From: Spirosoma endbachense
GTDB lineage: Bacteria; Bacteroidota; Bacteroidia; Cytophagales; Spirosomataceae
Assembly: GCF_010233585.1 (NCBI RefSeq)
Contig: NZ_CP045997.1
Coordinates: forward strand, 2,817,424 to 2,881,423
Direction: 5' to 3'
Length of the DNA: 64,000 nucleotides
Shown: positions 1 to 64,000 of the stretch, one piece after another
Layout of the letters: each line of letters begins with the position of its first letter
Numbering within the stretch: position 1 is the stretch's first letter
The notes under the pieces: generated by a model
The model's input: the letters and a program-made list of their open reading frames with translations, nothing else
Told to the model about the DNA's origin: nothing
Databases searched by the model: none
Made by a program: the position numbers and the translations under genes

Positions 1-1845
1 ATCAGCACGGGTATGCTGCGTTCGATGATGACGGCCAACAACAAAAACTGGCTGGAAAACTGGGGAGCCGGGCCGGGCTGGTTTCTGACCTATCTCCATA
101 CTAAGCCCAATGCCGATATCGATAAAATCAAAAAATTGTTCAATCAGGTCGTACAGGACAATCTCCCCAAAGATCCCGCCAGTTTGACTGAACCCGTAAT
201 TCTTCCGCTAAAAGGTGTGCATTTCAATCAGGACCTGCGGTCGAGCTATAACAACAGCCGGATTGGTGATATTAAATACCTCTACATTTTTGCCTCAACG
301 GCCCTGCTCGTGATCATCATTGCCAGCATCAACTACATGAATCTGGCTACGGCTCGGGCCGTTCGACGAGCGAAAGAAATTGGCTTACGGAAAGTGCTGG
401 GAAGTAACCGGCGTCAGTTGGTATTGCAATTTTTGGGAGAATCCCTGATCACTACGTTCATCGCGCTGCTCGCTGCGCTTGTGTTGGTTGTCGTATTATT
501 GCCCTTGTTTAACGTCATTGCGGGGAAGCATTTTACGCTGGCCCATCTGGCACAGGGGAAGTTGATCGGCGTTACTCTAGGAACTACGTTGCTGGTTGGC
601 CTGCTTTCGGGCAGTTATCCCGCGCTGTATTTATCGGGCCTGCTGCCTATCAGTGTATTAAAAAATGTCCGGTTCACCAGCCGTAGCTCCGACTGGCTTC
701 GGAAAGGTCTGGTTGTCCTGCAATACACCATTACGATTCTGCTGATTGTCTCGACTGGTATTATGATGAAGCAGATGAATTTTATTCATCGCTCGACCTT
801 AAGCCAGAGTGGCGATCAACTACTTTCGATTCGATGGTCGGGTATGGCTTCGCTGGATAAATACCGTTCCCTGAAGCAGCGCATTCTGGAAGACCCTGAA
901 TTACAGGTCGTCACGCTGGCCAATCACTTACCGAATCAGGATTATTTTGGCTCGCTGGATCATGATGTTACGTTTCCGCAACTCGGTAATCAGCCGCACC
1001 GGTGGGCAGGCATGAAAGGCGATTTTGACCTCCCGAACGCCTTTAACCTGGAGTTGGTTGCGGGTCGAAAATTCAGGTCGGATAATCCGGCCGATTCCAG
1101 TGCGTACCTGCTCAACGAAAGCGCCGTCAAAGCGCTGGGTCTTCCGCTGGATAAGGTGCTGGGCATGCATCTGACCATAAAACGGCCCATGGAAGAATCG
1201 AATCAGAAGAGGGAAGGAACCGTGATCGGCATTGTCCGCGATTTTCCTTATAGATCCATACATCATACCATTTCGCCCTTAGCGATCAGCGCCCGACCTG
1301 ACCCCGAAGATCGGATCATGTATGTAAAATTGCCAAACGGTAAGTTTCAGGAAAAGATAGCCGAGGTAGAAAAAAAGTGGAAGCAGGTGCTGCCCGATGT
1401 TGGCTTCGATCACTGGTTCATGAGCGAGGAGTTTGGCCGGATGTATGAAGGCGAAAACCGGATGTCGGGTTTATTTAAAGCATTTTCTCTGCTGTCCATT
1501 CTGATTGCCTGCCTGGGCTTATTCGGCCTGTCGTCGTACCTGGCCGAACGGCGTACCAAAGAGATCGGTATCCGCAAAGTGATGGGGGCTTCTCTGCTCC
1601 AGATCCTCAGACTGTTGTTTACACCTTTCCTTAATTTACTGGCCGTTGCCTGTCTGATAGCCGTGCCGTTGGGTTGGTTCATGATGTACCGATGGCTCGA
1701 AGATTTTACCTATCGCGTGCCTATCGATGCATTCATTTTCCTGCTAAGCATCCTTCTGGTTGTCCTATTGACGGCCGTCGTTGTCAGCTACGAAACGGTA
1801 CGGGCTGCTTTAACAAACCCGCTGAACTCGATTCGGCAAGAGTAA
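1..1845 (+). CDS. FtsX/MacB-type ABC transporter permease, 5' end outside the window
   Basis: The reading frame is already open at base 1, so the N-terminal part is missing; about 614 residues are visible. Two FtsX modules are seen, each with the signature after the first helix: KEIGLRKVLG near residue 120 and KEIGIRKVMG near residue 520. Hydrophobic helices lie near residues 95-120, 140-170, 185-210, 230-252, 490-510, 535-560 and 575-600, with a periplasmic domain of about 230 residues between the two modules. This is the usual plan of the roughly 800-residue permeases of Bacteroidota that work with a MacB-like ATPase in efflux or envelope export. The substrate cannot be told and no ATPase gene is in view. 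Confidence 0.9.
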   Translation: MSTGMLRSMMTANNKNWLENWGAGPGWFLTYLHTKPNADIDKIKKLFNQVVQDNLPKDPASLTEPVILPLKGVHFNQDLRSSYNNSRIGDIKYLYIFASTALLVIIIASINYMNLATARAVRRAKEIGLRKVLGSNRRQLVLQFLGESLITTFIALLAALVLVVVLLPLFNVIAGKHFTLAHLAQGKLIGVTLGTTLLVGLLSGSYPALYLSGLLPISVLKNVRFTSRSSDWLRKGLVVLQYTITILLIVSTGIMMKQMNFIHRSTLSQSGDQLLSIRWSGMASLDKYRSLKQRILEDPELQVVTLANHLPNQDYFGSLDHDVTFPQLGNQPHRWAGMKGDFDLPNAFNLELVAGRKFRSDNPADSSAYLLNESAVKALGLPLDKVLGMHLTIKRPMEESNQKREGTVIGIVRDFPYRSIHHTISPLAISARPDPEDRIMYVKLPNGKFQEKIAEVEKKWKQVLPDVGFDHWFMSEEFGRMYEGENRMSGLFKAFSLLSILIACLGLFGLSSYLAERRTKEIGIRKVMGASLLQILRLLFTPFLNLLAVACLIAVPLGWFMMYRWLEDFTYRVPIDAFIFLLSILLVVLLTAVVVSYETVRAALTNPLNSIRQE

Positions 1846-1886
1846 AAAGAAGGTATGCGTATACAAAAAGTCCTGTCGTTCATCCC

Positions 1887-1966
1887 TAGGCCTTTGGCTT
1901 CGAGCCGTGCCACGGTTATTACTGATGGGCATTCAAACCGTGGCACGGCTCGAAGCCAAAGGCCTA
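1887..1966. repeat. 31-bp perfect inverted repeat (hairpin A)
   Basis: Arms 1887-1917 and 1936-1966 are exact reverse complements, 31 of 31, around an 18-nt loop. The loop-proximal part of the left arm has the core CCGTGCCACGGTTA, which recurs in the hairpin at 40310. The element sits after the permease stop and before the end of the convergent LCCL remnant, where a bidirectional terminator would be expected, but there is no T-tract. It could be a REP-like or MITE-like repeat. Confidence 0.85.
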
Positions 1967-1987
1967 ATACCATCTGGCACCGTAAAC

Positions 1988-2218
1988 TCACCGAACAAAA
2001 ACGAAACTTCCGGACCAACCGCTATAATTTTTACTATTGACACCATTCCGGGAGTTACCATTGTAGGATGTCTGTCCGGGGCGAATCTCAACCGTGACCA
2101 CTCCACCGGCGTATGAAATCAGGCCAGCATGTACAGCTGCCGTATAGATCGAGGAATCATCGGTATAAATATCTGTTTCCCAATGTCTGTCGGAGCTATG
2201 CCTGCAAACGGTTGCGCA
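1988..2218 (-). pseudogene. LCCL-domain remnant, C-terminal part, frame broken upstream
   Basis: Read on the minus strand, one open frame of 76 codons has the hallmarks of an LCCL domain: TDIYTDDSSIY, then AAVHAG, VTVEIRPGQTSYNG, NGVNSKNY and WSGSFVF, then a stop. In Bacteroidota such domains end secreted or cell-surface proteins. The frame has a stop just upstream (2219-2221). Another minus-strand frame there reads IGSVCNAQPFAGIAPTDIG, which could be the continuation after a frameshift, but it too is closed by a stop about 25 residues further up. No complete gene can be assembled, so I call it a decayed fragment. A sequencing error is the alternative. Confidence 0.65.
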
Positions 2219-2293
2219 TTACAGACCGAACCTATGGCCGAATAGGTCACATACATTCAGTAAGTCGTGTTAATTCATACTATAGGCCCGAAT

Positions 2294-2884
2294 CTAAATA
2301 ATACATCGGGGTGCAGACGAAGGATGGATGCTATCAACGCAATGGGTAAAATCTACTGAGTAATCGATTTGGACGTTGAGTGTAAAGGAGGCTAATTGCC
2401 CCCTCGGAACAACATTACCTTGTATATCTAGTCGAAGATCATCCTTATTAAGTCCTTTTAACAGGTTCGTAACCTCCAGATTAACGACAATAAGACCGGC
2501 GGAATCCAAAAAATCTTTTACCTCCGTATTTGTCCCTTTATCCAGATTGAAATTCTCGAACGATGTGAGTCTGCCTGATCGGAAACCCGTAATATAAACC
2601 GATTCCACAGCTACCGACGACGCTTTATTCGTCGTATTAGGCGACAGATCAAACTTTATCGAGCTAATGGTGAAGCTTTTAATCTGAACATCTTCGTAGT
2701 CTTTGTCAAGAATGCCGCTCACCAGCGTTGATGCCTGAAAATACGCTTTCTCACTAAATGTATTGGTGGAATTAATCCGATAGGTCAGGGTTTTAGTGCC
2801 CTTCTTTATCGTATGAATGTCGTATCGGACACATCCTCCCCAAAGCATACTTATCAATACAAGTGCATATAGTATTTTTTTCAT
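2294..2884 (-). CDS. Small predicted lipoprotein of unknown function
   Basis: The product is 196 residues starting at 2884; an upstream in-frame ATG would begin inside the preceding gene, so the later start is preferred. It opens with MKKILYALVLISMLWGGC, a short lipoprotein signal with the lipobox Cys at residue 18. The rest is a beta-rich polar domain with no motif I recognise. The start lies 4 bases after the stop of the 2889-3791 gene, so the two are almost surely co-transcribed and may act together at the outer membrane. Confidence 0.75.
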   Translation of the reverse strand: MKKILYALVLISMLWGGCVRYDIHTIKKGTKTLTYRINSTNTFSEKAYFQASTLVSGILDKDYEDVQIKSFTISSIKFDLSPNTTNKASSVAVESVYITGFRSGRLTSFENFNLDKGTNTEVKDFLDSAGLIVVNLEVTNLLKGLNKDDLRLDIQGNVVPRGQLASFTLNVQIDYSVDFTHCVDSIHPSSAPRCII

Positions 2885-2888
2885 AGTC

Positions 2889-3791
2889 TTACTCTTTTGA
2901 AGATCCGAATCGTAAACCGAGAGTAGCATAGCCAGTCAATGGAGACGGGCCGCCCACACCGGCTCCCAGCGAGAAAAATCCGAGTTGGGCATGTACCCCA
3001 ACACCGCCCAGAAATGGCTGTTTAGTTTTTAGATTAGCCGTAACCGATTGCGATGTTGTATTTTCAATATAGGTATAGCGCACATCGAAGGTGCCGGTCT
3101 GATAGCCCGCCCACACAAAAGCGCCCACCCGTTTGTTGCTCACCCCGGCCTGCACATAGCCGTAATGACTCTGTATGGCTATGTAGTTGCCGATATCCGA
3201 TTTGTTAAAAGCATAGCCTGCATTGAGCGTCAGGGGTGAATTCTTCAGAAAATACTGCCCTACGTCGTGTCGAAGGCTTACACCCAGAATTTGCAGCTTG
3301 CCAAAATCTCCGCCAAAATCATAGGGGAGCAATCGAAGCGATAGCTCCGTACCCCGAATTCCGCCAATAGTTAGTTGCGGGACTGCCCAAAACAATTGTT
3401 TCAGCCCATAACCACCCGGAAATACGTAAGTCAATCCCTTCGTGCCAGCCACCGATACGGGATCATTATCACCGACAATGGTTGGTACAGTAACCGTTTG
3501 CCGGGGTGTAAAGCTGCCCTCCGTAGTAGCGCTGAAGGTTTTTTGAGAACCCATTGGCATGGCGTCCAGTGCTGTCAGATTAAATCGGACGTAGAATCGT
3601 TTCTCGATCTGAACCGAAGGTTGCAGACCGGTATTCATTCCCGAAATTACCAGATCGGCCAGAGGTTGCAGATAACCCTCCTTATTCGGCCCCTGATAGG
3701 CACTTAAGTAGTCGTTCAGCGTCTGGCTATAGCCAAACTGAGCCGTAAAAAAGAGCCATAGATAGAGCCCGCTTCGGTAAAATGTTTTCAT
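2889..3791 (-). CDS. Predicted outer-membrane beta-barrel protein, possibly DUF6588 family
   Basis: The product is 300 residues with an N-terminal signal peptide ending near GYSQ (residue 23). The first mature stretch, with YLQPLADLVISGMNTG, resembles the start of the Bacteroidota family DUF6588, named from memory. The C-terminal 150 residues alternate aromatic and glycine-rich beta strands typical of a small outer-membrane barrel, ending LGLRFGSSKE. It leads a two-gene unit with the lipoprotein downstream and is divergent from the 7TMR-DISM kinase across a 128-bp spacer. No function can be assigned. Confidence 0.7.
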   Translation of the reverse strand: MKTFYRSGLYLWLFFTAQFGYSQTLNDYLSAYQGPNKEGYLQPLADLVISGMNTGLQPSVQIEKRFYVRFNLTALDAMPMGSQKTFSATTEGSFTPRQTVTVPTIVGDNDPVSVAGTKGLTYVFPGGYGLKQLFWAVPQLTIGGIRGTELSLRLLPYDFGGDFGKLQILGVSLRHDVGQYFLKNSPLTLNAGYAFNKSDIGNYIAIQSHYGYVQAGVSNKRVGAFVWAGYQTGTFDVRYTYIENTTSQSVTANLKTKQPFLGGVGVHAQLGFFSLGAGVGGPSPLTGYATLGLRFGSSKE

Positions 3792-3919
3792 AGATCACAG
3801 CTTAAGTGTGTGGAATGAGTGTTGTGTTTCAATGGTGAAAATTACTTAGCGAAAGCCCCCATCCTCAATACCCTCAGCAGGGTATTTTTCGTATCTTAAG
3901 GCCGAACTTTCCTAAACCA

Positions 3920-5839
3920 ATGAAACGGCTCTTTTGGCACTGGATTGGATGTATAGTCCTGACTATCACATCCTCACCAATCAACGCGCAAACACCCGTA
4001 GCGGTGGGGGCACGTTTTCAGGAAGTCGTGCTGAGCGACCAGGTACAACTACTGGAAGATTCGACGAAACGATTGACACTTCGGGAAGTTGTTAATCAAC
4101 CCTTCCAGCCTTATCATGGAACATCAATTAATCCGGGATTCTCAAATAGCTATTACTGGGTACGATTCAGGCTGTTCAACTCTGATTCTACCCCGAAAGA
4201 ATTACTGCTGGAGGTAGAAAATCCGCACATAAACAAACTTCGGCTCTTTACAGTGGCTCAGGGACGCTGGCAAACCAGTTTACTGACGGGTGATCATTTT
4301 CCATTTCGCCAACGCCCTATCCAGCATCCTCATTTTTTATTCCCGATCACGGTTGGCCCCCAGCAAACACTCACTGGCTATTTGTGGGTCGACAAGCATG
4401 GTGAACAGGTTCAGATTCCGCTCCGATTATGGGATAAGAACTACTTTTCGACAAACACCTACAAATTGTATTTATTTGTGGGCCTTATGCTGGGCATTGG
4501 CGGGTTATACTGCGTCGTTAGCTTATTGACGTTGTTTTTTTTTCGGCTTCGGCTCACGCTTTACTACTTTTTCTATACCGTCTGGACCTGGCTTTTTCTG
4601 ACGGCTCATACCGGATTTGGCTTTGCATTTCTCTGGCCCTCGGCTACCTGGTGGACCAGTGCGGCCCGACCAACCTCCGCGATGCTGATTTATGTATCCT
4701 CGTTACTTTTTATCGAGAACTTCTTCCTCCTGAGGAAAACGCACCCGTTTTTACATCGATACACGCAAGTGCTGCTTGGCCTATTGGCCCTGGTGCTCAT
4801 CCTGTTCTGGTCACACAATCCTGCGCTCGGACTGGTCAAAAACTACTGGTATAACCCCGTATATTACAGTGGTGAAGGCTTGCTGCGTTTAATGATTGTG
4901 ATGCATATTCTGGCTACTATATGCCTTTCATCGGTCGTATTTATTGGCTTGTTCGTGTATCGAACAAACCGAAAACCCGAAGGGCTCTGGGTGTCAATCG
5001 GCTATATGATGATCCTCTTATCAGGATCATCTATCTTACTGGTACACGCTGGCTATCTGCCCGACAATTACATTACGCACAATCTGCCACTGGTTGCCAA
5101 TGCCTTCGATACCGTTATTTTGTCGATGCTGCTTGCCAATCGATTTAAAAATATTTACATCGAAAATGCCCAGATCTCAACTGAGCTAGCCGAACAGCGC
5201 CAGCATAACGCCATTCAACTCCTCGAAGGGCAGATTATAGAACGTAAGCGGCTTTCTCAGGAGCTCCACGATGGTATTAGCCTGGCTCTGGCTAACATCC
5301 GGCTACGGCTTTCGCTATTGGCCGAAAACTTAAATGGTCACCAGGTGGAAGCCGAACAGTTGGTGGAAGCACTGGGCAACGTAGGGCAGGACGTCCGACA
5401 GTTTTCCCATGCGCTATCGCCTGTCTTACTGGAACGATATGGGTTGATGGGCGCACTGGAAGAACTTATTCAGGATGTACAGAATAGTCATCCTGGCCTG
5501 ATCGTATTGTTTGATCAGGATGTAAACCATCCCGAAAACATTCAGCCATTGGTGACTCAAATGGTCTATCAGATTACGCTGGAATTACTGAACAATATCA
5601 CCCGGTATGCACATGCCCAGGAAGTTACTATACAACTTAATCAGCTAGAGCATATACTTATTCTGTCTGTATCCGACAATGGAATAGGCTATGATTTTAA
5701 GGAGGCCAGCCGGGGGATCGGGCTGCAGAATATCACCGCCCGCGTGCAGGTGCTCAATGGCCGGTTTACGGTGTCCCGCCTAACCAAAGGAATGCAGCAT
5801 ACTGTCGAAATTCCAGCTCAAACCAGGTTGTTCCTATAG
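3920..5839 (+). CDS. 7TMR-DISM sensor histidine kinase, NarX-like output
   Basis: The product is 639 residues. A signal peptide ends near INAQ (residue 24). Residues about 30-165 form a periplasmic 7TMR-DISM extracellular domain, about 175-390 hold seven helices, and the cytoplasmic part is a HisKA_3/HATPase_c kinase. The phospho-acceptor is H450 in QELHDG, and the ATP-binding lid reads DNGIGYDF then GIGLQNI. Kinases of this type sense small extracellular ligands, often carbohydrates, and phosphorylate NarL/LuxR regulators. Such a regulator is encoded convergently right after it, with the two coding ends overlapping by 22 bp. The ligand is unknown. Confidence 0.9.
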   Translation: MKRLFWHWIGCIVLTITSSPINAQTPVAVGARFQEVVLSDQVQLLEDSTKRLTLREVVNQPFQPYHGTSINPGFSNSYYWVRFRLFNSDSTPKELLLEVENPHINKLRLFTVAQGRWQTSLLTGDHFPFRQRPIQHPHFLFPITVGPQQTLTGYLWVDKHGEQVQIPLRLWDKNYFSTNTYKLYLFVGLMLGIGGLYCVVSLLTLFFFRLRLTLYYFFYTVWTWLFLTAHTGFGFAFLWPSATWWTSAARPTSAMLIYVSSLLFIENFFLLRKTHPFLHRYTQVLLGLLALVLILFWSHNPALGLVKNYWYNPVYYSGEGLLRLMIVMHILATICLSSVVFIGLFVYRTNRKPEGLWVSIGYMMILLSGSSILLVHAGYLPDNYITHNLPLVANAFDTVILSMLLANRFKNIYIENAQISTELAEQRQHNAIQLLEGQIIERKRLSQELHDGISLALANIRLRLSLLAENLNGHQVEAEQLVEALGNVGQDVRQFSHALSPVLLERYGLMGALEELIQDVQNSHPGLIVLFDQDVNHPENIQPLVTQMVYQITLELLNNITRYAHAQEVTIQLNQLEHILILSVSDNGIGYDFKEASRGIGLQNITARVQVLNGRFTVSRLTKGMQHTVEIPAQTRLFL

Positions 5840-6459
5840 GCAAACTTCACTAAATCGGCGTTTGTGTGCAGGTGGAGTTTTTTAAAGATATTTTTCTTGT
5901 GTGTATGAACTGTATGCTTGCTGATAAAGAGTTCGTCAGCCAGTTCCTGTTCTGATAATCCTGCCGCAGTTAACCGGATAATTTTTTTCTCCTGCTCCGA
6001 CAGCCCGGCAATCTGTATGAAATCAACCATATCGGGTACCACCTCAAATACGGGAGTAACGGTAGCTTTCAGATACTTGCTCAGGTATGTTCTTCCTTCT
6101 TCGACAGCCTTCAGTGCCTCCACCCATTCACTTTTCGACGCATCTTTTAACAGATACGCGTGAACTCCAGTTTCCAACGCTTTTTTAACCAGACCTGTCG
6201 ATTGATAGGCCGAGAATATAATGATTTTCAGACCGGGATGACGATGATATAACTCTGGGACTAAATCCAGACTATTTTTTCCCTCCACGTTCAAATCAAG
6301 GATCAATACGGCTGGCAGCATACTGGTACAAACCGATATGATTTCTTTCAGTGAGGTAGCAACACCAACCAATTCATAGCCTTCGATGCTGTTAAGCATC
6401 AGTCTGATCCCATCGAGAACCACCGGATGGTCATCTGCCACAACAATTCGGATAGGCAT
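5818..6459 (-). CDS. NarL/LuxR-family response regulator
   Basis: The product is 213 residues. The N-terminal receiver has the acidic pair ADD at residues 8-10, the phospho-acceptor D55 in LILDLNVEG, and the conserved Lys in LLKDASK. The C-terminal LuxR helix-turn-helix (about 150-210) reads ELADELFISKHTVHTHKKNI. It lies tail to tail with the 7TMR-DISM kinase at 3920, overlapping it by 22 bp, and is its obvious partner, since HisKA_3 kinases pair with this class. Convergent rather than co-directional placement is unusual for a cognate pair. Targets are unknown. Confidence 0.92.
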   Translation of the reverse strand: MPIRIVVADDHPVVLDGIRLMLNSIEGYELVGVATSLKEIISVCTSMLPAVLILDLNVEGKNSLDLVPELYHRHPGLKIIIFSAYQSTGLVKKALETGVHAYLLKDASKSEWVEALKAVEEGRTYLSKYLKATVTPVFEVVPDMVDFIQIAGLSEQEKKIIRLTAAGLSEQELADELFISKHTVHTHKKNIFKKLHLHTNADLVKFAYRNNLV

Positions 6460-6481
6460 AAGCTAAGTGGAGTTAGGGTGG

Positions 6482-7591
6482 CTATACTTCTTTGGGCCGT
6501 AATTCTTCGGCCAGCATCAGGCGCGTTTGCGGAAGACTTTGCGGGTATTCATCACGAATGAAAGCGATCAGTTGTTCACGCAGGTGACAGCGTAGATCAA
6601 ACGCAGAAGGAGCATCAGGAGCAGAAGCCAATACGCGCACCTGAATACAGGTCGGCGTTGTGTCGGTAACCTGAACAGCAAAACTTTCGCCCGTCCAGAG
6701 TGGGTCATTTTCAGCTATTTCACGGGCTTTTTCGCGGATTTTATCGACGGGTACGTTGTAATCCAGATACAGAAAAATGGCACCAATAATAGACGCGTCG
6801 GAGCGGGTCCAGTTTTCGAACGGCGTTTCGACAAAGTACGTAATCGGTAAAATTAACCGACGGCGATCCCAAAGCCGAACGATGACACTGGTGAGGTTGA
6901 TTTCCTCAATACGTCCCCACTCCTTTTCGACAACTACGGCATCGTCTAATCGTATTTGCTGATTGAAGGCAATCTGAATCCCAGCCAGCAAGTTAGCCAG
7001 TGTTTTTTGAGCTGCGAAACCGATTACGACCGATACAACCCCCGCCGAAGTCAGCACACTGAGCCCCACTTTTCGGCTTCCCTGAAATGAAATCAATATT
7101 AATGACACACCCACTATAATGATCCCAATGGCGACCAGACGCCTTGCAAACCGCACCTGCGTTACAAACTTTCGCTGCGAGAGGTTAACATCTTTCGTTG
7201 TGTCGTACTGTCGAATGACGATTAACTCCCCAACTTTCAGCAACGTAATACTTAGCCAGGTTGCCGTAATCAGAAATAAAACCTCCGCCGTTTTATCGGC
7301 AATCGGATGCCGACGCAAAAAACGCTCTGGCTGAATGTTGGTAGCCAGCAGAAAAAACAAAGAGGGTACAAACGCCCAGAATGCCCAACGCACATGGGTT
7401 TTGAGAAAATCCAGTGTTTGAAAAGCACGACGTCGAACAATAAATCGGATGAGCTGAGTGACGACAAGATCAACTGCCAGCCCCAAAACGACAGCCGTTG
7501 TCAGCAAAACCCAACCCGATAGATCCCGGTTCGGGACATACCCGAACCAACGGACTATAGCTCGTATCCATGACTCTACTTGTTGCTGCAT
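6482..7591 (-). CDS. Small-conductance mechanosensitive channel (MscS family)
   Basis: About 369 residues from the ATG at 7591; another in-frame ATG lies at 7657 and cannot be excluded. An AGGAGGT stretch lies just before the 7591 ATG, but only one or two bases away. Four or five hydrophobic helices occupy the first 230 residues. The pore-lining helix with GFAAQKTLANLLAG and the cytoplasmic beta domain with GRIEEINLTSVIVRLWD follow, as in MscS relatives. The protein releases solutes on hypo-osmotic shock. It ends 22 bp before the start of the response regulator on the same strand, so the two may share a transcript. Confidence 0.88.
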   Translation of the reverse strand: MQQQVESWIRAIVRWFGYVPNRDLSGWVLLTTAVVLGLAVDLVVTQLIRFIVRRRAFQTLDFLKTHVRWAFWAFVPSLFFLLATNIQPERFLRRHPIADKTAEVLFLITATWLSITLLKVGELIVIRQYDTTKDVNLSQRKFVTQVRFARRLVAIGIIIVGVSLILISFQGSRKVGLSVLTSAGVVSVVIGFAAQKTLANLLAGIQIAFNQQIRLDDAVVVEKEWGRIEEINLTSVIVRLWDRRRLILPITYFVETPFENWTRSDASIIGAIFLYLDYNVPVDKIREKAREIAENDPLWTGESFAVQVTDTTPTCIQVRVLASAPDAPSAFDLRCHLREQLIAFIRDEYPQSLPQTRLMLAEELRPKEV

Positions 7592-7872
7592 GACCTCCTG
7601 CCCCGATTTAGATGATTTACAAAAATTTGTAATCACGGTCACAAAAATAAGGGCCATGATCTAAGTGGGCCTTATCCGGGGCATTTAATCTTCTAATATC
7701 GTATGCGCTGACTCAGTTTCAGTTCTCAGCGGACCAAATAGTGCATGATGGGGTGGAGTTAATAAACTTTGGCAGATTACTAACTGACTTTGGCTATACT
7801 CATACGGTCGTTGTGTCTCTTCAATCGGGCTGGCAGTTTTGTTGGTTTAGCAAGGGTTATGGGTTCATTAGT

Positions 7873-8676
7873 TTATCGAAATTGAAAGTGATCAATGAAC
7901 TGCCGCCTGAAGTGCCGACCTAAGGGTACTCTATGCTGGCCTATAATGACCTCATGTTCAGTGAATAAGTCGACTTTTTGAATATTTATAGCAAAGGATC
8001 GATGTACGCGAACTAAAGTCTCCAGATTGAGTCGCTCCAATAAAGAGCTTAGCGTTAGCCGGAGAACAAACTTCCGATTGGTTGTAATTAGTGTAACGTA
8101 CATGTTATTGGCTTCCAGTAGAATAATGTCATTGAGGGCTACTTTGACAAATTGATAATTATATTTTATGAATATGTTATCGTCAATCATAAAGATTGCT
8201 TCACGCCCAAGTTTGTGTTTTTTTAGTTCACTTCTATCCTCCAGTTCAACCTCCTCCAGCCTTTCCGTAGGCAACTTAGCAACACTTTTATCATTTAATG
8301 AGCCAACTACCGCATCAATTGTCTGAAATAGTTCATCAAAACTTACTGGCTTGTGCAGGTAGGTTACCGGATTTGCAGGATTAGTTTGGGCTGGTGGCGG
8401 TAATTGCTCGGAGGCCGGATCTGTCAGGTAAATGATGGCAAGCGGATTTAGGAGCCTGAGTTGACGTACTGTTTCAGCACTACTCCAGTTCCCTTTTAAC
8501 TCAACGTCACAAAATGCCAGATCAATGGCTGTTTGTTTGTGAATACCTACTGCCGCTCGACCTGTTGTGGCGGTTTTGACAGCATAACTTCCTGATTTCT
8601 CCAAAACCTGCGCCAGATAAGCGGTCGACGAGGTATCGTGGCTGATGAGCAGCACTTTACGTTTATTATTTTTCAT
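7873..8676 (-). CDS. LytTR-type response regulator next to the curli operon
   Basis: About 267 residues from the ATG at 8676; a longer start at 8706 is possible. The N-terminal 120 residues are a receiver domain with putative phospho-acceptor D57 in FCDVEL; its acidic pocket is poor (ISHD where DD is usual). After a charged linker, residues about 155-265 form a LytTR DNA-binding domain with YNYQFVKVALNDIILLEA and LVRVHRSFAINIQKVD. It is divergent from the curli genes across about 440 bp, so it is a natural candidate regulator for them in the way CsgD is in enterics. That link is inference. No kinase gene is adjacent. Confidence 0.88.
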   Translation of the reverse strand: MKNNKRKVLLISHDTSSTAYLAQVLEKSGSYAVKTATTGRAAVGIHKQTAIDLAFCDVELKGNWSSAETVRQLRLLNPLAIIYLTDPASEQLPPPAQTNPANPVTYLHKPVSFDELFQTIDAVVGSLNDKSVAKLPTERLEEVELEDRSELKKHKLGREAIFMIDDNIFIKYNYQFVKVALNDIILLEANNMYVTLITTNRKFVLRLTLSSLLERLNLETLVRVHRSFAINIQKVDLFTEHEVIIGQHRVPLGRHFRRQFIDHFQFR

Positions 8677-8909
8677 GGTGTGATAGTTTATGCTTTTGAT
8701 AATCAAGCATTTGCCCTATTGAAGGACGAGAGGTAAAATAGGGCGTCGTAAAGGAAAAAGTCAATTCTTCCTTATACACGTTTTATTTTGCGGTAACAAA
8801 AAGCCATTTTATTAGCCGTACGGTATACTGCTTACGTACAAAAAAAAGCTGTTTAATAACCAAAACAGGTCGTTTACTACCCTTTTCAAGCACGACGTTC
8901 TTTTACCTT

Positions 8910-9050
8910 TCACCTTTGTTTCGTCATCAGGGTAACCCTACTGACCCAGTTAAACAGTAACTCATCCAGCCGCAATCTGCCAAACAGACAAGTAAATTCT
9001 TGTTCGATGGCCGTAAGCAGTACGATTTTTTGAATGGCTTGATGAGTCAT
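8910..9050 (-). CDS. Possible small protein, 46 residues
   Basis: A minus-strand frame starts with ATG at 9050 and ends with TGA at 8910. The peptide is amphipathic and contains IEQEFTCLFGRLRLDELL, without signal peptide or known motif. It lies in the spacer between the LytTR regulator and the first curlin gene, which otherwise holds only promoters. Clean start, stop and mixed composition make it plausible, but a frame this short can occur by chance. Confidence 0.25.
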   Translation of the reverse strand: MTHQAIQKIVLLTAIEQEFTCLFGRLRLDELLFNWVSRVTLMTKQR

Positions 9051-9120
9051 TGTTTCTGTTGGTTAGCGGGTCGTGAACCTTAGTTGACGCTATCCTATAC
9101 ACCATTAGTGATCTTCCGGT

Positions 9121-9519
9121 ATGAAAAAACTAGCTCTCTCCAGCCTGGCTATGCTATCTGCATTAGCCTCAACTGCCCAGAACCATATATCCATTAGTCA
9201 ACAGGGTTCTCCGGGCAACCACGCCATGGTTTCGCAATCGGGTAGTGGTAACAGCGTCATTATCAATCAAAACAGTACCGATTCGAGCAGCAGTGGGCAA
9301 ACCGGGAACCGAATTAGCCTACGGGTGGATACAAACACCCAAACGACGATCAATCAGCGCAGTGACGGCCCAAACTTGGTCGAACTGTCGCAGGAGGGTC
9401 AATCCTCGGCGATTATTAACCAACCGTCAGGAACGGACAACAATACGGTGACGCTGCTTCCTGGCCAGAAGCCGGTCAACCACCAGCCCCGCACTTCCAA
9501 ACGGCGTCAACGCCGGTGA
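9121..9519 (+). CDS. Short curlin-repeat protein (CsgA/CsgB-like)
   Basis: The product is 132 residues with a signal peptide ending ASTAQ (residue 20). The mature part shows curlin-like strand-turn repeats with regularly spaced Gln, Gly and Asn, such as ISISQQGSPGNHAMVSQSG and GSGNSVIINQN. Curli subunits cross the outer membrane through CsgG and stack as a beta-helical amyloid. The last 14 residues are strongly basic, ending SKRRQRR, unlike ordinary curlin repeats. It heads the curli operon; a nucleator or minor-subunit role is possible, but sequence alone does not separate CsgA from CsgB here. Confidence 0.8.
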   Translation: MKKLALSSLAMLSALASTAQNHISISQQGSPGNHAMVSQSGSGNSVIINQNSTDSSSSGQTGNRISLRVDTNTQTTINQRSDGPNLVELSQEGQSSAIINQPSGTDNNTVTLLPGQKPVNHQPRTSKRRQRR

Positions 9520-9571
9520 TTACGCACGCTTCTATCTAGTTTTATGTTTCACTTATTATTTTCTATTCACA

Positions 9572-10507
9572 ATGAAAAAAATACTATTGACAGGAGCAAC
9601 CTTACTGGTTGTTGCCGCAACAAGTTTTGCTCAGTATAATGAAGCCTTCCTGAATCAGGCCGGTCTCTATAATGATGGCAAAGTGTACCAGACTGGTCAG
9701 CTACACGATGCATACATTTATCAGAACGGTAACGGTACTAGTTCGTCGTTCAATAAATCAACGTTAGCTCAGGAGGGTTATGACCAATTTGCCGAGTCCA
9801 GACAAAACGGGCACGGCCATGAGGTTAATTCATTCCAACGCGGAGATCAAATCAACTGGGCTTATTTTAAACAGGAAAAGGCGAATTCATCGGCCTTCTC
9901 GCGGCAATTTGGACGGAGTAACTACATCTCTTCCAGCCAGATAAGCGTAGATGGAACAGCGGCAAAAGCGGAGTTCCTGCAGGAAGGTAATCGCAACCGG
10001 ATTTTTCTGGACTATCAGTCGGATCAGATCGTGGGGTTTGACATTACCAACTCATTTATTCGGCAAAGGGGTAATGATAACCTGGCGAGACTTACGCAGA
10101 TCGGCGATGCGAACACGGGCGAAATTTACCAGAATAATAACTGGAACGAAGCCATCGGTGAGCAATACGGAAGTCGCAATAAACTACGCATCGACCAGCA
10201 GGGTTCACCTACCTGGTATGATCGCAATTACGCGTATGTTCGGCAGGAAGGCGATTTGAACCAGGCCAAGACCTATCAGGATGGGGTTAGAAATACCATC
10301 AGACTGGTACAGGCTTTTGGTCCAAATAACTACGCCGATATAAATCAGTATGGATCAGACCACCTCGTCAGAGGGTTTGATGGCATTAATGCGCGTCAGG
10401 ATGGAGCGAATAACCGTCTGGAATCGCTACAGACGGGCAATGGTCAAACGCTGTACATCAACCAGAATGGTAACTCTAATCTAGGGTTTGTTCGGCAGAG
10501 CAACTAA
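9572..10507 (+). CDS. Long curlin-repeat protein, probable major curli subunit
   Basis: The product is 311 residues with a signal peptide ending TSFAQ (residue 20). The mature chain has about a dozen imperfect repeats of roughly 22 residues built on Q-x-G-x-x-N, for example LTQIGDANTGEIYQNNNWN and INQNGNSNLGFVRQ, the Gln/Asn ladder of curlin. It is about twice the length of E. coli CsgA and richer in Tyr and Phe. It is the longest and most regular of the three repeat proteins here, so it is the best candidate for the main fibre subunit. Secretion by the downstream CsgG is inferred from the operon. Confidence 0.85.
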   Translation: MKKILLTGATLLVVAATSFAQYNEAFLNQAGLYNDGKVYQTGQLHDAYIYQNGNGTSSSFNKSTLAQEGYDQFAESRQNGHGHEVNSFQRGDQINWAYFKQEKANSSAFSRQFGRSNYISSSQISVDGTAAKAEFLQEGNRNRIFLDYQSDQIVGFDITNSFIRQRGNDNLARLTQIGDANTGEIYQNNNWNEAIGEQYGSRNKLRIDQQGSPTWYDRNYAYVRQEGDLNQAKTYQDGVRNTIRLVQAFGPNNYADINQYGSDHLVRGFDGINARQDGANNRLESLQTGNGQTLYINQNGNSNLGFVRQSN

Positions 10508-10605
10508 TTCATACGGGTGCAACTCAGGCTGTCGCCATAGGCAGCAGTCTGAGTTTTCTATGCTCTTTCAGACTTATATCCACCCTCACAGTTCATTCAA
10601 AAGCT

Positions 10606-11082
10606 ATGATACGGCATCTACTGACTTTTTGCTTAGGTATTATTGCGCTGAGCGCGTCGGCTCAGTCAGACGCGTTCTGGAAACAGACAGGCACCGGAAC
10701 AAACACGCTTGTGCAACAGGCCATAGTGTCGGGAAACGTAACCGCAGGGTCAACCGTACTCATCGACCAGGCCGGTACAGGGAATAAGCTACTAACCAGC
10801 AGTCAGGGAAGTGCCAACGCGATGCTGTTGCGACAAACAGGTAATCAGAATCAGCTCGAATTAAACCTGATCGGCAACGGCAATCACTATACCGTCGATC
10901 AGATTGGCAATCAAAACGTGCTGACCATGCCTGACGTGCGATCAAACAATGTCGACGTCCAGCTCATTCAGCGGGGTGACGGCAATCAACTGATCCGGGA
11001 AGGCAGCCTGTCTGTTGGTGTGCCCATGCGAATCGAGCAAACGGGTGGCATGAAAGTGATTCTGACCAATAATCATTTCTGA
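10606..11082 (+). CDS. Third curlin-repeat protein, CsgB-like candidate
   Basis: The product is 158 residues with a signal peptide ending SASAQ (residue 20). Curlin-type units include TGTGTNTLVQQA, VLIDQAGTGNKLL, LLRQTGNQNQLELNLIGNGN and VDQIGNQNVL. The C-terminal third departs from the repeat and ends in the hydrophobic stretch MKVILTNNHF. A divergent last repeat is how CsgB tethers to the surface in E. coli, so a nucleator role is suggested by analogy only. It is followed after 6 bp by csgE. Confidence 0.78.
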   Translation: MIRHLLTFCLGIIALSASAQSDAFWKQTGTGTNTLVQQAIVSGNVTAGSTVLIDQAGTGNKLLTSSQGSANAMLLRQTGNQNQLELNLIGNGNHYTVDQIGNQNVLTMPDVRSNNVDVQLIQRGDGNQLIREGSLSVGVPMRIEQTGGMKVILTNNHF

Positions 11083-11088
11083 TCCGCC

Positions 11089-11622
11089 GTGCGACTGTAT
11101 CTGATGATACTGTGGATAGCCCTGAGGCTGTTGACGGTTTCGGCCCATGCCCAGAGTTCTGTGGATGAGTTTGCTGAAATCATGGTCGAAGATTCGCTCG
11201 TTGAGGGAATGATGGACGAAAATGGCCCTTCCAGTATTGTCCTGGATATTACCCGAACAAAAATTGGCCGGGATTTTTATGAATCTTTCTACCAGCAGTG
11301 GAGCAGTTTACCACTTAGTTTAGCGGCAAATGTATTCACCGATTCAACCGTTGCGAATTCGAACGCATCGGCGGTTTTCAATCTGAGCGAGTTTGTCGTA
11401 ACGATAGAAGAATTGCCTTCGGCCGGCAATTCACTGGCGAATATCATTTCGGTCAGCGTTGACAACGAGTTACTCTGGCAGCAATTTGTTCCTTCCCGGC
11501 GCGAAGTCATCGACGAATATGCTACCTATGCCGTAGAGATTGTTCGGGGCTATTTTGCCACGATACAAACGGTAACCAATCAGCTTGGCGACGAAGACCA
11601 GCGCGGTACGGGCATAAAATAA
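11089..11622 (+). CDS. csgE: Curli assembly factor CsgE
   Basis: The product is 177 residues from a GTG at 11089, six bases after the preceding stop; an ATG at 11104 is an alternative. The signal peptide ends AHAQ near residue 22. The core matches CsgE: ITRTKIGRDFYESFYQQW, then FVVTIEELPSAG, then NELLWQQFVPSRREVIDEYA. CsgE is a periplasmic adaptor that caps CsgG and brings subunits to the channel. An acidic N-terminal mature stretch and a short C-terminal tail add to the usual 130 residues. Confidence 0.9.
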   Translation: MRLYLMILWIALRLLTVSAHAQSSVDEFAEIMVEDSLVEGMMDENGPSSIVLDITRTKIGRDFYESFYQQWSSLPLSLAANVFTDSTVANSNASAVFNLSEFVVTIEELPSAGNSLANIISVSVDNELLWQQFVPSRREVIDEYATYAVEIVRGYFATIQTVTNQLGDEDQRGTGIK

Positions 11623-11719
11623 GGAACATTGGCAACATCCGGCCAATGAATATTCGCCCGGTCGAAACCGGCTTTAGTAGGCATACAATTCACACCACAT
11701 TTAACTGGAACTTCATCTC

Positions 11720-12139
11720 ATGGTACGGTCATTACCTATTTGTTTTTTGCTCCTGCTAAGTCTGGCAGGGCAGGCACAATCATTTGTTTATCATCCCAAC
11801 AATCCATCGTTTGGGGGCAATACGTTCAATTATGCATGGATGCTTAGTTCGGCGCAGGCACAGGATAAGCTCAAGGACCCATCGACACCTAAAGCGACGA
11901 CCTCGTCGAGCACACAGAATAGCGCACTAACAAGCTTCTCCCAGACGCTTCAGAACCAACTACTTAGTCAGTTATCACGCAACCTGTTTACGAGTCAGTT
12001 TGGTGAACAGGGGTTGAAGGAAGGAACGTTCCAGTTCGGCGACTTACAGGTGATCGTAGCCAACGGCACTGACGGCATAAATATCCAGATTACGGATGGT
12101 AAAGGCGGGCAAACGACGATTACGGTACCCTATTTTTAA
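11720..12139 (+). CDS. csgF: Curli assembly factor CsgF
   Basis: The product is 139 residues with a signal peptide ending GQAQS (residue 20). The start of the mature protein, FVYHPNNPSFGGNTFNYAW, is the diagnostic CsgF segment that plugs into the CsgG channel in E. coli. The C-terminal half, with FQFGDLQVIVANG and GGQTTITVPYF, also fits. CsgF links the channel to the nucleator at the surface. It lies between csgE and csgG on the same strand. Confidence 0.93.
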   Translation: MVRSLPICFLLLLSLAGQAQSFVYHPNNPSFGGNTFNYAWMLSSAQAQDKLKDPSTPKATTSSSTQNSALTSFSQTLQNQLLSQLSRNLFTSQFGEQGLKEGTFQFGDLQVIVANGTDGINIQITDGKGGQTTITVPYF

Positions 12140-12191
12140 TAGGTAATAGCCATGTTGAGTAGTTCTATTTTGCTCTAAACCGACCTTTCCC

Positions 12192-13586
12192 ATGTTTACT
12201 AACTTACTAAAATGGGCAGCCTACGGGCTGGCTCCAGTGGCCTGTTGCTGGCTTTTGAGTGGCTGTAGTGCTTATATGCACCAGCCCAAAGGTATCCGCC
12301 CGGCCCGACTAGGGGAAGAAACTCCCGTAACAGGTTCGTTACGGACACTTCCCGAACCGAATGAAAAAATCTACGCAGCGGTCTATAAATTCCGCGACCT
12401 GACAGGCCAGTATAAACTGACCGAAACCGGCTCCAACTTCTCAACCGCCGTTACACAGGGAGCAACCAACATTCTGATGAAAGCCCTGGAAGAAAGCAAT
12501 TGGTTTGTTCCGGTCGAACGGGAGAATGTGAGCAACCTGCTGAACGAACGGAAAATTATCCGGTCGAGCATGGCGCAATTTAAAAACGAAGACAATAGCC
12601 TGCCTCCCTTGCTGTTTGCCGGGCTTATTATGGAGGGCGGGGTCGTGTCTTATGATGCAAACACAATTACGGGAGGTGCTGGCCTGCGTTATTTTGGTAC
12701 GGGCGGATCTACACAATATCGGCAGGACCGGGTTACCGTTTATCTGCGGGCTGTGGCAACCAAAACCGGAAAAATTCTTAAAACGATTTACACATCCAAA
12801 ACGATTCTGTCGCAGTCTGTAGACGGGGGCGTGTTCCGGTTCGTCAATTTTAAGCGATTGCTCGAAGCAGAAACGGGTTTTACTACGACCGAACCAGCAC
12901 ACTTAGCAGTTACAGAAGCCATCGAGAAAGCGGTTCATTCAATGGTTCTTGAAGGAATTCGCGACAGTTTATGGACCTCATCGCCCCGATCGGCTGCGCG
13001 AACCAAAAACATGGTGAACGCCTACGAGGAAGAACGATCCGAGATGGTTCAGACCGATGTATACGGCGCCCGTGAACAGATGGCCGTTCCAAGAATCATT
13101 GTCCAGCCCTACGGTTCAGCCTGGCGCTATCAGGGTGATTATTCCTCGCCACTCAATAAAATCGGCTATGGTGCTTCGCTGGAAGTCTATCTGACGCCCT
13201 ATCTGGCTATTCAGGCAAATGCCTCGACGGGCACACTGGCAACCAAGCGTTTTCTGTCGATAGATGTCAACGAGTTTACGGGCAATATTTTATTTAGAGC
13301 CTTGCCTAATCAGCGATTCACACCGTTGTTTTATGCCGGTGCTGGCTATACGATCCGAAAACCGGGTATAATGCTGGAGCCAGCCAACCAGCGATATTTC
13401 ACCCTTAGTGGAGGTGGAGGTCTCGAATACCGTTTGTCAGGAACATTGGGACTGCGCGGCACACTGGAATATCATCAACCTTTTACAGACGTGCTGGACG
13501 GCCTTGCGGCTGGTACCCGTAACGATTATTATGTTCGGGCCAATGCCGGGTTAGTTCTGGTTCTAGGCCATTTTGGTCGTCCCTGA
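12192..13586 (+). CDS. csgG: Curli secretion channel CsgG with C-terminal beta-barrel extension
   Basis: The product is 464 residues against about 277 in E. coli. The lipobox is LLSGC with Cys at residue 25. The CsgG domain covers about 30-270: KIYAAVYKFRDLTGQYK, WFVPVERENVSNLLNERKI, and LLFAGLIMEGGVVSYDAN, the last two typical of the nonameric outer-membrane lipoprotein channel. After a linker, residues about 295-464 form a second domain of alternating strands, with GYGASLEVYLTPYLAIQANA, FYAGAGYTIRKPG and LEYRLSGTLGLRGTLEY, read as an OmpA-like or porin-like barrel. It closes the curli operon. Confidence 0.93.
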   Translation: MFTNLLKWAAYGLAPVACCWLLSGCSAYMHQPKGIRPARLGEETPVTGSLRTLPEPNEKIYAAVYKFRDLTGQYKLTETGSNFSTAVTQGATNILMKALEESNWFVPVERENVSNLLNERKIIRSSMAQFKNEDNSLPPLLFAGLIMEGGVVSYDANTITGGAGLRYFGTGGSTQYRQDRVTVYLRAVATKTGKILKTIYTSKTILSQSVDGGVFRFVNFKRLLEAETGFTTTEPAHLAVTEAIEKAVHSMVLEGIRDSLWTSSPRSAARTKNMVNAYEEERSEMVQTDVYGAREQMAVPRIIVQPYGSAWRYQGDYSSPLNKIGYGASLEVYLTPYLAIQANASTGTLATKRFLSIDVNEFTGNILFRALPNQRFTPLFYAGAGYTIRKPGIMLEPANQRYFTLSGGGGLEYRLSGTLGLRGTLEYHQPFTDVLDGLAAGTRNDYYVRANAGLVLVLGHFGRP

Positions 13587-13654
13587 AAACGATCAGCCTA
13601 CAGTCAAGTCATCCATTGGTTTCATACCACACCATCCTTCAATCTTATCTATTT

Positions 13655-15139
13655 ATGAATAACCTGGTTTTGCGTATACTGGTAGGGGTAGTTCTATTAA
13701 CAACCTGGAGTTGTAATGAGGATTTGTTTATTGAGCCAAGTACCTATAGTTCCATCCGTGGGCAGGTCTTGTTTAGTAGTACCCGAAAACCAGCCGCTCA
13801 CGTATTAGTCAGACTTAGCCCAACCAGCCGTAGTCTGGACACTGATTCGTTAGGCTATTTCCGGTTCGATAGCGTACTGACAGGCAAGTACACTTTACAG
13901 GCTATGTTAACGGGGTTTCTCAACGAATTTGCGGCTATTGAGGTTGGCGACCAGCAGTTGACCGCCGTAACCCTGTTGCTACGCGACGACAAGAGCCAGA
14001 ACAAGCCGTCGACAACACCCACCGTCATTACTCCCAAGTCTGGCTCCGATACCCTTAAAACATCGTTAACATTACGCTGGAAGGCCACGGATCCCGATAA
14101 GGACTCGCTTACGTATGATGTTATGGTATTTCAGGATGGGGTGGCTGAGCCCGTGTTGCAATCACTGGATCAGAAAGCGGATTCGCTTCAGGTGAAAAAC
14201 CTGGCTTATAACGCAGTTTATTACTGGCAGGTGACGGTTAAAGATGGTTTTAATGCTGTAAAGGGCGATATTTCTACGTTTCGAACCAGGCCTTTTCCAG
14301 AGTTCCCGTATGTTTATGTGAAGCCAGTAAATGGACGGTTACAGCTTTTCACCTCTACGGGTACAGGAGAAGAGATTCAATTGACCACACAAGGCAGTAA
14401 CTGGCGACCAGTCGCTAGCCCTAACAAGCGGGAGATAGCCTTCATCTCGAACATGAAAACGGATCTGCATCTGTTTATCATGAACAGAGACGGAAGTAAT
14501 TTACGCCAGATTACCAGTATTCCATTGGCTGGTATTATACCGACAGATCTGTCATTTTGCTGGTCACCGGATGGTACTCAGTTACTCTATCCGAGCAATA
14601 ACAAACTGTATGCGATCCAAACGAATGGCACCGGCCTTCGCATCGTTTCGAAATTAGCGTCGGGTCAATTTTTTTCAGGCTGTGATTGGGCCGAACAGGG
14701 CAATCTGATTGTAGCCCGATCATCGAGCAGTGATGTCTATGACAATAACCTTGTCCTGATAAGTTCGAAGGTCGATTCGGTTACTCTTCTGATTGCCCCG
14801 AAAGGTCGGATTAGCAATCCTGTTTTTTCAATTGATGGCAAACAACTGCTATACAGCTATGATATTAGTCAGTTCCAGAATGAACAGGGTCGGCAACTAA
14901 ATGCTCATATTCAACTACTTACACTGCAAACGGGAGTTATTACCGATCTGTCGGGCAGTGGCAAGCCAGCCGGGACAAACGATATCGACCCGCGTTTTTC
15001 GCTGAATGGGGCTAAAATTATTTTTACAAATGTCGATAACGCCAATGAAAACCAGCGGGGGGCTTATGTGATGGATCTCAGCGGAATAAGCCGCAACCTG
15101 GTTGTTAATCAGGCTCAAATGGCCTGCTGGCGGCAATAA
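13655..15139 (+). CDS. Secreted lipoprotein with carboxypeptidase-regulatory-like and PD40/TolB-like domains
   Basis: About 494 residues from the ATG at 13655; the frame is open further up to 13616. The signal carries a lipobox Cys in LLTTWSC. Residues about 35-110 form a carboxypeptidase regulatory-like beta-sandwich (GYFRFDSVLTGKYTLQA), about 125-220 a fibronectin-like domain, and about 230-494 WD40-like PD40 beta-propeller blades (FCWSPDGTQLLY, MNRDGSNLRQIT). Such proteins are surface or periplasmic and may bind peptides or glycans. It follows csgG by 68 bp on the same strand, so read-through is possible, but nothing else ties it to curli. Confidence 0.82.
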   Translation: MNNLVLRILVGVVLLTTWSCNEDLFIEPSTYSSIRGQVLFSSTRKPAAHVLVRLSPTSRSLDTDSLGYFRFDSVLTGKYTLQAMLTGFLNEFAAIEVGDQQLTAVTLLLRDDKSQNKPSTTPTVITPKSGSDTLKTSLTLRWKATDPDKDSLTYDVMVFQDGVAEPVLQSLDQKADSLQVKNLAYNAVYYWQVTVKDGFNAVKGDISTFRTRPFPEFPYVYVKPVNGRLQLFTSTGTGEEIQLTTQGSNWRPVASPNKREIAFISNMKTDLHLFIMNRDGSNLRQITSIPLAGIIPTDLSFCWSPDGTQLLYPSNNKLYAIQTNGTGLRIVSKLASGQFFSGCDWAEQGNLIVARSSSSDVYDNNLVLISSKVDSVTLLIAPKGRISNPVFSIDGKQLLYSYDISQFQNEQGRQLNAHIQLLTLQTGVITDLSGSGKPAGTNDIDPRFSLNGAKIIFTNVDNANENQRGAYVMDLSGISRNLVVNQAQMACWRQ

Positions 15140-15181
15140 TCACAGCTTGTTGTAAGCGCATTGCTGGCTGGAATAAACTGA

Positions 15182-15232
15182 AACCAGGGGATACTAACGA
15201 ATTGCTTTTATAGGTGTTAGTATCCCTTGGTT
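15182..15232. terminator. Inverted repeat between convergent genes, likely bidirectional terminator
   Basis: Arms 15182-15198 and 15216-15232 pair over 17 positions with one mismatch that is a G-U pair on one strand, around a 17-nt loop. It fills the gap between the convergent stops at 15139 and 15249. There is no clear U-tract, so termination is inferred from place and shape. Confidence 0.6.
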
Positions 15233-15248
15233 CGTTGAGTGCCTCTGC

Positions 15249-17546
15249 TTATACCAGGCTATCGGCGGTGGTGAGAGGCAACAGAATTGTAACAACTGTA
15301 TATTCGCCTTCCACAGAGTCAATTGTCATCTGACCCTGCAAGTGTTCTACCACATCTCTGCTCATGAACAAACCGAGTCCGGTTCCTTTTGCCGTTGGTT
15401 TGGTTGTAAAAAAGGGGCTGAAAAGCTGACTCAATTCCTTAGCAGGAATGCCCCTGCCGTTGTCTCGTACCTGAATTTGTACATGATCATCGATCTGTTG
15501 CGTTTGCACATCGATTTTAGCGGCAAACCCAGTGGCCCGACGGCTCTTTTCCATCAGCGAATAACAGGAATTGTCGATCAGACTAACCAGTACCTGTGTA
15601 AACTCATGGGGTAGCAGATTTACCTCCAGTGGCTGAGGGGCCAGCGAAAAGTCTAGATTTATCGGTAGTGAGCTAGCATTACTTTTCAGGGCTATTTTCA
15701 GCGAATCATTAATCTTGTGTTCCAGAAACGAGTTAATTTCAACAACAGCCATATCAGATGATCGCTCTTTGAGCAGTTTCTGCATATCCTGCAAAATCCG
15801 GGCAGTACTGCTGCCGTGCTCATTGATCTTTTCCAGATTCTGATTCAGCATAGCCCCCGAATCTTCCAGATCTTCCAGATCATTCTGGGAGTAGTTGGTT
15901 TGATACTTTTGGGTCACCGTTACCAGTTCATTGAGAAGCTCTTTGGCAGCCAGTGCGAAGTTGTTGATATAATTAAGCGGGTTGAGAATACGGTCGACAA
16001 TACCTTTGGTCAATTTACCCATCGTTGCCATCTTTTCAGCCTGCACTAGTTGACGTTGTGTCTGGCGAAGTTCAGTCAGGGTCTTTTGCAGTTGTTCCTT
16101 CTGTTGTTCAAGCTGGTTCTTCTGGTTCTGAAGCTGAAGTTTCTGTGATTCCAGCAGCGTGTTGGCTTTTTTCTTGGTGCGGTAGGCATAGAAAGAAACC
16201 CCCGCCAATAAGAGTGTTAGCGCCAGGCCAGCCAGCAGAGCCAATTGACGGGCCTTAGCAATGGCATTCTGTTTTTGTTGTTCGGCCTCGACTGCCTGCT
16301 GTTTTTTATCGAATTCGTAGTTCATCGTCAGTTCGGTAGCTTTCCGAATATTTTCTTTACCCCGAACCGAATCAGTGATAGCAGCAGCTGTCTTATAAGT
16401 GGCTAAGGCTTTGTTATAGTTGCCCGTTTTTTCGTAACAGGCCGATAACTCGGCATAAATTTCGCCCGTCTGAGAATCATAAATATCGGCATCCTTCAGG
16501 ACGGCGAAGCTTTTTTCATAATAAGGAATAGCTTCGGCATACTTGCCCTGCATTTTCAGAATCGTCCCCATCGTCGAATAGGTCTGATGGATATTGAGTG
16601 GTTGCTGGGAAGCATCGGCAATGGCCATTGCCTGTTTGTTCAGCTTTTCGGCCTCAGTAAACTTTTTTTGTTCAGCCAGATTGGTAGCGCCCAACGATAA
16701 ACTGGAAGCCTGAATGCCATCATCACCCATTTCTTTGCCCAAAATGGCTGCTTTCATTGCAAACTCATAGGCTTTCTGGTTGGCATGCTGGCCGGTATAG
16801 ATACTGGCCAGGTTCGTGTATGAATAGAGTTCTATGCTCTTTACGCCTTCTTGTCTGGCCAGTTTTAAGGCTTTATGATATCGTTGTTCAGCGCCTTTCA
16901 AGTCATCCATTCCCTTGTAAAGGTTGGCCATATTGACCAGGCAAAATGCCTGATCACGGAGGTTATTTTCCGATTCGGCAAGGGTCAGTGCCTTTTGTTG
17001 AAACCGTAATGCCTGCGGCCGATTCGACAGCATATCATAGGCGATGCCAACGTTCAAATAGGTATTCCCCAAATTTGCCTTGTAGCCATTCCGTTCAGCG
17101 ATAGCAATACCCTTTTCAAAAAATGTAATGGCGCTGTCGTATTTGCTTTGCATGCCATACATTGTGCCATAGGCATTATAAACTTTAAGCAGATAAGCGG
17201 AATCCTTCAGGGAACCATACAGCGATTCGGCTAACTTCAGGTTTTCTTTAACGGCCGTATAATTTCCCTTAAAATTAAAGCAATGGGCTAAACGTAATCT
17301 GGCTGTTGCTTCCCCCTGTTTGTATTTAATTCGTTTCGCATCACTAATATTCTTCTGGCTTAAACTTATGGCCGAATCTAGGTTGATATCCGTCAATAAG
17401 GCAGCTTTTTTATTAATCAGATTTATTCGCGCGGTATCGGTAGGTGCCTGGCTGATAAGCCGGTTCAAGCTGTCTAATTTGGGCGTTTGCGCCCCGACAA
17501 ATTGAAGACTAATCAAAAATAAGGATATTGTAAAAAACGGTTTCAT
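15249..17546 (-). CDS. TPR-repeat histidine-kinase-like protein lacking the phospho-acceptor His
   Basis: About 765 residues from the ATG at 17546, where a signal peptide starts (ending FVGAQ). About ten tetratricopeptide repeats fill residues 40-420, followed by a membrane helix near 455-475, a coiled coil rich in Gln and Leu (480-530), and a HATPase_c domain (about 620-765) with VRDNGRGIP, FSPFFTTKP and GTGLGLFMS. In the HisKA-like segment, related proteins read roughly AGIAHEIQNPLN; here it is KGIVDRILNPLN with Asp 518 (GAC) in place of His. The N-box has Asp for the first Asn (LIDNS). ATP binding looks intact but autophosphorylation at the usual site does not. The gene has no adjacent regulator. 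Confidence 0.85.
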   Translation of the reverse strand: MKPFFTISLFLISLQFVGAQTPKLDSLNRLISQAPTDTARINLINKKAALLTDINLDSAISLSQKNISDAKRIKYKQGEATARLRLAHCFNFKGNYTAVKENLKLAESLYGSLKDSAYLLKVYNAYGTMYGMQSKYDSAITFFEKGIAIAERNGYKANLGNTYLNVGIAYDMLSNRPQALRFQQKALTLAESENNLRDQAFCLVNMANLYKGMDDLKGAEQRYHKALKLARQEGVKSIELYSYTNLASIYTGQHANQKAYEFAMKAAILGKEMGDDGIQASSLSLGATNLAEQKKFTEAEKLNKQAMAIADASQQPLNIHQTYSTMGTILKMQGKYAEAIPYYEKSFAVLKDADIYDSQTGEIYAELSACYEKTGNYNKALATYKTAAAITDSVRGKENIRKATELTMNYEFDKKQQAVEAEQQKQNAIAKARQLALLAGLALTLLLAGVSFYAYRTKKKANTLLESQKLQLQNQKNQLEQQKEQLQKTLTELRQTQRQLVQAEKMATMGKLTKGIVDRILNPLNYINNFALAAKELLNELVTVTQKYQTNYSQNDLEDLEDSGAMLNQNLEKINEHGSSTARILQDMQKLLKERSSDMAVVEINSFLEHKINDSLKIALKSNASSLPINLDFSLAPQPLEVNLLPHEFTQVLVSLIDNSCYSLMEKSRRATGFAAKIDVQTQQIDDHVQIQVRDNGRGIPAKELSQLFSPFFTTKPTAKGTGLGLFMSRDVVEHLQGQMTIDSVEGEYTVVTILLPLTTADSLV

Positions 17547-18014
17547 GTAATTTGAGATTAACAGAGGCTGCAAACGACTATTCACTAAAGAATCGTTAAA
17601 TAAGATCTTTAGTGGTTTTTCAATCAGCATTGGGAATAGACAAGCGAAGTAGGTACTTTTAAAGGATTCACTACTAGGCAAGTTAATAGGTAAAATTCAG
17701 TTTTATGGGTATTGTTGTATTAAAAAAACAGGCAATAGGCAATACAGGAATATATTCATTAATGTCTATAACAAATGTCCCATATTTCATGTTTATTGCC
17801 GATAAGTGAATACCCGTCAGACTCTACCTATTAGTTACACGTAAGATACTTTTAGGCATTAACGAACCCCAAAGCGCATTATTTAGGGCATATTGCTAAT
17901 TTAATGGCTGATGGATAATGTAGTTACAAAATACCCGATTTTACTTAAACCCCCTAATAAGTAGTATACAAATTACATTGCCCTCTTTTATAAATAACTA
18001 AAACACACTTTTTT
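17547..18014. other. AT-rich spacer between divergent genes, promoter region
   Basis: This 468-bp spacer separates the TPR kinase start and the secreted FG-GAP protein start. It is clearly more AT-rich than its surroundings and must hold both promoters. I see no small gene, RNA or strong inverted repeat in it. Confidence 0.5.
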
Positions 18015-20861
18015 ATGAACTTTTTTTTACCCAGAGTCAGGCTTGCCTGTTTAGGTGGGGTTCTCCTCCTCTATTGGTCTATGCTGACCTTAACAGTCCA
18101 GGGACAGGGATTCGTCAGACAAATATCAGGTGATCCATTTGCTCCTGTTAATAATACGGGGCCGGGTTCGTCTCCCTCGTTAGCCGATTTGGATGGTGAT
18201 GGCGATCTGGATCTGATTATAACGAATTTTGACGGAACGATTCAATATTACACGAACACAGGGGCTCCTCCTCAAAGTGAACAAACTGTCTTTACTAGCG
18301 CTATCAGTCCATTACCCCCACCTAGTGGAAGTTCTATCCAAAACCTCAAATTTTCTTTTGGTGATTTGGATGGCGATGGTGATCTGGATGCCGTAACGGG
18401 TGGCCTGGACGGCATCATTACACCTTATATCAATAACGGCACAAAGACCAATCCGATCTTTGCTCAATCATCGGCTCGCACTGTTACTGCTGCCAAACGA
18501 AACACTGGTGCCCGTGTGTCGGCGCTGTTTAACGATGTCAGTTATCCCAACGAAGGTTATGCATATGTAAGCCTGGCTGATTTTGATGCCGATGGCGATC
18601 TGGATATGGTGGTTATTACCAGCGTGGCAATCCATTACCTGCGCAATGTAGGCTCCTCGTCAGCTGCCAACTTTCAGGAGATCACGGGTTGCGACAGCCC
18701 ATTTTATGGCATTGTCAGAAGTGGTAATTACGCCAATCCAGTTGTGGGTGATATGGATGGCGATGGCGATCTGGATGTGGCTCTATCTGGGGTTCCTATC
18801 TTGTATTACCGCAACATTGGCACACCTTCAGCCCCTCGTTTTGTTCAGATAGTCGGTGAAGCCAATCCGTTTGATGGTATTGATCTAGGGTTTGGTTCTC
18901 AATTAGAGTTAGGCGATCTGGATAAAGACGGCGATTTAGATGCTGTAGGAGGCCAATACTCAGGCTCTGCGTCGTACATAAAAAATGTACTTCAGGTCAC
19001 TCAGCAGCCTACGCCTACTAATGTAGTCACCTGCGTCGGTAGCTCAGTCAGTACGACGGTACAGGCAGATGGCGATGGGGCGGTATATTACCAGTGGTAT
19101 CGGCATGCACAGACTACGGATGCACCGATTTATGGTCAGACATCGGCTACTCTCCAGTTGTATAATGTTCAGGCTTCAGATGCCGGAGTGTACTATGCCC
19201 AGATATCAAGTGGAGGAGGTACTTTATTCAGTGATGCCTTTAACCTGGTTGTTCAGAAGGCTGCCATCACTCAGCAGCCAGCAAGTACTTCCAATGTCGC
19301 GGTGGGTACCAATGTTGTCGTTCCTGTTTTAGTGAGCGGACCCATTACCAATGTCCAGTGGTACCGCAATGGTCAACCGGCACCCAATCAAAACACACCG
19401 ACGCTTACCCTGAACAGTGTCACCCCAGCCGATGCAGGGTCGTATGTACTGGTGGCAACCAGCCCCTGCAACAGCGTGACGTCAAATGCCTTCTCGCTCA
19501 GCGTTTCCTGCTCTCTGGCCCCTCCCACCCTGGCGGCCAGTACGCTATCGACAACCAACGAGCCTATTTCTGTTACGGCTTCGGGTTGCTCTGGAGGAAC
19601 CATCAACTGGCAGCCGCTGGGTGGTACAGGAACAGCGAATGGATCAATATACACGTTTAGCCAGCCGGGCAACTATACGCTAACGGCTACATGTACGCAG
19701 AATGGCTGTACGAGTTCAGCTTCCAATGCAGTGACGTTGAGCATTCAGGGTGGAACCTTTGCTATTACTACGGTCAACACGCTTAACTGCGAACTGTTCG
19801 ACGCAGTTAAAGGTGGATATTATGTCACTTTCGCACCACAGTACACCGGTCAGAATTCGAAACCCATTTCGTTCTCTGTCGTTAACGAAAAGCTGGTAAC
19901 GAGCGATCCTCCACCTTATACGATCCGTTTGTATACGGATAATCCAGCGATCACTCTGGTAGCTTCGCAGCAATTTAATAATGAAACCAACTTCCGCTAT
20001 GAATGGTGGGCAGCCTGCCAATCGGGCAGTACGCCAAACAACCCTCCGACCACTTCGGGCATTGCCGATCAGACTATTTTGCTGGGACAGCCCTATCAGC
20101 TGGACCTCAAAAACTACTTCTCTGACCCTGATCTGCAGTCGCTCACGTTTGCGGCACAGGGTCTGCCTGCCGGCTTAAACCTGTCTGGCAGTGTCATAAG
20201 TGGTACGCCTACCAGTTCAGGTACTTCGCCAGTATCCATCACAGCTACTGATCCAGGCGGGCTCTCGGCCAATGCCAGTTTCCAGTTAACAGTGACGTCT
20301 GGGTCTGAAACGTCTGAGTTCACCATTACGGGCGTTTCAACTATAAACTGCGAGTACATAAGCGCTTCTTCACGTCGGGTTACCTTTAATCCACAGTACG
20401 CTGGTGTCACTGGAGAGCCAATTAGCTTTTCGGTCGTTAGCGAAAAAGCGCCTACGACTAATCCTGGACCGTATACACTGGATTTATACACCGATAATCC
20501 GACTATTACGCTAAGTGCTAAACAGGGGAGTATATCGACAACGTATGCGTATAACTGGCTGAATGTCTGCTCCATATCAAGCCGAATTGGTGTGGTTGAA
20601 TCGGGCAAAAAGCTACAGGTACGTGTATTAGGAAACCCTGTTTCTGGTAAATCCATTGACGTTGAGATCAGTGGCGTATCAGGGCAGGCGGTACAAATAG
20701 AACTGCTGGACCTGCAAGGGAAACAGCTGCACCATCAGAGTATTCAGGAAGCGGGTACTTCAGATCGCGTGAGCGTACCATTAGGCTACGGCAGGGGTTT
20801 ACTGATGTTACAGGTCCATACTGAGAAAGAGCATCAGCAGGTCAAGTTGGTCAAACCCTAG
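18015..20861 (+). CDS. Large secreted FG-GAP/VCBS and Ig-like repeat protein with type IX sorting tail
   Basis: The product is 948 residues. A signal peptide ends near VQGQG (residue 32). Residues about 45-330 hold FG-GAP/VCBS-type units with the calcium-binding-like string DLDGDGDLD and variants at least four times. Two Ig-like domains follow (about 335-500), then a repeated module starting FAITTVNTLNCE and FTITGVSTINCE (about 585-680 and 770-860), with a putative-Ig/cadherin-like domain between (GLPAGLNLSGSVISGTP). The last 80 residues, with VRVLGNPVSG, IELLDLQGK and LMLQVHTEKEHQQVKLVKP, fit a type IX secretion sorting domain. It is probably exported across the outer membrane and may serve in adhesion. 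Confidence 0.85.
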   Translation: MNFFLPRVRLACLGGVLLLYWSMLTLTVQGQGFVRQISGDPFAPVNNTGPGSSPSLADLDGDGDLDLIITNFDGTIQYYTNTGAPPQSEQTVFTSAISPLPPPSGSSIQNLKFSFGDLDGDGDLDAVTGGLDGIITPYINNGTKTNPIFAQSSARTVTAAKRNTGARVSALFNDVSYPNEGYAYVSLADFDADGDLDMVVITSVAIHYLRNVGSSSAANFQEITGCDSPFYGIVRSGNYANPVVGDMDGDGDLDVALSGVPILYYRNIGTPSAPRFVQIVGEANPFDGIDLGFGSQLELGDLDKDGDLDAVGGQYSGSASYIKNVLQVTQQPTPTNVVTCVGSSVSTTVQADGDGAVYYQWYRHAQTTDAPIYGQTSATLQLYNVQASDAGVYYAQISSGGGTLFSDAFNLVVQKAAITQQPASTSNVAVGTNVVVPVLVSGPITNVQWYRNGQPAPNQNTPTLTLNSVTPADAGSYVLVATSPCNSVTSNAFSLSVSCSLAPPTLAASTLSTTNEPISVTASGCSGGTINWQPLGGTGTANGSIYTFSQPGNYTLTATCTQNGCTSSASNAVTLSIQGGTFAITTVNTLNCELFDAVKGGYYVTFAPQYTGQNSKPISFSVVNEKLVTSDPPPYTIRLYTDNPAITLVASQQFNNETNFRYEWWAACQSGSTPNNPPTTSGIADQTILLGQPYQLDLKNYFSDPDLQSLTFAAQGLPAGLNLSGSVISGTPTSSGTSPVSITATDPGGLSANASFQLTVTSGSETSEFTITGVSTINCEYISASSRRVTFNPQYAGVTGEPISFSVVSEKAPTTNPGPYTLDLYTDNPTITLSAKQGSISTTYAYNWLNVCSISSRIGVVESGKKLQVRVLGNPVSGKSIDVEISGVSGQAVQIELLDLQGKQLHHQSIQEAGTSDRVSVPLGYGRGLLMLQVHTEKEHQQVKLVKP

Positions 20862-20886
20862 TTAATTGATTGAATTAAGTCATCAG

Positions 20887-20916
20887 GCCCGAACCTAAAC
20901 GGTTCGGGCTTTTTGT
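20887..20916 (+). terminator. Rho-independent terminator
   Basis: Nine-bp GC-rich stem, arms 20887-20895 and 20901-20909 (GCCCGAACC and its complement), loop TAAAC, followed by TTTTT. It lies 25 bp after the stop of the secreted repeat protein and is the only textbook intrinsic terminator I noticed. Confidence 0.9.
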
Positions 20917-21206
20917 TGTCAATTATCGTAATAGGTAATCACCTGAAATACGCTATCAAGTAGATTTAAGCCCTTGATTTTGCGGATCTGGTTAGCCTGT
21001 TTCTTACTTAATCCCACTCGGTCGGGTCGTGCTTAATTGAGTCAACGATGCACCGAAAAACATTGCCCGATAGGTAATAAAACTGGTAGGACCACAAGCA
21101 GAAGTATTGATATGTGCCACCTCCTGGTAAAAAAAATGCCAATACCCTTCCAGCTAGTGTCGGCAGGCTATTGGCAATGTGTATTCTCAGCACCAGATCA
21201 TTTTCG
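20917..21206. other. Spacer of about 290 bp without a convincing gene
   Basis: It lies between a plus-strand terminator and the end of the minus-strand lactate dehydrogenase gene. A 72-codon minus-strand frame runs through it and would overlap the start of the region before the dehydrogenase stop, but its product has no recognisable features. I see no other structure. Confidence 0.4.
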
Positions 21207-22199
21207 TTAACCAACCACGATCGCATCCTCTGGCAAACGCATATGCTCCAGATACGTCAGGTTGTTGAGCGTTGTATGGGCGATCTGCTGCATGGCTTCA
21301 CGAGTAAAAAAGCCCTGGTGCGACGTTACGAGCACATTTGGAGCATGCGTTAGCGCATCCAGATCGGCATCTGGCAAAGGGGTTGCAGACCAGTCACTGA
21401 AAAAGTAATCATCCTCCAGTTCGTATACATCCATGCCCAATGCGCCCAGTTGACCCGTTTGTAGTGCCATTAGCACGGCGGGCGTATCCAGCAAACTCCC
21501 CCGACTAGTATTGACCAAATACGCCCCCCGTTTCATATGCGACAAGGCCGCAGCATCAATCAGATGATAGGTTTCGGGGGTGAGCGGGCAGTGCAGCGAG
21601 ATGATATCGGCTTCCGACAGCAATTCGTTCAAGGGTAGGTATTCGACGCCAAGCTGCTGTAATAACGCCGAGCGTACCTTATCATACGCCAGTACGCGAC
21701 ACCCGAAACCGAGCATGATCCGGGCGAAAGCCATACCAATCCTGCCAGTCCCAATTATTCCGATCCGCTTACCATAGAGATCAAATCCCATTAAGCCATC
21801 GAGCGTAAAGTTGTTCTTTTTAGTACGTTGATAGGCAATATGAGTCTTTCTGTTCAGTGCCATTAGTAGCGCAACCGCATGCTCAGCAACGGCGTGGGGC
21901 GAATAGGTGGGTACGCGTAGAATACGAATGCCGAACTCCTGAGCCGCCGGTATATCGACCTGATTGTAGCCCGTGCAGCGCAGTGCGGCTAACTGAACAC
22001 CGTTTCGCATGAGAATCTCAAGCGTGGGCCGGCTGAGGTCGTCGTTTACAAATACACATATAGCCTGATAACCCGTTGCGAGATGAGCTGTTTCGGGCGT
22101 GAGCGTCTCGTGGAAAAACGTCAGTTGATGTCGGTCATTATTGGCCGCTTCCAGAAACGGTTGTTCGTAGGAATGGCAGCTAAAAAAGGCGATTTTCAT
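21207..22199 (-). CDS. ldhA: D-lactate dehydrogenase (2-hydroxyacid dehydrogenase family)
   Basis: About 330 residues from the ATG at 22199; the four-codon-longer start at 22211 lies within the preceding gene. The NAD-binding motif GTGRIG lies near 152, and the catalytic residues are an Arg in VNTSRGSLLDT, a Glu in VYELED and a His in TSHQGFF, as in D-LDH of the LdhA type, which reduces pyruvate to D-lactate with NADH. It overlaps the stop of the small upstream gene, so the pair is translationally coupled. The unit is preceded by an FNR-like dyad at 22698, which suits a fermentation enzyme used when oxygen is low. Confidence 0.9.
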   Translation of the reverse strand: MKIAFFSCHSYEQPFLEAANNDRHQLTFFHETLTPETAHLATGYQAICVFVNDDLSRPTLEILMRNGVQLAALRCTGYNQVDIPAAQEFGIRILRVPTYSPHAVAEHAVALLMALNRKTHIAYQRTKKNNFTLDGLMGFDLYGKRIGIIGTGRIGMAFARIMLGFGCRVLAYDKVRSALLQQLGVEYLPLNELLSEADIISLHCPLTPETYHLIDAAALSHMKRGAYLVNTSRGSLLDTPAVLMALQTGQLGALGMDVYELEDDYFFSDWSATPLPDADLDALTHAPNVLVTSHQGFFTREAMQQIAHTTLNNLTYLEHMRLPEDAIVVG

Positions 22200-22203
22200 A
22201 GCG

Positions 22204-22617
22204 TTAGGCAATTTGGTTAGAGGAGTCGTACGTCGTCAGCCAGCATAATTTTGCCGTCGTCTGACTCAGGAAGATTTCAGTATCGGTCGGCCAGGTGAGC
22301 GTTTGTTCGTTCATGAGCAGGTAATCGTACGACCGTAACAGTACGTGCATTTTGATCGCCAGTTGAGGAGATGAAAAAAGTGTCTCTGCTTTTAGCCTGC
22401 TCAGTTGTGGCAGCATATCCAGCCAATGTTCGAGTCGGGATTCGGCCTGCTGTTTAGCCGCCCGAAACGTCTCCTTGTTGAGCACAGCACATTCCGCGAT
22501 GTCATACGGATGCACGACCGTCAGATAGAGTGCTTTATCTGGATTAGATTCCAGCCAACGACGCAGGACAAGAGCTGAGTCGACCGAGCAATCTGTAGAA
22601 AAAAAAGCGGTTTTCAT
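22204..22617 (-). CDS. Small cytoplasmic protein of unknown function, possibly UspA-like fold
   Basis: The product is 137 residues with no signal peptide. An N-terminal beta strand MKTAFFSTDC, helix SALVLRRWLES and strand LYLTVVHPYD suggest the Rossmann-like layout of universal stress proteins, but the G-2x-G-9x-G(S/T) ATP motif is absent, so this is a weak guess. The stop overlaps the start of ldhA, so the two are made from one message. A role in redox or stress control of fermentation would be speculation. Confidence 0.65.
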   Translation of the reverse strand: MKTAFFSTDCSVDSALVLRRWLESNPDKALYLTVVHPYDIAECAVLNKETFRAAKQQAESRLEHWLDMLPQLSRLKAETLFSSPQLAIKMHVLLRSYDYLLMNEQTLTWPTDTEIFLSQTTAKLCWLTTYDSSNQIA

Positions 22618-22697
22618 GGCGGCTATCTGGAAATACTTGACCGTTCAAAACTAGTTTACCCAATGGCTATATTCTATGAGCGGGCTTAGGCATCGAC

Positions 22698-22711
22698 CTG
22701 ATAATCATCAT
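22698..22711. promoter_or_regulatory. FNR/FixK-type dyad CTGAT-AATC-ATCAT
   Basis: TGA-N6-TCA dyad centred 87 bp upstream of the small gene preceding ldhA, overlapping the stop of the alcohol dehydrogenase gene. It keeps the TGAT-N4-ATCA core of the FNR/FixK consensus. One of eight such sites in the low-oxygen block; function is inferred. Confidence 0.5.
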
Positions 22712-23736
22712 TGCATATCGAGCACAACCCGCCCATCTACCCGACCTGCCTTCAAGTCATTTAGCACCTTATTAATGGCATCCAGACGCTCGGTATGATA
22801 GTGTACTTTCACTTTACCTTCAGCCGCCAATGCCAGACTCTCGACCAAATCCTGGCGCGTTCCAACGATTGACCCTCTAATCGTTTTGCGATTCAGGGTT
22901 ACGTCGAATATGTTCAAATCGAAGTCGCCGGGGGGTAAGCCAACCAATGCCAGCGTACCATGTCGGCGTAACATCGCTACGCCCTGCGCGAAAGCAGATC
23001 GCGAAACGGCGGTCACCAACACACCCTGCGCTCCGTCAATTTGATCATGGACAATAGCCACGGCGTCTTCCTCTGCGGCATTGATAACCAGATCAGCGCC
23101 TACGGCTTTGGCTAATTGCAGTTTATCATCGCTAATGTCGACGGCCACAACGTGCATTCCCATTGCTTTTGCATACTGAACGGCCAGATGACCCAGTCCA
23201 CCGATCCCTGAAATAACGACCCATTCGCCGGGACGAACTTCCGTTTCTTTAAGACCTTTATAAACGGTTACACCAGCACACAAAATGGGCGCAGCGTCGA
23301 GAAACGACAGCGAATCCGGGATCTTCCCAACATAATTAGCATCGGCCAGAACATAGTCGGCATAACTTCCCTGTACCGAATAGCCCGTATTCTGTTGAGA
23401 ATGGCACAAGGTTTCCCAGCCCGTATAGCAGTATTCGCAGTGGCCACAGGCAGAATAGAGCCAGGGTACGCCTACCCGATCCCCTTCGCGAATGTTTGTT
23501 ACGCCTGCCCCAATCGCTACGACTGTGCCAACGCCCTCGTGACCCGGCACTAATGGTAAGGTAGCTTTAACGGGCCAGTCGCCATCGATTGCGTGTAAAT
23601 CGGTATGACAAACACCACAGGCGGCCACTTTAATCAATAATTGACCTGGGCCTACAGCGGGTACAGGTAGCTGTTCAATCTGTAATGGCTGACCATACGC
23701 ATGGAGAACTGCGGCTTTCATTGTTGACGGAATCAT
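22708..23736 (-). CDS. adhP: Zinc-dependent alcohol dehydrogenase, AdhP/AdhA type
   Basis: About 342 residues from the ATG at 23736; an ATG five codons later at 23721 is equally possible. Catalytic zinc ligands are in CGVCHTDLHA and GHEGVG, and the structural zinc is held by the four Cys of CGHCEYCYTGWETLC. The Rossmann motif GIGGLGHLAVQYAK follows near 175. The family interconverts ethanol and acetaldehyde with NAD. It sits between the regulator gene and the lactate dehydrogenase unit on the same strand and has an FNR-like dyad 63 bp upstream, fitting anaerobic induction. Confidence 0.9.
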   Translation of the reverse strand: MIPSTMKAAVLHAYGQPLQIEQLPVPAVGPGQLLIKVAACGVCHTDLHAIDGDWPVKATLPLVPGHEGVGTVVAIGAGVTNIREGDRVGVPWLYSACGHCEYCYTGWETLCHSQQNTGYSVQGSYADYVLADANYVGKIPDSLSFLDAAPILCAGVTVYKGLKETEVRPGEWVVISGIGGLGHLAVQYAKAMGMHVVAVDISDDKLQLAKAVGADLVINAAEEDAVAIVHDQIDGAQGVLVTAVSRSAFAQGVAMLRRHGTLALVGLPPGDFDLNIFDVTLNRKTIRGSIVGTRQDLVESLALAAEGKVKVHYHTERLDAINKVLNDLKAGRVDGRVVLDMQ

Positions 23737-23792
23737 ATCGGAGTAGTAGGTAAGTGATGACACAAACCTAGGGATACGCAGAACCATTGGCT

Positions 23793-23806
23793 ATGAGAAT
23801 TATCAC
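23793..23806. promoter_or_regulatory. FNR/FixK-type dyad ATGAG-AATT-ATCAC
   Basis: TGA-N6-TCA dyad centred 63 bp upstream of the adhP start at 23736. The half-sites TGAG and ATCA fit an FNR/CRP-type regulator. Function inferred from position and from the matching sites elsewhere in the block. Confidence 0.5.
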
Positions 23807-23857
23807 TCTCTTTACAGACGCTCATCATAGTTCAAATGCCAGCACAACGAACCAGAT

Positions 23858-23916
23858 AGTGCTTACGATAAAGCCCGGCCACTTCATAATCGTGGCCGGG
23901 CTTTATCGTAAGCACT
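23858..23916. repeat. 25-bp perfect inverted repeat (hairpin)
   Basis: Arms 23858-23882 and 23892-23916 are exact complements with a 9-nt loop. It lies about 80 bp past the stop of the receiver-CRP regulator and before the adhP promoter. No T-tract follows on the minus strand. It probably ends or stabilises the kinase-regulator message. Confidence 0.8.
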
Positions 23917-23998
23917 CAAACTATCAACGGAAAACGGGTCTTTTATAAATCCGTAATTTTATCTAAATCTGATGGCTCGTTTGAGCAACGGGTCAACA

Positions 23999-25102
23999 CT
24001 ACCAGTTGGCCCGGCGCAACTTATCGGGTTGCAACACGCGAATACCCGACCCGACCAGTTCAATCAACCCATCCTGCTTGAACTCACTCAGTGTGCGAAT
24101 CAATGACTCGGTCGCTGTACCAACTACCGATGCCAGGTCATCCCGCGAGAGTTGAATCAAGCTTTGTGGATCACGGTCCAATGACTCGGCCCGACTTGTC
24201 GGGTCAGCGGCATGTTTTTCATAAAGTCGCAGTAGTGCATCGGCCACCCGTCGACGCAATGAGCTATAAGCCATGGCTACCAGTTGTTTCTCCTTTTCAC
24301 TGACTCGCCCAGCCAGTAACTGAATGAACTGCTGGCTCACTTCATTATTGGCCAGCAACAATTGCTTAAATTCCTCATTGGGAATATAAACTAGTTCTGA
24401 ATCTTCCAGCACGACGGCAGAATCCGTATAGTCTACATTTTCAAGTAAGGCCAGATAGCCAAAAAATTCGCCAGGATTATAGAATCCAGTAATCAGTTCC
24501 TTGCCATCAGCATTGCTCCGGACAGTCTTGATTTTACCTGATTTCAGGAAATATAGCCGGGTCGGGTCGTCGCCTTCCGTGTAGATATACTGCTTTTTTC
24601 GTACCGAGTGAACCTTACGACCCGTTAATAAACTTTCCAGACTTCCCGACTGTCGTGCCTGGTCTAAAAATTCCGCCGAATCGTTGGTTACAGAGCGATC
24701 GTCTTCCGATTCCTGATACTGTGGCCCAACATGCTGGAACCGGTTGAGTCGCCCTTCAATAGCGCTGAGCAATTCTGATTCATCAAAGGGTTTTGTCAGA
24801 TAATCGTCGGCACCCAGCTCCATGCCTTTCCGGAAGTCGGTTCGCTCGGTTTTGGCCGTCAGGAAAATAAACGGAATACCGGACAGATTCGGGTTTTTAT
24901 TAAAAATATGCAACACACCATACCCATCAAGTACGGGCATCATGATGTCACAAATGACCAGATCAGGCCTGGAAGCTAAGGCTTTCTCTACACCTGCTTT
25001 CCCATTTTCAGCCGTGTGTACAGTATAGCCGGTTAATTCGAGAATTTCGGCGGTATTTTCACGGATGGCGTCGTTATCCTCAATCAGCAGGATCGTTTTC
25101 AT
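23999..25102 (-). CDS. Receiver-CRP/FNR fusion response regulator
   Basis: The product is 367 residues. Residues 1-120 are a receiver with phospho-acceptor D52 in ICDIMMP and the conserved Lys in LTKPFD. Residues about 155-270 form a cNMP-binding-like beta roll (GEFFGYLALL) and about 280-350 an HTH_Crp domain. The recognition helix GTATESLIRTL has E332 and R336, spaced like the Glu and Arg that contact TGA half-sites in CRP and FNR. The only cysteine is C51, so there is no FNR-type Fe-S cluster; the signal should come by phosphorylation. The start lies inside the 3' end of the PAS kinase gene (23-bp overlap), so that kinase is the likely partner. Best candidate for control of the cbb3 block. 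Confidence 0.9.
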   Translation of the reverse strand: MKTILLIEDNDAIRENTAEILELTGYTVHTAENGKAGVEKALASRPDLVICDIMMPVLDGYGVLHIFNKNPNLSGIPFIFLTAKTERTDFRKGMELGADDYLTKPFDESELLSAIEGRLNRFQHVGPQYQESEDDRSVTNDSAEFLDQARQSGSLESLLTGRKVHSVRKKQYIYTEGDDPTRLYFLKSGKIKTVRSNADGKELITGFYNPGEFFGYLALLENVDYTDSAVVLEDSELVYIPNEEFKQLLLANNEVSQQFIQLLAGRVSEKEKQLVAMAYSSLRRRVADALLRLYEKHAADPTSRAESLDRDPQSLIQLSRDDLASVVGTATESLIRTLSEFKQDGLIELVGSGIRVLQPDKLRRANW

Positions 25103-26696
25103 ACGGTAATGTTAAGGTTACGATTGTTCCGATGTTCAATTCGCTCCGGAGAGAGACGGTGCCTCCCATCAGGTCGATGTATCGGGCTACGATGTGCAGG
25201 CCAAGGCCAGTACCAGGTTTATTGGCCGCATTTTTAGCCCGGAAGAAGCGTTCGAATAAGTGTTCCTGATCGTCTGGCGAAATACCAATACCCTGATCCG
25301 TTATGGTTAATGTTATCAGCGTATCGGCGCATTCGCCCCGCACGGTAACAATCGATCCCGCATCGGAATACTTAATGGCGTTGGAAAGCAGATTTACGAT
25401 CACCTTTCTGAGTAGCGACGGATCAAGCCAGACCCGATCCGGGCAGTCAATATCGGGTTGAATTGTCTGTCCGGGTTTGAGCATACCCTGCATCTCGCCC
25501 ATAACGTCCTGAATAAGTTTTGACAGGTCGACGGCCACTGGCCTGGCCTCAATTTTACCCTCTTCGAGCCTGCCAACCGACAAAAACTCTTCCAGAATAT
25601 CGTTGAGGTGATTAACCGACGACCGGATACGTTGCAGGTGTTTCTGGCGTTTATCCTGTTGATCGTTGTCGGCGTATTTTTCAATCAGGGTTGCCGAGGT
25701 GAGGATGGTTGTCAGTGGCGTACGAAATTCGTGTGAGGCCATCGATACAAAGCGTGATTTCAGTTCGCCCAGTTCGCGCTCAGCTGTCAATGCTTTGTCG
25801 AGTTCATCTTTCGACTGCTGGAGTTGTTCGAGCGTATTCATGAGCGCATGAGTGCGTTCTGCCACTTTCTGTTCCAGCTCAACGTTGAGCCGTTCGATGC
25901 GGTCGCGATGGGCCAGCAGTTCCCGTTCCGCTTCTTTTTTTAAGGTAATGTCAATGATGTAGGCAACGGCATAGAGTTCATTATCCAGCCGAAAATAGCT
26001 AAGGCTAATTTCAACCGGAAACACCGAACCATCCTTCCGGCGCGCATGCAGATCGCGATTATGCCCCATCGCTCTGACTTGTGGATTATCGGCAAACGAC
26101 TGCCGGAGACGCTCATGATACTGGCTCACATCGGTCGGCACGAGCACCTCTATTGGCTGCCCCAGAAGTTCATCATCGGGGTAGCCAAACAGCTTCCTGG
26201 CCAGTTTATTGACCGACACGATCCTGCCCCGCTGGTCAGAAACGATGATGCCAATAGTGGCGTGGGTAAATACGGCTTCGTAGCGCTGAACGCTCTGGAT
26301 TAGTTCCTGCTCGGCCTGATGGAGCCGTCTCTGGTTGGTCAGTCGTACCAAAAAATAAGCGTTATGCTCGTCAGTAACGGGCATAATAACCAGCCGCCCC
26401 CAGAATCGTGTACCATCCTGACTACTCTGTTCGGTCTCCTGCTCATAATGACCCGCCTGTTTAACTTCATGAATTAAATTAACCCGCTGCTCATCCGTCT
26501 GCGGAGCAATCAGCAACGATTTAGACCAGATGGGGTCATCCAGCAACGTCTGTTCCGAAAGAAATCCCAGCATACGAACGCCCACCTGATTGATCCGTAT
26601 AAACCGTTCATTTTCGGTATCGTATACGCCAATAAAATCGTCGCTCTGTTCAAAAAGCAGGTCGATGAGGGTATTTGTGGGCTGGTTTGAAAGCAT
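25080..26696 (-). CDS. Soluble PAS-PAS histidine kinase, possible FixL-like oxygen sensor
   Basis: The product is 538 residues with no membrane helix. Two PAS domains (about 8-125 and 138-252) lead through a coiled coil to HisKA with H322 in MASHEFRTPL and HATPase_c with DQGIGI and GTGLGLHIV. In the second PAS, aligned from memory with Bradyrhizobium FixL, H194 and R214 match the haem-ligating His200 and oxygen-contacting Arg220 with the same 20-residue spacing. Many non-haem PAS domains have a His there too, so haem is a hypothesis. It overlaps the receiver-CRP gene and is divergent from a thioredoxin-like gene across a spacer with an FNR-like dyad, which would allow autoregulation. Confidence 0.9.
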   Translation of the reverse strand: MLSNQPTNTLIDLLFEQSDDFIGVYDTENERFIRINQVGVRMLGFLSEQTLLDDPIWSKSLLIAPQTDEQRVNLIHEVKQAGHYEQETEQSSQDGTRFWGRLVIMPVTDEHNAYFLVRLTNQRRLHQAEQELIQSVQRYEAVFTHATIGIIVSDQRGRIVSVNKLARKLFGYPDDELLGQPIEVLVPTDVSQYHERLRQSFADNPQVRAMGHNRDLHARRKDGSVFPVEISLSYFRLDNELYAVAYIIDITLKKEAERELLAHRDRIERLNVELEQKVAERTHALMNTLEQLQQSKDELDKALTAERELGELKSRFVSMASHEFRTPLTTILTSATLIEKYADNDQQDKRQKHLQRIRSSVNHLNDILEEFLSVGRLEEGKIEARPVAVDLSKLIQDVMGEMQGMLKPGQTIQPDIDCPDRVWLDPSLLRKVIVNLLSNAIKYSDAGSIVTVRGECADTLITLTITDQGIGISPDDQEHLFERFFRAKNAANKPGTGLGLHIVARYIDLMGGTVSLRSELNIGTIVTLTLPYENDPAD

Positions 26697-26793
26697 AAAT
26701 AAAAATGGCTTGGGTTATGAGCCGTACCTAAATGGAGATTTGCACTAAGCTAACATGAGTTTAAAGCAAATCTGTCGAAAATCAGCCTTTTTT

Positions 26794-26807
26794 TTGACCG
26801 GTATCAT
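26794..26807. promoter_or_regulatory. FNR/FixK-type dyad TTGAC-CGGT-ATCAT
   Basis: TGA-N6-TCA dyad in the divergent spacer, centred 104 bp from the PAS kinase start and 87 bp from the thioredoxin-like start at 26888. It would allow the receiver-CRP protein to regulate its own operon. Inferred. Confidence 0.55.
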
Positions 26808-26887
26808 ATAGTTCTACTCGTCAGAATTTCAATTTTACATCCAATTCTACTGTTCCGGTTTTCAAGTACTGACTGTATCCATTTATT

Positions 26888-27214
26888 ATGAAACTTAACA
26901 TGCCTGATCCAATTCTGATCCCTGCTAAAACGACGGTATTGCTGGTGTTTCTACCATCGGTATCCAGGCGCGAGGCTATTGGCCAGCCAGCGTCGTTAAT
27001 AAAATTTGTTCAGTCACTACAACAACAGGTCGGCGAGTCGGTTCGTGTCTTAAGGATCGACGAACCTATGCATCCGGAAGTAGTGCGGAGCTTCGCAATA
27101 ACCCACTTACCTGCATTTGTTCTGGTGCAGCAAGGCGTTGAGTTATGGCGGTATGAAGGCGCGTCGGATGAAAATTCATTCTCAGCCGTTTCTCAACGGT
27201 TACTCCATAATTAA
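26888..27214 (+). CDS. Thioredoxin-fold protein without the CXXC motif
   Basis: The product is 108 residues (start at 26888 or at the ATG at 26900). The pattern VLLVFLPSVS, then VRVLRIDEPMHPEVVRSFAI, then the cis-Pro segment THLPAFVLVQQGVELWRYEG, matches the thioredoxin fold. The redox site that should follow the first strand is absent, so it cannot be an ordinary disulfide reductase. It is divergent from the PAS kinase and convergent with the TauE-like gene, inside the oxygen-regulated block. A binding or chaperone role, perhaps in oxidase assembly, is only a guess. Confidence 0.75.
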   Translation: MKLNMPDPILIPAKTTVLLVFLPSVSRREAIGQPASLIKFVQSLQQQVGESVRVLRIDEPMHPEVVRSFAITHLPAFVLVQQGVELWRYEGASDENSFSAVSQRLLHN

Positions 27215-27254
27215 ACATGCCTTTCTTTGTCATTGCTTATTCTGGAGAATCAAC

Positions 27255-27977
27255 TTAATGGACTTTTGGTGTCAACTGGGCCGTTCGTCCATGACAGAGC
27301 GGTATCTCACCGCCTTCCTTAACATTTCTAACCGGATTGTACACCCCGCGAATCAGGAGCAACAGGCCCAGTAGTACAGTCACAACGGGCATAAATACTG
27401 TAAACCGACTGCGTAGCCTTGCCGGGAACAAATCAGGAAGGAAACGTACCGTAACAAGCGCCGGAATTGTTCCTAGTCCAAACAATACCATATAAGCCAC
27501 TCCAGTAACCGCATTGCTTGTTGTAATGGCTCCTGTCAGAGCTACATATACAAATCCGCAGGGGAGCAAGCCATTTAAAAATCCCAGCCACATAAAAGCC
27601 CGCAGCGTAGGTTGGTGCAGAAAACGGGTCATTGGCTGAACGATCCAATGTGTCGCACGGCTCATAGTAAGCCCCGGAAATAGACCCCGGTTAACCAATG
27701 TCCAAAACAACAGAAACAGGCCAGCCACAATAGAAACGGGGCGCTGTAATCCTGCGAGCCATAACCCCTCGCCGATAGAACCCATCAGCAGACCCAGTCC
27801 GGCATAGGCCGTTACGCGTCCGCTATGATACAGACCTATGGCCAACCCACGCTGTGAACGAGCCAGTCGCCCAACGGGTAAAGCCATAGCCAATGGCCCG
27901 CACATACCAACGCAGTGCAGGCTGCCGACTACACCCGTCGCCAGGGCTACTGTCCACCAGATCGGTTGTAGATTCAT
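27255..27977 (-). CDS. TauE/SafE-like membrane protein of the cbb3 cluster
   Basis: The product is 240 residues with about six helices. It begins with WWTVALATGVVGSLHCVGMCGPLAMALPVG, whose GSLHCVGMCGP string (one His, two Cys) marks the urease-accessory/sulfite-exporter-like proteins found beside cbb3 oxidase genes. These are thought to act in metal handling or oxidase maturation. It is the last gene of the ccoS-NO-Q-P-G-H run and begins 9 bp after ccoH ends, so it is very likely co-transcribed. The transported species is not shown by sequence. Confidence 0.8.
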   Translation of the reverse strand: MNLQPIWWTVALATGVVGSLHCVGMCGPLAMALPVGRLARSQRGLAIGLYHSGRVTAYAGLGLLMGSIGEGLWLAGLQRPVSIVAGLFLLFWTLVNRGLFPGLTMSRATHWIVQPMTRFLHQPTLRAFMWLGFLNGLLPCGFVYVALTGAITTSNAVTGVAYMVLFGLGTIPALVTVRFLPDLFPARLRSRFTVFMPVVTVLLGLLLLIRGVYNPVRNVKEGGEIPLCHGRTAQLTPKVH

Positions 27978-27985
27978 GGGGGTGG

Positions 27986-28411
27986 TTATAAAGACAGTTT
28001 CTGTTCGGTGTAATAGTCGCGATGCCCGTCAGACCAGGTAAATTGCACGCGCCAATAACCCCGCGCCAGCCTGGCCGTTGAAATAACCTGCCGACCAGCG
28101 TGACTGGCGGGAAGATGCACGCTAAAATCCATCCGGTTGTCAGATGGACGATAAAAATGAATTTCACCCTTGCGGAGCGTTGTAGGCAGCACAAAGATCA
28201 GCTGTTGTTTGTCGGCCTGATAGTCCATAGCAACAGGTTCGTGCTGACTGGCATGAACAATTCGATTTATCTGTTGCTGGTAAGCAATTTCGGTCTGATA
28301 ATAATCATCCCGTACCAGATCGATGTGCTGACGGCACATCTGGTAAATCATCGTGCCAATGAATCCGGCAAACAGGACAAAGGTGAGTATGATTGCTTTC
28401 CCCCAGTTCAT
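27986..28411 (-). CDS. ccoH: FixH/CcoH-type cbb3 oxidase assembly protein
   Basis: About 141 residues from the ATG at 28411; a longer frame to 28468 lacks support. A single N-terminal helix (NWGKAIILTFVLFAGFIGTM) is followed by QHIDLVRDDYYQTEIAYQQQI, the segment shared by FixH proteins, and a periplasmic beta domain of about 90 residues. CcoH is a small membrane protein needed for stable cbb3 oxidase. It lies between ccoG and the TauE-like gene; a 14-bp imperfect hairpin (28436-28471) fills the 57-bp spacer after ccoG. Confidence 0.85.
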   Translation of the reverse strand: MNWGKAIILTFVLFAGFIGTMIYQMCRQHIDLVRDDYYQTEIAYQQQINRIVHASQHEPVAMDYQADKQQLIFVLPTTLRKGEIHFYRPSDNRMDFSVHLPASHAGRQVISTARLARGYWRVQFTWSDGHRDYYTEQKLSL

Positions 28412-28435
28412 AGTGTTAATGTGTGAAAGGATGAA

Positions 28436-28471
28436 TGAGCGAAAGGGTGAAAAATACCACCCATTCACTCA
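28436..28471. repeat. Imperfect inverted repeat between ccoG and ccoH
   Basis: Arms 28436-28449 and 28458-28471 pair at 12 of 14 positions with an 8-nt A-rich loop. It covers the ccoG stop and ends 25 bp before the ccoH start, so it could set relative expression or message stability of the two genes. Confidence 0.5.
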
Positions 28472-29917
28472 ATGGACGGGCCCTAAAAAGGTCGTTTCCA
28501 GTTGTTTTACGACCTGATTGCCGACTAAAACGTCAACCTGAAGTGGCGTGCTGTTTTGGCGGATACTTTTTTCGGGCAGGTTAATAAAGAACATTCCCTT
28601 TGTTAGTTCGCCTGCCGGAACGGTGGAAAGAGGCTGAACAAAAATCAGCTTAGCGTCAGACCGACTGAGTCGGAAACGCACGGGAATTGGCCGGTACGTT
28701 TTGTTCATAATCTCCACCAGATAGAGGTTCGACACTTGTTTGCCGGTTTCGCGCTGAAACAGTTGCCCCGGTGCCCGAAGTATTGTCACATCCAGCGATG
28801 GGCGACTGACGAGCAGAAACCCCAGAATACCCAGTAAAACGATAAGTACCCCGCTATAGGCCATTATCCGGCTTGTGAACCGAAACGGTTTACCCTGTTC
28901 AATACCCTGTTGCGAATCCATCCGGATCAGCCCGAGTGGCCGATTGATCTTGTGCATTACCTCGTTGCAGGCATCAACACACAGGGTACAATTGATGCAC
29001 TCCAATTGTGTACCGTTGCGAATATCGATACCGGCAGGGCAAACCTGTACGCACAGTTTACAGTCGATGCAGTCGCCTTTGGCGATTGGCAGTGGGTAAA
29101 ACGTATTTTGTATAGCTGTGCTCCTGACTCCCCGCTCCTCACCCCGCACCTTCTTTCCACGCGGCTCACCCCGAATGAAATCATAGGCAACAATCAACGA
29201 ATTTTTATCCAGCAAAACACCCTGTAATCGTCCATAAGGGCAGATCGTGGTACAGACAATTTCACGGAGCTGGGCAAAAACAAGGTAGAAAACACCCGTG
29301 AATAGCCATATCGATGCAAGGCCGCCTATGTGTGCATTCGGGTTATCAGTAATAAGCGTCAGCCACTGGTCACGGCCAATGAGATACGCCAGGAATGTGT
29401 TACTGATAGCGAATGAAATCAGCAAAAAGACACCATGCTTCAGGCTTTTTTTAGCTACTTTTTCGCCTGTCCAGGGGCTGGTATCGAGCCGTTTGCGGGC
29501 GTTATAGTCGCCCTCGATCCAGACTTCGATTTTACGAAAAACCATTTCCATAAAAATCGTCTGTGGACAAGCCCAGCCGCACCATACCCGTCCATACACA
29601 ACGGTGAAGAGGGTAACAAATACGATAAAAGTAACCAGCCCAAAAGCAAGCAGATAAAAATCCTGCGGCCAGAATGATACACCAAAAAAGATAAACCGGC
29701 GTTCAAGCACGTTGAATAGAAACAGTGGATGCCCATCCACCCATACGAAGGGCCCGGCAAACAACGCAACCAGCAGTACCAGTGCTACCACTGTGCGCCA
29801 ACGGGTAAACCGACCCGTAACACTACGAGGGTATAACCACCGCCGACCACCTGCCGAATCGGTCGTTGGCAGTTCATTGCGAAAATTGGATGAAGAAGGT
29901 ACTACGCTAGTGTTCAT
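28469..29917 (-). CDS. ccoG: CcoG/FixG, polyferredoxin of cbb3 oxidase maturation
   Basis: About 482 residues from the ATG at 29917; a TTG at 29929 overlapping the ccoP stop is possible. Helices lie near 45-65, 85-110, 155-180, 195-220 and 335-355. Two [4Fe-4S] motifs are seen, CIDCKLCVQVCPAG and CINCTLCVDACNEV, plus the CGWACPQTIFMEMVFRKIE and CPYGRLQGVLLDKNS segments. The C-terminal part is an Ig-like periplasmic domain. CcoG acts as a copper reductase during delivery of copper to CcoN. Between GEPRGKK and GDCIDC there is a low-complexity Arg/Glu/Gly insert. Confidence 0.92.
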   Translation of the reverse strand: MNTSVVPSSSNFRNELPTTDSAGGRRWLYPRSVTGRFTRWRTVVALVLLVALFAGPFVWVDGHPLFLFNVLERRFIFFGVSFWPQDFYLLAFGLVTFIVFVTLFTVVYGRVWCGWACPQTIFMEMVFRKIEVWIEGDYNARKRLDTSPWTGEKVAKKSLKHGVFLLISFAISNTFLAYLIGRDQWLTLITDNPNAHIGGLASIWLFTGVFYLVFAQLREIVCTTICPYGRLQGVLLDKNSLIVAYDFIRGEPRGKKVRGEERGVRSTAIQNTFYPLPIAKGDCIDCKLCVQVCPAGIDIRNGTQLECINCTLCVDACNEVMHKINRPLGLIRMDSQQGIEQGKPFRFTSRIMAYSGVLIVLLGILGFLLVSRPSLDVTILRAPGQLFQRETGKQVSNLYLVEIMNKTYRPIPVRFRLSRSDAKLIFVQPLSTVPAGELTKGMFFINLPEKSIRQNSTPLQVDVLVGNQVVKQLETTFLGPVH

Positions 29918-29925
29918 TCGGTTGA

Positions 29926-30765
29926 TCAATTACGTAGTGCCACCGGTACAGCACCTGCTATTTTCTCACCCTGCGGCTCTTTCGCGCCAGCCGGATTTGA
30001 CCCTTGCAGCGACAGAATATAGCTGGCAACCTGTTGTACCTGAAGCGGATTAAGCTGTTTTTTCCAGGAAATCATTCCCTTTTCGGGTACGCCCTCGGTA
30101 ATGGTGTGAAAAACAGCCTTAACGTCACCGCCATGCAGCCAGTACGCATCGGTCAGGTTCGGGCCGACTTTACCCTCGGCATTGGCTCCGTGACAGGCCA
30201 CGCAGTATTGGGTATAAAGCACTTTTCCTGATTCAACGCCCTTCGCATCTTTTAGCAGGGTTACAGTATTTTCATTAATGGAACCTGCCACTTTCTTGAT
30301 GTATTCCTCCCGTTGCTGGTCGGCAATAGCCATTTCCTGCGTGTACTCCTGCGCCATGATGTCGCCCGATCCGATGACATGAAAGACGAACAGGTAGATC
30401 ACCGAAAAGACAATTGTGCTGTAAAACAGCCACATAAACCAGGGTGGCGTTGGATTGTCGAGTTCGGCAATGCCATCGTAGGCATGCTCCATCACCAGCT
30501 CTTTTTCCTGGCTCAGTGCATGCAGGCCCGATAGGCGTTGCCATAACGAACGGGTATCGACAGGTTTCTTAACAGATTCGGGTTCTAGGGCTTTTTTGAG
30601 AATGAGCAACAGATAGAATGCGACCAGCCCAATTAATACCATACCAACCAGCACGATCACGCCCAGGATGAGCATCACTAAATCCTGACCCGACGAGATG
30701 GCCCAGATTGATTGAGCCGGTTTTAGGGAAAGAAGACCGCTATCGATTAAAATAAATAGGTTCAT
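29926..30765 (-). CDS. ccoP: Cytochrome c oxidase cbb3-type subunit III (CcoP)
   Basis: The product is 279 residues. A first helix lies near 30-55, the CcoP N-terminal segment with DGIAELDNPTPPWFMWLFY and its helix near 105-130, and a single c-type haem domain with CVACHGANAEGKVGPNLTD and Met ligand in GMISWKKQLNP. Proteobacterial CcoP has two haem domains; one is common in Bacteroidota. The first helix with a long cytoplasmic loop is an addition also seen in that phylum. It passes electrons to the CcoO part of the oxidase. Confidence 0.92.
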   Translation of the reverse strand: MNLFILIDSGLLSLKPAQSIWAISSGQDLVMLILGVIVLVGMVLIGLVAFYLLLILKKALEPESVKKPVDTRSLWQRLSGLHALSQEKELVMEHAYDGIAELDNPTPPWFMWLFYSTIVFSVIYLFVFHVIGSGDIMAQEYTQEMAIADQQREEYIKKVAGSINENTVTLLKDAKGVESGKVLYTQYCVACHGANAEGKVGPNLTDAYWLHGGDVKAVFHTITEGVPEKGMISWKKQLNPLQVQQVASYILSLQGSNPAGAKEPQGEKIAGAVPVALRN

Positions 30766-30780
30766 CGGTGGAGAGTGGTG

Positions 30781-30951
30781 TTAATCGGTGGAGGAATCAT
30801 CGAGCGGCATCCGACCCATTTGCCGGATGTGGGCTTTATCGACCAGTAACAAATACAGGCCGACCAGCACAAAAAAACTTAAGAAGGTAACGAATGAGCC
30901 GACCATGTAGACGTCAGCGCCGGGAATTCTGGAGATGAATTGCTTGAACAT
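30781..30951 (-). CDS. ccoQ: CcoQ-like small membrane subunit
   Basis: The product is 56 residues from the ATG at 30951; the upstream part of the frame reads into the preceding spacer. One helix (VGSFVTFLSFFVLVGLYLLLV) is followed by a short charged tail. Position between ccoNO and ccoP and the single-helix plan are those of CcoQ, a stabilising subunit. The sequence is poorly conserved in general, so the call rests mainly on context. Confidence 0.7.
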   Translation of the reverse strand: MFKQFISRIPGADVYMVGSFVTFLSFFVLVGLYLLLVDKAHIRQMGRMPLDDSSTD

Positions 30952-31038
30952 AATTTCCTGATTGAAAGGAACGTATACTGACAGCCAGCCGTCTTTTGCT
31001 GAGCCGTTGTCAATCATTCCTTATTATCCATTGTTCAC

Positions 31039-33237
31039 TTATTTGCCTGACGGTTCCATTTTCCTGATATCCGTTCCGAGTCTCTGGAGGTAAGCGATCA
31101 GGGCCACGATCTCGCGGTCGGATTTTACGTTGATACCATCGTTAGCCAACTGACTACTTAGCTGTTGAGCCTGTTTCTGGAGGTCTTCGTTCGCGTAGGT
31201 AATGGTTACATCATCGTAGGGAACACCTACTTTTTGGAGGGCCTTTAGTTTATCCGACGTATTCGAGATGTCCAGTTTATTCGCTAGCAGCCACGGATAT
31301 GATGGCATAATGGACCCCGGCGACATCGACGTCGGATCACGCATGTGGTGATAATGCCAGGAGTTGGGGTATTTACCACCAATGCGGTGAAGATCAGGCC
31401 CGATGCGCTTGCTTCCCCACAAAAACGGGTGATCATACACAAACTCACCCGCTTTGGAGTACTCACCATAGCGCTCTGTTTCGCTGCGGAACGGCCTGAC
31501 CATCTGGCTATGGCAATTGACGCAGCCTTCCTTGATATAGAGGTCGCGGCCCTGTACTTCGAGGGCGGTATAGGGCTGCACAGACGCAATGGTCGGCACG
31601 TTGGAACTCACCATAAATGTTGGTACCAATTCGACCAGCGAACCAATCAGAATGACGATCAGCGAACCAATCAGCAACGGAATAGGCTTCCGCTCAAACC
31701 AGCGATGCCAGTAGGTATCGCTTCCGGTTGGCACATAGGCTTTCACCAGAGCGGGTGCTTCGGCGGGTTCGTTAGCAACCAGTTTTCCGGCGGCCATCGT
31801 CTTAAACAGGTTAAACGCCATCAGTATTGCCCCTAACAGATAGAACGTACCACCCACTGCCCGCATCTTGTGCATGGGTATCAACTGTAGGGTCGTTTCC
31901 AGAAAATTGGGATACTTCAGGACACCTTCGGGTGTAAACTCTTTCCACATCATCCCCTGCGTGAAGCCGGATATGTACATGGGAACGGCGTAAAACAAGA
32001 TGCCCAGGGTACCGATCCAGAAGTGAACGCCCATCAGTTTTCTGGAGTACAGCGGAGTACGATATACGCGCGGAATGAGCCAGTACAGAACAGCGAACGT
32101 CATAAACCCATTCCAGCCTAAGGCACCTACGTGCACGTGGGCAACGACCCAGTCGGTGAAGTGGGCAATGGCATTTACATTCTTGAGCGCAAGCATCGGC
32201 CCTTCAAACGTGGCCATACCATAGGCGGTAACGGCCACAACCATGAATTTCAGGATGGTATCTTCGCGTACCTTGTCCCAGGCTCCGCGCAGTGTCAGCA
32301 GCCCGTTGATCATACCACCCCACGACGGAGCAATGAGCATGATGGAGAACACAACACCCAGCGATTGCGCCCAGTCGGGCAAAGACGTATATAGTAAATG
32401 GTGTGGACCCGCCCAGATGTAGATAAAGATCAACGCCCAGAAGTGCAGAATTGATAATTTGTAGGAGTAAATAGGCCGGTTGGCCATCTTGGGCAAAAAG
32501 TAATACATCAGACCCAGAAAGGGCGTTGTCAGGAAGAATGCCACCGCATTATGACCGTACCACCACTGCACGAGCGCATCCTGCACTCCGGCATAGACGT
32601 AATAACTTTTGAATAAACTGACCGGCATCTCATACGAATTGACAATATGCAGAACGGCCACGGTTACGAATGTGGCAATGTAAAACCAGATAGCTACGTA
32701 AAGATGCCGCTCCCGACGTTTGATAATCGTACCGAACATATTTATGCCGAACACAACCCAGATCAGCGTAATGGCAATGTCGATTGGCCATTCAAGTTCT
32801 GCGTATTCGTGTGAGGTAGTCAACCCCAGAGGCAGCGTTATCGCAGCTGCCACAATAATGGCTTGCCAGCCCCAGAAGTGGATTTTACTCAGCAAATCGC
32901 TGAACATCCGGGCTTTGCAAAGTCGCTGCAGCGAGTAATAAACGCCCATAAAAATGGCGTTGCCGACGAAGGCGAAAATGACCGCGTTCGTATGCAGGGG
33001 TCGAATCCGGCCGAAGGTAGTGTACTGGTTGCCGAGGTTGGCCGATGGTGCAAATAACTGGCTGGCAATCAGTACACCCACCAGCATACCTACGATTCCC
33101 CAGATAATCGTAGCGATAGCAAAATTGCGAACCGTACGGTTATCGTAGTTGAAGTACTCCACGGCAGGAGCAGTTCCCTGCCCCAGAAGGGACCGGTCGG
33201 ACGAGATGATTGTGGGCGGTTTCTGCGAAACATTCAT
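31039..33237 (-). CDS. ccoNO: Fused cbb3-type cytochrome c oxidase subunits I and II (CcoN-CcoO)
   Basis: The product is 732 residues. Residues about 25-490 are CcoN with twelve helices; the haem and copper ligands are seen in RPLHTNAVIF, WWYGHNAVAFFLTTP, GPHHLLYT and VAHVHVGALGWNG. A short linker and helix (about 520-545) lead to the CcoO domain, with the haem c motif CVNCHSQMVRPFRSETERYG and a Met ligand in SMSPGSIMPSYPWL. The fusion is usual in Bacteroidota, whereas the two are separate in Proteobacteria. The enzyme is a high-affinity terminal oxidase for low oxygen. Confidence 0.96.
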   Translation of the reverse strand: MNVSQKPPTIISSDRSLLGQGTAPAVEYFNYDNRTVRNFAIATIIWGIVGMLVGVLIASQLFAPSANLGNQYTTFGRIRPLHTNAVIFAFVGNAIFMGVYYSLQRLCKARMFSDLLSKIHFWGWQAIIVAAAITLPLGLTTSHEYAELEWPIDIAITLIWVVFGINMFGTIIKRRERHLYVAIWFYIATFVTVAVLHIVNSYEMPVSLFKSYYVYAGVQDALVQWWYGHNAVAFFLTTPFLGLMYYFLPKMANRPIYSYKLSILHFWALIFIYIWAGPHHLLYTSLPDWAQSLGVVFSIMLIAPSWGGMINGLLTLRGAWDKVREDTILKFMVVAVTAYGMATFEGPMLALKNVNAIAHFTDWVVAHVHVGALGWNGFMTFAVLYWLIPRVYRTPLYSRKLMGVHFWIGTLGILFYAVPMYISGFTQGMMWKEFTPEGVLKYPNFLETTLQLIPMHKMRAVGGTFYLLGAILMAFNLFKTMAAGKLVANEPAEAPALVKAYVPTGSDTYWHRWFERKPIPLLIGSLIVILIGSLVELVPTFMVSSNVPTIASVQPYTALEVQGRDLYIKEGCVNCHSQMVRPFRSETERYGEYSKAGEFVYDHPFLWGSKRIGPDLHRIGGKYPNSWHYHHMRDPTSMSPGSIMPSYPWLLANKLDISNTSDKLKALQKVGVPYDDVTITYANEDLQKQAQQLSSQLANDGINVKSDREIVALIAYLQRLGTDIRKMEPSGK

Positions 33238-33252
33238 AGCGGTAACAGGCGG

Positions 33253-33420
33253 TTAAACGGTCGTATCCGTAGCGGTTGGTTCATTGTCATCAAGTAGTAT
33301 GCGCATGGAGGGCGTATATAAATCGTCTTGCTGACCCGTTCGTATCGACCACAGAAAAGCGCCGAGAAATCCCAGGGCCATCAGCAGGCTAATGCCAATC
33401 ATAAAAAAGATAATGTGCAT
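33253..33420 (-). CDS. ccoS: CcoS, cbb3 oxidase maturation protein
   Basis: The product is 55 residues from the ATG at 33420. A single helix (IGISLLMALGFLGAFLWSI) and the tail RTGQQDDLYTPSMRILLDD match CcoS, which is needed for insertion of redox cofactors into CcoN. It is the first gene of the operon, 15 bp before ccoNO. Two FNR-like dyads lie 80 and 128 bp upstream. Confidence 0.88.
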   Translation of the reverse strand: MHIIFFMIGISLLMALGFLGAFLWSIRTGQQDDLYTPSMRILLDDNEPTATDTTV

Positions 33421-33493
33421 ACCCCAAAGCGTTTGATGAGGCAAATGTGCGGAGGATCTGACCGGCCGTATATGAGATTTATCAGGGAAATGG

Positions 33494-33507
33494 CTGATAG
33501 AATTCAG
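33494..33507. promoter_or_regulatory. FNR/FixK-type dyad CTGAT-AGAA-TTCAG
   Basis: CTGA-N6-TCAG palindrome centred 80 bp upstream of ccoS. A second dyad follows 48 bp further up. Probably the promoter-proximal operator for the oxidase operon; inferred. Confidence 0.5.
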
Positions 33508-33541
33508 GATAATAAAGAGCTAATAAAACTCAATCGAAAAC

Positions 33542-33555
33542 CTGACAACCATCAG
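33542..33555. promoter_or_regulatory. FNR/FixK-type dyad CTGAC-AACC-ATCAG
   Basis: CTGA-N6-TCAG palindrome centred 128 bp from ccoS and 71 bp from the plus-strand gene at 33620, so it could serve either. It is nearly identical to the dyad at 38670 in the ccoI-hemN spacer (CTGAC-N4-ATCAG in both, and C before each). Confidence 0.55.
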
Positions 33556-33619
33556 TAACGGTCTTTTTTGAAGCGGCTACTTTTACCGTCAGGAGTTATT
33601 CTCTACTCCGTTTCAGGCT

Positions 33620-34045
33620 ATGACCGACACACGTATTACGCTCCCTCAGGATGATGACCCCTTACACATCCAGACCTGCCGGAGCCAGCATCAGACCTGG
33701 GCAATGACGATTGCTCAGAACGAACAGGAAATAGACCAGCTCCTGGCAATTCTGTCCGATTTGCTGGATTATCAACAGTACAAGAGCCTGCGCCAGCGTG
33801 CGGTTGATTACTACGGTGATCTGAACCACCTGAAAAGTCGATTTCAACGCTTAAAGCTCGATATGATCTGTGAAGGTGTGGCTTGTAATCCTTCGGAACG
33901 CCTGGCCTGCCGCGAACCACGGATTGGTCTATACGCTACCCTCGCCGTCGATTCACAGTTGCGCTCCCTGATGGATGAGCTCGGCCGGATCAAGGCTGGA
34001 TGCTATCAGTTTTTGTCGGTTATGGTAACCCTGAATCTATTTTAA
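33620..34045 (+). CDS. Cytoplasmic protein of unknown function
   Basis: The product is 141 residues with no signal peptide. It is mainly helical with a likely coiled coil around QNEQEIDQLLAILSDLLDY and LNHLKSRFQRLKLDM. Three cysteines lie in the first 110 residues (CRSQ, CEGVAC, CRE). I recognise no family. It is divergent from ccoS, with an FNR-like dyad 71 bp upstream, and is followed after 42 bp by the desaturase gene on the same strand. A link to low-oxygen physiology is suggested only by place. Confidence 0.65.
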   Translation: MTDTRITLPQDDDPLHIQTCRSQHQTWAMTIAQNEQEIDQLLAILSDLLDYQQYKSLRQRAVDYYGDLNHLKSRFQRLKLDMICEGVACNPSERLACREPRIGLYATLAVDSQLRSLMDELGRIKAGCYQFLSVMVTLNLF

Positions 34046-34087
34046 TTCGGTGGCGCTTAAACGCCCTGTTCTCCTGCTTTTTGTCTA

Positions 34088-34837
34088 ATGATCATTCTCG
34101 CTTTCTTTCTGGCGCACTGGTATTTATCAGTGTCAATGCAAACCCTCTTTCTTCATCGCTACGCGGCCCATCAGATGTTCACCATGAGCAAAGCCTGGGA
34201 AAAAGTCTTTTACGTCCTGACATTCATCGGGCAGGGATCATCCTTTCTGAGTCCACGCGCTTACGGAATCATGCACCGCCTACACCATGCTCACGCCGAT
34301 ACGGACCAGGACCCGCATTCGCCGGAGTTTTCTAAAAATCTGTTCGATATGATGTGGAAGACCCGCATCTATTACAATGACATCCTGAATAATCGGGATA
34401 CGATTCCGGCAAAGTTCAAGAAAGGAGTACCAAACTGGCCGTGGATGGAACACTTCGGCGATCGGTGGCCGGTTCGGTTGGCCTGGGGAACAGCTTACAC
34501 CTTGATCTATATCCAGTTTGCAACATCGCCGTGGTTATTTCTTTTGTTACCCGTGCAGTTTCTGATGGGGCCAGTTCATGGAGCCATTATTAACTGGTAT
34601 GCTCACCGCTACGGTTATACCAACTTCAAGCTGGATGACACCGCGAAGAATCTCTTACCGTTTGACTTTCTGATGATGGGCGAATCGTATCACAACAATC
34701 ACCACAAATATGGTGGGCGGGCCAATTTCGGCGGATTCCGCTGGCACGAGTTCGATCCGGCCTATCCGCTGCTAAAGGTGCTGAATGGGCTTAAGATCAT
34801 CAAGTTGCGCACAGGACGCGACGAAGCCTATATGTGA
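34088..34837 (+). CDS. Acyl-CoA/fatty acid desaturase
   Basis: The product is 249 residues. The three histidine boxes of the membrane di-iron desaturases are present: HRYAAH near residue 25, HRLHHAHAD near 64 and HNNHHKY near 200. Hydrophobic segments lie between. This class introduces a cis double bond into fatty acyl chains using oxygen and a ferredoxin or cytochrome donor, adjusting membrane fluidity. It needs oxygen, so its place next to a high-affinity oxidase may let desaturation and respiration be adjusted together; that is inference. The gene is convergent with the MFS transporter, 27 bp apart. Confidence 0.88.
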   Translation: MIILAFFLAHWYLSVSMQTLFLHRYAAHQMFTMSKAWEKVFYVLTFIGQGSSFLSPRAYGIMHRLHHAHADTDQDPHSPEFSKNLFDMMWKTRIYYNDILNNRDTIPAKFKKGVPNWPWMEHFGDRWPVRLAWGTAYTLIYIQFATSPWLFLLLPVQFLMGPVHGAIINWYAHRYGYTNFKLDDTAKNLLPFDFLMMGESYHNNHHKYGGRANFGGFRWHEFDPAYPLLKVLNGLKIIKLRTGRDEAYM

Positions 34838-34864
34838 GCTATCCGTACCGCTCACATATCAGAG

Positions 34865-36058
34865 CTATAAACGATCAGGCCGCGACATTTGGCGCATCGC
34901 CCAAAGACCTAATGCCGGTCCGGGAAGCAGCACATAAAACAGCCCACCCGATATACCAAGATAAGTGACCAGCCAGGCCATCAGCTGGATGGATACCACC
35001 GTCAATAGAAAACCAAAGCAGGTAACGAGCGTTAGAATACTCCCCCGATTGTCGACCGCAGCATGACTGGCAACCAGCGTTGAAAATTGCGGAGAGTCAC
35101 CAGCGGCTGCCGCCCCCCACACAAGCAGAAACAGCCCGAACAGATAGTACGGTGCAGCCACCAGAAACGGCGTCAGGGCAATACAAAGCCCCGACGTCAG
35201 CAGTAAATACCGGGCAACTCGTGCGCTACCGATCCGTAAGGCAAGATAGCCACCACCCACACAACCCACGGCTCCCGCAGCAATAGCCCCGAACGCCCAT
35301 AACGAAGTCGTTATGGCTGCGTCGGGATGTTGCTGTCTGTAGTAGCCAATCAGGGTTGGCAGAAAAGCCCAAAGCGTATACAGTTCCCACATATGGCCAA
35401 AATAACCCAGCATAGCCGGGCGAAAGGCCGAGGGCTTCCATAGCGAAAGCAATGCCTGGAAGCGGAAGAAATTGCCGCTGGCCTGTACGGATTTTGCGGG
35501 GACAACGACCGCGAGCAAAACGCCACCGCTAATAGCCAGCAAACTGACCGATACAATTAGTGTACGATACGGTAAGCTACTCCCTAAACCCCGGATCAGG
35601 TGCGGGAAGGCTGTTCCCAATACCAGCGCACCGACCAGAAAACCCATCGCCCGCCCCAGAACGGGTCTGAATCGATCGGCAGCAATTTTCATGCCCACTG
35701 GATAAACACCCGCCAGAAAGAAGCCCGTCATGAATCGGCTGGCTAAAACCGTTTCCGCTTTTAGCGGGAGAACAAGCCAGATCAAATTGACCGCAGCCGC
35801 CAGCGTTACGGAGATGAGGAAGACCTGGGTTGAGCGAAAACGATCGGGTATGGCTAAGACCGCGTAGATCAGTGTGCCAGCGATAAATCCAATCTGGACA
35901 GACGACGTAATCCAGCTGGTAAGTCCCGCCGTCTTTAGCAGGGGTTGAAGTTCAGGGAGAATGGCATTACCGGCAAACCAGAGTGAAGTGCCGGCAAATT
36001 GAGCGAATACTACGACCAGTAATTGAGCATTGATACGGGAAGAGGTGAGCATTCCCAA
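34865..36058 (-). CDS. Major facilitator superfamily transporter
   Basis: The product is 397 residues (start at 36058 or two codons later) with about twelve helices. The loop between helices 2 and 3 carries DRFRST and the equivalent loop in the second half LRIGSAR, fitting the MFS plan. The distribution of Gly and Pro resembles small-molecule exporters or nitrate/cyanate-type carriers, but the substrate cannot be told. The start is 30 bp after the ccoI stop on the same strand, so it may be co-transcribed with the copper ATPase. Confidence 0.82.
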   Translation of the reverse strand: MGMLTSSRINAQLLVVVFAQFAGTSLWFAGNAILPELQPLLKTAGLTSWITSSVQIGFIAGTLIYAVLAIPDRFRSTQVFLISVTLAAAVNLIWLVLPLKAETVLASRFMTGFFLAGVYPVGMKIAADRFRPVLGRAMGFLVGALVLGTAFPHLIRGLGSSLPYRTLIVSVSLLAISGGVLLAVVVPAKSVQASGNFFRFQALLSLWKPSAFRPAMLGYFGHMWELYTLWAFLPTLIGYYRQQHPDAAITTSLWAFGAIAAGAVGCVGGGYLALRIGSARVARYLLLTSGLCIALTPFLVAAPYYLFGLFLLVWGAAAAGDSPQFSTLVASHAAVDNRGSILTLVTCFGFLLTVVSIQLMAWLVTYLGISGGLFYVLLPGPALGLWAMRQMSRPDRL

Positions 36059-36088
36059 AGATAGCCATTCAAGTCGATCAGACGTCTA

Positions 36089-38623
36089 TCAGGGCATTCT
36101 GGTAGGTTTCCATCGACTATATCCCCGCATACCCAACGTAGCAATCGCCAGCATGGTAGCCGAACTGATGGGCATGAGAATGGCGGCTACCACGGGCGAT
36201 AAGCTGCCCGTCAGCGCGTAGGATAAACCGACGAAGTTATACAGGAGTGAAATGCCAAAGCTGAACCGGATCAGACGCATTCCGAAACGGGTGTAGCGCA
36301 GCATATCAGGCAGTTGATTCAACGAAGATGCTTCCAGAATGGCATCGCTGGCAGGTGTGAACTGAATCGTGTCGTCGGTAACGGCCATGCCAACATCGGC
36401 CTGTTTCAGTGCTCCGGCATCGTTCAACCCATCGCCTACCATCAATACCCGCCGTCCCCGGACCTGTAGATGTTGAATAAACGCTAACTTCTCCTGTGGA
36501 CGGCAATTGAAATGCATCTGCCCGGCTTTGGGAAACCAATGTTTTAACTGCGTCTGAGCGGCTTTAGTATCGCCCGATAGCAGATAAAGCCGGTATGGCC
36601 CGCGCAAATTCTGTAGCATCGTATCAATTCCTGCCCGATAGTGAGAAGAAAAATGAAAACACCCCCGGTATATCTGCGCAATAGAAATATGGACCGTTGC
36701 TCCAGCGGGATCATCCGTATCAGTCGATGCGTTATAATCCAGATTGACGAAGGAGCGCGATCCGGCCTTTACAAACCAGCCATCGACGAGCCCCTGAACA
36801 CCATGTCCTGAAAATTCGGCAAATCCGTCAATAGAAAATGACTGACTATCTGCCAGATAAGCCGTCAGTTTGCGACTGAGCGGGTGGGCCGACTGACGAA
36901 CCAACGAGGCAATAAGTGCTCGTTCGTAGGCCGTTAATGGTTGCAAAAACGACTCCTGAACATCGTGTTGCCCCGTATTGGTCAGTGTACCGGTTTTATC
37001 AAAAACGATCGTGTCGCAGGCAGCCATTTGCTCAATTACGCCTGCGTTTTTCAGGTATAATTTCTGTTGGCTCAGCTTACGAAGCCCGCTGCCGAGGGCA
37101 AATGGATACGATAACGAAAGCGCACACGGGCAAGCGATGATAAGTACGGCCGTAAACGCATTGATGGCGCGCGACGGATCTTCATGATACCAGTACAGAC
37201 CGACCAACGTGGCAACCATAATGACCATCAGGGTAAAATACTTTCCGACGATGTCAGCAAAAGTGAGCATCCGGGATGAATTCCCTTTTCGGAAGGCATC
37301 GTTATTCCACAATTGGGTTAAGTAGCTTTGCGATACATCGCGAACAACCTCCAGCTCGATGGCTTCACCCAGTTGCTTGCCGCCTGCGTATACTAACGCG
37401 CCTGGTGTCTTCGCTTCTGGTTCCGATTCGCCGGTTACGAAACTATAATCGATCATGGCCTTGCCTTTGTAAAGAAGACCATCGGCTGGAATCAGTTCGT
37501 GATTACGTATGCGAATGCGGTCGCCCTTGCGAAGCTGGGATACGAGTACGATCTGCTCAGGAACAGAAGAAATAGGGTTTACGGTAAGAAACGAGGTATC
37601 TGGTGACTGCTGGGCAACCTTATCAATTGGCCCCTCCATCCCCTGCTCCGCTCTTCGCCCAAGTAGTGTCACGGCAAGCGGAAAATAGGATTTATAATCG
37701 CGCTCGAACGATAGAAAATCGTGGGTTCGTTGTTGAAACCACTTCCCACATAACAGGAAAAAGATCAAACCTGTCAGCGAATCGAAGTAGCCCGCACCCG
37801 CCAAAAACAGAACCTCGTAGGTGCCCCGAAAAAAAGCTACCAGAATACCCAGTAAAATAGGAAAGTCGATATTAATAATGTCTTTCTTCAGGCTTTTCCA
37901 GACGGATTCGAAATAGCCCGACGCGGAGTAGATTACGACCGGCAGAGCGAGCAGGATATTAAGAATACCAAACAACTGCCTGAACGATGGATCGTTCAGG
38001 CCAAGGTATTCAGGAAAACTGAACAGCATGATATTACCCGCGCAAAATCCGGCAACGGCCAGTCGGTATAATAGCGGCCGGTCCGATGGCTGTTGCTGCT
38101 CTTTAACGACATCATTGAGGCTGATCAGCGGTTCGTACCCAATGGAGCTGAGCAGTTCAACAAGCTGGCGCAGCGTTAGCTTATCGGGCTGGTAGGTAAA
38201 GTGAACCTGTTTTTTCAGGAAATCCACCCGTGACTGCTGAATGCCGGGATGTATTCGATAGAGGTGCTCAAGCAGCCACAGGCATGAGCTGCAATGAATG
38301 GTCGGAATGTAAAATGTAACTTTGGCAATGGCCTCATTTGAGAACTCCAGCAGTTGTGCTATGATATCCGGATGGTCCAGAAAGACAAGTCGCGATTGTT
38401 CTGATTGAGATTGATTACTGGCTTTGATCATATTACCTCGCCGAAGGCCATCTTCGCCAGATTCTATCGTATAATACTGGCAAAGCTGATGCTGGCTCAG
38501 AATAGTATACACCGTTTTGCAGCCTTCACAACAGAAGCGCTTGTCTTCGACTAGTATGTTATTTCCTGCACAATCGTTACCACAATGATAGCAACTGGTC
38601 GATGGAATCGTTGCTGTGCTCAT
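36089..38623 (-). CDS. ccoI: CcoI/FixI copper-transporting P-type ATPase
   Basis: About 844 residues from the ATG at 38623. The N-terminus carries a Cys-rich zinc-ribbon-like motif (CYHCGNDCAGN then CCEGCKTVY) and an HMA-like domain with THCSSCLW-type ligands (HCSSCLWLLEHL). Eight helices, the CPC transport site in ACPCALSLSYP, the phosphorylation site DKTGTLTN and the hinge GDGLNDAGAL follow. CcoI exports copper for the CuB centre of cbb3 oxidase. It is divergent from hemN across a 154-bp spacer with two FNR-like dyads. Confidence 0.94.
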   Translation of the reverse strand: MSTATIPSTSCYHCGNDCAGNNILVEDKRFCCEGCKTVYTILSQHQLCQYYTIESGEDGLRRGNMIKASNQSQSEQSRLVFLDHPDIIAQLLEFSNEAIAKVTFYIPTIHCSSCLWLLEHLYRIHPGIQQSRVDFLKKQVHFTYQPDKLTLRQLVELLSSIGYEPLISLNDVVKEQQQPSDRPLLYRLAVAGFCAGNIMLFSFPEYLGLNDPSFRQLFGILNILLALPVVIYSASGYFESVWKSLKKDIINIDFPILLGILVAFFRGTYEVLFLAGAGYFDSLTGLIFFLLCGKWFQQRTHDFLSFERDYKSYFPLAVTLLGRRAEQGMEGPIDKVAQQSPDTSFLTVNPISSVPEQIVLVSQLRKGDRIRIRNHELIPADGLLYKGKAMIDYSFVTGESEPEAKTPGALVYAGGKQLGEAIELEVVRDVSQSYLTQLWNNDAFRKGNSSRMLTFADIVGKYFTLMVIMVATLVGLYWYHEDPSRAINAFTAVLIIACPCALSLSYPFALGSGLRKLSQQKLYLKNAGVIEQMAACDTIVFDKTGTLTNTGQHDVQESFLQPLTAYERALIASLVRQSAHPLSRKLTAYLADSQSFSIDGFAEFSGHGVQGLVDGWFVKAGSRSFVNLDYNASTDTDDPAGATVHISIAQIYRGCFHFSSHYRAGIDTMLQNLRGPYRLYLLSGDTKAAQTQLKHWFPKAGQMHFNCRPQEKLAFIQHLQVRGRRVLMVGDGLNDAGALKQADVGMAVTDDTIQFTPASDAILEASSLNQLPDMLRYTRFGMRLIRFSFGISLLYNFVGLSYALTGSLSPVVAAILMPISSATMLAIATLGMRGYSRWKPTRMP

Positions 38624-38669
38624 ACCTCTGAATTTTGAAGCAAGTTGGCATGGTGTGGCTAGCCAAACC

Positions 38670-38683
38670 CTGACCAGCATCAG
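38670..38683. promoter_or_regulatory. FNR/FixK-type dyad CTGAC-CAGC-ATCAG
   Basis: CTGA-N6-TCAG palindrome centred 53 bp from the ccoI start and 101 bp from the hemN start. Nearly the same as the site at 33542 before the oxidase operon. Confidence 0.6.
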
Positions 38684-38691
38684 CCGTTGAC

Positions 38692-38705
38692 CTGATACGA
38701 CTCAG
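38692..38705. promoter_or_regulatory. FNR/FixK-type dyad CTGAT-ACGA-CTCAG
   Basis: CTGA-N6-TCAG palindrome centred 75 bp from ccoI and 79 bp from hemN, 22 bp (two helical turns) from the neighbouring dyad. The pair could control both divergent genes. Confidence 0.55.
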
Positions 38706-38777
38706 GGATTGACACCCATAACCTATCCAGTTTTGCAGGGAGCACAGGGGCCGACAAAACGGCTCCCTGAAACGACA

Positions 38778-40142
38778 ATGAACTCGCTAATTCAGAAATA
38801 CAACGTACCCGGTCCACGCTACACCAGCTACCCGACCGTACCGTTCTGGGACGAAACCACGTTCAGTGAAACCGCCTGGGTGCGCCACCTGCAACGGGCA
38901 TTTTCGATCAGCAACAGCACTACAGGCATCAGTCTGTACATTCACCTGCCCTATTGCGAAAGTCTGTGTACATTTTGCGGCTGCAACAAGCACATTACCC
39001 GCAATCATACCGTTGAAGGCCCTTATGTTGATGCTTTACTGGCAGAATGGAATCTATATTGCGACTTATTGCCAGACCGGCCCCGCATCGCCGAACTTCA
39101 TTTGGGCGGAGGAACACCCAGTTTCTTTTCTATCGAACAACTTAACCGATTGCTGACGGGTATTTTTAAGCGGACCACGCCAACAGAATCGCCTGATTAT
39201 GGTTGGGAAGGACATCCTAACAACACAACCAGCGAACATCTTCAGTTATTTTACAATTTTGGATTTCGACGGGTGAGTTTTGGTGTGCAGGACTACACGC
39301 CAATTGTGCAGCGGGCCATTCACCGCCTTCAGCCGTTCGGGAATGTTCGACAGGTAACCGGCTGGGCTCGCCAAATTGGGTATACCTCGATCAGCCATGA
39401 TTTAGTATTTGGCCTGCCTTTCCAAAAGCCCGATTCTATAATCGACACAATTCATAAAACGCTGACCCTTCAACCCGACCGCATTGCCTTTTATTCGTAT
39501 GCCCATGTGCCCTGGATTGAAGGCATAAACGGACAGCGGGGATTTCGTGAGGAAGATCTCCCCAGCGGAGATCAAAAACGAGTTCTGTACGAAACCGGAA
39601 GAGCGTTACTGGAGCAGGCAGGTTACGCAGAAATCGGCATGGATCATTTTGCACGCCCTCATGATTCGCTCTATAATGCCGTACAAACAGGCACTCTTCA
39701 CCGGAACTTTATGGGCTATACGACGACTAAAACACGCGTTTTACTCGGTCTTGGCGCATCGTCGATCAGTGATGGCTGGTCAGCGTTTGCCCAGAATGAA
39801 AAAGACCCTAATCGCTATATGAATCGAGTTCTGGCAGGTGATTTGCCCTTATTGCGCGGCCACATTCTCGATGATCAGGATCAATTCCTGCGCCAGCAAA
39901 TTCTGAATATCATGTGCCAGGGAAAAACCTGCTGGCCGCTGGGCAGCTGGTCAAAACGAGAGTGGGAAACCTTGAACAACCGCCTGAAAGAATTCTGGCT
40001 CGACGGCTTGCTGGACTATGATGTTGAAGGACTATCGGTGCGCCCCGAAGGTCGGCCGTTTCTGCGAAATATCTGCATGGCGTTCGATGAACGACTTAAC
40101 TATGCCCAGCCTCAAACCCGGTTATTCTCGCAAACTGTCTAA
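38778..40142 (+). CDS. hemN: Oxygen-independent coproporphyrinogen III oxidase (HemN)
   Basis: About 454 residues from the ATG at 38778; the frame is open to 38709, but that part crosses the FNR-like dyad region and does not look conserved. The radical-SAM cluster motif is CESLCTFCGCNK, and YIHLPY and LHLGGGTPSF follow the family. GHPNNTTSEHL replaces the usual EIDPR-type segment, as I recall for Bacteroidota homologues. The enzyme makes protoporphyrinogen without oxygen, supplying haem for the cbb3 oxidase. It is divergent from ccoI. Confidence 0.93.
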   Translation: MNSLIQKYNVPGPRYTSYPTVPFWDETTFSETAWVRHLQRAFSISNSTTGISLYIHLPYCESLCTFCGCNKHITRNHTVEGPYVDALLAEWNLYCDLLPDRPRIAELHLGGGTPSFFSIEQLNRLLTGIFKRTTPTESPDYGWEGHPNNTTSEHLQLFYNFGFRRVSFGVQDYTPIVQRAIHRLQPFGNVRQVTGWARQIGYTSISHDLVFGLPFQKPDSIIDTIHKTLTLQPDRIAFYSYAHVPWIEGINGQRGFREEDLPSGDQKRVLYETGRALLEQAGYAEIGMDHFARPHDSLYNAVQTGTLHRNFMGYTTTKTRVLLGLGASSISDGWSAFAQNEKDPNRYMNRVLAGDLPLLRGHILDDQDQFLRQQILNIMCQGKTCWPLGSWSKREWETLNNRLKEFWLDGLLDYDVEGLSVRPEGRPFLRNICMAFDERLNYAQPQTRLFSQTV

Positions 40143-40309
40143 TTAGCTCACGGGCAAAACAAACCAGCCAGTTGAACTACAAATAAAAACCCACTTTTCT
40201 GCCAATTAGCAGACTTTCGCGGGTTTGTTTCGTGTTATAAAATTCGATCCGGTCAATCTGTGATAGCAGATTGATCGGATTGGTGCGTTTAGAAACGGAA
40301 TTATACAGG

Positions 40310-40380
40310 ACTTTCGCAAAACCCCGTGCCACGGTTAACCATGACGCTCTAATAACCGTGGTACGGGGTTTTGCGAAAGT
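40310..40380. repeat. 28-bp near-perfect inverted repeat (hairpin B)
   Basis: Arms 40310-40337 and 40353-40380 pair at 27 of 28 positions with a 15-nt loop. The loop-proximal core CCGTGCCACGGTTA is identical to that of hairpin A at 1887, while the outer stems differ. It lies between the convergent ends of hemN and the stress-protein gene. Terminator or dispersed repeat. Confidence 0.85.
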
Positions 40381-40396
40381 TTTGTTCTATAAAAAA

Positions 40397-41209
40397 TCAG
40401 ACAACGGCCAAAAGCGGAATATCTGTCAACCGGGCCATACGCTGCGTTTCACCTTCTGAAAATAACTTCCAGAGCCAGCTTCGGGTCTGGGGTAGCATCA
40501 TAATCAGATCGGCTTTATTGTCGTGAGAAAACTGGAGTAACGTATCATACACTTCGCTTCCATTTATCAGGCTCATGGTATGGGGTACCTGAAGCAATAG
40601 TCGCCGGATATGCTCGGCTCGATCTCTTAATTCAGGATTATTCGGTTTCTCGGTAATGCAAATTACATTGATCAAACTGTCTGAGGCCCGTGCGAATTCC
40701 AGTGCCGTTTCTAAGGCTATAGCGTTAGGCGGAATTGCCAGGTCGACTCCCAGTACGATATTTTTTATACCCGCATAGCCAATGCCGGGAGGAATCAACA
40801 GAAGTGGCACCTCGGTTTCTTCCACCATTCCGGTCGCTATGCTGCCCAGTAGCTGCGTACTTTTAGGCGCTGTCCCTACCGTCGACATAATGAGCAGGTC
40901 TGCATTTTTCGCTTTCGTTACAGCCCGAATAGCATTCATTGTATGCCCTTCCTGTACCAGACAGTGAATAGGCACAACAGCTACTTCCCTTAATTCATCG
41001 GCCAGATGCCTGAGCTTCTTTTCGCTGGTTTCCCGAATGGCCTCTTCGCTCAATGGGAAATCGCCGGATTTAGCTGGATTATCGGGCCAGAAATGATACG
41101 CATTAAGCAGAATCAATTCGGCCTTCCAGTCACGAGCCAGTTGAACAGCAAACCGGGCGGCCTGATTGGCATTGTGGGAAAAATCAGTAGCAAGAACAAT
41201 CGTTTTCAT
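40397..41209 (-). CDS. Tandem universal stress protein
   Basis: About 270 residues from the ATG at 41209. Two UspA-like domains: the first starts MKTIVLATDFSHNANQAARFAVQLA and ends with MSTVGTAPKSTQLLGSIATGMV, where the ATP-binding glycine motif is recognisable; the second (from about 145) starts IVLGVDLAI and is more degenerate. Such proteins rise in stationary phase and low oxygen. It probably follows the small membrane-protein gene at 41293 on one message, with an FNR-like dyad upstream of both. Convergent with hemN. Confidence 0.88.
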   Translation of the reverse strand: MKTIVLATDFSHNANQAARFAVQLARDWKAELILLNAYHFWPDNPAKSGDFPLSEEAIRETSEKKLRHLADELREVAVVPIHCLVQEGHTMNAIRAVTKAKNADLLIMSTVGTAPKSTQLLGSIATGMVEETEVPLLLIPPGIGYAGIKNIVLGVDLAIPPNAIALETALEFARASDSLINVICITEKPNNPELRDRAEHIRRLLLQVPHTMSLINGSEVYDTLLQFSHDNKADLIMMLPQTRSWLWKLFSEGETQRMARLTDIPLLAVV

Positions 41210-41292
41210 AACAATACAAATCTGAGTGGCCAACTACACGGGCCGATGAATAGTGGTGAATTAGTCGGTTTAGGGATACGCTAACCGATTCT

Positions 41293-41628
41293 TTACGATA
41301 GGATATCGAGTAGAATTATGGCCAGATGAATTACCGTACTCATGGCAAATGATGGGAAAATGTACTTCATCGGCAATACGGATAGCACGGGAATCAACAC
41401 GGCTAAAAAACACAGATTGCTGACTAAAAACTGCCAGTCGCCACCACCCATGTAGGCCATGACCAGTAGCAAAGCCGGAGATAGTATACAGCCCTGAATG
41501 GCTACAAACGTAGCGGCCCATCCAATTCGGTTGAACTCCGCCTTAGTGACAAAGTTTTTATAGGTGGTAATCCAGTTAGCCTCCTGGGAGTGCGTATAAG
41601 CAGTTGTTGAGTGTGTGAGCGTTGCCAT
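41293..41628 (-). CDS. Small membrane protein of unknown function
   Basis: The product is 111 residues. After a polar N-terminal stretch of 35, three helices are predicted near 37-60, 68-85 and 92-110. No known family is recognised. It lies 83 bp before the universal stress gene on the same strand and its promoter region has an FNR-like dyad 61 bp upstream, so it belongs with the low-oxygen block by context. Confidence 0.65.
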   Translation of the reverse strand: MATLTHSTTAYTHSQEANWITTYKNFVTKAEFNRIGWAATFVAIQGCILSPALLLVMAYMGGGDWQFLVSNLCFLAVLIPVLSVLPMKYIFPSFAMSTVIHLAIILLDILS

Positions 41629-41682
41629 TGTCTTAAGCGTTAGATTATGCTACAAAACAACAGTCCGTAGCCCTTCTGCTAT

Positions 41683-41696
41683 ATGATGCAGATCAG
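41683..41696. promoter_or_regulatory. FNR/FixK-type dyad ATGAT-GCAG-ATCAG
   Basis: Keeps the full TGAT-N4-ATCA core of FNR/FixK sites, centred 61 bp upstream of the small membrane protein start at 41628. A 9-bp inverted repeat at 41698-41725 follows at once. Confidence 0.55.
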
Positions 41697-41697
41697 C

Positions 41698-41725
41698 CAT
41701 GTACCTGATTATGATTAGGTACATG
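41698..41725. repeat. Nine-bp inverted repeat with 10-nt loop
   Basis: CATGTACCT (41698-41706) and AGGTACATG (41717-41725) flank GATTATGATT. It lies directly next to the FNR-like dyad upstream of the membrane-protein gene, so it may be a second operator rather than a terminator. Confidence 0.45.
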
Positions 41726-41914
41726 CGGCACAACCAGTCAAACAAACTAGCCATCAGGGCTTTATAAATTACGTCCTGGCCAATCCGTGTTTTCTTCTGA
41801 AAACAGATGATCGCGTATTGGAGATGTGACGGTTGGCGTCAGGTTATAAAAACGAATTGCGGCAATCCGGGCCTACACCACGAATTGCCGCAACTAAACA
41901 AATGCTACCTAACT

Positions 41915-43381
41915 CTACGCCAGCAGCGGCTTGACCACTTTCCCGTGGACATCAGTCAGACGATAACGTCGGCCCTGACTTTTGAAGGTCAATTTTTCGT
42001 GATCGACACCGAGCAGATGCAGCACCGTTGCCTGAAAATCATGCACATGCACCGGATCACGGATAACGTTGTAGCCAAAATCATCGGTTTCACCGTAGAC
42101 CATCCCTTTTTTAACACCGGCTCCCGCCATCCAGACCGAGAACGCACGGGGATGGTGATCCCGGCCATAATTATCTCTTGTCAATTTACCCTGCGAATAG
42201 GCACCACGCCCGAACTCACCACCCCAGATCACGAGCGTATCGTCCAGTAAGCCCCGTTGTTTAAGATCCATAATCAAGGCCGCCGACGGCTGATCGACGC
42301 TCTTCGTCTGAATCTTGATATCGTTGGGCAAATTGCCGTGCTGATCCCAGCCCTGGTGGTATAACTGCACGAATTTTACGTCTTTTTCGATCAACTTCCG
42401 GGCTAAGAGGCAATTGGCCGCAAATGTGCCGGGCTTGCGGCTCTCGGGGCCATACATATCAAAAATATAGTCTGGCTCCTTAGAAATATCCAGCGTTTCA
42501 GGCACGGAGGTCTGCATCCGATAAGCCATTTCGTATTGTGCCATCCTGCTGTTGATTTCGGGGTCCAATACGTGCTTAAACTGCTCCTGATGCAGTTTCG
42601 TCAGATAGTCGAGCATCCGACGGCGGCTGGTTTTATCGATGCCCGGCGGATTATTGAGGTAATAAACCGGATCTGGTCCTGACCGAAACACGACGCCCTG
42701 ATGCACTGACGGCAAAAAGCCATTACTCCAGAGTTTGGCATAAAGCGGCTGATCACCATTGCGGCCTTTAGAAAGCAGAACGACAAAAGCAGGAAGATTC
42801 TGATTATCGGAGCCTAGTCCGTAACTAATCCATGACCCGAAACTGGGTCGGCCAGCCTGCTGGCTCCCCGTTTGAAAGAATGTTACGGCAGGATCATGAT
42901 TAATGGCTTCAGTGTGCAACGAACGTATAAAGGTCAGATCACTGGCAATCCGAGCCGTATGTGGCAGCAATTCACTAATCCACATCTGACCGGGGCCATA
43001 CTGAGCAAATTTATACTTCGATGCAGCCAGTGGAAAACGGCTTTGCCCGGCAGTCATACCTGTCAGACGCTGTCCTTTGCGAACCGACTCGGGTAAATCC
43101 TGCCCCCACATGGCTTCAAGTCTGGGCTTATAATCGAACAGTTCCAGCTGCGAGGGAGCTCCACTCTGAAACAGATAAATGACCCGCTTCACCTTCGGCG
43201 GAAAGTGTGGTTTACCCACCGCCGGATTTTCGCCGGGCCGGTCTGCCGACGTGGTGGTACCGCCAAATAAACTGGTTGGATTCAGCAGCGACGCCAGCGC
43301 AATCGTGCCTAGCCCCGCACTGGCCTGACCGAGAAATGTCCGGCGGCTTTGTTGATCATGTATTTCGTCCTGAATATCCAT
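41915..43381 (-). CDS. DUF1501 secreted protein (sulfatase-like fold)
   Basis: About 488 residues from the ATG at 43381. The N-terminus has a Tat-like signal (QSRRTFLGQASAGLGTIAL). The body matches DUF1501: RVIYLFQSGAPSQLELFDYKP, TPWISEL-like segments, LLARKLIEKDVKFVQLYHQGWDQHG and WGGEFGRGAYSQ. The family is an alkaline-phosphatase-fold group typical of Planctomycetes and also found in Bacteroidota, usually paired with DUF1549/DUF1553 proteins, as here. The reaction is not established. Last gene of a four-gene minus-strand cluster. Confidence 0.9.
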   Translation of the reverse strand: MDIQDEIHDQQSRRTFLGQASAGLGTIALASLLNPTSLFGGTTTSADRPGENPAVGKPHFPPKVKRVIYLFQSGAPSQLELFDYKPRLEAMWGQDLPESVRKGQRLTGMTAGQSRFPLAASKYKFAQYGPGQMWISELLPHTARIASDLTFIRSLHTEAINHDPAVTFFQTGSQQAGRPSFGSWISYGLGSDNQNLPAFVVLLSKGRNGDQPLYAKLWSNGFLPSVHQGVVFRSGPDPVYYLNNPPGIDKTSRRRMLDYLTKLHQEQFKHVLDPEINSRMAQYEMAYRMQTSVPETLDISKEPDYIFDMYGPESRKPGTFAANCLLARKLIEKDVKFVQLYHQGWDQHGNLPNDIKIQTKSVDQPSAALIMDLKQRGLLDDTLVIWGGEFGRGAYSQGKLTRDNYGRDHHPRAFSVWMAGAGVKKGMVYGETDDFGYNVIRDPVHVHDFQATVLHLLGVDHEKLTFKSQGRRYRLTDVHGKVVKPLLA

Positions 43382-43442
43382 AAGAGTCGTCAATAGTAGT
43401 CCTTATCGCAGGCCACGAATGGACAGCGCGCAGAACGTATGA

Positions 43443-46400
43443 CTATCGTTTTATAATCGCTTCGTCGAAATTCATTATTGTACTCGTAACGACTGTCCAG
43501 GCAGCTAGCTCGGCCGGATTGAGTGTTTTATCAACAGGATATTCGCCCACTGCCAGCAGTTCCGTGGCTCGTTTTGGGTTCTTCCTGAAATCGGCCAGTT
43601 CTTCCGCGTAGAGCTGCTTCATCAGGTTAAGCTCTTCCACTCGGGCGGGACGACTGATAACCGCTTTAAAGACGGATTCGATCACTCCTTTCTCTGGCTC
43701 TTCCTTTTTCCCTTCGCCCAGTTTTTTCTGCGCCAGTACTCTGGCAGCTTCCACAAACTGCGGATCATTGAGCGTCACCAATGCCTGTAAGGGCGTGCTG
43801 GTTTTCTGACGCTTCACAATACAGGTATGCCGTTCGGCAGCATCGAAATTGAGCATCATGGGCGGGGGCGAACTCCGCTTCCAGATCGTATACATCGACC
43901 GCCGATAGAGGCTATCATTATGGTTCTGCACATACTTTACGGCGTTGCGTGTAGCCAGAGCCTCCCAGATCCCAGCCGGCTGGTAAGGGTGAACACTTGG
44001 CCCACCAATGCGCTGATTCAATAAGCCACTGGCGGCCAGTGCATTGTCACGAACCTGCTCGGCCGACATCCGATAGCTTGGCCCCCGAGTAAGGAAAACA
44101 TTATCAGGGTCGGCTTCCCGTGCTTTTTCGGAAACACTCGATGACTGCCGATAAGTGGCCGACATAACGATCAGTTTATGCATCGCTTTGACATTCCAGC
44201 CAGATTCCCGGAATTTTACAGCCAGATAATCCAGCAATTCCGGGTGTGTCGGCAGTGCGCCCTGATTGCCAAAATCATCACTATTTTTGGCCAGCCCCTG
44301 CCCAAAATATTGCTGCCAGAACCGATTGGCCATTACCCGTCCGAACAAAGGATTTTCGGGCATCAATAACCATTTGGCCAGACCAAGTCGGTTTTTAGGC
44401 CATTCTTCAGGTATAGGATTCAGGCTATGCAATACAGCAGGCGTAACAACTTCTCCCGGCGCATCATAAGCCCCCCGTTTCAATAAGTGCGTTTCGCGCG
44501 GCACCGACCGCTCCTGCATGACCATTACCTGATCTGAATTCGTATAAAGCATCAGTTGCTCGCCACGGAGTTTCATGGCTTTGGCATACTCATCACGATA
44601 TACAGAGTCCTGGGTGGTTACGTAATAGGTGTACAGACCTGTCCGTTGCACGGGGCTACGATTTGTTACCGGAGTGCGCAGGGCTGCGGTAAGCGCATCG
44701 GGCTGACCAGCTAGTTTGGGCATTTCGATCGGTGCCAGGCAACGGTCGTAGATACGCAACTCATCAACCGCGAAATCTTTGTAGAAATAATCGTGCATCC
44801 GGCCCACATAGAACGTATGCTGCGCCCAGTGTGTACGATCTTTTCCATACACCATGCTATGAATAAGATTATCGGCCACCACTTTCGTGCGTACAGCTTT
44901 GCCATTCAGATAAAGCGTCAGGCCGCTGGCACGACCCATACCATTGTAGGTAAAGGCGACCTGAAACCACTGGTGAACCGGCACTTTATCAACCGACTCA
45001 ATATCGATCGCATTGGCTGGCCATACATGGTTAAAGGTAAGTTTCAGTCGTCCATCGGCCAGTAGATCGAGTTGATAACCGCGCTGACCGTCCATGGGTC
45101 CGGTCGTGCGTCCCATGAGTGTAAGAGCCGTTTGCGGCTTAGCCAGATTAAACCAGCTGCTTACTGTAAACGGCTGATTTTGCTCAAAAGCGCCAAACCC
45201 CCAGGGAAGCTCAATAAAACTGTCGCCCGGCAGGAAACGGGCTTTTCCGAAGCGGCCAGGAACCGCATAAGGCACCTTATCGGGGTCGCCACCGAGCCGC
45301 GCCGGAAGCGTATCATTTACCGTGTTTACAAATGCATTACGCGGATCTTTCCAGAGTTCTTCCTTTGTTTTACGTTTAGGAGCTTCCTTCTTTTCAGGTT
45401 TCTTACTGTCTGGTTTCGTCGTTTGAGCCTTCTTCACTTCTTCTTTTTTACGCTTAGCGTCTTCCAGTTTTTTCTTTTCGTTCTCGGCTTTCACATACGC
45501 ACTGATGTCGGTCCGATCAGCTTCATCGAATGTATAATGCGCGATTAATCCTGAATCGGTTGACGAGCCTACATGTTGCGGTGCACTTGCCAGCCACTGC
45601 CCAAACCGTTGCTGATAATCGGGACGATTCGGGTTTAACTTTTGCTCTAAGGGCGTAAGTTTTTCACGAATGAATTTCAGTTTAGCGTCGGTTTCGGGCT
45701 TAGTGAGTGTAACGGTTGGCGCAGCTTCGCCATTGTAGGGAATCTGTCCACGTTCATTGTTACTATTGAAGAAGGCAAACAGTGAATAATAATCTTTCTG
45801 GCTGATCGGATCGTATTTGTGATCATGGCAGCGGGCGCATTCGACCGTCAACCCCAACATGGCTTTACCGAACGTATTAGCCCGATCGGCTACGTATTCA
45901 ACCCGGTATTCTTCATCGACAATACCGCCCTCCTGGCTTTGCTGGTGGTTCCGATTAAACGCCGTCGCAATCAGTTGATCCCGATTCGGGTTTGGCAATA
46001 GATCACCGGCCAACTGCCACGTAATGAACCGATCGAAGGAAAGATTACGATTATAAGCCCGAATGATCCAGTCGCGATATGGCCATACGGTTCGCAGTCC
46101 ATCGTCCTGATACCCATGCGTATCGGCATAGCGAGCTACATCGAGCCATTCTACTGCCTGTCGTTCACCATAATGCGGATTGTTTAGCAGCCGGTTTACG
46201 ACTTTTTCGTAAGCATTTGGGGAATTATCGGCCAGAAACGCATCGACCTCGGCAGCAGTCGGTGGGAGGCCCGTCAAATCCAGGCTTACCCGACGAAGCA
46301 GCGTTGTTTTGTCGGCTTCAGGTGCGTGGCCTGCTTTCTGACCCTCCTGCTTAGCCAATACGAACCGATCGATTTCGTTTTTTACCCACTTTTCATCCTT

Positions 46401-46901
46401 AACCTTCGGTATTTCGGGCATTGTTGGCGCAATGAGCGACCAATGCTTTTTGTATTCGGCCCCCTGCTCGACCCAGCGCAACAGCATGGCTTTTTCCTCA
46501 GCGTTCAGGCTTAAATTCGATTTGGGCGTAGGCATCATCTCCTCAGGATCAGTGCTGATGATGCGACGTACTAACTCGCTCTCGGCCAGATTTCCCGGTA
46601 CAATGGCCGTATGACCGCTTTTCGCTAAGGCTTCATAAGCACCCTCGGGTGTGTCCAGCCGTAAACCGGCCTGTTGTTTTGCTTTATCGGGACCATGACA
46701 CGCAAAACAGCGATCCGAAAGAATAGGCTTAACGTGCAGGTTGTAATCGACTTTTTCGGGTAAGTGAACCTCAGCAGCTATCAATTCGGCGGGTTTCTCA
46801 ACCGATTTCTGACAGGACGTAAGCCAGACTGACGTACAGAACAACCCAACCGTTGAGCTGAACAGAATACACCGAAATCGTATGTCAGACCAGACAGGCA
46901 T
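43443..46901 (-). CDS. DUF1549/DUF1553 protein with cytochrome c and LamG domains
   Basis: The product is 1152 residues with a lipoprotein-type signal (WLTSC). A planctomycete-type cytochrome c domain (CFACHGPDKAKQQAG) lies near 60-150, DUF1549 about 165-375, a LamG/concanavalin-like domain about 440-735, and DUF1553 about 830-1110 (FGRVMANRFWQQYFGQGLAKN, MSATYRQSS, RRSMYTIWKR). The LamG region is interrupted near 475-515 by a stretch rich in Lys and Glu. These proteins are thought to be surface or periplasmic, acting with DUF1501 partners in breakdown of polymers; the chemistry is not known to me. Confidence 0.9.
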   Translation of the reverse strand: MPVWSDIRFRCILFSSTVGLFCTSVWLTSCQKSVEKPAELIAAEVHLPEKVDYNLHVKPILSDRCFACHGPDKAKQQAGLRLDTPEGAYEALAKSGHTAIVPGNLAESELVRRIISTDPEEMMPTPKSNLSLNAEEKAMLLRWVEQGAEYKKHWSLIAPTMPEIPKVKDEKWVKNEIDRFVLAKQEGQKAGHAPEADKTTLLRRVSLDLTGLPPTAAEVDAFLADNSPNAYEKVVNRLLNNPHYGERQAVEWLDVARYADTHGYQDDGLRTVWPYRDWIIRAYNRNLSFDRFITWQLAGDLLPNPNRDQLIATAFNRNHQQSQEGGIVDEEYRVEYVADRANTFGKAMLGLTVECARCHDHKYDPISQKDYYSLFAFFNSNNERGQIPYNGEAAPTVTLTKPETDAKLKFIREKLTPLEQKLNPNRPDYQQRFGQWLASAPQHVGSSTDSGLIAHYTFDEADRTDISAYVKAENEKKKLEDAKRKKEEVKKAQTTKPDSKKPEKKEAPKRKTKEELWKDPRNAFVNTVNDTLPARLGGDPDKVPYAVPGRFGKARFLPGDSFIELPWGFGAFEQNQPFTVSSWFNLAKPQTALTLMGRTTGPMDGQRGYQLDLLADGRLKLTFNHVWPANAIDIESVDKVPVHQWFQVAFTYNGMGRASGLTLYLNGKAVRTKVVADNLIHSMVYGKDRTHWAQHTFYVGRMHDYFYKDFAVDELRIYDRCLAPIEMPKLAGQPDALTAALRTPVTNRSPVQRTGLYTYYVTTQDSVYRDEYAKAMKLRGEQLMLYTNSDQVMVMQERSVPRETHLLKRGAYDAPGEVVTPAVLHSLNPIPEEWPKNRLGLAKWLLMPENPLFGRVMANRFWQQYFGQGLAKNSDDFGNQGALPTHPELLDYLAVKFRESGWNVKAMHKLIVMSATYRQSSSVSEKAREADPDNVFLTRGPSYRMSAEQVRDNALAASGLLNQRIGGPSVHPYQPAGIWEALATRNAVKYVQNHNDSLYRRSMYTIWKRSSPPPMMLNFDAAERHTCIVKRQKTSTPLQALVTLNDPQFVEAARVLAQKKLGEGKKEEPEKGVIESVFKAVISRPARVEELNLMKQLYAEELADFRKNPKRATELLAVGEYPVDKTLNPAELAAWTVVTSTIMNFDEAIIKR

Positions 46902-47126
46902 ACAAGTGAACCAATTGATTATGATACTATTTTACAAAAATAGTGAAGATACAACCAATAGCACAGTACTATTTTACCCGGTTATCGTTCAATTTTAACG
47001 TTTGACTTTTGTTCCAAACACTATTACAAGCTGCATTAATAGCGGCAAAGTCAGTTTGTAGACTTGATTTGTAGTCTAAACCCCTCTGATTAAATGACCG
47101 GCAGTCTTCTTCTCCCTCGGCCTGTT

Positions 47127-50100
47127 CTATCGCCCAATTACAAGCCTTGTTTGAGCGGGTGAACTTTCAGCATCCAGGAGTTGAATGCTAAGTGGACCTT
47201 CTTTACGCTGGGTTCTGTCAATAGCCACCGTGATCGAGTGAACACCCTGAGCAAAATCGGCAACGATTCCCTGATCGGTGAGTTTTAGCGGTTTTGAGCC
47301 TACCCAGGCACTTAAACCAGCAGTTGAGTTAATGGCCAGATTTACATTGCCTTTGCTGATCACTTCAATATCGAACCGAACGAAGCTGTATTGTTTACCA
47401 GCATTCACATCAACGACCGCCAGTTCATCCAAAGGCAGGTCGCCGGAAACTTTGCTATAAGCTGGTTGCCAGGCCACTTTTGCATTATCCTTCGTAACAT
47501 AGCCTGGTCCATCGGCCAGGATTTTCCGGGTCAGTTCTTTAGTGGCAGAAACGGTGTTCCAGCGACGCACAAATCGGGCTGTGGGGACGCGGAATTTCCC
47601 CGACTCGCCCATTTTCGACAGAAATCCAATCAGATTGACAAACTCTTCTTTGTCTAAACTGGCTGTCAATCCCGGAGGCATCAGCGAACCAGGTACTTTT
47701 TCAATGGCATTGACCTGGCTTTTGGGAATGGCAACTTCTAAACCACTCACATCGCGTATCACTAGTTCGGAGGTGCCGTTACCAACCAGATAGCCCATTT
47801 GCTCACTACCATCTTTTTTCACGATACGCTGAAGTTCATATCCTTCCTTGATGGATAGATTTGGGTACAGAACGGATCGGATGATGGTTTCGGCGGGAGA
47901 ACTCGTTCCCAGGCTGCTCAAATCCGGACCAATACGCCCTCCAGCTCCGCCAATCGCATGACAGGTAAGGCAGGTAAGGTTGCTTTTCCGGAATACCAGT
48001 TCTCCTTTAACAGGATCAGCGGTTTCTTTTGCTGTTTTCGCCAGACTGCTGATTTCCTGAGCAGTAAGCTCCTGAGGCATCTTTTCGGGGAGTAAAACAC
48101 CACCTGAGGCCTCCAGTGCCTGCGTCAGGAGCTTAACATCTTCGCCATTACGCCGGTTGTAAGGCAGGTTACGCTGCACGATCTGCCGACCTTCCTTTGC
48201 CCTGTTTTCTGGTATCTTTTTGGCTGTCAGCTCGTCAGCGAGCGCACGCACGCCCTGCTTATTGACTAAAAATGCCTGAAAAAGTTCAGATACGTCCGTT
48301 TGTGCTGGTAAAGTCCGCAACAGATCAGCGCTAATTCTGGCCCCTTCCGAAACGTTCAGAGAAACCAGTTGAGAAGCCGCTGCCAGCCGCAGATCAACCG
48401 GATTTTTTCCGCTGGTCATGTCAACCAGTGACTTTCTGGCCTGCTCATTCCCCAAAGCGGCCAATGACTCCAGAGCGGCTTTTCGCTTGCTTTTATCTTC
48501 TTTTTGAGCCAGGCTGACCAGGGCTGCGTTCTGCTCATCCAGATGCCATAAACCAATCAACCGGATGGCGCTTGTAGAGATGGCTTCATCATCATTTTCG
48601 ATAATACCGGTAATCCGATTCAACTTGCCCTCAGGTTTTAGGCCCCGTCGAGCGGCTTCTTCGAGGGCACCCAACTGAGTCGCCACTGATTTACCCGAAC
48701 CCGTATTCGCCTGAACGGCTTTATCAAAAAGAATCGTCAAATCGGCAGCGCTGCCGAATTTAGCAAGCGAACCCAGCACGTCCTTCTGGTATTCTTCGGG
48801 AATCCGATTCTGTTGATACAACTGAGCCAGTCGAGAAACCGAAGCAGGGTTGCTGACCGACTTGAGCGCAAAGGTGGTTTTGCGGAAATCACCAAAGAAT
48901 TCGGGATCTGTTTTCAGCCGGGACATCCAAAACGGTTCCAGTTCACGAACCGTCTGCCAGAGGGCAAAGTCCAGAAATTCGTCCATTGGATTATCCAGTA
49001 CCGATAAAGCTGTACGGGCGGCCTCGGCCGTTTGTACTTTCCGGAGGGCAATCACGGCTTCAAGACGCACCTGAGGGTGCTTGTCCGTTACGGCTACGGT
49101 AAGCAGACTTGGCACATTGGTCAATTTAGGATACCATAATTCAAGTGCCCGCAATGCAGCTGCCCTGGCATTGTGCGTTTCTGCCTTCAACAGCCGAAGC
49201 AGAAGTGGCTCGTTCACCACATCAAGCGTTTGATACACCCAAAGTCCTTCCAGCAGTTGGTGCTCGTAGTCAGCATCCTTTTTATCTAAATCCTGAATCC
49301 ATTTTTCAAGGGCTGGGATCACGTCTTTAGCACCGCGCGCTTTCAGAACCTGCTTGGCTTGTGAGCGAGTCCAGTTTTCCGGCAACTTCAGGGTTTCTAA
49401 AAGCTCGCTGACACTGGCCTTACTTAACTGCGGTTTTTTAATTAAAGGGCGGTTTTTGGCAATGATCCGCCAGATACGGCCATGCTCATGATCCCGGCGC
49501 GGATCATGAAAATCTACCTCACCATGCTGAATAATGGGGTTATACCAATCAGCCACATAAATAGCACCATCCGGACCAACCGAGATGTCTACAGGCCGAA
49601 AGGCAACATGGTCCGTCCATAATAAATCCTCGGCCTGCTTGGAGGCATACCCGCTGCCTTGTTCTTCCAGCTTAAATCGGTTAATGCGGTTAGCCCGAAA
49701 ATCGTTGGTAATGACACTACCCTGCCAGGATTCAGGAAGGTGACGGCCCGAAATCACATCCAGGCCACTGTGCTTGGGCTGGCCCGGATTTAGCCCGCGA
49801 AGAATTCGGGCAGCACCCGGCGAGGTAAGAAATGTGGCTCCCGGAAATGCATAATTGATTCCTTCAAAACCAGCCCCATCTGTCAGAAAGGATTGCCCCC
49901 AGCGATCAAACTGCAAGCCCCACGGATTAACCAATCCTTTGGCGTAGATGTCAAGTTCGAGTTTTTTAGGATTTAACTGCCAGACACCACCACCTTCCAG
50001 GCGTTTGATTCCCGACGGCGTTTCAACGTGGCTATAGATGTAGATGGACTGGTTGAAATAAAGCAGGCCTTCGGGTCCCCATCGGAAAGTATGAATTAGG

Positions 50101-50609
50101 TGATGCGTATCGGCGGTACCAAAGCCGTTTAAAATCCGACGCTTTTTATCGGCCTTGCCATCCCCATCGGTATCCGCGAAATGGAGAATTTCCGTTGAAT
50201 TGGCCACATAGACGCCACCATCTCCTGGCAGAATACCAGTGGGTGTTATCAAACCTTCGGCAAAAATGGTTGATTTATCGGCCTTACCATCCCCATCGGT
50301 ATCTTCCAGAACAAAAATCTTGTCGTTTGCCTCCTCACCCGTTTTCAGGTGCGGGTACGCCGTACTGCTCACCACCCACAGTCGGCCATCGGCATCCCAG
50401 TTCATCTGGATGGGCTTGGCCACCAGTGGTTCAGCCGCAAACAGCGTTACCTCGAAACCATCGGCAACCTTGAAAGACTCAAGTTCACGCTTCACATCTG
50501 GATCAGGATCGTCTTTTCGATCAATCTGATTGGCGGATGAGGTAATCAATAAGATGATTGGGATGATTATCAGTCTACGGAAGAACTTCAGGGACCATCT
50601 TGTTTTCAT
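47127..50609 (-). CDS. PVC-type haem-binding protein: soluble-dehydrogenase-like propeller, HEAT repeats, cytochrome c
   Basis: The product is 1160 residues with a signal peptide ending near ITSSANQ. Residues about 45-400 form a six-bladed propeller of the putative membrane-bound dehydrogenase family (FEVTLFAAEPLVAKPIQMNWDAD-like opening, LEDTDGDGKADKST, VADWYNP). About 420-850 are HEAT-like helices, about 870-1000 a cytochrome c with LTCLTCHAIGG and a probable Met ligand in LMPPG, and the end is a carbohydrate-binding-like beta domain. It probably oxidises a sugar or alcohol and passes electrons to the haem. Named after its abundance in the PVC superphylum. Confidence 0.9.
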   Translation of the reverse strand: MKTRWSLKFFRRLIIIPIILLITSSANQIDRKDDPDPDVKRELESFKVADGFEVTLFAAEPLVAKPIQMNWDADGRLWVVSSTAYPHLKTGEEANDKIFVLEDTDGDGKADKSTIFAEGLITPTGILPGDGGVYVANSTEILHFADTDGDGKADKKRRILNGFGTADTHHLIHTFRWGPEGLLYFNQSIYIYSHVETPSGIKRLEGGGVWQLNPKKLELDIYAKGLVNPWGLQFDRWGQSFLTDGAGFEGINYAFPGATFLTSPGAARILRGLNPGQPKHSGLDVISGRHLPESWQGSVITNDFRANRINRFKLEEQGSGYASKQAEDLLWTDHVAFRPVDISVGPDGAIYVADWYNPIIQHGEVDFHDPRRDHEHGRIWRIIAKNRPLIKKPQLSKASVSELLETLKLPENWTRSQAKQVLKARGAKDVIPALEKWIQDLDKKDADYEHQLLEGLWVYQTLDVVNEPLLLRLLKAETHNARAAALRALELWYPKLTNVPSLLTVAVTDKHPQVRLEAVIALRKVQTAEAARTALSVLDNPMDEFLDFALWQTVRELEPFWMSRLKTDPEFFGDFRKTTFALKSVSNPASVSRLAQLYQQNRIPEEYQKDVLGSLAKFGSAADLTILFDKAVQANTGSGKSVATQLGALEEAARRGLKPEGKLNRITGIIENDDEAISTSAIRLIGLWHLDEQNAALVSLAQKEDKSKRKAALESLAALGNEQARKSLVDMTSGKNPVDLRLAAASQLVSLNVSEGARISADLLRTLPAQTDVSELFQAFLVNKQGVRALADELTAKKIPENRAKEGRQIVQRNLPYNRRNGEDVKLLTQALEASGGVLLPEKMPQELTAQEISSLAKTAKETADPVKGELVFRKSNLTCLTCHAIGGAGGRIGPDLSSLGTSSPAETIIRSVLYPNLSIKEGYELQRIVKKDGSEQMGYLVGNGTSELVIRDVSGLEVAIPKSQVNAIEKVPGSLMPPGLTASLDKEEFVNLIGFLSKMGESGKFRVPTARFVRRWNTVSATKELTRKILADGPGYVTKDNAKVAWQPAYSKVSGDLPLDELAVVDVNAGKQYSFVRFDIEVISKGNVNLAINSTAGLSAWVGSKPLKLTDQGIVADFAQGVHSITVAIDRTQRKEGPLSIQLLDAESSPAQTRLVIGR

Positions 50610-50619
50610 GACGTTCTTA

Positions 50620-51873
50620 TTACTTCAGAAGGGTAAGTTGATAAACTCTTGACTTAGGTGTGCGAACTAAGGCGATCTGCCCTTCTAACCATTTGATGAT
50701 CAGGCTTTGATCTTCCAATCCCTTCGCATGCCGACCCTGCTCATGGGAACGCATACCAAGAATATAGGTCGTATTCGGCGGTCGGTACTGAAAGAAAAAT
50801 AGATCATTCTTTTTCAAAACCATCTGTTGCAATTCGTGCGCTTGCTCAACTGAAGGCCCCTGTTTGATCTCGACTCCCTTTTCCCATTGTTTGTCCGATG
50901 CGGTTATTACCTCCGAATTGTCGATTGTAAGGGTATAAAATCCTTTTTTCAGGCCCGATATTTTAACCACCTGTCCAGGAGTTGTTAAGCCAGATTCGCC
51001 CGAAGGCAGTGGCAGTGGAAGGTAACGTTCCTCGATCGTGAATTTCAGTCCGGTAGCATTTGTCCCAGAATCCAGAATTTTCGCCGGATTCGTAGTTTCC
51101 GCTGCACTTTTAGAAATCGATATGGCAACCGGCTCAGTTCGTGGGCCCAACCCCAGTCCTTTTTCGAGAATACTCGCCAGATTATAGTAGCCGGTTTCAT
51201 TCAGGTGAATGCCGTTTTCGGTAAGTGCTACGTTTTTACCGGCTTCCTGAATCGGTTTGAAAATATCGATAAACCGTTTGCCACGCTCCCTGGCTATGGT
51301 AGCTATTGTGGCCGTATACAGTTCCAGCATGGCATTGCGTTTCACCACGCTTTGAGCCGAGTCGGCGGATAGGATTGGAATGGGTGATAACAAAACGGCT
51401 TTTGCCCCAAGCTGGTCAATTTTGTCGATCAGTTTAGTTAATCCTTCTTTAAAAGCGGGAAGCCCAGCCTCACCGTCCTGCGCTTCAATGCCACCATATG
51501 CCACAAAAACAACAGTTGGTTGTGCTTTTGTAAGGTGTTCCATCAGCAATTCATAGGCAGTAGGCGGATTTGTAATCGTGCTGCGGGCAACGCCGAACAC
51601 ATTATCGCCAGTCCAGCCGATGTTCCGGTAAGTAACATCCCGGTCGGGCCATCGGGTTGTCAGGGCCAGCTCAATATAACCGTACTGAAAATCATTTTCG
51701 AATAGCGAATTCCCCAGAAAAACCACTCTATCGCCATTCTTAAGCTCAAAGGGAGAATTAAGTGATTCTGCCACAGGCTGGGGTTTATTCTGCGCAAAGG
51801 CCAATCCGTCAGGGCGATAAAGAAGCACGAATAAACTATACCCGAGGATGGCCACTACCTTACGCCTTCCCAT
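50620..51873 (-). CDS. Secreted SGNH/GDSL-type hydrolase
   Basis: About 417 residues from the ATG at 51873, where a signal peptide starts (ending LAFAQ); an ATG at 51921 is also in frame. Block I reads VVFLGNSLFE with the catalytic Ser, block III VAYGGIEAQDG (Gly and no clear Asn), and block V NGIHLNETGY, where Asn stands in the usual Asp place before the His. The C-terminal 130 residues are a beta domain. Such proteins deacylate carbohydrates or lipids. First gene of the planctomycete-style cluster, 11 bp before the PVC-type protein. Confidence 0.85.
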   Translation of the reverse strand: MGRRKVVAILGYSLFVLLYRPDGLAFAQNKPQPVAESLNSPFELKNGDRVVFLGNSLFENDFQYGYIELALTTRWPDRDVTYRNIGWTGDNVFGVARSTITNPPTAYELLMEHLTKAQPTVVFVAYGGIEAQDGEAGLPAFKEGLTKLIDKIDQLGAKAVLLSPIPILSADSAQSVVKRNAMLELYTATIATIARERGKRFIDIFKPIQEAGKNVALTENGIHLNETGYYNLASILEKGLGLGPRTEPVAISISKSAAETTNPAKILDSGTNATGLKFTIEERYLPLPLPSGESGLTTPGQVVKISGLKKGFYTLTIDNSEVITASDKQWEKGVEIKQGPSVEQAHELQQMVLKKNDLFFFQYRPPNTTYILGMRSHEQGRHAKGLEDQSLIIKWLEGQIALVRTPKSRVYQLTLLK

Positions 51874-51921
51874 ACTTTTTTTTGTTAACATACCCAGGCT
51901 GATCATCAGCAACATTCTCAT

Positions 51922-52505
51922 TAAAGTGTGTCGAAGCGATTACACGTTTTTACTTTCTGGTAACTTCTCCTGAATCAGAACCTATAATCTACTGAAGGTT
52001 AAATCAATAATTGACAAGAGTACCGTTGAGGCAAACTTGACCGCAGGAATCAGTTCAATTTTTCGCTGAAATCCGTATGAGTTCATCATTGTACTTCAAG
52101 ATCATACGTAGGAAAGTTTCAACAAAACCTGATTTACTCAATGAAAACTCATGTTCAGTATCGAATCAGGATTAAACTGGAATAGTCCGATTGAATAGCC
52201 GCCCGGCGGTACAATAGGCAACAAAGATACTATGCCGGCAGCCTGGTCAGCGCTGAGCTATATTTCCCCTTTTAAGTCCAACAGTGAGCAATTCCAACAT
52301 GTAGCTTAAGTTTTTGCCTGGTATTATGCTGCAAGTCCAGCATCACCAATGCCCTCAATCAATGCGATCATGCTTTGGAGGTTGACCTTTAAGTATACTG
52401 CACAATACGATACACTTTATTAACTAAGAGCTGAAACAAGTTGTCAACGATTTTTTAGAAACCTATTTCTTTGTGCTGATTTTTAGCCGATAACCTTTCT
52501 GTACT
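51922..52505. other. Spacer of about 580 bp without a supported gene
   Basis: It lies between the divergent SGNH hydrolase and the lipoprotein gene. A 39-codon minus-strand fragment with an even amino acid mix ends inside it, but it has no start, so it may be a decayed remnant or chance. A short stem ATGCTG/CAGCAT near 52330 is the only small palindrome seen. Confidence 0.35.
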
Positions 52506-53036
52506 ATGAATTATTTCCTCAAATCTCTGCTACTGGTTGCCTGGGGATTTTTAATGGCCGCAAGCTGTAAGCCCAAAGAAGACGTCTTGCCAGCACCGAC
52601 CACAGAAGGGCTCAATACATTTGGCTGCAAGATCAATGGTAAGGTTTGGGTAGCCAATGGCATTCGTAACGACCAGGGACCAGCGGCCAAGGCAATCGAA
52701 GTAGAATTCAGGCAATTAAGCGCCACCTCTTTTTATCTGTTTATTCATACCAATGCCAGCACCAAAGACCGCGTTCAGTTAACCCTGCCCAATGGGGTGA
52801 TTGGTACGAATAAGTTGGCAAATGGATATAATGACCCCTTCGCTATTTACTACGATAACCAGTTCAGGCTTTTTAATACAATAGAGTCAAATCCGGGCAA
52901 ACTAGTGATCACGCGCCTGGACACCCTCAATCGGATTGTGTCGGGAACCTTCGAATTTGACGCGCAATATATTGTGAGTAAAGAGATCGTGCACGTCACC
53001 GAGGGCCGATTCGATATCAATATGAACAATCTGTAA
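52506..53036 (+). CDS. Small lipoprotein, possibly DUF6252 family
   Basis: The product is 176 residues with a lipobox in FLMAASC (Cys at residue 21). The mature start, with NTFGCKINGKVWVA, resembles DUF6252, a Bacteroidota lipoprotein family named from memory, and the end VTEGRFDINMNNL fits its last strand. It is likely anchored in the outer membrane. No neighbour on the same strand is close, so it is probably monocistronic; the next gene, ilvD, starts 327 bp later. Confidence 0.72.
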   Translation: MNYFLKSLLLVAWGFLMAASCKPKEDVLPAPTTEGLNTFGCKINGKVWVANGIRNDQGPAAKAIEVEFRQLSATSFYLFIHTNASTKDRVQLTLPNGVIGTNKLANGYNDPFAIYYDNQFRLFNTIESNPGKLVITRLDTLNRIVSGTFEFDAQYIVSKEIVHVTEGRFDINMNNL

Positions 53037-53363
53037 TCAGTTCTTGCCCGAACGGGTGACCGTGCTAAGCGCAACTTTACCTGGCAGGATAAAACACTTC
53101 AATCAGGTTGCCTATGAATTCTTCTAATCTACGTGATCAATGATGTGTACTTAGTACTATGCGTTAGGGAGCAATAAGAATAACTAACTCTTTAAATTTT
53201 AATCATATAAAGTGTATACGTGCCTTTTAATTTTTTGAGGACGTTTTCGACAGCTCATAAAAGTTAATCAGTAAATAATCCGATTTTTCTTGCCTTTCAG
53301 GAAAACTTCATTTTTATTTACGGCGTTATTACACTATCAGCGAAATTTCGCTAATTGTTTAAG
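53037..53363. promoter_or_regulatory. Leader region of the ilv-leu cluster
   Basis: This AT-rich stretch of about 325 bp must contain the main promoter of the branched-chain amino acid cluster. I see no run of Leu, Ile or Val codons behind a start that would point to peptide attenuation, no T-box features and no riboswitch that I can name. Exact promoter not assigned. Confidence 0.4.
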
Positions 53364-55064
53364 ATGATCGCCGAACCACAGACCGCCGAATTAAATCGTT
53401 TTAGTCGTACCCTTACGCAGGAAATCAGTAATCCAGCCGCAAAAGCCATGCTCTATGGCGTAGGCCTTACTGAAGACGACATGCAAAAACCCCAGATTGG
53501 CATCGCCAGCACGGGATATGAAGGCAACACCTGCAACATGCATCTCAATGGCCTCTCCGTTTACGTAAAACAGGGCATTCAGGCAAACGGACTCGTGGGG
53601 CTAATTTTTAACACAATTGGCGTATCTGATGGCATGACCAATGGCAACGATGGCATGCGTTATTCGCTGCCTAGCCGTGATCTCATCGCCGATTCTATTG
53701 AATCAGTCGTTACTGCCCAGTGGTACGACGGTGTTGTAACGGTAGTTGGCTGCGATAAAAACATGCCTGGTGCTATTATGGCGATGGCCCGGCTTAACCG
53801 GCCAAGTATCATGGTATACGGCGGTACGATCCGGTCCGGGCATTATAAAGGACAAAAATTGGACATCGTTTCGGCTTTTGAAGCACTGGGTAAACGATAT
53901 GCCGGTAATATTTCCGACGAAGATTACGAAGGTGTTATTAAAAACTCGATTCCGGGCGCTGGTGCCTGTGGCGGTATGTATACGGCTAATACAATGGCCA
54001 GCAGCATTGAAGCCATGGGGTTAAGCCTGCCTTTCAGTAGTAGCTACCCGGCTACACACGAAGGCAAACAGGAAGAATGCAAAAAAATTGGTGCAGCGAT
54101 GCGGGTATTACTGGAGCGCGGTATTACGCCTAAAGAAATCATCAATCGCAAATCACTCGAAAACGCCCTGACCGTTGTCATGGCACTTGGCGGCTCAACT
54201 AACGCCGTGTTGCACTATCTGGCGATTTCGAGGGCTGCTGGCATACCGCTCACACTCGATGAGATTCAGGCCATTAGTGATCGCGTGCCGTTCCTGGCTG
54301 ATCTGAAGCCGAGTGGTAAGTATTATATGGAAGATATGCTTGCTATTGGAGGTGTTCCAGCCGTTATGAAATATCTCTATCAGAATGGCCTTATCCACGG
54401 CGATTGCCTGACAGTAACGGGCAAAACCATAGCCGAAAATCTGGAAGAGATACCAACGCTGGATTTTGATACGCAATCAATTGTACGGCCCTTAAGTAAT
54501 CCGATCAAGAAAACGGGTCATATTCAGATTCTAAGGGGTAACCTTGCTCCTACCGGATCAGTTGCCAAGATTACAGGGAAAGAAGGCCTGAAATTTGATG
54601 GTACAGCCAAAGTATGTGAGCATGAAGGCGAAGTGATTGATGCCCTGCAAAAAGGTGAAATTCTGCCCGGTCAGGTCATCGTTATTCGCAATGCTGGCCC
54701 TAAAGGTGGCCCTGGTATGAGCGAAATGCTGAAACCAACCTCCGCGATTATGGGCGCTGGCCTCGGCGATAAAGTTGCGCTGATTACTGACGGTCGGTTT
54801 TCGGGAGGCACGCATGGCTTTGTTGTGGGTCACGTTACTCCGGAAGCCTATGAAGGTGGGCCGATTGCCCTCGTTAAAGATGGCGACCGTATCACAATCG
54901 ACGCCGTATCCCGCCAGCTTACGTTACACATTTCAGATGACGAATTCGCTGATCGCCGAAGCCGCTGGACACAATCAGCTCCCCCATTCACCAAAGGTGT
55001 ATTGGGCAAATATATCCGAAGTGTAAAATCAGCTAGTGAAGGTTGCGTAACAGATGAAGATTAA
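53364..55064 (+). CDS. ilvD: Dihydroxy-acid dehydratase (IlvD)
   Basis: About 566 residues from the ATG at 53364 (a TTG three codons earlier is in frame). The iron-sulfur cysteines lie in [23 protein letters not shown] and [14 protein letters not shown], and the C-terminal domain has [22 protein letters not shown]. The enzyme dehydrates dihydroxyisovalerate and dihydroxymethylvalerate to the keto acids of valine and isoleucine. First gene of a plus-strand cluster; 85 bp separate it from ilvB. Confidence 0.97.
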
Positions 55065-55149
55065 GCCATTCTTCATTGTCTTTCAGAAGACCTATTCGAA
55101 TAAAATTGAGCGAAACAACAAGCTAAAGACTTAAAACTGACCATACGTC

Positions 55150-56910
55150 ATGGAAGCAATCGCCAGCATCGCACCAGAAGTTATCGAAACAACACCATCG
55201 GTTTCTAATACGGTACCGAAATTAATTTCAGGCTCGGAAGCACTCATGATGGGTTTGGTAGCCGAAGGAGTCGATACCATTTTTGGGTATCCTGGTGGAG
55301 CCATTATGCCCGTCTACGATGCCCTGTATGATTATCAGGACCGCATCAACCACATTCTGGTACGCCACGAACAGGGGGCTGGTCATGCGGCTCAGGGTTA
55401 CGCCCGGATGCAGAGCCGTGCGGGCGTTTGCCTCGTCACGTCAGGGCCGGGGGCTACGAATCTGGTTACAGCCATTGCCGATGCCCAGATCGATTCGACG
55501 CCAATGGTTTGCATTGTGGGTCAGGTTGCCAAGCGGCTTCTTGGGACCGATGCTTTCCAGGAAGCTGACGTGATGGGTGTAACCATGCCGATCACAAAAT
55601 GGAATTACCAGATAACCAATGCCGATGAGGTGCCGGAAATCCTGTCGAAGGCTTTTTACATTGCTCAGTCGGGTCGGCCGGGTCCAGTGTTAATCGACAT
55701 GACGAAAAGTGCCCAGTTGGAATTGATGACCAAGCCGTTTGTTTACGAACGTTGCCAGAGCATCATTAGTTACCGTCCGCGTCGGATACCCAAGCAGGAG
55801 CAGGTCGAGGTAGCCGCTCGCTTAATAAACAACGCCAAGCGCCCTTATGTGCTTGTTGGCCACGGCGTGCAAATCGCCAAAGCTGAAGATGAACTACGAT
55901 TATTCGTCGAAAAAACGGGTATCCCCGTTGCAACTACACTACTTGGTCAGTCAACCATTTCAACTGATCACCCGCTTTATGTAGGCTGGTTAGGAATGCA
56001 TGGTAATTATGGGCCTAACGTAATGACCGATCAGGCCGATGTGATTATTGCCATTGGTATGCGGTTCGACGATCGCGTAACCGGTGATGCCAGCAAATAT
56101 ATCAAACAGGCAAAAGTCGTTCATATTGAGATCGATCCGTCTGAAATTGATAAGATCATTCGGGCCGACGCGCCGGTTGTTGGTGATGCCAAAGAGGCAC
56201 TTAAGGCGTTGACCGCCCTCGTTGAACCCAACGATCACACCATCTGGCGCAATGAGTTCCGCAAGTACGATACGATTGAGTATGAGCAAATTACACTGCC
56301 GGAATTAACCAGTACAGAAGGTAAAATCCGGATGGCCGAGGTAATTGACATGCTCTCGAAGAAGACGAACGGCGAAGCTGTTTTAGTTACCGACGTAGGG
56401 CAGCACCAGATGATGGCTTCCCGCTATTATCAGTTCCGTCGGCCAAATAGTCTGGTCACATCGGGGGGCATGGGTACAATGGGGTTTGCTCTGCCAGCCG
56501 CTTTCGGTGCACAGGTTGGAGCGCCTGATCGCCAGATTGTGGCCATTATCGGCGACGGCTGTTTTCAGATGACCTTACAGGAGCTTGGAACCATTGTTCA
56601 GAATAAACAACCCGTTAAAGCGATTATCCTGAATAACAATTTCCTTGGTATGGTACGTCAGTGGCAACAGTTGTTCCATGAGCGTCGGTATTCGTTCGTT
56701 GAACTACAAAATCCTGACTTCATTACCATTGCCAGAGGTTTCGGCATGGATGGCCAGACCTGCGACAAACGGGAAAGCCTGTCGGATGCGCTTGATACCA
56801 TGCTCAATCATGATGGTCCGTTTCTGCTCGAAGTAATTGTTGAGAAAGAGGAAAACGTGTTCCCGATGGTTCCTGCCGGAACCAGCGTTGCCCAGATTCG
56901 ACTAAAATAA
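55150..56910 (+). CDS. ilvB: Acetolactate synthase large subunit (IlvB)
   Basis: The product is 586 residues. The first 30 are a variable extension. The catalytic Glu is in LVRHEQGAGHAAQGYAR, the FAD and herbicide-binding region follows, and the thiamin diphosphate motif is IGDGCFQMTLQELGT with NNNFLGMVRQW. It condenses two pyruvates, or pyruvate with ketobutyrate, in the first common step of valine and isoleucine synthesis. Partner of ilvN, which starts 73 bp downstream after a palindrome. Confidence 0.97.
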   Translation: MEAIASIAPEVIETTPSVSNTVPKLISGSEALMMGLVAEGVDTIFGYPGGAIMPVYDALYDYQDRINHILVRHEQGAGHAAQGYARMQSRAGVCLVTSGPGATNLVTAIADAQIDSTPMVCIVGQVAKRLLGTDAFQEADVMGVTMPITKWNYQITNADEVPEILSKAFYIAQSGRPGPVLIDMTKSAQLELMTKPFVYERCQSIISYRPRRIPKQEQVEVAARLINNAKRPYVLVGHGVQIAKAEDELRLFVEKTGIPVATTLLGQSTISTDHPLYVGWLGMHGNYGPNVMTDQADVIIAIGMRFDDRVTGDASKYIKQAKVVHIEIDPSEIDKIIRADAPVVGDAKEALKALTALVEPNDHTIWRNEFRKYDTIEYEQITLPELTSTEGKIRMAEVIDMLSKKTNGEAVLVTDVGQHQMMASRYYQFRRPNSLVTSGGMGTMGFALPAAFGAQVGAPDRQIVAIIGDGCFQMTLQELGTIVQNKQPVKAIILNNNFLGMVRQWQQLFHERRYSFVELQNPDFITIARGFGMDGQTCDKRESLSDALDTMLNHDGPFLLEVIVEKEENVFPMVPAGTSVAQIRLK

Positions 56911-56979
56911 CGTGGTGTCGGACGGCTGTCTGTCCGGCATACATCCAAAACCGTGTCAGGTTTTAAACCCGACACCACG
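56911..56979. repeat. Inverted repeat filling the ilvB-ilvN spacer
   Basis: Outer arms 56911-56921 and 56969-56979 (CGTGGTGTCGG and complement) are perfect over 11 bp, with a smaller inner stem CGGAC/GTCCG. It starts right after the ilvB stop and ends five bases before the ilvN ATG, so folding in the message could affect ilvN translation. Confidence 0.65.
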
Positions 56980-56983
56980 AACT

Positions 56984-57517
56984 ATGACGACTTACACCAT
57001 TTGCATATTCACTGAAAATACGATCGGATTGCTGAATCGCATCACGATTATTTTCACACGCCGACGCATCAACATCGAGAGTCTGACGGTTTCGGAAACT
57101 GAACGTAAGGGCGTTTCCCGGTTTACGATTGTGATCAAACACGAATCGCGGGAAGAGGTGGAGAAACTCGTTCGCCAGATTCGCAAGATCGTGGAAGTGT
57201 TGGCCGTTTTCGGTTACCTCAACGAGGAAATTGTGTATAACGAAATTGCTCTGTTCAAGGTATCGACACCATTAGGCAGCAAACCCCTGGACGTTGAGAC
57301 AATCAATCAGCAATACAAAGCCTGGGTGGTTTACTGGGGGCTCGACTATGTTGTTATCGAGAAAACCGGCAACGACACCGAAATTTTTGAGTTTTTCGGG
57401 TACATCAAACAGTACGATATTCTTGAATTTGTTCGCTCGGGCCGGGTAGCAGTGGGTAAAACGGAGAAAGGGTTGGTCGAGTACCTACCCGAATCCGAGT
57501 GGGCTTACTATCTGTAA
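56984..57517 (+). CDS. ilvN: Acetolactate synthase small subunit (IlvN/IlvH)
   Basis: About 177 residues from the ATG at 56984; a GTG at 56912 lies in the palindrome and is not believed. An N-terminal ACT domain (YTICIFTENTIGLLNRI, RRRINIESLTVSETE) binds the feedback inhibitor valine, and a C-terminal domain ends AVGKTEKGLVEYL. It regulates and stabilises IlvB. Followed by a 160-bp spacer with another palindromic element before ilvC. Confidence 0.94.
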   Translation: MTTYTICIFTENTIGLLNRITIIFTRRRINIESLTVSETERKGVSRFTIVIKHESREEVEKLVRQIRKIVEVLAVFGYLNEEIVYNEIALFKVSTPLGSKPLDVETINQQYKAWVVYWGLDYVVIEKTGNDTEIFEFFGYIKQYDILEFVRSGRVAVGKTEKGLVEYLPESEWAYYL

Positions 57518-57520
57518 TCT

Positions 57521-57621
57521 TTTCCGTCATTCCGGCGATTAGAGGAATCCAGAAGTCGCTTATTAATCAGGTTTAACCAAACGCAGGAACGGATTTTCCC
57601 TGGTGTTAGAATGACAGGAAA
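57521..57621. repeat. Imperfect palindromic element between ilvN and ilvC
   Basis: Ends TTTCCGTCATTC (57521-57532) and GAATGACAGGAAA (57609-57621) pair with one bulged base; an inner stretch with GGAATCC and GGATTTTCC can pair further. The GTCATTCCGGCG start is of the kind found in small dispersed MITE-like repeats, though no second copy is in the window. Confidence 0.55.
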
Positions 57622-57677
57622 GCAAATTTGCATAATCAATCATAAACCTAAAATACGAGTACCAAAACCAATTAAAC

Positions 57678-58721
57678 ATGGCAACGATTAATTTCGGAGG
57701 AGTTGAGGAGCAAGTTGTTACGCGGGAAGAGTTCCCGTTAGAAAAAGCCCGCGAAGTGCTGGCCAATGAAGTCATTGCAGTTATCGGCTATGGTGTACAA
57801 GGTCCTGGCCAGTCGCTGAACATGCGCGACAATGGTTTCAACGTTATCGTTGGGCAACGTAAAGGCAAAACCTACGACAAAGCCGTTGCCGATGGCTGGG
57901 TGCCGGGTGAAACGCTGTTCGAAATCGAAGAAGCGCTGGAAAAAGGCACCATTATTTGCTTCCTGCTTTCCGACGCTGCTCAAATTGAACTATGGCCAAC
58001 CGTAAAAGCGGCTCTTAAACCAGGCAAGTCACTTTACTTCTCGCATGGTTTTGGTGTCACGTATAAAGAGAAAACAGGGATCGTGCCACCCGCCGATGTC
58101 GATGTATTCCTGGTAGCACCTAAAGGCTCAGGCACATCGCTACGCCGGTTATTCGTAGAGGGTAAAGGCCTGAACTCCAGCTTTGCCATTTACCAGGATG
58201 CCTCCGGTAATGCTCGTACGAAAGCCATTGCTATGGGTATCGGTGTGGGTTCAGGGTATCTGTTCGAAACCGATTTCTACAAAGAAGTAACGTCTGATCT
58301 GACCGGCGAACGGGGTACGTTGATGGGTGCTATCCAGGGTATTTTTGCGGCTCAGTACGAAGTGCTGCGCGCCAATGGCCATAGCCCTTCTGAAGCGTTC
58401 AACGAAACAGTTGAAGAACTGACTCAGTCACTGATGCCACTGGTAGCCGAAAATGGTATGGACTGGATGTATGCGAACTGCTCGACTACAGCCCAGCGCG
58501 GTGCCCTCGACTGGTGGAAACCTTTCCGCGATGCAACCAAGCCTGTTTTCGAACAATTGTATAACTCCGTTAAATCGCAGGAGCAGGCCGAAATCAGCAT
58601 TACCCGCAATTCGCAACCTGATTATCGCGAGAAACTGGAAGTGGAACTGTCTGAACTCCGTGAATCGGAGATGTGGCAGGCTGGAGCTGCTGTACGGTCA
58701 TTGCGTCCAGAGCGTACCTAA
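57678..58721 (+). CDS. ilvC: Ketol-acid reductoisomerase (IlvC)
   Basis: The product is 347 residues. The Rossmann motif is VIGYGVQGPGQSLN, followed by GQRKGKTYDKA, which contains the basic residues that usually give NADPH preference. The metal-binding acidic residues lie in ETDFYKEVTSDLTGERG and NETVEELTQS. It is the short class I form plus a modest variation. Converts acetolactate to dihydroxyisovalerate. Two different hairpins follow before ilvA. Confidence 0.96.
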   Translation: MATINFGGVEEQVVTREEFPLEKAREVLANEVIAVIGYGVQGPGQSLNMRDNGFNVIVGQRKGKTYDKAVADGWVPGETLFEIEEALEKGTIICFLLSDAAQIELWPTVKAALKPGKSLYFSHGFGVTYKEKTGIVPPADVDVFLVAPKGSGTSLRRLFVEGKGLNSSFAIYQDASGNARTKAIAMGIGVGSGYLFETDFYKEVTSDLTGERGTLMGAIQGIFAAQYEVLRANGHSPSEAFNETVEELTQSLMPLVAENGMDWMYANCSTTAQRGALDWWKPFRDATKPVFEQLYNSVKSQEQAEISITRNSQPDYREKLEVELSELRESEMWQAGAAVRSLRPERT

Positions 58722-58737
58722 GGATACATGTATAGCA

Positions 58738-58781
58738 ACGGTTCGCCATAGCAACGGACCACTGTTGCAATGGCGAACCGT
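58738..58781. repeat. Inverted repeat after ilvC
   Basis: Arms 58738-58755 and 58764-58781 pair at 17 of 18 positions with an 8-nt loop. It begins 17 bp after the ilvC stop. No T-tract; an internal operon hairpin that may stabilise the upstream message is likely. Confidence 0.7.
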
Positions 58782-58783
58782 GA

Positions 58784-58862
58784 TGAATAAGGCACAATGG
58801 ATACTATAAATTCGTTGTGCCATTATCCTGGACTCAACTCATTATTCATTGTGCCTTATTCA
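58784..58862. repeat. Inverted repeat spanning the possible ilvA starts
   Basis: Arms 58784-58799 (TGAATAAGGCACAATG) and 58847-58862 are perfect complements over 16 bp with a 47-nt loop. The ATG at 58797 lies at the end of the left arm and the GTG at 58851 in the right arm, so whichever start is used is inside the element. Confidence 0.65.
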
Positions 58863-60116
58863 TTAAACGAAGCCGCTTTCCCTGATCTCGATACGATTTA
58901 TCTGGCAGCAGAACGGCTGCGGGGCATTGTTGCGCATACACCGCTGCAAGAAAATATCAATCTGTCTGACCGCTACGGAGCCAATATTTTCCTGAAACGA
59001 GAAGATTTGCAGGTTGTACGGTCTTATAAGATTCGTGGGGCCTACAACAAAATGGCGAGTTTGCCTGCCGAAGCCCTGGCCAAAGGCGTTGTGTGTGCCA
59101 GCGCAGGCAACCACGCCCAGGGCGTTGCCTATGCCTGCCGGAAGATGGGCGTGCACGGCATTATTTTTATGCCAACAACCACGCCGAATCAGAAGATCAA
59201 ACAGGTAAAGCTATTTGGGAAGGAGTTTGTCGAAGTCGTTCTTACCGGCGATACCTATGATGATGCATTCCATGCAGCTATGGAATTCGTTCAAACCAAC
59301 GAAAGCATTTTCGTTCATCCCTTCGATGATGTGCAGGTCATTGAGGGCCAGGGAACGGTTGGACTGGAGATTTTCAAGGACTCGAATTTTAAGATCGATT
59401 ACCTGCTGATGGCCATCGGTGGCGGTGGATTAGCATCAGGCCTTTCGACCGTATTCAAGCAATTAAGCCCCAAAACCAAACTGATCGGTGTAGAGCCGCT
59501 GGGTTCACCCTCCATGAAAGTTTCTATCGACGAAGGACACGTGATAGCACTTGACCGAATCGACAAGTTTGTGGATGGGGCTGCCGTGAAACGGCCGGGC
59601 GATATAACCTTTGAAATCTGCCGTAAAAATCTCGACAGTGTATTACTGGTTCCCGAGGGTAAAGTTTGCACGGCTATTCTTAAGCTCTACGACGAAGACG
59701 CGATTGTAGCCGAGCCTGCGGGTGCGCTCACCATTGCGGCACTAGACATGCTGAAGGACGAAATCAAAGGTAAAAACGTCGTCTGTTTAATTAGTGGTGG
59801 GAATAATGATATCACTCGGACCGAAGAAATCAAAGAACGGTCATTGCTGTATGAAGGACTGAAACATTATTTCATTATTCGGTTTCCACAACGGGCCGGA
59901 GCCTTCCGCGACTTTCTGAACGTGCTGGGCCCAACCGACGACATCAGCCGCTTTGAGTATATCAAGAAAACGAACCGGGAAACCGGCCCGGCTGTGGTTG
60001 GTATCGAGCTGAAGAGTCGCGAAGATTTCGAGCCACTTATCCAGCGAATGCAGGCGCAAAACATCGTCTTTGAGTACCTGAACGACCAGCCCGATTTATT
60101 TCAGTTTTTGGTGTAG
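58797..60116 (+). CDS. ilvA: Threonine dehydratase (IlvA)
   Basis: 439 residues from the ATG at 58797, or 421 from a GTG at 58851; conserved sequence only begins around PDLDTIYLAAERL, so the later start is quite possible. The pyridoxal phosphate lysine is in VRSYKIRGAYNKM and the phosphate-binding glycine loop in IGGGGLASG. The last 90 residues form one ACT-like regulatory domain (RAGAFRDFLNVLG). It makes 2-ketobutyrate from threonine for isoleucine. Part of the ilv cluster. Confidence 0.94.
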   Translation: MDTINSLCHYPGLNSLFIVPYSLNEAAFPDLDTIYLAAERLRGIVAHTPLQENINLSDRYGANIFLKREDLQVVRSYKIRGAYNKMASLPAEALAKGVVCASAGNHAQGVAYACRKMGVHGIIFMPTTTPNQKIKQVKLFGKEFVEVVLTGDTYDDAFHAAMEFVQTNESIFVHPFDDVQVIEGQGTVGLEIFKDSNFKIDYLLMAIGGGGLASGLSTVFKQLSPKTKLIGVEPLGSPSMKVSIDEGHVIALDRIDKFVDGAAVKRPGDITFEICRKNLDSVLLVPEGKVCTAILKLYDEDAIVAEPAGALTIAALDMLKDEIKGKNVVCLISGGNNDITRTEEIKERSLLYEGLKHYFIIRFPQRAGAFRDFLNVLGPTDDISRFEYIKKTNRETGPAVVGIELKSREDFEPLIQRMQAQNIVFEYLNDQPDLFQFLV

Positions 60117-60165
60117 GTTAGCACCTGGAATCAGCTTTTAACTGATTTTTTTGACTTGAGAAGCG

Positions 60166-60483
60166 ATGATAACTGCCGTTCAAAATAAACAGCAAGCTTT
60201 CGAGCGTCTTCAGTCGCATCAGTCGGCTCTAAAACAGTTTGGTGCAGCCCGGCTCGGATTGTTTGGGTCATTTGTGCGGGGCGAAGAAACCGAAAAAAGC
60301 GATATAGACTTTGTTGTGGAGTTTCAGGAAGGCAAGAAAACGTTCCGTAATTTCATCAATATGGTCTACTACCTGGAAAAGGTAATGGGACGGGAAGTAG
60401 AGCTTCTTACCGGGGAAGGTATGGCTTCCTTTGTGAAACGTGAAGCCGAAAAAGAGATTGCATATGTACCCTTCTTCAATTGA
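60166..60483 (+). CDS. mntA: MntA-type minimal nucleotidyltransferase
   Basis: The product is 105 residues. The nucleotidyltransferase signature is LFGSFVRGEETEKSDIDFVVEF, with Gly-Ser and the two metal-binding Asp, and a third acidic residue follows in REVELL. In MntA-HepT pairs this protein attaches AMP to the HEPN toxin and neutralises it. The frame looks intact. Its end overlaps the start of the hepT remnant by 20 bp, the usual coupling. Inserted between ilvA and leuC. Confidence 0.88.
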   Translation: MITAVQNKQQAFERLQSHQSALKQFGAARLGLFGSFVRGEETEKSDIDFVVEFQEGKKTFRNFINMVYYLEKVMGREVELLTGEGMASFVKREAEKEIAYVPFFN

Positions 60484-60801
60484 ATTTCTGCAACATATTC
60501 AGGCTGAATTGTCCTACATTCTGACCTATTCAGAAGGCATTACCTATACCACCCATTTCTATCCAAAGCATTTATCCGAAGTTTCGAGGTTATTGGAGAT
60601 GCCTGTAAAAATATTCCAGATGAAGTTCGGTATAATCATCTCGAATTTGACTGGAAAGGTTTTGCCGGAATGCTGGATAAGCTAATTCATCACTATTGGG
60701 GAGTCGATTATGAGCTATTGTGGGATGCTATCCAACAGGAAATCCGACTCAATAAAGTATGGATCGACATCATTATCGAGCAGGAGATAAATAAGCTTTA
60801 A
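60464..60801 (+). pseudogene. hepT: HepT-like HEPN toxin, frameshifted and missing the catalytic Arg
   Basis: The first frame from ATG at 60464 gives MYPSSIEFLQHIQAELSYIL and continues in a non-HepT sense after about residue 30. From about 60558 a different frame reads FLSKAFIRSFEVIGDACKN, then FDWKGFAGMLDKLIHHYWGVDYELLWD to the TAA at 60801. Joined, they make a normal HepT of about 112 residues. The HEPN motif should be R-x4-H-x-Y; here Leu (CTG) stands for Arg before DKLIHHY. So two independent-looking lesions hit the toxin while its antitoxin stays open. A sequencing error could explain only the frameshift. Confidence 0.8.
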
Positions 60802-60807
60802 ACAGTT

Positions 60808-61695
60808 ATGCTCCGCGTCCCATCTTCCATTCAGCCCAACCAGTTTCAGTCTCTGACTATTCAGCGTCCTGTCCCCGATGGGTCCGACGCTTCAGAAATG
60901 ACGTTTGTGGCCTACCGTAGCGACGTATATCCCGAACGGAACGAGGTTTTTTTTGAAGAACATGCCGTCATCGTTGTGCTGGAAGGAGAAAAGAAGTTCA
61001 GTTCGCCCACCCAGGAGTTGCACGTGCGCAAAGGCGACATTTTGTTTTTTCAGCGAGGCTGCTACTCCATGAACGAATCCATCGACTCAAGCTATCGAAG
61101 TCTGGTGTTTTTCGTAAACGAAAAATTGTTGAAAGAATTTGTCAGCCAGCATCTTACGTTATTTAAAGATAGCTCAACGTCACTACCGGCATCCTTTATT
61201 CTATCGTTTTCATCGTCGCCCACCTTCACCACATTTATCGATTCACTACTACCCTATTTTGGCGCTAAAACGCCTTTTTTAAATGAATTGCTACGACTCA
61301 AGTTTCAGGAGTTGTTACTGCATCTGCTGGAACTTGATACAGTAGGAAACCCGCCCGGACAACTACAGGCAATTCTATTACATATTTACGAAGGACTGAA
61401 AACCGACCTTGATTATCTGATGAGCACTTATTTACTCAAGCCATTGTCGATGAGCGAATTATCCAGATTATCAGGAAGAAGTCTGTCGGCCTTTAAACGT
61501 GACTTTGAGGATCATTTTCACACTTCACCCGGCCAGTGGATTCGGCAGAAACGGCTTGAACATGCTCATTTTCTGCTACGAAACACCGATAAAAATGTAT
61601 CGGAGGTAAGCCGGGAAATCAGTTACGAGAGCGTCTCTCATTTTATTAAAGCCTACAAGCAGCAATACGGTTTTACTCCCAAAAGAACCGAATGA
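60808..61695 (+). CDS. AraC-family transcriptional regulator
   Basis: The product is 295 residues. An N-terminal cupin-like domain (about 20-120) contains HAVIVVLEGEKKFSS and VRKGDILFFQRGC. The C-terminal double helix-turn-helix (about 200-292) has MSELSRLSGRSLSAFKRDFE, HTSPGQWIRQKRLEHAHFLL and EVSREISYESVSHFIKAYKQ with the closing YGFTPK. It starts 6 bp after the hepT remnant, and lies within the branched-chain amino acid cluster. The ligand is unknown; control of the neighbouring leu genes is possible but unsupported. Confidence 0.9.
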   Translation: MLRVPSSIQPNQFQSLTIQRPVPDGSDASEMTFVAYRSDVYPERNEVFFEEHAVIVVLEGEKKFSSPTQELHVRKGDILFFQRGCYSMNESIDSSYRSLVFFVNEKLLKEFVSQHLTLFKDSSTSLPASFILSFSSSPTFTTFIDSLLPYFGAKTPFLNELLRLKFQELLLHLLELDTVGNPPGQLQAILLHIYEGLKTDLDYLMSTYLLKPLSMSELSRLSGRSLSAFKRDFEDHFHTSPGQWIRQKRLEHAHFLLRNTDKNVSEVSREISYESVSHFIKAYKQQYGFTPKRTE

Positions 61696-61835
61696 GCTAT
61701 AATCGCTATTTACTGGACGAATGACGAGATGAATGATTGGATAAGTTTAAGCAATTTTGTAGCCACGTTTCTCTGCTCTATTGATAACTGGGAAACAGTG
61801 ACAGTTTGTACAGATAATTGTTTTCCTATACAGCT

Positions 61836-63236
61836 ATGAGTACCCCAAAGACCCTGTTCGACAAAGTGTGGGATGCGCACGTCATCCGGCAGGTTAAAGA
61901 TGGCCCCGATGTATTGTTTATCGATCGGCATTTTATTCACGAAGTAACAAGCCCCGTGGCTTTTCTGGGCCTTGAAAGCCGGGGTGCATCCGTGTTATTT
62001 TCGGGACGCACCTTCGCGACTGCCGATCACAATACGCCAACACTCAACCAGCACCTGCCGGTGGCTGACCCACTGTCAGCTAATCAGCTGGCAGCCCTGG
62101 AGCGTAATGCTGCTCATTATGGTATCTCGCACTGGGGTCTAGGCCACCAGAAAAACGGTATCGTGCACGTAGTTGGCCCCGAAAACGGGATTACACTACC
62201 CGGTATGACTATCGTTTGTGGTGATTCGCACACCTCAACTCATGGTGCATTTGGCGCTATCGCGTTCGGCATTGGTACGTCAGAAGTCGAGATGGTTCTG
62301 GCAGCACAGTGCATTATGCAACCCAAGCCGAAGAAAATGCGGATCACCGTCAACGGCAAAGTGGGTAAAGCTGTTCTTCCGAAAGACGTAATCCTGTACA
62401 TTATTTCGCAGACATCAGCCAGCGGAGCCACAGGCTATTTTGTGGAGTATGCCGGGGAGGTTTTTGAGAATATGAGCATGGAAGGCCGTATGACGGTTTG
62501 TAACATGACCATTGAAATGGGTGCCAGAGGAGGTATGATTGCCCCCGATGAAACCACACTCAACTACCTGAAAGGCCGCGATCTTTCGCCCAAAGGCGAA
62601 CAATGGGACAAACTGGTCCCTTATTGGCAGACGCTTAAAACCGATGAAGGCGCTACTTTTGACCTCGACCTGACCTTCGACGCAGCCGATATCGAACCTC
62701 AGATTACGTATGGCACGAACCCTGGTTTAGGAACGGGCGTAACGCACCAGATTCCAATGGCCGATGCCGTGAAAGACGGTTCTGCGAGTTACAAAAAATC
62801 GTTACAGTACATGGGCTTCGCCGAAAACGAATCCATGTTGGGCAAGCCCGTCGATTTTGTATTCTTGGGAAGCTGTACGAATGGCCGCATTGAAGATTTC
62901 CGGGCATTTGCCTCCATTGTGAAAGGTCGTCAGAAAGCTGATCACATCACGGCCTGGTTAGTACCGGGTTCGCACGTTGTTGAGAAGCAAATTAAAGATG
63001 AGGGTATTCTGGATATTTTGACCCAGGCAGGTTTTGAATTGCGCCAGCCTGGTTGTTCAGCCTGTCTCGCCATGAATGAAGATAAGATTCCAGCGGGCAA
63101 ATACGCCGTTTCTACCTCAAACCGTAACTTCGAGGGACGCCAGGGGCCGGGCGCGCGCACACTACTGGCCAGCCCATTAGTAGCAGCCGCAGCCGCCGTT
63201 ACAGGCGTAGTAACAGACCCCCGTCAACTCATCTAG
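61836..63236 (+). CDS. leuC: 3-isopropylmalate dehydratase large subunit (LeuC)
   Basis: About 466 residues from the ATG at 61836. The three cluster cysteines are in [13 protein letters not shown] and [11 protein letters not shown], and the substrate loop [15 protein letters not shown] is present. It forms the aconitase-like heterodimer with LeuD that isomerises 2-isopropylmalate to 3-isopropylmalate in leucine synthesis. 14 bp separate it from leuD. Confidence 0.97.
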
Positions 63237-63250
63237 CTTGCTTATTAACA

Positions 63251-63847
63251 ATGGCTTACGACAAATTCACCATACTCCGAAGCAGTGCCGTTCCTATGCC
63301 AAATGAGAACGTAGACACTGACCAAATTATTCCTGCCCGTTTTCTCAAAGCCACTGAGCGTAAAGGTTTTGGCGATAACCTCTTCCGCGACTGGCGTTAC
63401 AATAGCGACAATACCCCAAAGGCCGATTTTGTCCTGAATATGCCTACTTACTCGGGTAAGATTCTGGTTGGGGGAAAAAACTTTGGCAGTGGATCGAGCC
63501 GCGAACACGCAGCATGGGCCATCTATGACTATGGCTTCCGTTGTGTGGTTTCGAGCTTCTTTGCTGATATTTTCCAGAACAACTCCATCAATGTTGGCAT
63601 CCTGCCGGTACGGGTAACTCCTGAGTTTCTGGAAAAAATCTTTGCGGCTATTGAAGCCGACCCAAAGACGGAACTAGAGGTAAACCTGCCTGCACAAACC
63701 ATTACGCTTCTAGCTACGGGTGAGAGTGAAAACTTTGCCATTAACGAATACAAAAAGCATAATCTCACCAATGGCTATGACGATATCGACTACCTGTTAT
63801 CGATGAAGAACGAAATCGCAGCCTTCGCCGAAACAAGACCATTTTAG
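63251..63847 (+). CDS. leuD: 3-isopropylmalate dehydratase small subunit (LeuD)
   Basis: The product is 198 residues. MPNENVDTDQIIPARFLK and GKNFGSGSSREHAAWAIYDYG are the swivel-domain signatures, with the Ser-rich loop that binds the substrate. It is the partner of LeuC. A long palindrome separates it from the next gene. Confidence 0.97.
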   Translation: MAYDKFTILRSSAVPMPNENVDTDQIIPARFLKATERKGFGDNLFRDWRYNSDNTPKADFVLNMPTYSGKILVGGKNFGSGSSREHAAWAIYDYGFRCVVSSFFADIFQNNSINVGILPVRVTPEFLEKIFAAIEADPKTELEVNLPAQTITLLATGESENFAINEYKKHNLTNGYDDIDYLLSMKNEIAAFAETRPF

Positions 63848-63939
63848 TTTTGAATGATTAAGTGATTGAATGATTGAATAGGCTGCGCGCATCTTACTAT
63901 TCAATCATTCAATCACTCAAAAATTCAATCATTCAAAAA
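63848..63939. repeat. Nested inverted repeat abutting the leuA-like start
   Basis: Inner arms 63861-63880 and 63898-63917 are perfect over 20 bp with a 17-nt loop; outer arms 63848-63859 and 63928-63939 pair over 12 bp. The sequence is built of variants of TGAATGATTGA. It begins after the leuD stop and its last base is the A of the next gene's ATG. Confidence 0.8.
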
Positions 63940-64000
63940 TGAAACGTCGCTACATAGAAATTATGGACACGACACTCCGCGATGGTGAACAAACCAGCGG
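63939..64000 (+). CDS. Isopropylmalate/citramalate-synthase-family protein, 3' end outside the window
   Basis: Only 20 codons are visible. They read MKRRYIEIMDTTLRDGEQTS, the metal- and acyl-binding start shared by 2-isopropylmalate synthase, citramalate synthase and homocitrate synthase. Following leuCD it is most likely the leucine-pathway enzyme (leuA) or a citramalate synthase (cimA) giving a second route to isoleucine. The window ends before the distinguishing residues. Confidence 0.85.
   Translation, partial: MKRRYIEIMDTTLRDGEQTS

Follow-up and report, generated by a model that had tools for sequence, protein, structure and literature searches.

In rhizobia, the kinase FixL acts on the response regulator FixJ, which in turn acts on fixK, and the route to FixK, a CRP-type activator of cbb3 genes, takes three proteins and a transcription step. 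FixJ is a NarL/LuxR-type response regulator, with a LuxR-type helix-turn-helix as its output. Among CRP-family proteins, CRP binds cAMP through a cassette containing an Arg-Ser pair, and FNR senses with an Fe-S cluster, for which it has an N-terminal cysteine cluster and a further cysteine before the IP of the roll. The rhizobial FixL-FixJ-FixK cascade is treated in two papers (PMC7020829, PMC13327599). Rhizobium leguminosarum has an hFixL-FxkR-FixK route, in which an intermediate regulator links the kinase to FixK for fixNOQP expression, as well as FnrN, a second sensor that acts on anaeroboxes (PMC7888657). In Bacillus, the CRP-family regulator FNR lies downstream of the two-component system ResDE (PMC8510549).

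The Spirosoma endbachense locus described here resembles the FixL-FixJ-FixK cascade in combining a kinase of the haem-PAS type, a receiver and a predicted CRP-type activator of cbb3 genes, but its receiver and CRP-type DNA-binding part form one polypeptide. It would likewise share with hFixL-FxkR-FixK a kinase-controlled, FixK-type route to the cbb3 (fixNOQP) genes, whereas FxkR and FixK are separate and joined by transcription (PMC7888657); the ResDE and FNR proteins of Bacillus are also separate, unlike the fused regulator. Among the titles and abstract openings listed from the open-access literature, none concerned a receiver-CRP regulator or a Bacteroidota FixL, and exact-phrase searches matched no paper, with subscription journals and preprints outside the scope of the search. 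The response-regulator censuses of Galperin (2006, 2010), cited in PMC7020829, may already include the receiver-CRP architecture.

The kinase-regulator pair

The window, that is, the whole 64,000-nucleotide stretch analysed, encodes on its minus strand a soluble PAS-PAS-HisKA-HATPase histidine kinase of 538 aa (25080..26696) and a receiver-cNMP-HTH_Crp response regulator of 367 aa (23999..25102). Both were identified as ORFs with Pfam domains, and they overlap by 23 bp (25080-25102), just as a sequence-only reading of this DNA had described. The kinase contains two PAS_9 stretches, HisKA (residues 313-380) and HATPase_c (425-533), with the conserved H, N and G boxes and the predicted phospho-acceptor H322 (codon 25731-25733). 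It lacks a stretch of transmembrane strength, the best 19-residue Kyte-Doolittle mean being 1.11; in the kinase family, 17 of 116 rows exceed a mean of 1.6 over the same length.

Pfam also confirmed the earlier reading of the regulator as a receiver followed by a cNMP roll and HTH_Crp. Its Response_reg domain (residues 4-116; 24755..25093, minus strand) has the E8/D9 acidic pair, the phospho-Asp D52, T82 and K104 of response regulators; D9, D52 and K104 are invariant in 123/123 aligned regulators, all of which have T or S at position 82. The cNMP-binding-type roll (residues 165-251; 24350..24610, minus strand) and HTH_Crp_2 (285-364; 24011..24250, minus strand) place the protein in the CRP/FNR superfamily, with an E-x3-R recognition helix, GTATESLIR (328-336, 24095-24121), in which E332 and R336 are likewise invariant (123/123). 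The roll contains no cysteine. The sole cysteine of the protein, C51, sits in the receiver next to D52 and is invariant in 123/123, and the earlier claim that a single cysteine leaves no room for an FNR-type Fe-S cluster therefore stands. The FNR-type cysteines are absent from the regulator; by eye, V238 occupies the second cysteine position, a column that reads Cys in 7 of the 123 relatives, and the stretch at the place of the cAMP cassette reads YTDSA. A LuxR-type output is not present either, its place being taken by the cNMP roll and HTH_Crp. Descent from FixJ by output domain was rejected on this ground, so the phrase "FixJ and FixK in one protein" fits the way the protein would work, and not its descent. 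The protein is better described as an FNR-like regulator with a two-component receiver as its input, the CRP half having been compared with Bacteroidota FNR/CRP proteins only.

The full-length model of the regulator has a pTM of 0.56, with residues 132-142 scoring below 50, and its domain arrangement is uncertain. The 50 Foldseek matches listed for it were all CRP-family chains and included no solved receiver-CRP structure, though one may exist elsewhere.

Among 247 sampled Bacteroidota genomes, 38 encode the three-domain regulator (E<=1e-40), all within one class; together with the invariant receiver residues, this distribution sets the regulator-kinase observation beyond chance. A related kinase lies no more than 400 bp upstream of the regulator at 115 of 122 orthologous loci, with the same 23-bp overlap in 56. 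These loci include 80 named ones, the best 80 of 391, which lean towards close relatives and include some genomes twice. The best match to the kinase of the window is the adjacent kinase in 19 of 20 regulator-bearing genomes; in the remaining one it lies some 13 kb from the regulator. The genome survey proposed with the sequence-only reading upheld the pairing of receiver-CRP protein and kinase (115/122). Simple co-occurrence with cbb3 was discarded as a test: FixO is present in 183/247 genomes and, within the class, does not tell regulator-bearing (33/38) from other genomes (18/23).

The pair adjoins a full cbb3 set, as had been noted from the sequence. On the minus strand, 27255..33444 encodes a DsbD_2-type protein, ccoH, ccoG, ccoP, a 78-aa ORF (ccoQ-like by place only), a fused ccoNO and ccoS. 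Beyond it lie a heavy-metal P-type ATPase gene (36089..38680, minus strand; ATPase-cat_bd, HMA and E1-E2 domains), called CcoI-type by place and domains, hemN for oxygen-independent coproporphyrinogen III oxidase (38709..40142, plus strand; TIGR00538 over cut-off) and a universal stress protein gene, usp (40397..41233, minus strand). On the other side are ldhA, for a D-lactate dehydrogenase-type 2-hydroxyacid dehydrogenase (21207..22211, minus strand), to which no NCBIfam model matched over cut-off, and adhP, for an AdhP-type alcohol dehydrogenase (22708..23787, minus strand; NF006940 over cut-off). Divergent from the kinase gene is a gene for a thioredoxin-fold protein without CxxC (26888..27214, plus strand). 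The idea that C51 has a classical redox partner in this neighbour was rejected: none of 65 homologues has CxxC, and 35 have no cysteine at all.

A probable tandem operator in the cluster

The sequence-only reading mentioned dyads just in passing, and CRP-type dyads were indeed found upstream of the cluster genes. The probable operator consists of two of them in tandem, TGA-N6-TCA-N10-TGA-N6-TCA. The 19-kb cluster holds seven copies with at most one mismatch, in six intergenic regions, against an expectation of 0.07 (Poisson chance about 1e-12); the pattern was first read from three promoters of this cluster and then counted, so three of the seven sites are not independent. Exact copies lie upstream of ccoS-ccoNO (33473..33506) and between the divergent ccoI and hemN genes (38671..38704), 8 and 22 bp from mechanical starts that are possibly too early. 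The remaining five have one mismatch. One (33521..33554) is a second copy in the divergent region between ccoS and a 141-aa ORF, and another (26773..26806) separates the kinase gene, whose start is 94 bp away, from its divergent thioredoxin-fold neighbour, whose start is 98 bp away. Of the others, one (22677..22710) has its centre 76 bp upstream of a 137-aa ORF preceding ldhA, one (41684..41717) lies 72 bp upstream of a 111-aa ORF preceding usp, and one (23794..23827) lies upstream of adhP, 24 bp from the mechanical start and some 90 bp from the internal ATG at which the AdhP model begins. The source genome has 37 sites at no more than one mismatch versus 18 for the reversed pattern; about 30 of the 37 lie outside this cluster, many of those inside ORFs. 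The generic FNR box TTGA-N6-TCAA was rejected as the operator, being not selective (290 genome sites versus 162 for its reversed pattern).

Across the 122 orthologous loci, exact sites cluster sharply by the spacing between dyads: 108 have a spacing of 10 and 27 a spacing of 11, and every other spacing from 0 to 30 has 0-5. Operator sites lie outside mechanical ORFs in 192 of 206 cases (153 from the 80 named loci and 53 from 42 sampled loci), and because the ORFs in this comparison are mechanical, the intergenic calls and distances are approximate. The median operator position is 70-85 bp before the kinase, thioredoxin-fold, 137-aa-ORF and ldhA starts. No operator lies within the flank at 40 of the 122 loci. 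At the genome level, 28 of the 38 genomes with the regulator have exact operators (130 sites, against 1 for the reversed pattern), as do 6 of 23 genomes without it (14 sites, against 6); the ten regulator-bearing genomes that lack them all belong to family f7.

Proposed circuit and the signal of the kinase

The pair is probably a cognate low-oxygen two-component system that acts via the tandem operators on cbb3 and other low-oxygen genes. As oxygen falls, the kinase would sense the change via its FixL-related PAS-B domain and autophosphorylate at H322, from which the phosphate would pass to D52 of the regulator and switch the CRP half into a DNA-binding form. Two regulator dimers would then sit on the paired TGA-N6-TCA dyads, whose centres are separated by 22 bp, or roughly two helical turns, which would place both on one face of the DNA. 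The predicted outcome is activation of the genes for the cbb3 oxidase, the copper ATPase, HemN, the universal stress protein and the alcohol and D-lactate dehydrogenases, and also of the kinase-regulator operon itself. The computations support the architecture and its conservation, the pairing, and the operator with its position and association; the signal, the haem, phosphotransfer, DNA binding and the sign of regulation are inferences from them.

In FixL, the proximal haem ligand is a histidine, H194 in the S. meliloti protein (SmFixL) and H200 in BjFixL, and the distal Arg lies in the FG-loop motif IIGxxR. PAS-B of the kinase (25923..26315, minus strand) gives a gap-free alignment with SmFixL and keeps both positions, as H194 (codon 26115-26117) and R214 (codon 26055-26057). 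Its closest PDB sequence matches are FixL and DosP. The AlphaFold model of the domain has a pLDDT of 94, and Foldseek ranks 1-25 are all haem PAS domains. Residues 21-131 of the model superpose on BjFixL 154-264 at 1.6-1.7 Å; the offset does not change from one end to the other, and H194 accordingly falls on BjFixL 200 and R214 on 220. The ligand histidine occurs in 110 of 116 kinase rows, and histidine and arginine together in 93 of 116. Twelve orthologous loci (12 of 115 adjacent kinases) have the full IIGxxR motif, and all 12 genomes with such a kinase carry an exact operator. In the source strain, the FG-loop reads AMGHNR, with the Arg kept and the hydrophobic residues lost, and oxygen sensing by haem is plausible there. 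The earlier label "FixL-like" is thus backed by the PDB matches and by the full motif in the 12 orthologues, but the FG-loop of this kinase departs from it. Haem is likely where an orthologue has the full motif, and possible in the source-strain kinase.

Given this loop, there is a real, if lesser, chance that the cognate system works on these operators with a kinase that answers to redox state, a flavin, NO or a metabolite instead of to oxygen via haem. LOV and FAD PAS domains match the PAS-B model too, although they rank below the haem domains, and the predicted targets are a low-oxygen set. The breadth of the ligand histidine in the kinase family also argues against another signal, as does its rarity elsewhere in the source genome: of 33 PAS_9 matches, 30 were read, one of them PAS-B itself, and the other 29, including PAS-A of the same kinase, never have both His and Arg and have the His once (absent in 28/29).

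Relation to stand-alone FNR-type proteins

Stand-alone FNR-type proteins of Bacteroidota (for example, G150 and L207) share the CRP fold with the receiver-CRP regulator, but have N-terminal cysteines where the latter has none, and a receiver instead. We call a protein FNR-type if it stands alone and matches the FNR of genome G150 with E<=1e-30, the match beginning no later than query residue 12. Of 51 genomes, 14 encode the regulator near cbb3, 24 encode an FNR-type protein within 25 kb of it, none encodes both and 13 encode neither; family membership confounds this exclusion, f7 being mostly FNR-type. Twenty of the 24 FNR-type proteins were read, all with a C-x2-C pair; a stricter label, at least three Cys in the first 45 residues, splits the set.

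Such proteins raise the possibility that the operators are FNR boxes and that cbb3 is under the stand-alone FNR-like protein of the source genome, or under an ancestral habit of FNR control, the receiver-CRP protein having another target or a modulating role. We consider this unlikely, though the frequency of FNR-type proteins near cbb3 (24/51) speaks for it. Genomes G150 and G017 also carry the same tandem operator without a receiver-CRP protein and with a stand-alone FNR-type protein that has the same kind of recognition helix, so the operator is no proof of the receiver-CRP protein specifically. The source genome itself encodes an FNR-like protein, L241, with cysteines at 8, 13, 16 and 107, among them an N-terminal cluster, but its recognition helix, GTTYETFFR, differs and its gene is 6 Mb from the regulator, whose own helix is nearly identical to that of the G150 FNR (GTATESTIR). 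Moreover, 20 of the 38 genomes with the regulator lack an FNR-type match under the definition given above, and the operator is nevertheless present in 17 of them. In genus g11, FixO with an FNR-type protein nearby occurs in all 14 genomes, yet the operator tracks the receiver-CRP protein (4/4 with it versus 1/10 without).

These observations favour the cognate system, in which the kinase-driven circuit would stand beside cbb3 where other genomes of the class have an FNR-type regulator. Against it count the ten f7 genomes and the 40 loci without an exact operator, the lost hydrophobic residues of the FG-loop, and the presence of a second receiver-CRP protein in the source genome. The shared operator and recognition helix suggest a natural experiment in which the sensor was exchanged and the regulon kept. 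A wider proposal, which we regard as evenly balanced for and against, is that one ancient receiver-CRP/FNR fusion, under the control of FixL-type haem kinases, took over from the Fe-S FNR as master oxygen switch at the cbb3 locus throughout a class of Bacteroidota. The tandem operators would have been retained, and a single step would lead from FixL to an operator bound by two dimers at a distance of 22 bp.

The sign of regulation might be reversed, with the unphosphorylated regulator binding DNA or phosphorylation repressing the targets under air. Unphosphorylated FixJ of Rhodopseudomonas palustris is reported to repress nitrogenase genes (PMC13327599), but the median operator position before several start codons, from which and not from transcription starts it was measured, suits activation, and we think reversal distinctly improbable. 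An ordinary general-stress regulator that lies beside cbb3 by accident is the most remote reading, even though the flanks covered contain ccoNO, ccoP or ccoG at just 37 of 122 loci and several f7 loci lie among universal stress protein genes, given the Poisson value for the cluster and the operators before ccoS-ccoNO, ccoI/hemN and ldhA in several families.

If the low-oxygen two-component system is real, it would be a further oxygen-switch design for cbb3 genes beside FNR and FixLJ-FixK, with a short phosphorylation circuit, and its operator would allow low-oxygen regulons to be predicted in Spirosoma, Hymenobacter, Larkinella and relatives. The proteins of these bacteria mostly carry names such as "response regulator".

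A kinase and regulator pair beside the cbb3 genes

The sequence-only reading had described a soluble PAS-PAS kinase overlapping a receiver-CRP regulator by 23 bp, and both ORFs and their domains were found as stated. The kinase gene (25080-26696, minus strand; PAS-PAS-HisKA-HATPase, 538 aa) shares 23 bp with the regulator gene (23999-25102, minus strand), which encodes a 367-aa protein with a receiver, a cNMP-type roll and HTH_Crp. The host genome is a single 10.3-Mb contig, and the closest named proteins come from Spirosoma. The claimed cbb3 neighbourhood was also present: around the pair lie ccoS (33253-33444, minus strand; TIGR00847), fused ccoNO, ccoP, ccoG, ccoH, and genes for a DsbD_2-type protein and a ccoI-type ATPase, with hemN, usp, adhP and an ldhA-like gene. 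Together with a 78-aa ORF placed by position as ccoQ (30781-31017, minus strand), ccoS makes the cbb3 operon complete. Divergent from the kinase is a gene for a thioredoxin-fold protein (26888-27214, plus strand) that lacks CxxC, as do all 65 homologues compared. A mechanically called 137-aa ORF (22204-22617) without a Pfam match precedes the ldhA-like gene.

Co-occurrence was tabulated, as had been proposed, at 122 loci, 80 from named genomes (the best of 391, leaning to close relatives) and 42 from sampled genomes. In 115 of them the regulator has a related kinase no more than 400 bp upstream, 56 with the exact 23-bp overlap; an adjacent kinase is absent from the other 7, some of which end at a contig edge. 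Among 20 regulator-bearing genomes, the kinase most like that of the window adjoins the regulator in 19 and lies about 13 kb away in the twentieth (G158). The two proteins are, judged by this linkage, very probably a cognate pair. The fetched flank contains ccoNO, ccoP or ccoG at 37 of the 122 loci, rising to 48 when ccoH, ccoI, the DsbD_2 gene and hemN are counted and to 73 with usp and ldhA added.

At E<=1e-40, the regulator was found in 38 of 247 sampled Bacteroidota genomes, all within the class of the window (38/61), and in none of the 186 sampled outside it. At this threshold only full-length matches pass in the window's genome, where receiver-only matches end near 1e-25. Named carriers include Spirosoma, Hymenobacter, Larkinella, Fibrella, Rudanella, Runella and Mucilaginibacter. 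In a tree of the CRP half, one branch (support 100/99) separates 50 receiver-CRP rows from 32 stand-alone FNR/CRP rows. The window's genome has a second receiver-CRP paralogue (L147, 6978500-6998400), 45% identical, with recognition helix GASTETVIR and an adjoining kinase; no tandem operator occurs in the 20 kb fetched there.

A probable tandem operator in the cluster and in relatives

Three cluster promoters were seen by eye to share a layout of two TGA-N6-TCA dyads separated by 10 bases. The extended consensus of the sites is TGAY-N4-RTCA, which is FNR/FixK-like. With dyad centres 22 bp apart, two dimers would lie on the same helix face. The window contains 2 exact sites and 7 at up to one mismatch (0.15 expected in first-order random sequence), and in a scan of spacings 0-25 every spacing other than 10 gave at most 2. 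Genome-wide there are 37 of these vs 18 for the reversed pattern, and 7 of the 37 fall in the 19-kb cluster (0.07 expected; Poisson ~1e-12). Because three of these seven served to derive the pattern, relatives provide the better test. Many of the remaining one-mismatch genome sites, inside ORFs, look like background. An exact site outside the cluster (L185, 2781-2814) precedes a phosphoketolase gene by about 300 bp. Elsewhere in the genome an operator-like site (L186, 1571-1604) stands some 300 bp ahead of an ORF whose start resembles, by eye, that of a copper ATPase, near a PAS match, and two identical exact copies of the pattern stand 70 kb apart (L163 and L164, at 9215902 and 9285618), perhaps within a repeat.

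A search of 2.37 Mb from the 122 loci found 108 exact sites at spacing 10, of 107 distinct sequences, 27 at spacing 11, and 0-5 at each remaining spacing from 0 to 30. Up to one mismatch, 206 sites occur in 82 loci, 192 of them outside mechanical ORFs. Sites within 350 bp (distances approximate) precede the starts of the kinase (33), the thioredoxin-fold gene (22), ccoNO (21), the 137-aa ORF (13, at a median of 74 bp), ccoI (11), ldhA (10) and others. The regulon signature is unexpectedly clear, and the predicted targets very likely form a low-oxygen set.

Receiver-CRP or FNR-type ownership

The operators might instead belong to stand-alone FNR-type proteins. Two regulator-less genomes with operators, G150 (6 sites) and G017 (3 sites), each have a stand-alone CRP protein bearing N-terminal cysteines; that of G150 adjoins cbb3 and an operator, and its recognition helix is GTATESTIR vs GTATESLIR in the window. 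Within the class, 28 of the 38 genomes with the regulator have exact operators (130 sites, vs 1 for the reversed control), against 6 of the 23 without it (14 sites, vs 6 for the control; Fisher p 0.0005). Genus g11, with FixO in 14/14 genomes, has them in 4/4 with the regulator (11 sites) vs 1/10 without (1 site; p 0.005). No FNR-type match (E<=1e-30 to the G150 protein, starting by query residue 12) was found in 20 of the 38 regulator-bearing genomes, and the window's genome has one FNR-like protein, which is encoded far from the cluster and differs in its recognition helix. Within 25 kb of FixO, 51 cbb3-bearing genomes have receiver-CRP (14), FNR-type (24), neither (13) or both (0), an exclusion confounded by kinship, as family f7 is mostly FNR-type, yet both arrangements occur within f7 and within f5. 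The receiver-CRP regulator probably binds the tandem operators. All ten regulator-bearing genomes without an exact operator belong to f7, which has 11 listed receiver-CRP genomes (the other, G088, has one site), so the f7 regulators may have a different target set or site. Several f7 loci (among L142-L144, L146, L149, L151-L156 and L158) lie amid universal stress protein genes.

The putative sensor domain and the proposed circuit

PAS-B aligns without gaps to Sinorhizobium meliloti FixL, its top PDB sequence match, ahead of DosP and other FixL chains. H194 and R214 align to the haem-ligand and distal-Arg positions of FixL; one PDB title among the Foldseek matches mentions R220A in BjFixL. Of 116 kinase rows, 110 retain the His and 93 both residues, vs 1 and 0 of 29 other PAS_9 matches read in the same genome. 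For the AlphaFold model of PAS-B (pLDDT 94), the Foldseek matches at ranks 1-25 are haem PAS chains. The model fits onto BjFixL 154-264 at 1.6-1.7 A across ~108 residues, with an offset of 133 at both ends and H194 on residue 200. The kinase of 12 orthologous loci has the full IIGxxR motif, and all 12 genomes have the tandem operator. By alignment and model, the kinase is FixL-related, and the full-motif group are likely haem sensors. The FixL-like label holds as a relationship, but the window strain has AMG in place of the defining IIG, and the chance that it senses oxygen through haem is about even.

Rhizobia use FixL, FixJ and FixK, or hFixL, FxkR and FixK plus FnrN (PMC7888657). In the window one chain combines the receiver with the CRP-type binder, and the circuit would most likely work like FixL-FixJ-FixK. 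The description of the regulator as FixJ and FixK in one protein stands as to its proposed mode of working, but the regulator is not a FixJ, its output being roll plus HTH_Crp rather than LuxR-type. Nor is it an Fe-S FNR: it has, as had been claimed, a single cysteine, which is C51, and FNR-type cysteines are lacking. No description of such a receiver-CRP circuit was found among the PMC papers listed.

We propose that low oxygen would release the kinase, phosphate would pass to D52, and the CRP half would then bind the tandem operators, activating cbb3, copper loading, oxygen-independent haem synthesis, fermentation genes and the regulator's own operon. Activation, rather than repression, is the likely mode. 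C51 (codon 24950-24952) lies in the receiver beside D52, and a Cys directly precedes the phospho-acceptor Asp in 123 of 123 aligned regulators; this thiol could provide a second, redox input.
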